A DNA stretch of 46,901 nucleotides from Punctularia strigosozonata HHB-11173 SS5 (taxonomy: Eukaryota > Basidiomycota > Agaricomycetes > Corticiales > Punctulariaceae). This document shows, piece by piece, positions 1-46,901 of this stretch. The DNA lies in NCBI RefSeq assembly GCF_000264995.1, contig NW_006767439.1, forward strand, positions 1,719,311-1,766,211. Reading direction: 5' to 3'. Under the pieces are notes generated by a model. It was not told the origin of the DNA and searched no databases. It saw nothing but the letters and a program-made list of their open reading frames with translations. The position numbers were made by a program, and so were the translations under genes. Numbering within the stretch: position 1 is the stretch's first letter; every line of letters begins with the position of its first letter.

Positions 1-406
1 TTATCACATCACACGTTTATTTCAACTTTTTACAATGCCACATTATTCCCACATATTCTTGCATCATTTCTCCACACTATTTAATATTACAACATTAACA
101 CCTATACTCGGGTGTGTGAACAAACAAATTTAGTTTGGTTTTTTGCACTGATTTTGAAAGAGGTATTTTATTATCTGGAGAGCCAAAACTTGCTGTGTGG
201 CTATGCAGCCTAGTGTCCATTGATTCTATCGCATGGAGGGATTTTTGGAGGATGATAATGACCCAAGTTGATAGACCCACTCTGTCCAATCCTCAATTCC
301 ATGTATTCAGTAAATCAGCTGTAGCGGCCGAAGGAACATTCCCACGGTCATGGGAGTGTGATATTCGGATTCCCACGATAATTCTGCACAGATTGAGGTA
401 CCCGAC

Positions 407-443
407 GGAATTGAGCCTCAATTCCATCCGAACACAAGGATAG
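407..443 (+). repeat. Diverged hairpin terminus, copy A
   Basis: A perfect 8-bp stem (407-414 paired with 418-425, loop GCC) is followed by 12 bases and then GGATAG at 438-443. This is the geometry of three better-conserved copies at 11585, 16182 and 46599. The block before the stem (about 390-406) only weakly resembles the conserved CCAAANCTGAGACGGGC of the others, so this is the most diverged member. The rest of bases 1-642 holds no gene I can support. Confidence 0.5.
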
Positions 444-642
444 GGGTGAACTGGGAGTGGAGTACGCAACGTACGTTCTTCACATTCTTGCGCAATGGTG
501 ATGGTCTCTAACCCTGTCTTCAACAAATGCCCGGTATTTCGATGCTCGTGTCACTCGTAATTTGTTCAACAACTTTGTATTGTACTCGCCCAATGCGACC
601 GACCTTCCCTGCCCTCCGCACGAGCCCCAGAATCGCCTTGCC

Positions 643-2650
643 ATGGCTTATCGCTATCCTATCGGCCACCTCGGCGCACATGAATGGTTGCTTCATCCTC
701 AGTTTTACGAAGCGACAGAACCGCATCTCCCTTGGATCCCAACACCGCACGCGGGGTTCCCTAGCGGGTTCGTCCATGCCGAACTCACGCAGATGCACGA
801 CTACGTCTGCCTATCTGGACCGTTCCACAAGCTCACGGACATGTCCGTGGAAGTTTATAAGCGACACAGCGATTTCCTTAGGCGCTGGTGGGAGTCAGGC
901 AGAGTGAGCACGCCCCCGGTGCACGGTGGCGACGAGAGCAAGTTCGTCCTCGCCGACACCGTTATCGCAAGGATGCACCATGCCGTGGTACACGCCGTGG
1001 TCGAGCACGGGGTTCACCTGGACAACCTCATGATCCTGTCCTCCAACGCGCAGCGGAGTCTTTTTGAGGCCTGGGGCTTGTACTTCTGGTTCCAGGCACC
1101 CCATGTCAACCCTCGTTTGACGACCTGGTCCATTGTCGGCACGTTCGTCACCGACTACCAACGGCTACGGGAGTTGTATGACGAGGGCGTGCCGGTCTGG
1201 ATCTTCATCACCCAGGCCAAGTTACTGCAAAACATGGCGGTCGCCAAAATCCTCAACGTGTTTCGTGAGGAAGAGAATTGGGACATCAATCGTCATAGTG
1301 GGAAGCCGGTGGAGATTGCCCTAGCGGGGGCTAACAGTGTCGTCGATAAGCTGCAAAGGTCTTTGCCGTCATCGTACGTGACGACCGCGGGGCACATACA
1401 CGGTTCTATCAGTGGTGTTGAGACGAGCGAGTATCCCGCCCTCGTGAACACCAACGAATTCGGACTTGCAAGCGTCCAATTCAACTCCATCTACCACGCC
1501 AGAGAGTCTGAGGCGGTCGCGGGTCCATCACGCTCGCAGCCCGTGGCGGGTCCGTCGCATACGACAAAATGTACGTCGTCTCTCCTTATCTTCAAGCGCA
1601 ACATTTGCTGACACGCTGGTTTCAGCTACGATGGCTGCCCGTCAATCCGCGTTGCAGGTTTACGTGCCACAGCTCAAGGGGCAAACACAAGACGAGAATC
1701 GAGGTCGACAGCTTCAGGCGGAAAAGGTGACCTTGTACAACACCATCGCGGATCTCAAGCGCGTATTGATGCCAGCCCCGATCCTCGCCGTCTTCAAGAT
1801 GCTCATCACGAGTGTTCCCGTCTCCGTCAACCGTCCGTTCATGATGTCGACCCCACCCCTAACGCTTATCACCGCCGATGGTACCGCAACGTCAACAAAC
1901 TGCCGGTATGGTTGGGTGCAATTCCAAGCTCTCCTCGGCAGCGTTCGGTTTCTCCACTCGTTGGAGAACGTCCAATCGTTGCAGTTTGGTCGCATGGCCT
2001 GGAAGGAACTGCTGAAGACCGACAAATGGTCGAAGCTTTTCGATCCTGAAGCTGCGCCGCAATCAAAAGACGAGCGCCTCCTCGTCGTGGTCACGACCAT
2101 CCGCGAGCTGGCAAGCAAGTGCCACGTTGCGTTCCCGACAGTCGACCCCAACATTTCGTACTTTGGCAAGAAGGTGATCGCCAGCGACGTTCAGAGCGCG
2201 GCCTGGGGATCCCTAATCATCTGGGACATCAACAAACACGCCGTCCACCAGGATCTTCTCCTCCTCGCTTACCGTTTCCTTGGGCGCAAGTACCGCGACG
2301 GGAAGGTGCCAATGAAGACCTTCGAGGATACCATCGCCGCCATCCGCGCCTGCATGGCGGACCATGCTTTCGACTTCGACCGCAAACCTGCATCTTCGAA
2401 CGGCTTCAGGAACGCGGACGGGAGAACGTGGGGCGACTATGTATACGCGCTGGTGCTCTTGATGAAGGATTGGAAGGTCGCAGGGTCGCCGGTGTTGCCA
2501 ACGTACACGCTGAACAGAGAGCAAATCTCGAAGTTGTCTTACCTCGCGTACGAAAGAGTGGTCGTCAACGCGTACATCACGACGTTCCGCGATGAGTTCC
2601 GCCGACTCCCCTCCCTCCCCTTCCAGCACCCCGGCATCCCTCCTACGTGA
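643..2650 (+). CDS. Orphan hypothetical protein, two exons, 650 aa
   Basis: Exons 643-1570 and 1626-2650 join across a 55-base GT-AG intron (donor GTACGT, acceptor TTTCAG) and close at 651 codons including the stop. I took the ATG at 643 (MAYRYPIGHLGAHEW); the frame is open 27 codons further upstream but without an ATG. I do not recognise a named domain. The first half is rich in Trp, His and aromatic residues, a short Ser/Pro linker (AVAGPSRSQPVAGPSH) ends exon 1, and the second half is mostly helical in appearance. It resembles uncharacterised proteins that recur in Agaricomycete genomes. It converges on the giant recombinase-helicase gene, with 385 bases between stop codons, and lies 200 bases downstream of hairpin copy A. 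It could be a companion or passenger of that repeat-rich region. No function is assigned. Confidence 0.72.
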
Positions 2651-3035
2651 GTCCCTCGACGCTGTGAAGATACAATCTCGTGTACCATGGAGCATATGTT
2701 AATGGAAAGATCTTGCTGTACTATATCTTATTGAGCCTTCGTGAATACAACGTAGAGTTTACCTCGCACGAGCCCGAAACAAGCCGTCAAGTGATTCAGC
2801 ATGACACACGGGCAAGAGTATTAGCTTACACACACGGGAATCATCTGATATGAGGGTCGAAGCTTGTCACAAGGGAACAAGTACATTCACGCAAATAGGA
2901 TCAGATCCCGAGGTATGGATTGCGAGTCATAATGTACATGAGCAATGAGACTAGTTGGTCACAATACTGAAGCTAAGTATGAGTACGTGCTGGAGATATA
3001 TATATGAGCAATACAATGAAGATCTGCCAACAGAT
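2651..3035. other. Convergent intergenic gap
   Basis: These 385 bases lie between the stop codons of two convergent genes. The stretch is AT-richer than its neighbours and presumably holds both 3' ends. I see no gene, repeat or clear terminator in it. Confidence 0.5.
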
Positions 3036-6000
3036 TCACGTACTGAAAATACTGAAGGCTTCGAAGATGGTCCAAACGACGTAGAAGAATCGGTAACTGC
3101 AGCCCGGTTGAGAATCAAACAACCACCGTGATATTTGATCCAGCCGTGTGCTGAGGGAAGGAGCGAGTCCGAGGAGGTCTTGATATTGCCCAATCCGAGC
3201 GTGAACGGCTTCACGGAGATGGGGGTTGTGGGCATAAACGAAGGCGACGGGCAGAAGGAGTCGGTTGTTGTGATCTGGCGCACCACATATGTCGCCAGAT
3301 TTTGCCCTCGAAGGCCAGGCCCTGTGAATCTTCGGAAAGTTGCCGCACTTCGCCTGGTTGATGAACGTCAGTCAAAGTATAAGCAACCCGTCAAGGCAAT
3401 GGCCTTACTGTCGTGAACCCGCACATCCAGCAAAGACCGGGTTTCTGGGTGTGAGCCTTGAGCCATCCGATGTATGTTCCCCGGCCCGTTTTCTGGAACA
3501 TTAGACAATCCGTGATGGGATGTTTGACGTAGTGATCCACATTTTGGATCCGACAGACGACGCATGTCTTGGCCGCTAGTTCCCTGATTGTTTTGAGGGC
3601 CTTGGCAATCATGGACGTTTGGAAATCGAGTGCCTGGGATGTTGCAATATTCACCTCTGTTTGAGGCGGCCGTGTCCAGTCGAAGGTCGCAGCGCTGGGG
3701 GGTGGAAGCAGGACGACCGGTGCTATGTAAGTATTTCCCTGTGGCACCGACAATGGCGGTGGCGATGGCAAACATTCCCTGTAACGAAGGGTCAGCCAAA
3801 ATGCGCAAGTGAGAGACCGAGAAGCTTACGCTGAAGCCGGGTGGCGATAACCCCTGGCATGATAGGGCATAACCTTGTGAACATTCGGCGGCAGCGGCCG
3901 CATCTTTTGGTTGATGGGCGGGGCAGAGCGTGTCAGCGCCAAGGTTCCTTTGTAAGAATTGCGGTGCAAAAGGGTGCCGCCAGACCCGCACGAGGACTCG
4001 ACGATGAGCTCAGAGGTTGAAGTCAACACGCGAGGTTGCGTCTGCGTCGTGCCACGTGGTTCACACGACGAGGGACCATCCTGTTTGCGTGCTGGAACAG
4101 TGAAGTTGGGGAAAGGTCCCGTGAGTCTAGTTACGTTAGCGAACGGCGTCGGCGTCGGGGACGACGACGGGAGCTGAACCAACCCTTGGCGGCGTCCATG
4201 AGGGTGCGGGGTGGGGCTGCCGGATAGCGAGCTGCCGAACACGTCGTCAATTTGCAAAGGAAGCACCGTTCTTGGAGTTGAGGCCATGGGCCGTGGCAAA
4301 GGAAGACATGTGGCGACGGATGAGGGCAGCGCGGATGAAGGGGGATTGGATTTGTTTTGAGGCGCTGGGAGGTCGCTGAATATTTGACAGGCCATGGAGG
4401 AAGGTATTGATGACGGGGTGCTGAGCGTGATATAAGTACAACCGATGCCCTTGCCCTGGATTTGCTTGTCCAATGCAATGGTGTTGATGTCCATGTAGAG
4501 GTCGTTGTCGCCGTCGGACAAGCCGTATGTTGTCTCCGAGCATAGATCGATTATTCCATCATGTCCGTGCTTCGTGGCTGGAGGGGAAGGAAGTGCGGAT
4601 GGCGCGGGCGCGGGAGGCGTTGCGGGACGAGGCACGGGAGACGAAGAAGGAGGGAGAGAGTAACTGGGAGCAGGAGGATGCGCGGGGATGGTCGCTTCAT
4701 TCTGCCTGTGTATGAAATCAGAAATATGAACGGTGTTGATGCACGGACGGGCACACGTACCTTGCACGAGCCACGACCAACTCGCCAACGCCTGGGAAGG
4801 CCATGACATTGGGACACGGCAGCCCGTCGGTCAACGGGAGGTAGGGGCGAATGGTTGACTCGCCCCAGGCCGGATCCTGACGGGGAAATAGAAGAGGAGG
4901 AGGGCGGCGGATAGCCTCCTCGCAGTTCATGCATAGCTGGACATTTGCAAGCTCCAGGCAAGAAATATTATGGCCGTCAAAAAACTGGCTGAAGGGAAGC
5001 TGCAAGCAATTGGTAGAGCGAAGAGCGGAAACGATGTCGGTGTCACCTAGGAGGTTGTGTGCCTTCGGAGGGTGTCGGAAGAACTTGGGGTTGGTGATGT
5101 CGATGAACCATGCTCGGGCGGGTTGTCCATCGCGACCAGCCCATCCTGACTCTTGCTGGGCGAGTAGGAAGTTGCTGGGGAGGCCAAAGAAGAACACATC
5201 GCGGACATGTGGGACGTTAATGCCGTACCCGAGGGCGAGAGTCGCCGTGACGAGTGGACCAACTTCAGACCATTGGTCGTAGACCTCCTTTTGCTCTTGT
5301 GGAGGCAGCTGGCCCGAGTAGACCTGACAAGATAGAACTGTGGAGATGTCTTCGCACTGGCTCACGGAATGTGCGAAGACAATGGCGCAATGCTCGGGGC
5401 CATAGTTTTTGAGGCGCTCCTCAAACTCCGCGCCAATAAAGTCGATAGCTTTATATTGGTCCGAGAAGTGACGATACAGATACTTAATCTCCGGTCGAAT
5501 GATTGGTGCACAAACGGTCTGGGGCTGGCGGCTGCCCAATGCTGACAGCAAAGTCGGGAGGATACGCTGCGGGGTGGTGGCCGTGAGCAATATAACGTGC
5601 AGGCTGAGAGCTCCGAGGCGCGCGAGCTGATGGAAACAGTCACGAAACGATGCATGTTCGACGACAAGGTGGCATTCATCGAACGCCAGCACAATGAGCT
5701 TCGTAAGCACAGCTTGATCTTGTGCCCATTGGTAGAACTCCCGAGAGGCGGCGTGCTCGGGCGATACGAGGATCACAGACGCTTCTGGGGTCTGATTATC
5801 GAAACCCCACACACTGTAAGACAGATGCAGTCGTGTACATTTCTTCGCCCACTCTTGAAGCAACGCAGAGATCGGTACGACGACCGCGATAAACTTGCCG
5901 CAGGGCCTGTAGTAGTGCGCGATGACAAGCGGGACGAAACTCTTGCCGGCGTTGGTAGGCAAGACGGCCAGCACATTGTGACCAGCCAGCGCGTTGGTGA

Positions 6001-9000
6001 TGGCCTCGCCTCGTTCAAAGCAACAGAAAGACATGTCCAGGTCACGGAGCAGGTCACGAAGAGCCTTAAGTGCCAACGCCGGGATTTGCTTCTTCTCCTT
6101 CGGAAGTGTTTGCTGCGACTCAGATACATGAGGAATGACAGAAAGGATGGAGGAAACTGTATGCGCGAACGACGGGTTCAGTGCGTCAGCCACACCACTG
6201 AGCACAAATTGCGCCGTCTGCTTCTGGGACTCAAGCGTCGGAACGCAGACTACCACTTGAGGATTGACAGCAGCGGAGGCGGGTGCCGCCTGCGGCGAGT
6301 CGGGATGGGCACAAAATCCGAGTTATGATTGATGAAGCTGAGAGCCGTACGTGAACCCTCGCAGTTGGTATGGGCTCACCGACCTCATCATCCAAAACGA
6401 CAAGGCGTAAAACCTATCTTCCGTTTCGGGTGTATGACCTCGCTGCTGGGCCATGATTCGGTGCCACCAATGGAGCGCATGTTGCTGCATGTCTGCGTCG
6501 AGGTTCAGTTGGAAAGCTTCAACTGCGGCAGACACGGCGCGAGCGTCGTGAATGTTCAGTTCCACGCCGAGATATTTTTGCATAAGCCCAGTCCAGGTGC
6601 TCCCAAGCACGTCGGGTCGTCGGGTGCCTGCTGCCAGAGGGAATACATCGTCATACATCTGCATCCGCGCGTCGTGGCCGTGAGTCTGAGGACCGGTTCA
6701 GCATTGAAACGTCAGATAGAAAAGGGGAAGGTTGGCTCACATCCTCTACGAGATACTCCATCGCGGGCTGCACGATTACCTTCGACCAAAGCAGTAGCTT
6801 GCGCAGTTGTTCCGGCACGAGCTTGGTGGTGACCTTCTGCTTGCCGGTTGCACCAAGGTTCTTGTGGTAGCCGGTGACGAAGTAGAACTCATCGGTAAAC
6901 ACGTACAGGCTCCGCATATGTCCCTGCTGAGTGTTGCTGCCAATGAGCGCCTGCCATTCCGTTGCACGCCCAGGGGCACCGCAAGCAAACCAGGTGATGG
7001 CCAGGAATATTTCCTGGACGCGGTTGTAATGCGCGTAAACTTTTTTGACCTCGGCGACATGCCAAACGGACTTGCCGGGTAGAGCCTTTTTGTTCACAAA
7101 ACGTTGGCGCGTGCGCTGAGTCGCGGTCCATAGTTTGAGCAGAGTCTTGCGGTAAGATTCGAAATTGTTGTCCGGGTGCAGTGCGAAGGAATAGTGCAAG
7201 GCTGTATTGTGCGGCGAGTCTACCAAGCCGGTCCGCTTGAAGTCGAACACCATGTGAGTAATGGGGATGCCGCACAGAACTTCATCCTTGATGATGCGCA
7301 TGGCTTCCTCTGCGGCCTTCAGTATCGCATCACCGATCGTCAACATGCTGATGACCTTCCCGTGATGAGACCAGGTCCTGTAGTTTTTATCGGCGAATTG
7401 AATCCACGGCATGCCTTCGTCGTCCAACCGAATGCTGCAAATGAGTTGATGCGTGCAGAGGACGAAGCCAAGTGGCATAGACGACTTGAGAACAAGACAC
7501 TGGTTGATTAGGTAAAATATCCTGAGGGAAACCATTGAGCAGCGGCATCACGAATTGACCGGAAACATGACTTACTCAAGATATGGCACGTCCCTCTCTT
7601 GCGAGTACAAAACACCCTGCACGAAGGCAGAGAGACGACAGATATAGAGAATAGGCGATATCATGTGCGCGATGATGGTGGCAAACTTCAACTGTCCGTT
7701 CGCGTCGTACGAGCTGAGCACGAGAAAGTTGTACAGGAGCGTGTAGAATTTACTGGGATTACAGCTGACCTTTTTGTGAGACACGAGAGACCAGAGGAGA
7801 CGGTGAAGAGGCTCGATGACGGGACGATCGGCGCCAAAACGTTCCATGTTAGGCGTCTTCATGCGATCCTCCTCCAGCTGCTCCATGCTGACAGGCAGCA
7901 CGTTGTTTGCGTACGCGTTCTCGAGCTGATTGAACAACTCGAGAGAAGAAGTCCGCTGGTCGTCCGTGAGAGGCATAGTGACGTTCTCAGGAAGGGCGTC
8001 TCGAGCGGCGTGGATGGCAAGACGCAGGGCAGGGATGAATTTGCGGACATAATCAGGCCAGGTCTGGGTGCGGCGGATCGAACCCTTGTACTCGTCTTTC
8101 CTGAAGAACAATGAGACTTCGGATTCGACGCGAGAGACGGCGGATGGACTTACAATCCGATATTAACAAGCTTCGACTGGATCATGTAGGTTTCATCCTC
8201 CAAGGCGTACAAGGCGACGTCAATATACCGTTCAGAATAAAGCAAAAGTAGATCGACGATGTCCGGATCATTCAATTCGTCAAGGATCTCTTGAATTTCG
8301 GTGCCGCTCTTGCCCTTCACGTAGCGTAGCCATCCTTCTCGCAGCTCAAACATTGAGAGCTGCCGAAGGTTCTCTGGGGATTTGATGGGGACTTGCTCGA
8401 AGTCGGGTTCAATGAGCCGCGAGTTGACCAGATTACAGGCCTCCTTGGCTGCAGCATCGTTGATGATCGGCTCCATTGCGCAATACTCGACAGGGAAGTA
8501 CCGCCGCATCCGACTGCCGCTGAAAAACGTCTGAGCCTTCGCCCGATAAGTGCGCTGAGAAGAGGGGACGGCGGAGGAGTCGGAGAGCGCGCGGCACTTG
8601 TGCGTGCGCGCCAGAGAACTTTTGGAGACGGAAGCGTGATTGCAAGACGAGCAGAAAACGATGGATGGGTGGATCTTGAGGCCATAGTGAATCTTGCGGT
8701 TGCGCGGCACGACCTTCTTCATCTCGCGAGCACCGCGAAGATCATGGAGAGTACAAATGGCGTGGATGCGTTCAATTTCGTCGTAAGAGAGGTGTTGATA
8801 ATGGCTGTTATTAAAGTGCCCGTGCAAGTGGGCAGGGTCCCACGCGTATCCACACCGTTCACGCATGCAAATAAGTACATGGTACTGCATATCCACTACA
8901 CAAAATGCTCGTTTGAGGAGGCTTCTGTCTTCATCATTGTCCAGCTGCAGGTGATGCAGGCCCGGATGGACTGTGGCCTGCAAGCGACGGATCTCAAGCT

Positions 9001-10064
9001 TCCGTTCTTCCGTGCTGAGATGCCCGGGAATGTCCGGCGATCGAAGAACGGGCTCGCGTTCCTCATCCGAGCCGACGAGAATGTCCTCGCAATCTTCGTC
9101 TTCATCTTCCGATCCACTCTCGCTGACAGAAGATCCACCACGGGAGGAGGGGCGGTAGCTCGAATCGTAATCCGAACTGCCGTCTGGGAAGTTGCCTTGA
9201 GGTGCAGTGGAAGGATCAGGAGGGGCAGCCGCGGTAATGTCTTTCGGGGCCGCAACGTCTGGCTCAGGGTCCGGATTGACATACTCAATGTCATCCTCTT
9301 CAACGTCCCCATGAGACAAGGAGTTATGAAGAGGGGGAACGCGTGGGTCCAACACCTCATCGGAGCTGCAGGCGACGTCCCGTTTGACCCTCTGACGAAG
9401 ACGCATCTGCGCATTGATATTACGGTGCACCCCTGTATCTTCATTGGCGGCAGATGACTCTGTGGACGAGACGCGCTTGCGCTTGCGGGGAGCATCAAGA
9501 TGGTGATCCGAAGGTAGCGGAGGCCGAGGTTCGTTGCCGCGAATGGTATCCGGCCATCCAGAAAAATGACGGGCTAGTCCACCAAACAGGCCGGAAACTA
9601 CTGCCCCTAGACGACCGCTCGGTGAAGGGTCAGGCGGGGAGGGTTCGGTGGGGAATGACTGGGAAACTTCCGATAAGGGAACGGGCAGGGAGGGAGGGGG
9701 CGGATGAGGTGCGGCGATCACAGCGACCGTCGCTCGCGTCGCAAGCTGTGTATTCATGACACAGCATTCTGCCCTCGCCAGATGAGTCTGCAAAAAAAAA
9801 GTTAAATGAATGAAACACTGAAATGACTAATCAGAAACGTACCCGGAAAGCCTTCGAATGGCACGTCTGCCATGGACAAAGGGAGCAGTGGAACATTCCC
9901 GTCGACTGGTCGCGCGGAATGGCATATAGGTTGCCGTCCTTTCCCGTGCATTTGACTTCCTTCTGGTGTCGTCCCCGAACATACACATCCTGCGAGTCGT
10001 ACAGATCATCGTTGGGATAGGGACAGTCCGGCGCAAAGCACTTGTACAAAACGGTTGGAGTCAT
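3036..10064 (-). CDS. Zinc-finger / tyrosine recombinase-like / RecQ helicase fusion, about 2,186 aa
   Basis: Nine exons read on the minus strand: 9843-10064, 8154-9787, 7576-8100, 6741-7521, 6380-6685, 4761-6289, 3830-4705, 3409-3778 and 3036-3353. They total 6,561 bases and close in frame. Residues 1-74 hold a Cys/His cluster (C9, C14, H33, C39, C60, C63, C68). An acidic low-complexity region with a basic PRKRKR patch follows. Residues 381-472 carry two C2H2-like fingers resembling OrsD/DUF3505. Residues about 900-1150 match the tyrosine-recombinase layout: R979 in GAPGRATEW, Lys 1014-1023 in a hairpin, H1100-xx-R1103, and GHTPETEDRFY ending at Y1147. Residues about 1190-1600 are a RecQ-type helicase with TNAGKSF (about 1268), DECH (1360), LTATTP (about 1391) and QESGWAGRDG (about 1535). 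A Pro/Ser linker and a Cys cluster (2030-2084) end the protein; I see no RQC or HRDC domain. RecQ-type helicase genes of this kind are known near fungal telomeres. A role in mobility or recombination is inference. The intron at 6290-6379 (90 bases) is the least certain junction. Confidence 0.85.
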
Positions 10065-10962
10065 GACGCTGGCACAGCAGGCGAAGCGCAAGAATGGGCG
10101 GGGCGAGAGTGGAGACGGCACCGACGAACGACGAAAGATACTGTCCGGCGAGCACGAACCCGGCGGTGAGGAGATCCCGAGATCCAGGGACCAGGTAACG
10201 GGCTAAGCAGTCTTGAATGACGACCAAGGGAGACGGGGGGTCCGGAGTCCAGCGGAGGGAATGGGGCACGAGGATCTGAAAATACGACCGAAACAAATGG
10301 AAGGAACGAGTCCTTCCGCCCACTGACGTCGAGACGAGCCCGACGCGCGGTTTAGCAAATGCGGTTGAGGGGATATTGGAGGGAGCTGGTGGCCGCACAG
10401 CCACAAGTAGTCACTATCGAAAAGGTAAGTAAAAAAAAACCAGAGTGAAGTAGGAACTTACGTCTTCGAGAGAGAGAGGAGACCGGCGGAGAGGTGGGGG
10501 CAAGAGGAAAAGGCGGGATATGGGGGGAGCGACGTGAACGTCCTCATTATGAGGAGAAATCTGAAATGTAGCAACTTCATCAGCATCCGTAAAAAGAAAA
10601 AGAAAAGTGGAAAAAGACCCTCCTGACGTCGTAAAACGACGCCGGAGGGCGTATGACCGGGATCGTTGAAGAAAAAATTAAAAGGAAGCCAACGAGGGTG
10701 CACCTGATGCCGTCCCTTGCGACGCATACTAAACGCCCTCGTCTTGCGGGCAGACAGGGCACACGTTGGCAACGCCGAGCTATGTAAGCCTGCCCCGTTG
10801 GGGGCGGGAAGGGCGCGGATGGAGACGCAGGCAGAGGCGGAGGCGGGACAGCAACGAGACGGGGGGCAAAGAGGGGAAGAAGCAAGAGGGAAGACGTCGA
10901 GTAGCCCTAAGCCCAACACCAACCATCACCATCAGCGCTCATCAGGGATCGACAGATGGAAT
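10065..10962 (-). other. 5' leader and promoter region of the fusion gene
   Basis: I find no convincing start upstream of 10064. The stretch aligns in patches with the region upstream of the truncated second copy: around 10270-10340 with about 14598-14668, around 10620-10665 (CCTCCTGACGTCG and GACCGGGATCGT) with about 14945-15010, and around 10745 (CTTGCGGGCAG) with about 15080. Donor-like GTAAGT strings on the minus strand, for example near 10458, suggest spliced 5' untranslated exons. ORFs here do not resemble known proteins. Confidence 0.5.
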
Positions 10963-11147
10963 CCCACGATGAAGCCTGCGTCGACCGTAAACAGTTGACA
11001 CAAGATTCCTTTCGCACGGTCTGCGTCGGGCCGGGGACGCACGGGCAGTGTTACCATGCGACCGGCGGCGTCCCACGATGAAGCCTGCGTCGACCGTAAA
11101 CAGTCGACACAAGATTCCTTTCGTGGCAGTGTTGCCATGCGACCGGC
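10963..11147. repeat. Two-unit tandem repeat, about 109-bp period
   Basis: A block starting CCCACGATGAAGCCTGCGTC begins at 10963 and again at 11072, each followed by ACACAAGATTCCTTTCG. A second block (GGCAGTGTT.CCATGCGACCGG) is also doubled. The upstream end of the second copy also carries tandem repeats sharing the motif CCCACG and GGCAGTGT, at about 15.45-15.76 kb. Confidence 0.7.
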
Positions 11148-11584
11148 GGGATCAGCAGAGCAGAGGGTGTTCAAACAAAAACATGCATAGATATATTCCT
11201 GCCATATGAGTTCCCGCACCAATATTGAGCCGACTCGGATATAGGTACTTTCAGACGTTTGGAATGGGTTCACATAGCTCGACGCACAGTATTTACTTAG
11301 CCGTTCTTGCGCAAGAGCGTCGACGCACTTTGCTTTGTATTTTTTCTCGAATTAAAAACGTCGACGCATCGCGATTAAAGACTCATATCGCCGTCTAAAA
11401 TCACGTAAAAATGTGTAGGGGATGCGGGCAACGTGTATCTATTTTCTGAGCCCCCGACCATTGCTACACTGCCACATCCGCACTCACAAAGTGATGTTCT
11501 TCCTGCTGGAAATGCGATTTTTTTAATGAGATTGGCTCATACATTTTTCCCACGATGTTCCGACACTATACACACAACCTGTGG

Positions 11585-11661
11585 CTATGTAGACAATATA
11601 AAAACATCCAAAACTGGGACAGACGGAATTGAGGCTCAACTCCTAGCTGGGCCATGGATAG
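11585..11661 (+). repeat. 77-bp hairpin terminus, copy B
   Basis: The order is CTAT, 19 bases, CCAAAACTG.GAC, stem GGAATTGA (625-632), loop, TCAACTCC (636-643, one mismatch), 12 bases, GGATAG. Copies C and D have exactly the same length and order. The coding homology of the neighbouring pseudogene ends within one codon of base 11661, which fixes this as a true element end. The element would extend leftwards. Bases 11148-11584 hold nothing else I can identify. Confidence 0.72.
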
Positions 11662-14335
11662 GCGGATGGTGGACACGATCTGATTCATGCAAAGGACGAG
11701 CCTGAGCGGCATACACGACTCGACGAGGAGACATGGCTGGATGAGAGGGAATATTCTAGAGAAAGACAATGAGCGAGATTGATCCAAGATAAAAGCAAGT
11801 TCGACTCACTCGAGATAAGGAACCTCCTGCTCTTGAGAATATAGAACACCCTGCACGAAGATGGCCACGCGACAGAGAAAGAGAAGCGGAGCAATGACAT
11901 GCGAGATTGATGTTGCAAACTTGAGGTGGCCCTGCGCATCGTAGGAGCTGAGGACAAGATAGTTGTACAACGGGGTGTAGAACTTGCTGGGGTCGCACCC
12001 GACCTTCTTGTGTGAGACGAGGGACCAGAGGAGGCCGTGGAGTGACTTCATGATATGACGATCCTCGCCGAAACAGTTCATGAAAGCCTTCTCCTCGTGG
12101 TTGGTTTCGAGCTGTTCGAGATCGACAGGCTGGGCATCCGTGTCGTGTGCGTTCTCGAGGTGCGTCATCAAGTCCCGGGCGAAGGCCCCCTGGACCTCCG
12201 TGAGCGGCAAGGAGAAGTCGTCGGGGAAATCGCCGCGAGCAGCACGGAGGACAAACTGAAGAATCGGCATGAACTCGTGGACATATTCGGGCCAAGTCAT
12301 TATGCGACGGACACAACCCTTGAAATCGGGTCGTCTACGGGAGAGAGAGAACAAGATTTAGACACAGCACAATGTACGGGGAGAATGAACGCGACTCACA
12401 GTCCGATGTTGGCAAGCTTCAACTGTATGATATACGACTCGTCCTCCAAGGCATACAGGGCGGCGTCGACATATCGCTCGAGATAGAGGGCCAGAATGTT
12501 GATAGCCGGAGGATCACGAGATTCGTCCAGGATGGCTTGAATCTTCTCACCCGACATGCCGCGCACGTATCGACACCAACCTTCACGCCGTTTGAAGACA
12601 GAGAGCTGACGTAGATTATCCGGCAACTGGATGGGAATTTGCTCAAAGGCCGGTTCAATGAGCAGAGGCTTGACGAGACTCCAAGCTTGCTTAGCCTTGG
12701 CACTGTTCGTGACGGGATTGACCGGTTCGTATTCAACGGGAAAGAACCGGCGTTCTTTCTTGTTGTTGAAAAAGGTCTGAGCTTTTGCTCGGTAGGTTCG
12801 CGGTGCATTAGGGGCAGAACGGACGGGCGTGGCTTTACATTTATGCAACCGGGTGTACGAAGCCTCCGTCTCAAAACCATGGTGATAGCGCGCGCAGAAG
12901 ATGATGGACAGGAAGAGGGCGAGACCGTAATGAATCTTGCGGTTGCGAGGCCTGACCTTCTTCATGATGGCGGGGCCTCAAAGGTTAAGGGAGACGCATA
13001 TTGATGCGACCGAATCGATTTGCTCGTCGGTCAAGAGATGGCGGTGTTCGGATTTAAAGTGACCGCGTATACACTCGGGGTCGAGCGCGTATTGACATTT
13101 GGTGCATATAATTATTCTATACTGGGTGTCGACGACGCAACGAGCCTTGCTCATAACACGCTGGGATTCCTGGTCCTGCGGCTGCCAATGATGGTCGCCC
13201 CGGTGCACGGTGGCCTTCAAACGCTTGATCTCGAACACTTGTTCGAGGGGAGGGAGGAGGGGAGAGATGTCCGATGACCGGACTACACGCTCGGGCTCAG
13301 CGTCTGAGCCCTCCCAGATATCTTCCCCAACGTCAACGTCTTCGTCGGGGGGAACCTCCCCATCAACCTCTACATCAGGAGACGGAGGGGTCAGGACGTA
13401 GCTGCTGTCGTGATGAGACTGAGAGTCAGTCGCACCCTTGGTGTCATGAACGTAGCTGTCCTTGACATTGTTGTTCCCAACGCTCGCTTCACCCGCATGA
13501 GCATCAGAGGAATCCCCGTCGCCGCCGTCGCCGCCGTCATAGTACAGGTCGCCATCAGGGTCGTTGTTGTTGTTGTCGCGAGCGAGGGAAGAGATGGACG
13601 CCGGAGCAGGTGTGGAGGCCCCCTCGTCGTCGGAGGAGCGCATGATGTGTTGGGTCTTTGGTTGGGAACACAGACGGTGGCGGGTGTCCCCCGACTGGCT
13701 CTCTTCGGCAACATTGGACGATGTCGCGGTTGACGAGCCTCGTTTCCACTTGGTGGGGCCATCGTTGTCGACAACATGCCCTGCCAGTGAGGATGATGAT
13801 GGTAACGACGCGGGTCGGCTAGAGGAGGGGCCTGACCCTAGAGAGAACCGGCGAGCCAACCCTCCCATCAGTCTTGTGACCGCTGTGCCCAAACAGCTGA
13901 CAGGCGACGGCTCATGGGTAGGGGGCAAACCCTGCGGAATATGGTGTGGAGGTGAAGGTGATGGCGGAATGTGTATGGGGGGGAGGACGGCGGGCGCCTG
14001 TCAACGAGGTCTCCCGAGGGAGGATGAGGCCATCAGGCCGGGGCACAAGCCGCTCCGAACGTGATCCTGTCAACAAATCAGCAATGCGAAACACAACATG
14101 AAAGCGATATACATACCCTGAGGGGTCGGAAGCTTTGTGATTCGTACGGGCAGTAAGGGCAGCGAACCATATACGTGTCCGGGTCGCGAATGAGGTTGAC
14201 CACCTGGCCGTCGACTGTGGTCCGGCCATGCATCTGATGCCAAGCCTCGTGGTGTGCGGCCGCGTTCGTGTAGGCGTAGTCCTCGGTGCATGGACACGTC
14301 TTGTCCATGCATCGGTACACTGCGGCGGCGGCCAT
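11662..14335 (-). pseudogene. Truncated paralogue of the zinc-finger/recombinase/helicase gene
   Basis: Pieces align in order with the gene at 3036-10064: exon 14117-14335 (MAAAAVYRCMDKTCPC start), exon 12400-13997, exon 11810-12334, and the start of the next exon at 11662-11755. Splice positions and phases match the intact copy (for example VPYLE then IFPLIQPCL). Three defects are visible. A TGA at 12978-12980 interrupts the zinc-finger region in frame. The second finger has lost a Cys (FCSSC in the intact copy is FCARY here). Homology also stops at 11661, before the recombinase and helicase, where hairpin copy B begins. The junction 13998-14116 needs a 119-base intron; a 50-base alternative with acceptor at 14067 runs into a stop. 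The reading frame is otherwise long and well conserved, so decay is fairly recent. No complete product is expected. Confidence 0.8.
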
Positions 14336-15310
14336 GATGAGGGAGACCGTATGAGAGCGGCAGTGAGGCGGAATCGGGGCAACGAGGAGGCAAGGAGAAC
14401 TGCTGCGATGAGGACGAGGACAAGACAAGACCGGCAACCGCGGGGATCCAGCGACGGCCGAAGTCTTCGGGCTCGGGGCCCACAAACAACGAGACAGCTG
14501 CCTGAAGATAAGCCGAAACAAGCGGAGGAACAAATCCCTCCGATGGGGCGATCCAGCGGCGACCGAGGTCCTGGGGCTTGAGGCCGATAAACGGCAGAAA
14601 CAAGGGATCTGGAATTTGACCGAGACAAGCGGAGGAACAAATTCCTCTGCCCACAGCCATTGAGACGAGCTCATCAGGTGGATAAGCGGCTAAACACGGG
14701 AAAAGGGCCGTACTTACGCGGCTGCAGCAACAACTAACGGTCATCTGCAATGCCAAATGCGCGTTAGCCGCGCATACAAGCATGCGAGAGGGGGGACTTA
14801 CCTGCTGCCGAAGGAGCACGTTGGTGGGGTGAGTGGTGGTGGAGAAAAAGCCGTGTCGCGAGGACGGTGGCTCATATGCATCCTGGAAAACAGGGGGGGG
14901 GGAAAGTTAGCAGTGTCGGAAGCAGATACTCAAAAGCGATAAATGACCTCCTGACGTCGAGGCGACTATGCACCCCGATGCCGGAGGTTGGATGACCCGG
15001 GATCGTCGCGAAACGGAACCAAAAAAGAAGGTGTTTACTCACCTTGCGCCCCCTTCACAACAAATTCGCCAGCCCTATCTTGCGGGCAGCGATCGCCTGC
15101 GTTGGCAGCAGCGTGGAAGGCCACCGCCGCCGCCGGTGGCGGCGGGCGGGAGAGAGGGGTCGGCGTCAGCGCAGAGAAGAACGAGAGAGGAGGAGGGCGG
15201 GAGGCGGGAGGCGGGAGTCGAGTGACCAGCAGGCGAGCGGGGCAAAGGGCAAAGTCCAACCCCATCAGCGCCCAGGAAGCTGATGGACAGCTCGATTTCC
15301 ACGCCCCCGT
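14336..15310 (-). other. 5' leader of the truncated copy, with internal duplication
   Basis: This is the counterpart of 10065-10962. It contains an imperfect direct duplication of about 106 bases starting GATCCAGCG at 14444 and again at 14550, both ending ACAAGCGGAGGAACAAAT. Several minus-strand GTAAGT or GTGAGT donor-like sites (near 14710, 14800 and 15040) suggest spliced untranslated exons. No protein is recognised here. Confidence 0.5.
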
Positions 15311-15451
15311 GACTTGATCCCACGCTCACCGTCGATCCCGACCAATCCGGATATTGCTGTGGCGATACCGGCCCGTGCGGCCGGGCAAAGGCCAGACGCC
15401 ACATGGCTTAATGTGGCAGTGCCGTGCCGCGCGTGGCGCCGAATAGACCGG

Positions 15452-15760
15452 GTCCCACGTTCACCGTGGCAGTGTCACAACGTGCGTCGCTCACTGTGGC
15501 AGTGCCTTGCCGCGCGTGGCGCCGAACAGACCAGGTCCCACATTCACCGTGGCAGTGTCACAACACGCGTCGCTCACCATGGCAGTGCCTTGCCGCACGT
15601 GGCGCCGAACAGACCGGGTCCCACGATCACCGTGGCGGTGCTACAACACGCGTTTGCCACGCAGGCCGTGTCCCACGTTCACCGTGGCAGTGTCACGACG
15701 CACGTTCTGACCCCCTGCCGAGCTCGCCAAAGTCCCACGATCACCGTGGCAGCAAGCAAT
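15452..15760. repeat. Minisatellite, 83-bp unit
   Basis: GTCCCAC begins at 15452, 15535 and 15618, exactly 83 bases apart, followed each time by a TCACCGTGGC core. Shorter degenerate units follow to about 15760. Within a unit the core GGCAGTG recurs. It sits at the upstream edge of the truncated copy. Just beyond it, CCACCAA (15778-15784) and TTGGTGG (15789-15795) form a small hairpin. Confidence 0.8.
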
Positions 15761-16181
15761 CCTCCCGGCAACATCCCCACCAAAATATTGGTGGGGTAAT
15801 GCCCACAGCACCTTAAATCGCGAAAATATTCAGGGAGGTACCCATCACAATTACGAAGAGGCGTTGTCAGACAGTGAGTAGCGATTCAGTTGGGAACCGT
15901 CGAGAAAAACGGACGGTGAATTATGAGCATCATTTCTTTAGATTTAAAAAACCAATTGTTCGATGAATACTGCAATTTATGAACCTTCTAAAATACAGAG
16001 AAAATGACCGGAGGGAGGGGCTTGGAGAACACGATTTTTTGACCTACTAATCGTGGGAATATAACGGCTGAATAATCTTGCAGACCCTTCTCACCATTTT
16101 AGGAGGATACGATGAATTACGGAACATCCACCAATATAACACGGGGTGTGGAAAGTACCACTGGACTCAGCACGTCTGTGG

Positions 16182-16258
16182 CTATACACTGACCCCCCAA
16201 ACAGCCAAAACTGAGACGGGCGGAGGTCAGGCTGACCTCCTAGCTGGGATGGGGCTAG
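16182..16258 (+). repeat. 77-bp hairpin terminus, copy C
   Basis: This is the best-preserved plus-strand copy: CTAT, 19 bases, CCAAAACTGAGACGGGC, perfect stem GGAGGTCA (222-229) with TGACCTCC (233-240), 12 bases, GGCTAG. The stem sequence differs from copies A, B and D but pairing is kept. The element would extend leftwards into 15,800-16,181, where I see no gene. Confidence 0.75.
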
Positions 16259-16560
16259 GCGTCCAAGAGCAGTGGCATGATGCAAAATCTCCGTATTCTT
16301 CGATTGCAGGCAAGACACCATATCAGATTTTGTGCGATTAGCCGTCCTGTTCCTGCGTTTCTCCTTCTTGAGATCGGTTTTGAGTGCAGATATACGAGAG
16401 CTCTGAAGACTGGAGGCTGCCCTGGCATCCGAGAGAGAGGATTCGAGGTAGACAAGAGCTCCATCAACCGAAGACGGTGTAGCAGATATATTCTCCTTTC
16501 TAGCACGGGCCAGAGCGAGATTGTGGCAGTTTGCAGCCTTCTTGGCTGAGTAGGTGCCCA
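16259..16560 (-). pseudogene. Coiled-coil gene fragment truncated by hairpin copy C
   Basis: On the minus strand from about 16560 the frame reads AKKAANCHNLALARARKENI and then a Lys/Arg-rich heptad-like stretch (ALKTDLKKEKRRNRTANRTK). It then runs straight into the hairpin repeat at 16258. I recall similar coiled-coil proteins as repetitive genes in Agaricomycetes but cannot name the family. There is no ATG at the start of the open frame and no downstream exons, so this looks like a remnant. Confidence 0.5.
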
Positions 16561-17449
16561 TACTAGTACCTCTCACCCAGGTTGAAGCAAAGCAAGAGGA
16601 GCCCCAGTTGTAAGTCGGTTGTGACGGCCATGCAGGGAGCATAAAGAGGCGTGGGAATCTGATTTTTGACAGGCTTTTGGTGGTGAACAATGCTTTCCTT
16701 ACTGTGAGCCTGATTGCATGATATATTCAGCTTAATTTGTGCTAAACCAACGCAAGCATGTCACAATGTCATAGATACATTGCTTTACAGAACCTAGGTG
16801 TACTCCAGATTGCATGCGCGATAGCTTGCAGATTCGCGGACAACTCCTTCACAGCCACATGACTGCCTGAAAAAGGCATGATAGGGTTAGGGCCATTGTG
16901 GGTGGTACACTGAGAGCCTACACCGGAAAAAGTTGATGTGGGTCAGGTAATACACCCTCGGGTACCCTTGCAAGAATCTTACATGCTTCTGAGAGTACTG
17001 TGTGGTGTTGGAAATTTGTTTGACTTGCCTGTGAGAACCACAAAGACATCATGGATGCGGCCACAACACTGAGTAATGATCGTACAACAAATTCAGCCAC
17101 CACAATGTGTGTGAATCTCAAAGTACATCAACTTTGCTCTCTAACCATTCTTTGAAGTGACGCAGTTCGTGCAGTGTTCTGTAGGACCCGGTGAACGGAA
17201 TTCCTTGGTGGGGGTGGCGTGAGAGTCTTGCCTTGACTTTCATCCTGGGTTACGCGTCAATCGCGGGCGTTGCCCGTACCCAATAGTAGTCGGAACCCGG
17301 CGCTTGGCGCCCCTTTCTATTTCACGTGCAACAATTCCTCCCCCACCCCTCTCCGCATTCCGACCTGATTGGGTCCTGACGGGACATTTCTTGAGGTCAT
17401 ATCGGTTGCAAGGCTCTCTATCACTCGCTGCTGGCGACCGCACTTCACT
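16561..17449. other. Gene-poor interval before the PDK gene
   Basis: I see no supportable gene in these roughly 890 bases. The right-hand end, next to the start codon at 17450, presumably holds the promoter and 5' leader of the kinase gene, including a CT/CCCC-rich stretch near 17310-17350. Confidence 0.4.
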
Positions 17450-19519
17450 ATGTCTGCAGGCTTCAGGATAACTCCCGCGTTATGGGACCGGTGAGTGCAA
17501 CGTTTTCATGTTTCGTTCCCTTGCGGATACGATCTGTGTTTTCGTCCATAGTGTCTAACTCAATCCTCACTAGCATCCACCATTTCGCATCTTTCCCACA
17601 AACTGGAGGCGAGTCTCGTCTGCTTACGGTTTATTCGTACAGTGAGCTCATGTCGATGTTCAGTCTCACTGCAGCAGATGGTATTGTTTGGACAGAATCC
17701 ATCACAGGGAACGCTGTTGGCCGCCAGTCAGTTCCTCGGTGGTGAGTGGCGCATCACATCCTGTTAGCTCGTCTCTGATATGCCCTGAACGCCGATGCAG
17801 AAGAACTCCCAATCCGACTCGCACATCGTGTTAAGGAACTCGATACTCTTCCTCACAACTTGTCCAAGATGCCTAGCATCGAGAAAGTGAAGAACTGGTA
17901 TGCGCATAGCTTTGAGGTACGGTCGGCGCCTCTGCCATGCTCGCTCAGGATCGCCCAATGACGTTATGCGCCCAGGAACTCATCAGGTTTCCCCCTCCAC
18001 GGCTTCCCTCGGATCTGCGGAAGGAGCTGGCTAAGGCGGAAAAGGCTGCGCGAGAAGAGGGCGATGCCATGCCAGAAAGTATACCTAATCCCAGCCTAAT
18101 TGGTGCGCTACACGCGTCCAGCATCTAACACAACGCTGAGGATCTATCTAGGACTCGGAGATGGATATACGGGAATCGGGGCTGGACCGATAGGCGACTC
18201 GTTTGTTGGTTACTCAGTGAGTGATCACTTTGTTGGTGACGAACTATACGTCGACGTATGCGATCTCGTACCATCGTAGTCTCCGGCCGCTCAGGGAACC
18301 GGCATTGGTAACAAGTTCAAGTTACGTGTACCCATGGAGCGAAGGTACGCCATGAGTTGTTTGCTTACTCTATCGTGTCACACTCAACAAAGGAAGGTAC
18401 TATGCGAACCCAAGGCTCATCGACTGGCCGCCGGAGGTGCACGACTACAATGCCCGGTTCACGAAAATGTTGGAGAGGATAAAGAGCCGGCATGATCCGA
18501 CGGTCACTACGGTGGCCCAGGTATGTAAACCCGATTCAACACGTCTTCCTCCCCACTGACGAGCGATACTAGGGTGTGCTGGAGTGGAAACGATCTACCA
18601 ACGCAAGGCACATTGGTCTTGATATCCAAGCGTGGCTCGATCGGTTCTACATGTCTCGTATAGGGATCCGTTTTCTGATCGGCCAGCGTACGTTCCCGCC
18701 GTTCTTCTCCGAACAGCCAATCTCATGTTCTTCAGATATCGCTCTCAACAAACATGAGAAACACCCCGGGTGGGTCGGGATCATCTGCACGGAATCCAAC
18801 GTGCACGATATCATCCAGGAGTCTATCGAGAACGCAAGATTCGTATGCGAAGAGGTACGTTGCGTGCAATACGATTCATCGTATATCACAGTATCTCAAA
18901 CTAGAACAGCATTACGCTATGTTCCGAGGCCCTCCCGTGGAGTTGATTTGCCCACCGGACCTGCAGTTTGCCTACGTTCCTGGCCATCTCTCGCATATCG
19001 TGTTCGAACTCCTCAAAAACTCGTTACGAGCGGTCGTAGAGCGGTATGGCCCAGACTACCAGGACAATGGAGGTTCGCAGGCAGTATGTTTTCTAACCGC
19101 ATCCATGCTTATCAAAATTCCAGGCTCCCAGAAACGCGAATACCCAAAGATCCGCGTTATCGTCGTGGAAGGCAAGGAAGACATCACGATCAAGATCTCG
19201 GACGAAGGGGGCGGTATTCCGCGATCGGCGATCCCGTTGATATGGACGTACATGTACACGACCATGGAGGGCCAAGCTATCGACCAGGACTTTCAAGCGA
19301 GCGACTTCAAGGCCCCGATGGCCGGTTTTGGCTATGGCCTACCGCTCTCGAGACTGGTACGTGGAACCGGTCGACCAGGAAGTCGCGCTGCTGACGACAC
19401 GTTATCAGTATGCGCGGTACTTCGGAGGCGACCTTCGCTTGATATCCATGGAGGGATACGGCACGGACGTCTATATACATCTGAACCGTTTGTCCAGCAG
19501 CCGCGAGCCCCTGCCTTGA
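17450..19519 (+). CDS. Mitochondrial pyruvate dehydrogenase kinase (PDK/BCKDK family), 463 aa
   Basis: Thirteen exons close at 464 codons: 17450-17490, 17574-17608, 17664-17741, 17801-17916, 17976-18102, 18152-18216, 18280-18344, 18397-18520, 18573-18687, 18736-18854, 18910-19072, 19124-19356 and 19409-19519. The family phosphorylates the E1 subunit of mitochondrial 2-oxoacid dehydrogenases to inactivate it, using a GHKL-type ATP site. Visible hallmarks are FGQNPSQGTLLAASQFL near the N terminus, the conserved His in LPIRLAHRVKEL (H60), the N-box ELLKNSLRA (E328, N332), the SDEGGGIP motif (about 375) and the GFGYGLPLSR motif (about 417). Intron 2 (17609-17663) uses a GC donor. The 51-base intron 19073-19123 has no stop in frame. 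PDK is favoured over BCKDK from overall similarity, but the substrate is not proven. Confidence 0.9.
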
Positions 19520-19946
19520 GATTCCACTGCTGGGTGAGCCATACGAGAAATCCAACAGTCATCCGGGCGGTGGCGTTAGCGGTGCAAACGCTCCGTTTTA
19601 TCTTCGGGTAACATGTACAACATTGCACCATACCATCCCATCAATGGACTCTCCGATACATTATCTCGTTCATATCATCCTATAGACTAAGGAGATAGTA
19701 CGACATCTCGAGATGCGGTCCGGCAAGAAGAAGACGCAGGAGGGTATGAGAGAATAAACCTAGTACATAGCCTACTTTATGCAACCATGCTCATACTGTA
19801 CATGTAAACGTGACGACGGCGTGTACGACCACGGGAGAGAGAAAAGAAAAACCAATGTTGAGAAGCGAACGAACGAGACGACGGCAACCAGCCAGTCAGT
19901 GTATATACTTGCATGGCAGCCACGGAGGAGCAGCCTAGCCTGTTTA
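19520..19946. other. Convergent intergenic gap
   Basis: This 427-base stretch lies between the stops of the kinase gene (+) and wc-1 (-). It should hold both 3' untranslated regions. No gene or repeat is seen. Confidence 0.4.
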
Positions 19947-22605
19947 TCAACCACCGCCTCCGCCGTCCACCGCGTCCCAAGACCGCTTCGCGCCCACTTT
20001 GCCGACCGGCCCGACGACATCATTGCTCAACCTCCATCCGCCCAGCGAACTCGGAGCGCTCGTCGACACGCTCCTCGCGTTCCGGGCAGCCGGGTTCTCT
20101 CCCAACGTCAAGCCAGCCGCCGAACTCCTCCGCGACGCACCACCGCCGCCTCTCGCCGCCCGCTCGGCCGCGGCGAGCGACGCCTCGAGCGCCTCGACCT
20201 CCTCCTGCAGGCGCAGGTTGCGGAAGCGCAGCTGCTGCAGCTCAAAGTGCCAGCTCGAGTCGCGCGACGTGTCGAGCTCCTCGAACAGGTTGGCCGACGG
20301 CGGGTGGACGCTGGACGAAGGCGGCGCCATGGACGACGCCGGCGCGAACGCCGCGACGCGCACCTGGACCACGACGGGCGCCGCGGCGCTCGGCTGAGGC
20401 ACGTCCCGCCGCGCGCGCGCGAACGACGAATCCCACTCGTCCGAGTGGAAGAGCGCCACGTCCACCTCTCTGCCGCGCATCCTGCACCGCATCCTCCTGA
20501 TCGCCTCGCCCGCCCGGCTCTCCGTCTCCTTGACCGCGTTCCTGATCACGCGCGCGGACTCGCCGTCGTCGTCGTCGTCGACGAGCTCGACGAGGGACCG
20601 CCCGATCACCTCGCCGACGCCGTAGCCCGTCATGTGCTTCACGCCCGCGCTCGCGACGAGCATCGTCCCGCCCGGGCCGAGCATACCCCAAAACTCGCCG
20701 TCGGCAAGCTCCGCCTTGTCCGCCGAGGAAGACGCGGGCGGTCGGACGCCCGCCGCCTGCGTGACGCGCCGCCAGTCGACGGAGGGCATGTTGCGCCGGC
20801 GGCCGGACAGGATGATGGCTTTGCGGCCTTTTCCGGGTTCGACGTGCAGCCGGCCGCGACATTCGATCCAAACGTAGTGCCCGTCCTTGTGCCTCGCGCG
20901 GAAGAGCAGGTCGACCGGCTTGGGCGGGGCCGATGCTACCTGCTACGGAGACGCGAGACGAACGTCAGCGCACGGGAACCGCGTATCTCGTCCGTCCCGG
21001 CCCAACTCACGGGAACGGCGACAGACTTGCCCTCTCCATCGTCTTTGGCCGCGGCGGCAGTGGTCAAGGATGGGTTAGGCCCAGAAGACTCTTTAAGCTC
21101 GCGCATCAGGGGGACAATATCCGCCTGGAGGCAATAATCCGTTATAGATTTGCCTATAACGGGGTTAGACCGGATAGCATATGAAATACCATGCAATCTC
21201 AAAACAATACGTACCTGTCAGTTCGGCGGCGTCCCAGCCCAATACTCGGGAGACGGTGGGGGCGCAGTAGAGAAAGGCGCCCTTGAGGGAGAGGACGTGG
21301 ATAAAGTCGGGCGAGGAGTTCAGGACGACGGAGGGCAGAGCGTCTGAAAGAAAAAAAAATGAATATTTCGCGGGAAGCTGTCACCAATGCGCATATACGC
21401 ACCGATACCGATCGCATCGTTCTGTTCGACGGCCGTCTTGTCCTCTGAATGAGACAACGAACGCAAGAATGCCTCGCTGCTCAACAACTGCCGCAAGTCG
21501 TTCGCTACGGCGCTCCTAGACACGGTGTGAGCCTTGCTCCTGCCGCTGCCGACGTTCGGCCCTTGGGCGGTCGAAGCGTAATTGACGACGTAGCTGCCGT
21601 CCTTCAGTCGCTGCAAAATGGCGTTCGGCTGCTGGGTGAGATCGACCTGGAAACCGACGACAAAGGCGGCCTCTTCGCCGGGCGCCGGCGGGACGGGGAT
21701 AAGGGAGACGAGGTTGACGAACGCGTGGCCGCCCCTTTTGTAATTGATGAGCGACACCTGGCACTCTTTGCCGGCGGCGAGGGCCTTGTGCATCGTGCGC
21801 ACGCTCTCGGGGCTCGTCCACTTGCGCTCGTCGGCGCGCTGGACGTTGCCTCCCGGGGCCTGGAGAAAGCGGCAGTTCCTGCCGAGGACGTCGGCTTCGG
21901 GGTAGCCGGTGAGCTGGAGGAAGGTGGGCGAGGCATATATGATGGGCTGATCGAAGCGACGGGTGTCGACGACGGTGAAGGCGCAGGTGAGGTCGACGGG
22001 GCCGAGCGTGATGGACGGGTTGGGCCGGTGGACGACGCGGGCGAGGAGGGAAAGGAGGTCGAAGCCGGAGGAGGAGTAGATGGGGAGCCCGAACGTGGAC
22101 GGGTGGTTGAGGAGCGGGAAATGCGACTGCTGTGCCTGCGGCGGGGCGGACGCGGCGGGCCAATGGAGGCTGCTGGGGGGCGCGGGGGACGCGGCGTAGG
22201 CGGCAGACGAGTCGAGGTAGGAGTCGACGACATCCTGGCTCTCGCTCGATCCCGGGCTGCGATAGACCGTCTCCCCAAAGCTGGCAGCGGGCCGTCAGCG
22301 ACGCGATCTTTGCCGTCCAGGACGGGGCGCGCAAATACTCACTCCGAGGAAAAGTTGTTGGTGAACCAGGCCTGGCTCAGCGAGCTGGACGAGCCAAAGC
22401 CGGCGGCGAGGAGGCCTGCGGGGAGGACCTCTGCGCCTCCGCCATGAGCGAGGGTCGGGGGGCCGCCGAGGACAAAGTTGGGGAGCTGGAACTGGAGGCC
22501 AGCGGGCGCGGGGTGCTCGGCGAGTGGGCGGTGTTGGTGGGGCGCCTGGGAGGACGCGGGGTCGTCCTGGAAGTATCGGTCGAAGGGCATGGTGCTCGCG
22601 GTCAT
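19947..22605 (-). CDS. wc-1: White Collar-1 blue-light photoreceptor, 801 aa
   Basis: Five exons (22343-22605, 21403-22280, 21215-21343, 21011-21153, 19947-20939) close at 802 codons. WC-1 binds flavin and, with a WC-2 partner, activates light-induced transcription in the nucleus. The LOV domain (about residues 150-290) carries GRNCRFLQ with the photoactive Cys at 224, and NYKRGGHAFVNLVSLIPV. PAS-B follows (SSPDFIHVLSLKGAFLYC, then DIVPLMREL), then a third PAS (GGTMLVASAGVKHMTGYGV, about 550). The C terminus has an Asp run, a coiled-coil-like stretch (LQQLRFRNLRLQEEVEALEA) and no GATA zinc finger, as is usual for basidiomycete WC-1. The donor of intron 2 could be GTGCGT (used) or GTATCG six bases earlier. 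A run of 13 C on the coding strand lies just before the ATG. Long plus-strand ORFs here are antisense shadows of GC-rich codons. Confidence 0.93.
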
Positions 22606-25248
22606 GGCGGGGGGGGGGGGGTCAGAGGCCGAACTTCATGCGAGGAGGGCGAACGCGCGAGGGGAGGCCATAACGCCCCACCGGTTACCCCTCGTCCGCC
22701 TGGCTGACAGAAGGGCGTGCGCGAAGAAGGCGCCACGGTCGCCTCTTTGGGCAACGCCGCCTGCTGTCAACTGCACCCGGCCATCCGCCCCGATCGCAGC
22801 CCCCTTGCCGTTTCGGGTAGGAATCGCCATATGCGCGCTGCTTCCCGGCCCAAACGCGCGCTCCTCGCCGCCAAGGATACCTCCCGTTGCCCGGTCTAGA
22901 CCGCATTGGTGTCTCGTCGGGCAACCTTCAGCAGGCGCCGTGGATGTCGTGTCCGTTACGAGACAGAACGCTGATAAATTGCTTCCAGCAACATTTCGTC
23001 TGCTTCCAGACGCGCACACACACACACACCGTTGCTCCGTCAAGCGTGTTGCGGCTCGTCCTTGTTTTGTCCAGGACCCTAGGTCAGCGCGTATATGCAC
23101 GCAATATCTTCACCTCCTGGATCTCATAGACTCATACCCGCCACCTTGCCTCCGCTCGTGCCGAAAGCTAATCGAGTGCCTACTATCGTTATCGCCTCGC
23201 CGTCCTCCGCCGGAGATCCATCTGTCACCACGCAGCAAACTGATCCGTCCATGTCTGCGATCGACTGTGGCCAACCGTCGTCCACGCCACAGGTCGGCCT
23301 GTCTTGCATGATGCCCTAATCCGGCCAGAAGCCGTCGTTCCGCCCCAGGTTTGCACATTAACAAGACCACTCTATCCTCGGTATCCTTGTTTCCCTATCT
23401 CAAGTGCAGCAAGGACACGCTTGCAACGTCACAGCACCGAAACCCTCTCTCCTGCCTCTCGGTCTCCAAACCGCACCACCTCCGGAAATAATCTCTCTCA
23501 TCTCCCCCGGGGCCTTTTCACCGCTCGCCCCTCGTGCCGGATCTGCACTTACGGCATGCCCCAACACCCCCCGGTTCTCATACACGTGCCGTCTCCTCGC
23601 CACCGCCCGGGAGCAAAGTTCAATGCAATACAGGCCCCACCCTGTCCTTATCTCATACTTGGCCTCGCCAACCCTTGTGACGTTCTAGGGAAACCCGGGT
23701 TTTGCGTATCGCAACGCGACGGCCGTCCCTGGACGGACAGAAAATCCTGACGAATTTCCGACCACACATCACATACAAACTCGGAAACAGCTTACGACGG
23801 AGAAGTCGCCACTGCCCGGTCCTTCGTTCCAACTCTGTCCAGCGGACGCTTTTTTTTTCACTGAAAGGAAACGCAATTGGTTCCCAGCGCACACGTACTT
23901 TATGCTTCGCTTGGTCGTACGTGTCGCACCCACCGAGACCGTATCCATCGATTTCTCGAGCATATCATCTGCATCCATATCTGCGGTCCCGTCCATCTTC
24001 GCCCACCTCATGTTATTTTTATTTTTTCTTCCTGTGCCTGCAACGCGTGCATTCGAACATAGCCCGTCCTGAGAAGCTCTCGCATCGATTCTCTTCAATC
24101 ATCCGATCTCGGAACGGTTCTGCTACGTGCACTTCCACACAAGGAAGGGTCGCGTTGTTGCACCCCCGACCGTCTTCTCTATCGTCAATCTTCAGCCCTT
24201 TACACAGGTAGTGTGCGACCGTTGGCATCAGATGGTCGGAAGGACCACATTGTTTTGTGTGTGTGTGTATCTCGGCGTTCCCGCAGTAGGGAAAACCCGT
24301 AAGTATCAGGTCGACCTCACGTATCGTCGTTCGCCCGGAGACAGCTCGATCTGGAAACAGAAAGGTGCAACCCTGACACGCAGATCTGTGATATGCCGGC
24401 ATGAAAGAGAGAACCCAGATGGCCTCATGGGGGTCACCCCCGAAAGAAACTTGAAAGAAAGACTCGGAAAAACGACGACAACTTGAACTTAACACCTCGC
24501 AGGCGAGTGGGCGTTAATCTTTTCCCCTTCCGCATGTGCTCCTCCATCCAGGCTGTTGCATCAGATATTGGATTTTCCGCGAGGACCGCCTACTTGCGCC
24601 ACGCAAACACGCGACTGCATTCTCCTTATGGCGCGGACCGGATGAATGTCGTCGCACGACGTGTCCGGCTTCATCGTAAAAACGGATAGACAAAAATCAC
24701 GACTCAATTCTCCGATAGTATTGCTTTTTTTTCCCCCCGGGTCCGGGGGGAGGCCGCCAGTTATGGCCGTTGGACCGCTCTCTTTCAGGAGCAATAGCAT
24801 ACTGTATGGGTGTTCATGGAATTTACCTTGTTCTATTACGCGCATACTGTCTGTGTTCGCCCTGTACCAGCGCGCGGAACATGCATTGTGGAGAAAGAGA
24901 TCGGGCTCGCACGTTTCCGTTTTCCTGTCCATCGCATTGAAAGCGTTTAAAAGACAAACAAATGAATACCGGCCCAGAATGGCCTGCCGGAGAAGAAATA
25001 TGGATCGGGGAGTCACGAACAACCGTCGCATACCCCGTCCGACCAGCCCCTCCCGGGCTATCAAAGGCGTGCAGAATGCGAGCAGACCGCACGACGATAG
25101 CAGAGTTGGAACGACGCACACAACGCAGGAGCTTCAGGGTCGAAAAACGCGAACGGGGTGACGATAGCATGGAAATATGAACCGCAAAGGCGGTGAACGA
25201 AAGATGCGAATAAACGAGGGAGGCGAGGGGAGGCGAGTGGATGTTCGT
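22606..25248. other. Long upstream region of wc-1
   Basis: No gene is supportable in about 2.6 kb. The stretch contains a G13 run (22609-22621), a CA microsatellite (about 23013-23029) and a short GT run (about 24254-24266). ORFs present are short and have no family resemblance. It presumably includes the wc-1 promoter and leader and the 3' end of the BTB gene. Confidence 0.5.
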
Positions 25249-26261
25249 TCATTCCTGGCTGGCGAGCAGCACATCCCAGGGAGGAAGGTCGAATATGGAC
25301 GGAAGGTCGGCCCAAATTCTCGTCTGGGCGTCCAGCATGCGCGAGATCCAGTATCGACAGCACTTGTCGCACCACCCCGTGGCCGATTTGGCCTCTTTGA
25401 CGGAGCCGATGTCGATAAGCACCCGGCAGCTTAAACCCTCCTCCTCCGGCAGGCTCCACAGCCGGGCAAGCATTCTCCACTGGCCTGGCTGGCAATGTGA
25501 CGGGGTCGAGCACCCCGGCCAACCGTCTGGACAGGTTGAGAGTGCGCCAAGCATCTGCAGCCGCTGCCTATGGCCCAAATTCACCCTTCCGAGGATGCAG
25601 GATCGTCGGTCCCTGTCGTTGACGGTCGCAACGGTACCATCCGCGAGCATCTGACCGTTCACGATGTCTTCGAGGGAAGTGGCAGCGCAGTAGCAGTATA
25701 AAGCGGTAGGAAGGAGCGATAGCGCGTTGACCTCCCTCGCAAGATTGACGATGGCGTGCGCGGGTATGTCGGTCACCGCTCGATCCTGTTGCCTCTCGCG
25801 AACTTTCCAGTCCGATAGCGAACTCGGATACGACAAGGACAGGTGGGCTATGCATCGCTCGCGCAGGAACGAGACGGCGTATTTGGAGGCAAGCCGCAGT
25901 ATGCCCGCGACGACTGGATATGGTGTAGCGATGTCACTGCGGTAGAAACTGTGATAGCAAGAAATCCGTGACGTCAGTCGGAATAGCAGTTGATGGCGTA
26001 AGAAGGCGAGCATATGCACCTCACATCGTTGATGGCGTGCAGAAAGTATCTTAGATCATCCACGTCGTCGTGCAAATGTACAATGGGACATTCGTCGTAT
26101 GACTCTGCATCTGCGAGCGGTTGCGGTACGGCGAACAGATCGGCCCATATGGGCGAGTTGCGGGCCAAGATGCCGCGATACAGACGGAAAACGACTCCTC
26201 CAGCTTCCAGTATGACGTTTCTATCTTCAAACCACAGGTCTTCATAATGACGGTAGGCCAT
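25249..26261 (-). CDS. BTB/POZ domain protein, 313 aa
   Basis: Exons 26020-26261 and 25249-25948 join across a 71-base intron (donor GTGCAT, acceptor ATCACAG) and close at 314 codons. The start is the ATG at 26261 (MAYRHYEDLWFED). The first 85 residues give a BTB fold signature: an acidic DxW opening, VVFRLYRGILARNSPIWADLF, and a DDVDDLRYFLHAIND segment. The rest (LRLASKYAVSFLRERCI and a Cys/Trp-rich C terminus) follows the pattern of the large Agaricomycete family of BTB-only proteins. BTB domains mediate dimerisation or cullin-3 binding. No partner is visible here, so the role is unknown. Confidence 0.85.
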
Positions 26262-26860
26262 CGGTTCAGCTGGCCACGAGCATTGCAAAGCGGCAGGTCA
26301 ACAGTGTTTGTAACGCGCGCCGCGCAAAGTTATCGATACATCGCTCTTACTCAACGCAATGTTATGCAAGGCCTAAAACGTCACACATCACGCCATGCAG
26401 TGAAACATAACATCAAGTTGTCTCCGGGTAGACAAATACGGAACAATACACATTACAGTGCAAATCTGTAAGGCCTCAATCTCTACGCGGGTGCCCCATA
26501 GATCAAGGACAGACACGCATGAGCGCACCGTCGCCCCTCCGACTAAAGAAGGACGAGCGGGACAGATAAGGACTGATTAATCTCTGCCCTCTTTCCCCTA
26601 ACCAGCGCCCACCGAACAGGACGCCGCAGTGAATAAAGGGCATGCATATCACTTACACGGCCACCCAAGCTGCTGGAAGTATAGCGCGCCGTCGAGCATA
26701 TCGTTATCGCATGATATAGCATAAGCTAGTTACACCGAAGTGACATGACAGCGCAAACGCATAGTACACCTGAACGATAATTCAATATGCGGCACAATCG
26801 CGAGGGGTACGACGTACCATCTACCGTACACCCCACCTAACAAATCCAAGGAACAAACGC
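26262..26860. other. Intergenic gap
   Basis: This interval of 599 bases lies between the BTB start and the uL16 stop. Nothing recognisable is seen beyond presumed promoter and 3' untranslated sequence. Confidence 0.4.
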
Positions 26861-27626
26861 TCAAGCACGCAGTTGAGCGCGGAGGTTGTCCTCGAGCTTG
26901 CCCTTGGGGCGGATGTACTGGACGTAGGCACCGTCCTGGAGCACGCGCTTCTCACTCTTGAGGCGGAGGTATTCCTCCCGGTTGACGTTGGTGAAGCCCC
27001 ACTTCTTGGAGACGATGATCTTCTGGCGACCAGGGAACTTGTAGCGAGCGCGGCGGAGGGCCTCATGAACAACCGCGGCGTTGGTATCCTTGGTGCGGAT
27101 GGAAAGGATGATCTGGCCGATGTTGACACGAGCAACAGTGCCGTAAGGCTTGCCCCAGGCACCACGCATACCGGTTTGCAGACTGTCCAATGACTACGTC
27201 AACAACTTGAACATTCTCGAAAACAAGCAAATCCCACCGATCAGCACCGGCGCAGCTCAACATCTTGTTGATACGCAGGACATGGAAGGGGTGGACACGG
27301 ACACGCAGATGGAACGAGTCCTTGCCGGAGGTCTTGGTGACGTATTTGTTCGCGCAGATGCGGGCGGCTTCGAGCGCCTCGGAGGAAAGTTGCTCATACT
27401 CGTCGGAGACGAGGTGGACGCAGTACGGGAAATCGTCAACGGAGGCGCGCTTACGGCCGAGATCGAAGATACGAATCTAATCGAACACGAAGCATCTCAG
27501 AAACCAGAGCCTGGAGCCAGATGCAACTTGGCATACCTTCGGGTCGGGGACACCACGGTTGTAGCGCGACTTAGGGTAGGGCTTGTTCTTGCAGTAGCGG
27601 TAGCAGCGAGCAGGACGGCGACCCAT
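26861..27626 (-). CDS. RPL10: 60S ribosomal protein L10 (uL16), 216 aa
   Basis: Exons 27537-27626, 27238-27476 and 26861-27182 close at 217 codons. The product is the universally conserved uL16 of the large cytosolic subunit, placed late in subunit maturation near the peptidyl-transferase centre. The N terminus [20 protein letters not shown], the middle [19 protein letters not shown] and [20 protein letters not shown], and [20 protein letters not shown] are near-invariant in the family. The length is typical. Introns of 60 and 55 bases have clear GT-AG ends. Start and stop are unambiguous. Confidence 0.97.
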
Positions 27627-28559
27627 CGTTACAACTGTTGAAGAGGGTTAATCTGAAAATACGACGTCAGCGCTCGTACGACCAATGCTCTCGCGGACGC
27701 CCCGGGGGATCCATAGCCATCCATCGCGACCGTCCTTCCAGCCCGTATCGTCCCATCAAACCCCCGCTCTCAGTCCCCTGCCTAGCAACGTCATCCAACT
27801 CGAACCGAACCCATCCATCCCGGGTTTGCGTGCCAACGTGCGACTCTTCAAGAAATACGACGGCAATGATCTGACAGACTCACAAAAACGGGTTTGGAGG
27901 GGAATGCCGCGAGCGAGGGCGCCGCCTGCGAGCCTTTTGAGTGAGCGCGGAGGATTAGAAAGCAACGGCGCTGACTGAGCTGCTGTGGCTGTGCCCACCA
28001 TTTATGGAACTCAAGGCTCCGATTGACTCTTTCGCGATCGTATACTACTAATGGGCATTCGGGGTTGGGCTCATACCCGTTGTTGCTTGCAAATCCTCTT
28101 TATTACCTATGACTATGACTTCGTGGCCGGAATTCATCATGATGTCCGGACGCTGCCCTTTCATCAACCATTCGGAGCTCCGGCCGCTCAGAGCAACCCA
28201 TGGAAAAACATGACCGGTGACCGTTCGACCGACGACTGTCTCTGATACTTAGTAGGAAGGGGGGGGAGGCGAGATGAAATGCGGGGCACGAAGTTACTAT
28301 GCTATTGCTTGCTCAGCTGCAGCCCTGGGTACCGGAGCGGTCTTGGTGCCTTCAGTGAACCATCGCAAGCTTTCCGCATTGCAGAAATACTCCAAATGTA
28401 GGCGATCCTGAGTTCACGACCTAAGTAAGTACATCTGAATCGACGTTCACAAGTCATGTATCTTGAAGACATCTCGTTGATTCCTGGGTGTAGCCGTCTA
28501 TATAAACTACCACCGAGCTGGGCCCAGAGCGACGTCAATCATTCGTCGAACACTACCTC
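27627..28559. other. Intergenic interval upstream of RPL10
   Basis: About 930 bases without a supportable gene. The left end should be the RPL10 promoter and leader. A G-rich run occurs at about 28260. No repeat or RNA gene is recognised. Confidence 0.4.
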
Positions 28560-29290
28560 CGCTCCTTCAAATACCCATACACAAATAAGGTGGCCCAACG
28601 CCCCGGAGGTAGCCCTTTCGCGTAGCTTCCGAATAGCTGAATCGAGCGCTCGAGGAATCATCCCTGGGTCCTCATATTCGCCCTTCAACAGTGCTTCATG
28701 TACCTCCTTCGCCTCGCTGGCCCCTCCAAGTCGTACATTTCCCTCGAACCCGAGTCAGTTAAGTTACTTTTGGGCACTAGAAGCGTGGCTTACCACATGG
28801 TTCCCACCAGACTTGAGTCCCGCAAACAACATCGACCCGGTTAGATGCACAATTTCGTCCGGCAGACCTTCGTCTCCCGCGGCCGATTCGCATGCACTGA
28901 GGAATGTGAAGAATTCCCGAGGCATCCTACTTCTTGCTATGTCAGCTATCGTTTCATCGCAAACCCGCTGCTCAGAGCGCAAAACCGCTGCTCAGAGGAT
29001 CACTACGGTCCTACTTTGCGTGGCAAGCAAAGCGGACGATGGACTCTTGGCTCATTGCTTCGCACTCATCTGCGACTGTCGGGGAGGCATTCGTGGTTTG
29101 GGCACTTCTTCTGTCCTCCAACGATCATGGTTATGTCCACGCCGGAAAATCTACTTAGGTCCATCATCGGGAATTGGTAGTAATACAACCTGGACTGGAA
29201 GGACATACCGCAGCGATCTTTGAACAATGTTCGCTTGACGATCTAGAAGGGAGGGCATTAGAGGGTAAAACCTGCCGTGGGCCAGCTCAT
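28560..29290 (-). pseudogene. Decayed CHAT-domain gene fragment
   Basis: Minus-strand frames match the CHAT gene at 44409-46286 piece by piece. One piece reads ETIADIARSRMPREFFTFLS, including the catalytic-type ACES motif (28764-28982). A second, upstream, reads FACHAK-stop-DRSDPLSSGF, where a TAG at 29011-29013 replaces the Gln codon of the intact copy. A third is AKEVHEALLKGEYEDPGMI near 28660-28720, after which the frame is lost. VQVVLLPIPDDGP near 29180 may match the IQVLLVAQPEVADNEP of the intact copy. No open frame spans the pieces, so this is a relic. Its edges are approximate. Confidence 0.72.
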
Positions 29291-29805
29291 CTCGGTGCAC
29301 ATATGGCACAGAGGAAGCTTTAACGCTGCATCCGAGTGCGGCGTACATGCGATGTTGCAGGTTGCTTGCGTTTCCGGTATGTTCGAAAGGAGGGTAACAA
29401 AGGGCGAGTGCCATCCGGTGTCTCTGCTTAACAGAGCGACTTGCATAGCGTTGACAACTTTTCGAGGCCGTAGTATTTAGTGCCAATTTCTAGCTCAAAA
29501 TGCCCAACGAGTGAGCTGCTCACACATGAGCTCGGTATATCTTACGTCGCCTCTAGCTAGCATACTTCGAGGCTATTCGCATCCGCCCAAGCTTGCATGC
29601 ACTCCGCAGAGTGGAATGTGAGACTAACATTTAGCAGTGTAATTTCAAGCGCAAGTGTCCGGTAAGTAAGTACATACTCGAAGACGGCGTCATCAATCCC
29701 GGCCTGCAAGCCGGGACGACGCGCATCGAGCAAATGATTTGTCAGCAAATTGCCCGTGCGCGTCAGTCAAGGTCAATCAAGAACGATGTTGTTCGCCGGC
29801 TTGGA

Positions 29806-32088
29806 ATGCTCCACCGACTCTCTGCGGCTCACGCAGGACGACCGTTCTTGAGATTCTACGCCTCGAAATCCCCGTCGACATCCTCCAGGCTCTCCCTCCT
29901 CGCCCGCCGCTGTACTTACGCTGCCGCCGGGCTTGGCGTTCTATGGCTCGCCGATACAGAGTTCTTAGCATCTTCCGGGGCGAGAAATATACGAACATTA
30001 TGCACGGTGCGCTCGTACTCTGAACACTTTTCAAAATAAGGAACTGAAGCTCTCGCGACGCTTAGTGTCTGGTCATCACAGTCGACTACAAGATGAACTT
30101 CAAGCCGGAGAAAGCTGCTACCATCCCGAACTTGCACGAACGCGTAGCTGACCGGATATATAACCTCATTATGGCCAATGGTGGAATGTACATCAAAATA
30201 GGTATGGATGCTTTCGTTCGCTCACATATACGGCCGTGAAGTGCGAGCTCACGATACTCTATTCATAGGTCAGGCGATAGGAAACAATGCCGCGTTGCTT
30301 CCTCCCGCTATGCAGGAGAGATTTTCCAAGCTTTTTGATGACGCTCCTCAAGTACCTTACTCTCAGGTGGAGAAGGTGTTCTATCGGTACGCTCGTAGTC
30401 TCATCTCATTTGCCCGTCCTTCACTTGCTCTTGCACTTCTTGTCTCTGGTTTTTGACATCTTCGTCACCCTGTAACATTCTTGAAGACTTGATCATATGT
30501 GTGTTCGAAGCGCTGACACTCCTTTCTGCAGGGAATTTGGCAAACCGCCAGCGGGTCCCGATGGCGTATTTGAGTATTTCGAAGAGACCGCGGCTGCCAG
30601 CGCTTCTATTGCGCAGGTTCATCGCGCAAAGCTCAAACATCCCGTGCGTATTTCCTGTCTCCCTGCCGCGGCGGCACGTTGACGATGCACGTTCAGGAAG
30701 GTAATGGCGCTTGGGTGGCGGTGAAGATACAAAAGCCGGAGGTCAATACGCAGGTCGAATGGGACCTCATGGCCTACAAGCTTGTTATCTATTTGTATGA
30801 ATGGGCCTTCGATCTCCCAGTTACTGCATTCGTAGGTATGTTATGCCGATCCTGTCCTCAACATGTACTTTTCTCAACCCTTTGCCAGACTACACCTGCC
30901 GACAATTCCGCCAGGAATTGGACTTCAACAAAGAAGTCAACAACGCTCGGCTGATGTCCGCCGCTATCGACTCCGACCCGCGTATATCCGGGCGCGTCTA
31001 CGTTCCGAAGGTGTACCCCGAATATTCAACCCACAGGGTGATGACTGCCGAATGGATCGACGGGATCCGGCTCAGTAGCAAGCGCGAGATCAAGCGCTTG
31101 ATGGGCGAGGACGTGCCTCCCGCACCCTCTGACGCTGCCGACACGCTACCTTCTTTCACGTCTGCAGCATACGGATCCTGGGCGCGCTCAAACATCCTCC
31201 CCCTTCAAGGTGGGACAGAGTCCATTATGAAGACTATGGTAGAGCTCTTCTCTGCACAAATATTCGAATGGGGGATCGTCCATTGCGATCCTCATCCGGG
31301 CAACATTATCATCCGGCCACGCCCCTCCTCGTCCAATCCTTCCACGTGGACCCGCGAACCGCAGCTGGTTCTCCTCGACCACGGCCTGTACGAGTTCCTG
31401 CCCCCTGGCTTCCGTCGCCAGTACGCGCACCTGTGGAAGAGTCTCCTTACGGGCGATTTCGGTGCCATCAAGGAGATAGCGGACGACTGGGGCTTTGGGG
31501 CTCCCGACGTATTCGCCACTACTACGTTGTTGCGGCCTATGCGATTCAAAGATCCTAACAACACCACGCCGTCGGTCGGCACGGGTATTCTGGACGACGG
31601 CCTCAACCCGTACGAGCGAGGTGTAAGGATGAAAGCAAAGATGAAAGAGTTTCTTCAGGACACGGATAAGGTTCCTCGGGAATTGATCTTCGTCATGCGG
31701 AACATGCGAATCGTGCAGGGTACGTTACCGCTGCATGTCTGCCGATGCCTCCGTTCACCTCAACCCGTTCTTTGCAGGCAATAACCAGACTTTCGGCTCT
31801 CCGGTGAACCGCATCAAAATCACCGGACTTTCCGCGTCTCGCGCGCTCACCACCTCACCCGGCCTGCGGTTTACTGAGAGACTCCATGAGTATTGGCGAT
31901 ACCTTATCTTCCGTACGGTCATGTTCTCCCTCGACGTGGCGTTTCAAGCGAGCCGATTTCGGCAGTGGTGGAGGCAGAAACTAGGCTTCGCCAGCGAGGG
32001 TTTCGAGGATGAACTCGAGCGGACTATGCGTGGCATCGCCAAACGCGATTTTGGTTTAGAGATTAGCCACGCGGCGTTCCAAGGTTAA
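29806..32088 (+). CDS. Mitochondrial ABC1/UbiB-family (ADCK1/MCP2-like) atypical kinase, 615 aa
   Basis: Seven exons (29806-30006, 30066-30201, 30269-30386, 30532-30643, 30697-30835, 30889-31719, 31778-32088) close at 616 codons. The family has a protein-kinase-like fold and acts in mitochondria on lipid or coenzyme Q homeostasis. Hallmarks are the KxGQ-type motif in GGMYIKIGQAIGNN (about residue 113), the Ala-rich loop AAASASIAQVHRAKL, the Lys in WVAVKIQKPEV (about 197), the HCDPHPGN catalytic loop (about 366) and LLDHGLYEFL in place of DFG. The N terminus (MLHRLSAAHAGRPFLRFYAS) looks like a presequence followed by a hydrophobic segment. An in-frame ATG at 29734 would add 24 residues. The overall pattern fits ADCK1/Mcp2 better than Coq8. 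Confidence 0.92.
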
Positions 32089-32335
32089 ACGGGCAATATC
32101 CTGTATGATTTAATATTTGTGGATGGCGGCAGGTGTTTAATCTACTTGTCCCGCGAACGACTACAGTAAAACGGTGATAATCATGTCCCGAACCGAAGAC
32201 ATAGACGTACAAGCCACTAGAGAGATTAAGGAAAGGAGGTTTAAGTTACGAGCGTATGCGTAACATCGAAAGCGATGCATAGGTGGAGAGCAAGACGGTT
32301 TCAAGGGAATGTTTCGGCACTATTGGTATTGGGTA

Positions 32336-35300
32336 TCACAGATCCGTGCCCACAGCGTCCACCACGTAAAGGACCTGCTGGGGCCTGACAAAGAGTCCTC
32401 TTGATTCTTGATTCGAGACGTCCGATATGGCAGGAGACACGCTCCGCATGCGCTTGCTGCGGTCGACGCTCAACTCGGCTCCTCCCCGCTTCAAACTTCT
32501 GTTCATCACCGTCTGCTTCCAATCGACCGCCCTCCGCCGGCTGGCGGTCGTCTGGTCTCCGTAGCCATCCCACTGCGATTCCGTGCCCAGGTCGAAATAG
32601 CGGATACCGCCCCACGTCCCGTCGTGCCACTGGCGGCCTTCCAGTTTGTCTGTCGGCCAGCTGTCGTTCACCGGCACCTCGACGCCGACCCAAGGCCCCG
32701 TCTCGCCCTTCACTTCTCCGATGTACCGCGCGTATGCGCGGAAGCGGGCGCGTTTAGAGGCGATGATGCAAGGAATGCCGACATCGAGGGTGTCTCCCGG
32801 CGGAGAAAGGGCGCTTACCGCGCGCTGAGTCACGACGGAGGACTCTTTGATGGTATCGTTCGAAGCCTTGCGTTTCAGCGAACCGTCGCCGAGCGAGGGC
32901 GTGCTGGCAGAGGACGCCGTCTCCGGCGGCGTGGGCGGCAGCGTTGATGTCGACTTCGTCGGCTTGATGGTCCCGCCAGCGCCCGTGGTCGCACGCGCTT
33001 TCCCGGTGATTTTAGCAGGAGTCTCGGCAACCGTGCTTTTCCTATCTACGGTTCGCCTGGATTGTGTGCTCCGCGCTGCGGTGGAGGTAGTCGATACATT
33101 CGAGCGTATAGACGCCTGTGACGGTGACTTCAACTTCGGCGTCTCTGGAGCTGCGCCCACGCGCGTCGAACGAACCGACGCGGCGGATGCGGTCGAGGCG
33201 GTGCTCGTCCTCCTCGTCGTATTCCTGGGCGGAGCGAGCCCAGGAGACCTTGCGCTCGCGGCGCTGGCCGTGCTCGCGGTCGAGATCCTCCTATTTCTGG
33301 GACTCAGGAGCGGCGAGGTCGGGACGACGGCGGACTGCGTCCCGAGCGAGGTCGTGATCTCGGACGCCGTCTTGAACTCGGTGCTGCCCGCGCTGGCGGT
33401 CGACATGGTCGAGTTCGGTCGCGACGAGTCGGAGGGAGGCGGTTTGAGCGTCGACGGGCCCGCTCTGGAGGTGCGCACCGTCGAAGCGGTCGAAACGACG
33501 GACGTGAACGACGCCGCGCTGCTCCGGACGGACGCCGCCGTCGGGGTCCGGGAGGAGGCCTTGCGCGCCGTGGACGGGGATGTGACTTTCGAGTCCCTGC
33601 TCGCCAACGAGCTGCTCGACGCCGCCGGAGTCAGTTTGGAATCTGGTCTCGGGCCGGGAGGAGGTGCGATGCTTGTCCGCCCTCCGCTAACGTTACGCCT
33701 AGCTGGCGCCGTGCTCGTGATCGCTCTGCTCTTGGTCGACATCGTGCTCCGCGCGATCGAGTGCACCGATGGTGCCGTGCGACCGCCGGTGGGACTGAGC
33801 GCGCCATTGCGCCCGGGGGTTGGGCTCGCGATGTTCCTGGACGCCACGCTCCTGGGGATGGAGCGCATGCTTTCGCCATCAAAGTCGCCGCGCGTTTGCG
33901 GTCGTGTCGTCCTCGCAGGCCCCTTGATCTGGTGATCGGGGTTGAGGAGCTCCTCCACGGGCACGTCGATCTCGTCGCTGATCTCCTTGACCGCCCAGCT
34001 CTCGAGGGAATCGAAGCCGCCCTGGTCCCTGACGCCGAACCAGCGTTTGCGTAACCAGCGAAGGACGTCGGTCCGCAGCTGCTCCACCTGTACGCGTACG
34101 TGAGACGTCGCGCTGACCACGGTCTCGCCTTGATCGTTCACGCGGAGCAAGATGGACGACACGAGCGCCTTGGTGACGGACGGTCAGCGCCGCGCGTTCC
34201 AGAATCGGGCTGCCGAGGACGTACCTGATAAAGAACACCGGCGTTCGACTCGGAGAGGCCTCTCCGGCAAGCGTCCATGACCATCGCGACCCGCTCGGCG
34301 TCCTCGAACCTGACCCCGTCCGCGTCGACGATCTCGACCCATTCCGGTTGCTCAAAGCACTGCACCGCGTCCTTGCACAGACACTCATCCACGACGCTCC
34401 GCGCCTTCTCCAGCATGTCGCGCACGGTGTCCGCCCAGTCCTCGATCACCTTGCCGACCTTGTCCAGACCCGAGTTGGCCGCCCACAGCAGCGGGAACAC
34501 GTTCATCGGCAGCGTCCGCTTGCCCACGCCCTTGAGCACGCCGCCCCGCGTGCCCTGGGAGAGCGCGGCGAACTCGGCGTTGCACCAGCCGTCGCCGAAC
34601 AGGCCGACGAGGGCGCGCCGCGCGCCGCGCTCGAGGTACTTGTTGCCGACGTCGTCCCGGACGGCGAACTCGAGCACCCTCGGCGCGCGCCGGGCGCACT
34701 GCCGGCAGCGACACCCGCCCACGCCCCATTTTCCGCCCGTGACGCGTTCGTACTCGGAGAACTCGAGGAAGGCGTGGAAGAGGCCGTGCATCATCTCCTG
34801 GACGATCCGCGCCTGGATCTCGTCGTGCAGCGCGTCGAGCTGGAGGTAGAGGGCGGAGAGGAGGATGTGGAAGGCGGTGTCGAGGTCGTACGTGCGGTGG
34901 GAGAAGATGAGGGTGCCGGTGTAGATGTACCCGAGGGTGAAGTGGAGGGAGGCGGGCGTGAACGGGGGCGACGGGAGGGTGAGGGTTTGGATCTCCTTTT
35001 CCCGCTCGCGCTCGCGCTCGGCGGAGGTGCTCGCGACCGAGCTCGCGAGCGACTTGGGAGGGGTGGAGACCGGGACGGGTTTCCCGTCGCCCCATTTGAG
35101 CAGCGCCGTATAAAAGTAAGGAGACCGAGAGACGAGCATGAAGCGATGGGAGGAGAAAATCGCCGTGGAGGTCTCGTGGTTGGCGGAGGAGAAGGAGCCG
35201 GTGAGGGCGATGCGGATGTCGGAGTAGAGGCGGGAGCGCCACATGAAGACGAGGTCCTTTCGAAGCTTGTCGACGCGCGATTCTTCCGCGGTGAGTTCGT

Positions 35301-36082
35301 CCGTGTCGGCATCTCTGCGTCACCGATCGGTCAGAGCAGACTCAGGCCGAGATAAGTCGGGGGAAGTATAACGTACGGCGACTTGGCATCGGCGGCATCA
35401 AACAGGAACTCGAACGCGGCGCCGAAGTTCTTGCCGGTGTAGAGGTATTCGAGCTCGTGAGCAAACAGGGTGGGATTCATTGTCGTCGGAAAGCGCGTGA
35501 GCACGCCGACGGTGGTCATCGTCGTCGCGATCGTGCGCTGACTCGGCGCGGGCGAATGGCTGCGGGGGAGATGGCCGACGCTGGCGTTGAGGCCATGTCC
35601 GGAGGCGTATCCGGGGGAGGGCGATCGGCTGGGGTAGTCGATGGCGAGACTGCCGCCGAGGTTGTGATGGACGGAGAGGGCGAGGGAGGGGGTGGACAGC
35701 TGGGGGTACGGGGGCGGGGACGACGAGTACGGCTGGGGCGTCGGGGAGGATATAGGAGCGGGTCGGAACGAGAAGTATCTCGCCTGGAACGACGGCGGGG
35801 CGCGGGCGTAGACGATGGCTGGGGCGGGGGGGGGGGGTGTCAGTGTTCTGCGCTCGGGTCGAGGACGGGAGTGGACCGACCCTTGTGGCCCCAGACCTCC
35901 TCGACGGGCCCGCCCTCGTCGCCCTCGGGCTGGAGCTCCCAGACGACGTCCGGGAAACGCTCAGACGCGTGCTGGAACAACGTCTCGAGATCCTCTTGCC
36001 ACTTGTCGGTGCTCCGCGCGATCGCGTCTAGCAGCGACGGCGGCGTCTTGGCCGTCGACGAGCCCGTGGTGACTAGGCTCAT
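32336..36082 (-). CDS. BTB-like and CAP-Gly domain protein, 1,188 aa
   Basis: Four exons (35881-36082, 35377-35818, 34225-35314, 32336-34168) close at 1,189 codons. A BTB-type segment is split by a Pro/Ser insert: GHKAIVYARAPPSFQARYFS, about 130 residues later TLFAHELEYLYTGKNFGAAF. A second BTB-like unit follows (RLYSDIRIALTG, SSHRFMLVSRSPYFYTALLKW, LGYIYTGTLIFSHRTYDLDT). Residues about 680-1030 are a low-complexity Ser/Thr/Pro linker. A CAP-Gly-like domain begins near residue 1042 (ARYIGEVKGETGPWVGVEV), lacks a clean GKNDG motif and ends with GLFVRPQQVLYV after an insert of about 60 residues. CAP-Gly domains bind microtubule ends or EEY tails, so a cytoskeletal role with BTB-mediated oligomerisation is plausible but inferred. 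Confidence 0.88.
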
Positions 36083-37715
36083 GGGTACAGTGCGCGTCGG
36101 GAGGGTGATCGCAGGGATGTGATAGCCGCCAGGATGGAAAGGAACGAAGTGAAAGCAGAAACGGGAACGAGAGACTCAGCGGGAAAGAAACGAGGATGAG
36201 GTAACTATAACAGCCCGGAAACACGAGGCGGCGTTTGCTCTTGCGCTCGCACGAATACAAATCCCACATATTTATCGCAAGTCTACTGTCTTTCTCAACA
36301 TGGTCGATTCCCGAGATGCATTCCCTTGGTACATGGAAACCGTCGGCTCGTCTCCGGATGCTCCTCTCGCGCAGCGCGTCGTCTGGATCGTTTACCTTTG
36401 AATCGTCTCGGAAGAGCTCCTTGTTCCTCGCAGACTCGAGTACACCAGGCTATGGTCAATCGACGTTCGCGCCCACCCCGGGTCCTCCTTCGCCTCTCCT
36501 CGAGCACCGCAGACGTTGGGCGTCCAAGGAGGCCGTCCCAGCAAGCACCTCGACCGGTCCAGGGCATATCTCCCCCACAAGCTGAACTTGTAATACCGGC
36601 AGCAAATCCTCGAACGGGAGGGCACGACACCGTCTTGCAAGACCACCAGCGCCCTTCGGTCCGAGTTGGCGCCTTTACCCCCTCCCGCCTCTATCCTACC
36701 TGCCTGGCTTGGGTCGAGACTTCCGAGTACCCAGCGGGCGGAGGGCCAAGCAGGTGCATCCTCCTCAGGCTTTCCTAACTCCTTCCCTCAAGCTTCGTCC
36801 GCGACACTCACTTCCCCTCCTCCTCGTCAAGGCTAAATACGAAAGTATGCTCGGTCTCGACTAGGATCGCGAAGGTGAGGCTGGGTAAATGAACGTCAAC
36901 GCGAAATCCATATCGATACGTTGCTATGCCGTATCGTAGCACTCTGTGAATCCATATCTATCCCATACTCCATCAACAGACAAACGTGAGTCTGCAGGAC
37001 CTGTCCTCGATTTATACAAACGGACGCGATACATGATGACCCAGCACGTTGCCAAGCACTTTATAATCTAGCTTCCGCTGTAACATACAGGCCCGATCCG
37101 AAGTGGTGTTTTTTTTTTCGGCGCCCCGTCGATGCACAACGGTCTATCCGAAACTCTCCCTCACGGTCCTCGATCGGCGCATACTCAAGTCAGGTCGAGA
37201 GGGGGGTGCCGCTCCTCGTTTTCTACGCTCGATGTCCTCCGAGTGCTACATCCGACATCCAACATGAGATGCGATATATCGTTGCATGCGCCCAGCTGGC
37301 CCGCAACCGGCGCTTCGTCTACCGCAGACCATGCGCCGAGCAGCAAAGAAAAAGGCAAATATCCGCGTCGTGTCCCGCCGACAGCCCCGGCTGACTTTCA
37401 CGGCTGGACAGATCAAAAGCATAAGTCGGGCTACCGATGATCCAAGAATCGCGGAGTGAAAGCTGCACGGCGAACAACTCGAGTAACGGAGAGCGTCGAG
37501 TAAGACGAAGGAACGCGTACGATGCAAAAATCATTAAGGGCACGTCGAGGTTGCGCCAGATGAATACAGTAAGCACAGCTGCCGGAACGCGTGCGTCAAC
37601 GCCCGTCCGAACAACGACGTGGGGCGAACGCATAAAAAGACTCACTCGACCAGCCTAAGCGCACGGAAGGAAGGAAGGAAGGAAAGGAAGAAAAAAAATC
37701 GTTCGCGCGGGGCTT
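36083..37715. other. 1.6-kb interval without a supportable gene
   Basis: An ATG at 36300 opens a 32-codon frame (MVDSRDAFPWYMETVGSS) followed by other short frames that I could not splice into anything recognisable. A small species-specific gene cannot be excluded. Bases 36,800-37,700 show no coding signal. A purine-rich GGAA run (about 37,667-37,690) lies beside the mL41 stop. Confidence 0.4.
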
Positions 37716-38662
37716 TCATCTATCCGCTCGCGACACAACCCCCTTGCTCCCGTCCGACGCGGGTTCGTACACGATCTCCCCGTCCTTCCCCCTCGTGAAC
37801 GCCGGCGTATGCGCGCGGGCCGAAGCCCCCCTCGCCGCGCTCGAGCTCTCGTCCACCTCGAGCTCCCGGATCAGCGCTTCCGCGGCCTTGGCGCGCTTGC
37901 CCTGCAGCAGTGGGATGTCGAGCGCCTCGGGCGAGCCTTCGTTCCATCGCTGTGAGAAGAAACGAGAGAGAAAATGTGAGCGAGCGTTCCGCGTCGTCGT
38001 CGTCGTCGTCGGAGGAGGAGGATGGAGGACGGAGGACGGAGGACGGAGGACGGAGGACGGAGGACGGAGGACGGAGGACGGAGGACGGAGGACGGAGGAC
38101 GGAGGACGGAGGACGGAGGACGGAGGACGGAAGAGGAACGCACCCGGAAATCCAGCTTCGCCTGAGTAAAGTACTCTCCCCCGTTCATGCTCCTCGTCCG
38201 CACCCGCGGCACCTCCTCCACCACCGCGCTCGGCTTGACCGTCAACGCCACGTAAGGCTTCATCTGAAGGTTTCCCCGGCGGGATGTCAGTCTCCCCACC
38301 GCCCGACGAGCGAGCGCCTTTTAAACGCGAAAAAAAAAAGTATTAAAACGAAAAACGAACCGCAGAGTTGACGATCTGGTCGATGGGCGGCGCCACGAAC
38401 ACCCTCACTTTCTCGTCGAGGAGACGGTACTTGGCCTTTCCCCGCACGACGTGTTTTCCGGGCGCGCCGGTGCGGTGTCCACCCGGCAGGTACGCTTGCC
38501 TGGTGCCTATACGAAACGAGCGTTAAACGTTCAAACCGCGACGTCGGTGGGTGTGCGATGGCATTGGTGTGAGGACGCACCCTTGTAGTAGTCTTTGTTG
38601 CCGCGCTTGGGCGTCAGCGGCCTCCGCGAGGCTTTCGAGAACCGAGCCAGAGTGGGGAACAT
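37716..38662 (-). CDS. Mitochondrial large-subunit ribosomal protein mL41 (MRPL27-like), 193 aa
   Basis: Exons 38581-38662, 38361-38506, 38144-38263 and 37716-37949 close at 194 codons. The N terminus (MFPTLARFSKASRRPLTPKR, then GNKDYYKGTRQAYLPGGHRT) and KAKYRLLDEKVRVFVAPP followed by MKPYVALTVKP match the mL41 family, a component of the mitochondrial 54S/39S subunit. The C-terminal extension (LLQGKRAKAAEALIRELEVD) is less conserved. The last intron (37950-38143, 194 bases) is expanded by a GGAGGAC heptamer array and a GTC run. The start lies 168 bases from the divergent P4-ATPase start. Confidence 0.87.
38024..38130. repeat. Heptanucleotide microsatellite (GGAGGAC)n inside an mL41 intron
   Basis: About 15 near-perfect tandem copies of GGAGGAC run from 38024 to 38130, preceded by a GTC trinucleotide run at about 37993-38010. 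Both lie within the last mL41 intron, between donor 38143 and acceptor 37950. The array is open in several frames, which explains the artificial Arg-Pro-Pro-Ser-Ser ORFs here. Confidence 0.93.
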
Positions 38663-38830
38663 GGCCACGACAGAAACACGAATGCAATACTTCCTGAATA
38701 TTACCCGCCACACCCAAAGGAGGTTGGCACGTGACCCGAGACCTGGCGCTGCGGGGGACACGGCAACGCTGGTCTCGTTAACACGGAAGTCGCAGACATT
38801 CATCTCAGCAGTCTCCAGCGCGCCGGCTCG
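38663..38830. promoter_or_regulatory. Shared bidirectional promoter, mL41 / P4-ATPase
   Basis: Only 168 bases separate the divergent start codons of mL41 (38662, minus) and the P4-ATPase (38831, plus). Both promoters must therefore lie in this stretch or inside the neighbouring genes. I see no TATA-like box, which is common for housekeeping fungal promoters. Confidence 0.6.
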
Positions 38831-41800
38831 ATGTCGGATGATTTCTTGAAGCTGGTCTCTTCCGCCAACCCCGCCGCCCGCGCGCGCGGCCAGTACCGGC
38901 CCACCAACGACGACCCCTTCGCCGGGCCCAGCGGCGGCGGCGGCTACGACCGCAGCCCGGGCACCGCGCCCAGCAGTCGTCAGGTCCGAGACACACCATC
39001 CACCGTCATCGTCACCTCGCATCCGAGCTCGCTGACCGTGCACGCCACAGATGGACCCTTTCTTCGACGACGACGATCTCGACGCCCCCGACTCCGCGTT
39101 CGGCGGCAACCCGGTCGCGATGCGGAGCACGGACACCGGCCTGTCCAAGCTCCCGCTCTCCGGCAACGCCGCCTCCTTCGCGGGCGCGGGGCCGTCCCAG
39201 TCCACCCTGAACACCTTTGATAACAACAGCAAACCCGGCGCCGGCGGCATGGGCAAGGCCTGGACGTTCGACGACGACGACGAACCCGGCATGTCGGCGC
39301 TTCAATATTCGGACGGCGGTACCGCCGCCGCCGCCGCCGCAGGCCCGTACGGGGGCGCCGGGTCGGGCCTGCGGACGGTGAAGAGGAAGCGGGCGAGGAG
39401 GCAGTGGAAGTGGCCATGGGCGAAGGAAAAGGTGCTCGGGGGCGAGCGCGTCGTGCCGCTCAACGGCGAGTCGGCGGGCGCCCCGGGCCAGGACGAATTC
39501 TGCTCCAACTACGTGAGCACGAGCAAGTACAACGTCGTCACTTTTGTCCCCAAGTTCTTCGCCGGTGCGTCGCGCTAGTTTAACACGCATGATCCACGTC
39601 TCCTCGCCCGTTCCCGTTTTCCCCTCCCAACGAGCTGACGGCTTGCCGCAGAACAATTCAGCAAATACGCCAACCTCTTCTTCTTATTCACCGCATGTAT
39701 ACAACAGATACCAGGCGTATCACCCACGAACAGGTGCCTTTGCCCATTTTCCAAGGAACGCCGACGCCAAACTGACGGAGAAACATCTAGATATACAACA
39801 ATCGCTCCCCTTTCGGTCGTGCTACTCGCCAGCGCGTTCAAAGAAGTCGGCGAAGATTTGGTGCGTGGATCCTGTTCGTCCTGGGAAGTCGACATCCGTC
39901 GAACATACATTTCCATCACGCAGAAACGCCATCAATCCGACGCCGAACTCAACACGCGCAAGACCAAGGTGTTACAGCCCGGCGCCTCGTTCGCCGACGA
40001 GAGCTGGGAAAACGTGCAGGCAAGTCCTGGATCGTGCCCAGCCATTTCGCCGAGCTCCCCCCCCCCCCTTTCCGTTTCATCGTTAACCGCTCCCCGCTTA
40101 CCATTCACCCACTCGCTCAGGTCGGAGACATCGTCCGCCTCGAATCGGATGACTTTATCCCTGCCGACCTCGTGCTCATATCCTCCTCCGAGCCCGAGGG
40201 CCTGTGCTATATAGAAACCAGTAACCTAGACGGGTAAGCACCTTTACCTGTCCGCGATTTCCGTCCGGACCTGACTCATCTTGCTTACCTTGGCAGAGAA
40301 ACCAATCTGAAGATCAAGCAGGCGTCACCGCAAACCTCCTCCCTCACCGCACCCCACCTCGTCGTTTCGACGAGGTACCATTGTTTATCCGCAAAGAACC
40401 ACTGAAAGGTCGTAGGGATGAGCGATCAGCAGACGACCGCGAGGCGAGCGCACGTACGGATCGTATGCTACTGCCGATGGTCGATCCCAGCGACAGAGCG
40501 AGGAGCAAGATGAACAAGAAGATGATCTGGACGTTGACCTGCCGTTCGACGGCCGTGCGCTTGATCGGCGCCGCGCTGTAAGGAGAGGGGGGCGGAGAAA
40601 AAAAAAGAAGAAAAAGAGAATGATTTCAGCACGGGCTCCATCGCGCAGGGGAAAGGGCGGCGGCGGCCAGACGGCCCCCCCCTCAGGATTTTTCACTCAC
40701 GTCGCGTTCCGCATCAACTTGGTCTCGTGGCCGGTGAAGACGACGAGGCCGTACACCCATGGCGTGTTGCGGATCTGGGCGCCGCGGAGCAGGAGCTGGT
40801 CCGGGCCGAGCGGGACCTGCTTCGGCACGCCTGAAGGACCGACCGCAGTTAGCTCCGGGGGAGGGGAGAATTGGGGGACGTCCGGCTTACCATTCGGAGT
40901 GACGAGGTCGAGGGTGCCCTCGAAAGTGTATAGCGAGTTATTCGGCTGTTCGCTCCGGAGGGAGCCGCGGAGGGAGGAGTCTTCGCTGAGCGGCCGGGCC
41001 AAGGGATTCATCGAAGGTCAGTGCAGTTCTAGCGTTAGTTGGCCGATCGAACCGAAACGCTCATGGAACCCGCCCCAGACATCCTCACCTTCATCATCCT
41101 GTACAACAACCTCATCCCCATCTCGCTCATCGTCACGATGGAGGTGGTCAAGTTCCAGCAGGCGCAGCTCATCAACTCCGACCTCGACATGTACTACGCC
41201 AAGACGGACACGCCCGCGCTCTGCCGGACCTCGTCCCTCGTCGAGGAGCTCGGCCAGATCGAGTACGTCTTCTCGGACAAGACCGGCACGTTGACCCGGA
41301 ACGAGATGGAGTTCCGGTGCTGCTCGATCGCGGGCGTGCCGTACGCGGACGAGGTGGAGGAGGGCAAGGAGGGCTGGAAGAGCTTCGCGGAGCTGCGCGG
41401 CCTCGCGGAGGGAAGCTCGAACCCGTTCGTGGACGCGCCCCGGGGCGAGGAAGGGCGGGAGCGCGAGGTCGTCAACGAGTTTCTGAGCCTGTTGGCCGTG
41501 TGCCATACCGTCATCCCCGAGGTCAAGAACGAGAAGATCGTGTACCAGGCGAGCAGTCCCGACGAGGCCGCGCTGGTGGCCGGCGCGGAGTTGCTCGGAT
41601 ACCAGTTCCACGTACGTTGCCCCCGGGTCTCGGTGTTTTTTGCGCGCCTTTTGGTAACTGACGAGGAGGACCGCGCAGACGCGTAAACCAAAGTCCGTGT
41701 TCGTCAACATGCACGGCTCCTCGCGCGAATTCGAGATCCTCAACGTGTGCGAGTTCAACTCGACGCGGAAACGGATGTCGACCGTCGTTCGCGGTCCGGA

Positions 41801-44258
41801 CGGGAAGATCAAGCTCTACTGCAAGGGCGCGGACACCGTGATCCTGGAAAGGCTGAGCAAGGACCAACCTTACACCGAGAAAACCCTGCAGCACCTCGAG
41901 GTTCGTTCCTGCTCGTCGTCTTTCGCCGGTGCACGCGGGTGCTGATGCGCGAACGCGGTCCGTTAGGATTACGCGACGGAAGGGCTTCGGACGCTCTGCA
42001 TCGCCTATCGCGATATCTCCGACGCGGAGTATCGTCAGTGGGCGGCCATGTACGACCAGGCCGCGGCGACGATCAACGGACGAGGCGACGCCTTGGACAA
42101 GGCGGCGGAAGCTATCGAGAAGGACATGTTCCTCCTCGGAGCCACTGCGATCGAGGACAAGCTGCAAGAGGGTGTTCCTGATACCATCCACACTCTCCAG
42201 ATGGCCGGCATAAAGGTCTATAACGTGCGCTGTCTTGTGGACCTCTCGCAGCTGACACAAGTCGATAGGTGTGGGTATTGACCGGTGACCGTCAGGAAAC
42301 AGCGATCAACATCGGCATGTCCTGCCGTCTCATCTCGGAGTCCATGAATATGGTATGCCCGCGTGGTACTGAATGATACGGACGGGCACTCATGCTTCGA
42401 CAGGTCATCGTGAACGAGGAGACGGCTCAGGCAACTGAGGAATTCATCATGAAGCGTCTCACCGCTATCAAGAACCAACGCAGCGCAGGCGAAACGGAGG
42501 ATCTGGCGTTGATCATCGGTAAGTATCGTGCAGCGATGCGTCCCGGTGCTCTCTAACACCCGTCGTGGGCAGACGGCAAGAGTCTCACATTTGCGCTGGA
42601 GAAACCGTTGAACAAGTCGTTCCTGGAGCTCGCTATCATGTGCAAGGCCGTCGTCTGCTGTGGGTCAGACCAATGGTCAAACGGTCGCAATACTGATTTT
42701 TCATCAGGCCGTGTGTCGCCTCTGCAGAAAGCTCTTGTGGTCAAGCTCGTGAAGAAGAACCAGAAGTCGATCTTGCTGGCCATTGGCGATGGTGCTAACG
42801 ATGTCAGCATGATCCAAGCCGCTCATGTTGGTGTCGGCATATCCGGTCTGGAGGTAAGGGCCACGAACGTCCGCGGACGAGTCTGTATTCATGATCGGCA
42901 ATCCAGGGTTTGCAAGCGGCGCGTTCTTCCGACGTAGCGATATCTCAATTCCGATATCTCAAGAAGCTGCTTCTGGTTCACGGCGCATGGAGCTACACCC
43001 GACTTTCCAAGCTCATCCTCTGTACGTCCGTCCCGAGCTTATCTGTAACCGATAGCTCACGCAAGCTTCAGATTCCTTCTACAAGAATATCGTTCTATAT
43101 ATGACGCAGTTTTGGGTAAGATGATCGACTATGACGTCAGTTGCCCGTACTAAAGCCAAACTCGCAGTTTTCGTTCTTCAACAACTTCTCAGGGCAGATC
43201 GCTTATGAGTCCTGGACTCTATCCTTGTACAACGTGCTCTTCACCGTGCTTCCACCCCTCGTCATCGGCATCTTCGATCAGTTCGTCTCGGCGCGGATAT
43301 TGGACCGGTATCCACAGCTGTATACCCTCGGTCAAAAGAATACCTTTTTCACTCGCACTGCCTTCTGGCAATGGGTAGCGAACGCGCTATGGCATAGCCT
43401 GGTGAGCTTGCTTGCGATATCTCTGTCCATTAGCTAATCGCAGACTTGATAGATCCTCTTTGCGTTTTCCGTCATCCTGTGGTGGGGCGACTTGAAGCAA
43501 TCGAGCGGTCTCGACACCGGTCACTGGTTCTGGGGAACGACGCTCTACCTCGCGGTCCTGTTGACTGTCCTGGGGAAAGCCGCTCTCATTTCCGAGTGAG
43601 TATTTTCCCCGACGTTGCCAATCGTTGCTCAACATGTTCCATCCAGCCTGTGGACCAAGTACACAGTAGCAGGTACGAAGTATCTATCACCTTAGTCACA
43701 ATCGTGCTGATCATCGTGTTAGCGATACCCGGTTCCTTCGCGTTTACGATGGCGTTTCTACCGTTGTATGCCACCGTCGCCCCTGCTATCGGATTCTCGA
43801 CGGAGTACGAGGGCATCGTTTCACGCCTATGGACCGACGGTGTGTTCTACTTCGTACTGCTGCTCGTGCCGATCGTGTGCCTTGCCCGTGACTTCGTGTG
43901 GAAATAGTCGGTACCATTTCCACCGTTCACGGCGATCTTGCTCAACATCCGCCCTCTAGCTACCGGAGAACATACAGCCCCCTATCCTATCACATTGCCC
44001 AAGAACTCCAAAAGTACAACATTCCTGACTACCGGCCGCGGCAAGAACAGTCAGTGCTCTTTCTCCCTGCCGCTCTGCAGACTCTGACTCCCGCATAGGT
44101 TCCAAAAGGCGATCAAGAAAGTACGCGCCGTACAGCGCATGCGGCGCAATCGCGGTTTCGCATTCAGTCAGACCGAAGATGTGGGACGACAGGATCAGGC
44201 CCGACTCATCAGGGCCTACGACACTTCGAAGTCATACGCACGACCATCAGGATACTAG
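38831..44258 (+). CDS. Drs2-type P4-ATPase (phospholipid flippase), interrupted by an internal inversion
   Basis: P4-ATPases flip aminophospholipids across trans-Golgi and endosomal membranes. Plus-strand exons are 38831-38983, 39051-39564, 39652-39733, 39791-39860, 39924-40019, 40121-40233 and 40297-about 40367, then about 40979-41016, 41079-41611, 41679-41900, 41967-42215, 42269-42352, 42404-42518, 42573-42659, 42708-42853, 42907-43021, 43072-43115, 43168-43401, 43453-43595, 43647-43672, 43723-43906, 43960-44049 and 44099-44258. Motifs in order: [20 protein letters not shown] (membrane segment 1), [13 protein letters not shown], the [10 protein letters not shown] phosphorylation site (41275), [39 protein letters not shown], and the C-terminal membrane segments. 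Intron 40020-40120 has a GC donor. The segment 40368-40978, covering the remaining actuator region and membrane segment 3, is reversed. As sequenced the gene cannot give a full-length protein; every other junction is in frame. Confidence 0.92.
40368..40978 (-). other. Inverted exon block of the P4-ATPase gene
   Basis: Read on the minus strand the block contains four P4-ATPase exons in the correct order with proper splice sites: 40891-40978 ([20 protein letters not shown]), 40701-40830 ([20 protein letters not shown]), 40458-40575 ([11 protein letters not shown] and a membrane segment) and about 40368-40401 ([10 protein letters not shown]). The flanking plus-strand exons end at APHLV and resume at [11 protein letters not shown], exactly where this block belongs. 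The left junction is a hairpin, ACCTCGTCG-TTT-CGACGAGGT (40356-40376). Confidence 0.9.
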
Positions 44259-44408
44259 TTTTAGCAGTTGTTATTGATCCCAGTATTGTACCCTTCGTTC
44301 ATTCCCGCTAGAGTTTTGCTCTCGGATGCTATTCGGGTGCTTATATTTGTGTGCTACTTTGCCTTCTACGCGGACTATGGAATTCAATCTTAGCCTCAGG
44401 TTTATATA

Positions 44409-46286
44409 CTATATACCTATGTGAACATAGGTCGCCCAGCGCTCGGGAGGTAGACTGCTCTCGCGCAACCTACCAACGGCTGAATCGAGGGCACGAGCAA
44501 TCAGACTGGGATCGTCATACCCGCCGCTCAGCAGCGCTTCGTGGACCTCCTTGGCCACAGCCGGTCCATCTAAATCAGACATTCCCCTTGGGGTGGTAAC
44601 GATGAATTACCCTCGACTCGGACTCGGCATCAGAGTTGGTCACTCACCACATCGTGCCCACCACGGATTTGAAACCAGCGAACAATATCGACCCGGCCAA
44701 ATGCACGATCTCGTCCGGAAGAGCTTCGTCTCCGGCTGTTGACTCGCATGCGCTCAGAAAGGCGAAGAAGGCCCGGGGCATCCTCACTCTAGCGATATCC
44801 GCTATTGTCAGCGTTCCTCCGTCCAGAATAAAGCCGCTGCTGAGAGGATCGTTGCGATCCTGCTTTGCGTGGCAAGCAAGGTGTACAACAGAGGCCTGAC
44901 TGATTGCCTCTCGCACGTCTGAGACGGTCGTTGTGCTCATCGTGCCGCGACTGCTTTGCTCTGCTGGCGCCGCACGAGCCTCCTGGATTATGCTTACTAG
45001 GCGTTCCGGAGGATGCATGATCGCCAGCTGGGAGACTTCCTCGGCCGCCATCGGAAGGGGTTCGTTGTCTGCAACTTCCGGCTGAGCGACGAGTAGAACC
45101 TGTATGTCCGAGGGAGATGTGTTACGCTGCTTCCGTGCTTCAACAAGGGCGCCGAGAGATGGTGTATAGGAGGAGACAACGTAATCAGACGTGCACATTC
45201 CCGATGCAGTCCCTGCGGCGTGCAGCAGCAAGAAAACGAATTGACCCGTCGGGCACCACCAGAGCCGCGGGCGGATCGCTTTAGTACCCCTCCACTGAGG
45301 AACAACGCATTGGTCAGTAAAGCCACTCACTTCGGGTTTTTTGGATAACTCACTGGTAGCTTCAAGGACGTTAAGACTGGATTGACGATGTTCTCCCACA
45401 GCTCTTCCAGTATGTGAGATGTCTTCACGTTCGTGAGGTTCTTTTTCTTGATAAGCAACCGACTGGGAACGTCGTCGTCGCGATGACCTCCGTCGCCCTT
45501 GCCGGCCTTGATGTTAAAGCTTTCGCGATTCCTCGCCCTTGCAGTCCGCTGGGCATGCGTGAGTGCCTCCGACCATTTCGACGTACGAAGAGCGCCGGCA
45601 TTAGGGAGCGAGACTACGTAGGTCTCCGCGTTCTCGGACGGCATGATGATACCGTAAGCAAGGTCTTCCGCGGCGATCAATAGTACTACGGGCCCTTCGG
45701 ATGCAGCTGGGCATAGATCAGCAAACACGAGTGGGAGTAACAGGCGTTCGAAACCAGGGATGCGGCATGACTGTTGTAGGAGCTCTTCGAACTCGTCAAC
45801 GAGTTTGCGCCGTCTGGATACTTCGCTCTCGGATATGTTGCGCGACGGGCTCAAACCAGCTTCGTCTAGGCTGGAAGATACCTCGCGCAAACGACGTGAC
45901 AATTCCATTGGGAGACCGTCGAAAGGACTGCGTAACTGCAAAATGCCATTCCATAAAATTGCACGTCCGTGTTCCAAGAACTCTATGGCCATCCGCGGTT
46001 GGTGATTGGAGATCGCGTGCATGGCGGCCGTTACGGCGAGCCCCTGCGCGCCCTTGAGAATCTCGAGTCTCGATCTCACGTCCACGCCAGGATATGCCAT
46101 CCGAGGCAGAAGCTTCATGGCTCTATGATGAGCATCAGAGATGGAGGTTTGGTCGTTCACCTCCGTCGCCACCGCAATGCACCGCTTGTTGAAGCTTAGT
46201 CGGTTGGCTATGGTAGAGTAAGGATGATCAGCCGCCTCCGCGTACACCCGTACACATTCCTCCGAATCGGCCTTGTCTCCTGTCAT
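44409..46286 (-). CDS. CHAT-domain (caspase-like) protein, 5'-truncated
   Basis: Exons 45354-46286, 44648-45294 and 44409-44586 give 586 codons from an ATG at 46286. The CHAT domain is a caspase/separase-type fold found in many TPR proteins of mushrooms. Both expected catalytic residues are present, the His in VVHLACHAK and the Cys in FFAFLSACEST. LWWCPTGQFVFLLLHAAG and SILFAGFKSVVGTMWGMSD are also typical. Relatives usually carry a long N-terminal TPR array. Here the first exon starts at AVTAAM-type helices with no TPR upstream, and the frame continues a little past the ATG (to about 46330) before simple-sequence DNA. A reversed hairpin repeat ends at 46599. The protein may be non-functional or a shortened form; a relic paralogue lies at 28.6-29.3 kb. 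Confidence 0.78.
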
Positions 46287-46598
46287 TCGGAACCGGATAT
46301 GGAAGTCGTCGGCAAGGCCGGATGTTATGGCGGCGAATAGGGCTGCTCAATTGCAACTTTTGCGCTCGAGCAGGGAGGTCGGGCAAGCGAGCGAAGGGAT
46401 GCCTCGAGGCTCGCTTGGGGCTCGAAGAAGCAAGAGGGCTCGCTCCCGTCATTATGCGACCTCGTGTTTGATGCCGCTCGCGCCGCCCTCCGAGCTGCAA
46501 CGACCGATCCCGACGCTGGGCGCCCCGACGCCGCCGTCAACACCGACCCCGGCGCCGACACCGACACCGACACGAGGCCACCACCGTCAACTGTGTCT

Positions 46599-46675
46599 CT
46601 ATCCATGCCCCAGGGTGGAAAACAGGCTGTTTTCCGCCCGTCTCAGATTTGGTTGATTACAGCCTACATGCATAG
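46599..46675 (-). repeat. 77-bp hairpin terminus, copy D (reversed)
   Basis: On the minus strand: CTAT, 19 bases, CCAAATCTGAGACGGGC, perfect stem GGAAAACA (paired with TGTTTTCC, 46617-46624 and 46628-46635), 12 bases, GGATAG at 46604-46599. Length and order equal copies B and C although the stem sequence is different. The element would run right to or past the window edge. I see no gene in 46676-46901. Confidence 0.78.
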
Positions 46676-46901
46676 ATTAGCAAGATATCAGTGGTCAGGA
46701 ACCATCCCCACAGATTTTGAATCACAGCGCAGCCGCCAATAAAATGTTTATGATAGACACCGTGCAAGGCAGTTTGTGAGCCCAATACAATATCTCTGGG
46801 GTCAGTAACTATCTCCAAAAATCGCCCCAGGTTACCTCCATACGGCACGCATTTTGCCCGATTTATGAACCGCTTTACCGTGGGAAATGCGAATGCGCCG
46901 A

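Follow-up and report, generated by a model that had tools for sequence, protein, structure and literature searches.

A telomere-linked RecQ helicase with a recombinase-like middle domain, carried by a candidate mobile subtelomeric unit in Punctularia strigosozonata

Telomere-linked helicase (TLH) genes have been known since the 1990s and are recorded from many fungi. Chromosome ends also house telomere-attached retrotransposons (HeT-A, MoTeR, Coprina), which are arranged head to tail, have a fixed proximal end, are truncated on the telomere side and are confined to chromosome ends; the telomere elements of flies are added terminally after erosion. In integrons, the integrase is a tyrosine recombinase that acts on attC hairpins, of which the structure and not the sequence is kept, beside a conserved triplet. 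Turning to individual reports, subtelomeric RecQ genes are described in passages of PMC4522978 and PMC7593156, according to the relevant part of PMC7473861 these subtelomeric RecQ helicases yielded no further domain beyond the helicase core, and PMC10532341 contains a passage on OrsD in UTASb of Ustilago. A RecQ helicase is mentioned in a passage on Academ transposons (PMC3627910), and a title in the reference list of PMC4289320 places a RecQ helicase-like gene within the CPA element of Tolypocladium. Cryptons, finally, are characterized in the section concerned by terminal direct repeats of 4-6 bp, and CryptonF by a GCR1_C domain (PMC3212892).

The gene described here is a subtelomeric 'telomere-linked' RecQ helicase, and it lies in a unit that ends in a hairpin. 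Like the TLH genes of Ustilago (UTASa/b), Agaricus bisporus var. burnettii and Mycosphaerella, it encodes a RecQ-type helicase and is present in many subtelomeric copies, and an association with OrsD is common to its family and UTASb; the passages on these genes (PMC10532341, PMC7473861, PMC4522978), however, mention neither a recombinase-like domain nor a hairpin-ended unit. The Y-prime repeat of yeast is likewise subtelomeric and carries a helicase gene, but the passage on it in PMC4522978 speaks neither of a precise hairpin end at AGG nor of a recombinase domain. With Academ (PMC3627910) and the Tolypocladium CPA element (the title cited above), the unit shares a RecQ-like gene in a repetitive or mobile element, whereas a recombinase domain and a hairpin end go unmentioned in those lines. 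A Crypton, itself a mobile element of fungi, resembles it in the R..HxxR..Y pattern of its recombinase and in a short shared sequence at the join. It differs, by the section cited (PMC3212892), in being two-ended with direct repeats of 4-6 bp, whereas here RecQ is fused, neither GCR1_C nor a recombinase family is matched in Pfam, and only one precise end is seen, the other being truncated in units A, A-prime and those of contigs C30 and C2. The open-access literature, a scope that leaves most subscription papers and all preprints outside, yielded no paper joining a tyrosine recombinase with a telomere-linked helicase; the open-access papers that combine recombinase, RecQ, fungi and telomeres are unrelated by their titles and the openings of their abstracts.

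The window, i.e. the whole stretch of DNA analysed, is 46,901 bases long and closes contig C7; the assembly, of 33.57 Mb, comprises 32 contigs (64 contig ends). A run of Ns adjoins the window directly on the left (C7:1717198-1719310). Its gene for fingers, recombinase-like domain and RecQ was modelled on the minus strand as six exons with GT..AG introns that form a single open frame of 1679 aa; additional 3' exons, reaching about 3394, are possible.

4721..10064, minus strand: whole gene (OrsD-type fingers, recombinase-like domain, RecQ), 1679 aa up to the first stop
9843..10064, minus strand: exon 1 (gene model)
8154..9787, minus strand: exon 2, Cys/His finger region (residues about 75-619), with OrsD in paralogues
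7576..8100, minus strand: exon 3 (gene model)
6741..7521, minus strand: exon 4, recombinase-like domain with R979 (box I) and K1014 (gene model, alignments)
6380..6685, minus strand: exon 5, with H1100-x-x-R1103, G1137-H1138 and Y1147 (gene model, alignments)
4721..6289, minus strand: exon 6, RecQ-type helicase core (Pfam)

The residues and numbering listed in an earlier note on this DNA proved exact and all fall within this one spliced frame, where CGAPGRATEW starts at 974 (R979), GYHKNL at 1011, NIHDARAV at 1098 (H1100, R1103), GHTPETEDRFY at 1137 (H1138, Y1147) and the helicase motif GKSFVPL at 1271. That a RecQ helicase follows the recombinase-like domain directly was borne out by Pfam (Helicase_C 1.4e-10, DEAD 1.7e-10). 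The OrsD-type fingers named in the same note take their label from paralogues, OrsD being matched at window 12978-13928 (E 2.5e-6) and at six places in the genome; the finger exon of the window gene itself gave nothing in Pfam at E<=1. When the exon model was carried over by alignment to the paralogue on C30, it gave matching splice borders and 1679 aa without a stop, with the motif residues present. The two copies differ at 201 coding positions; going from C30 to the window, 160 of the changes read C>T or G>A (132 at CpG), against seven such changes in the opposite sense. One-way CpG decay of this kind over 4721-10064 is typical of repeats that are methylated or silenced, and the C30 copy looks fresher. 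The dN/dS ratio between the two (0.40 overall, 0.32 in the domain) was discarded as evidence because CpG decay dominates their differences.

The genome contains two clades of this helicase gene, between which the recombinase-like domain is 21-26% identical:

Clade A, domain open: window and C30, both 1679-aa frames
Clade A, decayed copies: C7:1708-1713 kb and C2:804-808 kb
Clade A, fragments, including: window 11660-14335 and C7:1668-1671 kb
Clade B: C2:10-15 kb, C24:22-28 kb and C7:1684 kb (one stop in the domain)

The clade B genes on C2 and C24, although represented by partial models, have fingers, middle domain and RecQ in the same order as clade A; a run of Ns lies upstream of the one on C2. 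In keeping with the earlier remark that RecQ-type genes cluster near telomeres, copies of this multi-copy gene are found near the ends of four contigs: several on C7, one on C30, which has telomere repeats at base 1, one on C2 at 10 kb from telomere repeats, and one on C24 at 22 kb from the low end. A decayed helicase unit also sits at C2:803857-808144, 0.8 Mb inside a 2.9-Mb contig and far from its ends. On C7, a cluster of helicase units (1665000-1736000) has the orientation of a low end at 30-100 kb from the high end, among N runs; because of these runs its position is uncertain, and the cluster is either a former end that has become internal by fusion or an artefact of scaffolding.

How good is the evidence that the middle domain is a recombinase? 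The order and spacing R...K...HxxR...GH...Y, from which the earlier note proposed it, are not above chance by themselves, because 136 (loose) or 46 (strict) of 5000 shuffles of the same protein carry the pattern too; the residue pattern alone is weak evidence, and conservation between the clades the better argument. In an alignment of the four domain-open copies (two per clade, both decayed clade A copies omitted), which are 23-26% identical between clades, R979, K1014, R1103, G1137-H1138 and Y1147 are among 39 invariant columns. A five-copy alignment retains 27 such columns, including K1014, R1103, H1138 and Y1147, with R979 not among them; the clade B copy at C7:1684 kb enters none of the alignments. 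The proposed residue set is thus conserved only in part, i.e. for the R, K, second R, GH and Y of the domain-open copies, H1100 being replaced by N in clade B and R979 by H in both decayed clade A copies; by the refuting condition set in the earlier note, both replacements count against a recombinase. Arginine is probably the ancestral state at 979, because clade B also has it. Its loss was considered as CpG decay of the CGT codon of the window and C30, an explanation rejected since the decayed copies read CAC, which CpG decay would produce only from an older CGC; such decay and a single older shared change could equally account for the histidine.

Comparisons outside the family add a likeness that we would call suggestive at best. 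A profile of six domain rows, two of them decayed copies, was set against 87 bacterial and phage recombinases (seven named, 80 from IMG/VR). The global score was 11.9, a value that one of 200 column shuffles attained. The unsupervised alignment pairs GRATEWQAL with LRVSELVGL, HDAR with HVLR and GHTPETEDRFY with GHSDLSTTQIY, leaving the K unpaired; the local score was reached by 14 of 200 shuffles. Sliding windows of 212 residues (two rows, n=43) scored best at 1051-1262 (16.8, next 8.9), a segment containing HxxR-GH-Y, and the one from 945, which holds the entire domain, scored 3.1. Against seven recombinases and seven unrelated proteins, one-sequence hhalign gave no separation, and a single-sequence fold, with an intron read through, was uninterpretable (pLDDT 35). 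The domain had no relatives in Pfam (E<=10), among PDB sequences or in the viral and prokaryote collections, sub-threshold matches being limited to Pfam Argos (E 0.0074, below its cut-off) and four unrelated chains (E 0.14-0.63). Taken together with the conserved residues, descent of the middle domain from a tyrosine recombinase seems probable to us; recombinase activity we rate lower than this ancestry.

The Cryptons and Starships to which the earlier note had pointed were dropped as labels because no recombinase family of Pfam was matched. Scans of the gene and unit frames found neither GCR1_C nor the DUF3435 of Starship captains, and comparison of the profile with ten recombinase-type proteins encoded in this genome was without signal (matched by 80 and 156 of 200 shuffles). 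The ten belong to 15 places matching Pfam Phage_integrase, two of them over the cut-off, that are scattered in the genome, and most of the ten show HSFRIGG / GHGIRVG boxes.

The unit that carries the gene is delimited most clearly on its proximal side, and in the window parts of three elements follow one another:

1..441, plus strand: element X, proximal part only; hairpin at 407-425, ends GGAT at 441; N run to the left
442..11659, plus strand: unit A, 11.2 kb, carrying the helicase gene; oriented by its right (proximal) end, left side cut at 442 inside the companion gene
562..2650, plus strand: companion gene, convergent to the helicase gene; probable intron 1571-1625
11614..11659, plus strand: unit A, its end on the proximal side; 11625-11643 form the hairpin GGAATTGAGGCTCAACTCC with a single mismatched pair, and 16 nt up to GGAT follow
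11660-11662: target AGG joined to unit A
11660..16256, plus strand: unit A-prime, truncated at 11660 within its own helicase gene (residue about 826), proximal end kept
16211..16256, plus strand: proximal end of unit A-prime; arms of its hairpin GGAGGTCAG/CTGACCTCC
46617..46646, minus strand: inward-pointing, satellite-type hairpin end close to the contig's high end

Element X abuts unit A inside the companion gene of A, and A abuts A-prime inside the helicase gene of A-prime, so that inner units are cut on the telomere side, outer units are attached by their proximal ends, and the stack runs head to tail. At 442, where the end of the other element abuts, the relative at C7:1704373 continues leftwards. 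A copy on C30 is collinear with the window from 1804 to 11662 (9.3 kb shared, about 94-96% identical, with a small local repeat near 10962-11123) and then diverges: window and C30 stop at the same base on the proximal side, where the former goes on into the truncated helicase gene and the latter into an unrelated 575-aa frame. On the other side, telomere repeats of C30 pass straight into the unit at the position of window 1804, and the low end of C2 starts with telomere repeats, followed by what remains of a unit tail (309 bp), which ends at about 507; telomere repeats hence directly abut truncated units at both readable assembled ends, C30:1 and C2:1. In unit A, unit A-prime and the C7:1715 kb unit alike, the precise end is found 1.6-1.9 kb upstream of the start codon of TLH. 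The companion gene, the second of the two genes that unit A shows, has no Pfam match at E<=1, and the GT..AG borders of its intron recur in the C7:1704373 relative; it is present at four genomic places, at one of them inverted (C7:1664312). A word recurring near 404 and 11622 had been considered as the terminal repeats of one element, and comparison of the junctions revealed, instead, the proximal ends of three units in a stack. Inward of the array, at 18754-35244, the window holds ordinary-looking frames with HATPase, ABC1 kinase-like, CAP-Gly and BTB domains.

The proximal end recurs throughout the assembly. A pattern with the flanks and the outer and inner hairpin bases fixed, the central four bases on each side free and at most one mismatch allowed, i.e. 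one that makes no demand for complementarity at the varying positions, was found at 29 places, its reversed control at none. Most of these (24 of 29, 23 of them within 2.1 kb) lie less than 7 kb from a contig end, and 23 of the 24 point inward, the exception being C2:2933144, which points outward near the high end of C2. The end on C30 is counted as inward because telomere repeats stand at base 1, though the other contig end is nearer (3.3 kb); with it, 24 of 25 point inward, and 19 different ones among the 64 contig ends are represented. The remaining four, all on the plus strand, belong to the cluster on C7 and lie 30-91 kb short of the high end of that contig, and C24 has none, though it bears an intact-looking clade B gene.

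The 29 ends comprise 19 distinct 49-mers followed by 27 different sequences, and their hairpins are of three main arm types, GGAATTGAG, GGAGGTCAG and GGAAAACAG, each with a full or near complement. Covariation was assessed on 14 chosen rows, namely 13 of the 19 distinct 49-mers plus element X, six 49-mers being left out. Pairing holds in 95.2% of the cells and 21 cells are changed on both sides, values as high as which occurred in 0 of 500 shuffles for either measure, counts that are not probabilities because the rows are related; sliding the hairpin partner destroys the pairing. Two of the five measures were not unusual, namely the pairs changed on both sides (4, reached in 130 of 500 shuffles) and the pair types (7, in 149 of 500). 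The hairpin has been preserved by compensatory changes, and the tail that follows it is fixed. An outer 3-bp stem, present in two of four DNA folds, is not claimed; it fails in unit A, and the z-scores of the folds are only -1.2 to -1.9.

The sequence on the far side of the join is constrained as well. Directly after GGNT (GCGT once) stands AGG at 23 of 29 places, an AGA-type triplet at five and ACG at one, a doubled row from contig C5 having been dropped from the count. For 12 of the 29 joins, representing 10 distinct target sites, an uninterrupted homologue of the following sequence could be consulted, and it has AGG at the position of the join in nine sites and AGA in the tenth; one join that itself reads ACG has AGG in the homologue. 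The match includes the T before AGG at four of the nine sites (satellite, tail and repeat targets), and at one of these four it is longer, GGCTAGG. Among the sequences joined in this way are two helicase genes, element X at three places, tails of units and satellites; two cases of a satellite after a satellite might be tandem copies. Joining is specific on both sides, because a precise hairpin end meets AGG that is already found in uninterrupted homologues. The suspicion in the earlier note of a mobile element or self-propagating subtelomeric gene gains substance from these AGG joins and from the inward hairpin ends at contig ends, and the unit very probably has a specific end and is added at chromosome ends.

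What would carry out this addition? The most far-reaching answer, to which we give a probability of roughly 0.3, is that of a DNA element specific for chromosome ends, the transposase of which would be the fusion of OrsD fingers, tyrosine recombinase and RecQ, and which would have its single-stranded hairpin read by structure and joined at AGG to eroded ends, somewhat as the integron integrase treats attC; TLH genes would then be selfish telomere-capping elements. The comparison with integrons is by analogy only, relatedness in sequence forming no part of it. Units would attach by one of their ends to chromosome ends that had eroded or broken, a terminal addition after erosion that we infer because the inner units are cut on the telomere side and the outer ones are attached proximally. 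In this scheme the TLH fingers would bind the unit, the RecQ domain would open the end and supply single strands, the hairpin would be recognized by its shape in single-stranded form, and the recombinase domain, through R979, K1014, R1103, H1138 and the nucleophile Y1147, would cut at the hairpin end and join AGG. That the recombinase domain catalyses the joining is a doubtful proposition; our main reading, of a TLH with a middle domain of tyrosine-recombinase descent carried by a mobile subtelomeric unit, is one we hold tentatively, at a little under even odds.

A fixed 3' end, a truncated 5' side, a stem-loop with compensatory changes and a 3-nt match at the join are equally what would be left if an RNA with a 3' hairpin were copied onto a chromosomal 3' end CCT by the enzyme of a telomeric retroelement acting in trans, with TLH as a passenger. 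Such reverse transcription, unlikely in our judgement, would also explain the orientation of the units, which is that of telomere-attached retroelements such as HeT-A. The units resemble these in being arranged head to tail, in having a proximal end that is fixed and a telomere side that is truncated, and in being confined to chromosome ends (exceptions being the four C7-cluster ends and the outward one at the high end of C2), but differ from them in that no reverse transcriptase was found among the frames scanned in the unit, in having genes on both strands and in keeping an intron. A possible source of the enzyme is seen on C30, where the 575-aa frame that follows unit A (10400-12190, with interspersed CCCTAA blocks) has weak reverse-transcriptase similarity, in NCBIfam to Drt3a (E 1.9e-7), Drt2 (0.0022) and retron RT (0.0088), all below cut-offs; it has no Pfam or PDB match, and it may be a telomere-attached Coprina or Penelope-like element. 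In unit A itself, by contrast, a Pfam scan of nine frames returned no reverse transcriptase, the main gene is antisense to the RNA in question, and the companion gene, which is on the sense strand, retains its GT..AG intron in both the window and the relative. Reverse transcription in trans explains the shape of the end equally well, but fits the antisense gene and the kept intron less well.

Nor does the behaviour of ordinary subtelomeric helicase repeats, which spread by break-induced replication and unequal exchange in the manner of Y-prime, seem sufficient. Here the hairpin would be an old boundary and the likeness to recombinases a dead relic or chance, a view to which the collinearity of C30 and the window over 9.3 kb, far beyond the gene, the CpG decay of the window copy and the broken state of several others lend themselves; yet exchange between homologous ends gives no precise end in front of 27 different sequences with AGG, and the key residues are kept in four copies. 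Because that end is joined to so many sequences at AGG, exchange alone is insufficient, and we regard this explanation, too, as unlikely. Helitrons are known for a CTRR end and an A-T target word, and rolling-circle-like elements, Helitron or IS91-like, typically combine a variable end with a precise hairpin end that abuts a short target word. A one-ended transposition of that sort, with its enzyme elsewhere in the genome and the hairpin as terminator, would match the general look of the unit, but its end is not CTRR, its word is not A-T and it is mostly confined to chromosome ends, all of which make such an origin improbable.

Why, then, do TLH genes sit at telomeres? With a precise end that is common to TLH units and is found at 19 contig ends, this becomes a direct question, and the present observations suggest that telomere-linked helicase genes are mobile elements adding themselves to chromosome tips. 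Should the TLH protein indeed move the units to the ends, they would parallel the telomere retroelements of flies on a DNA basis, and their transposase would be a eukaryotic fusion of recombinase and helicase.
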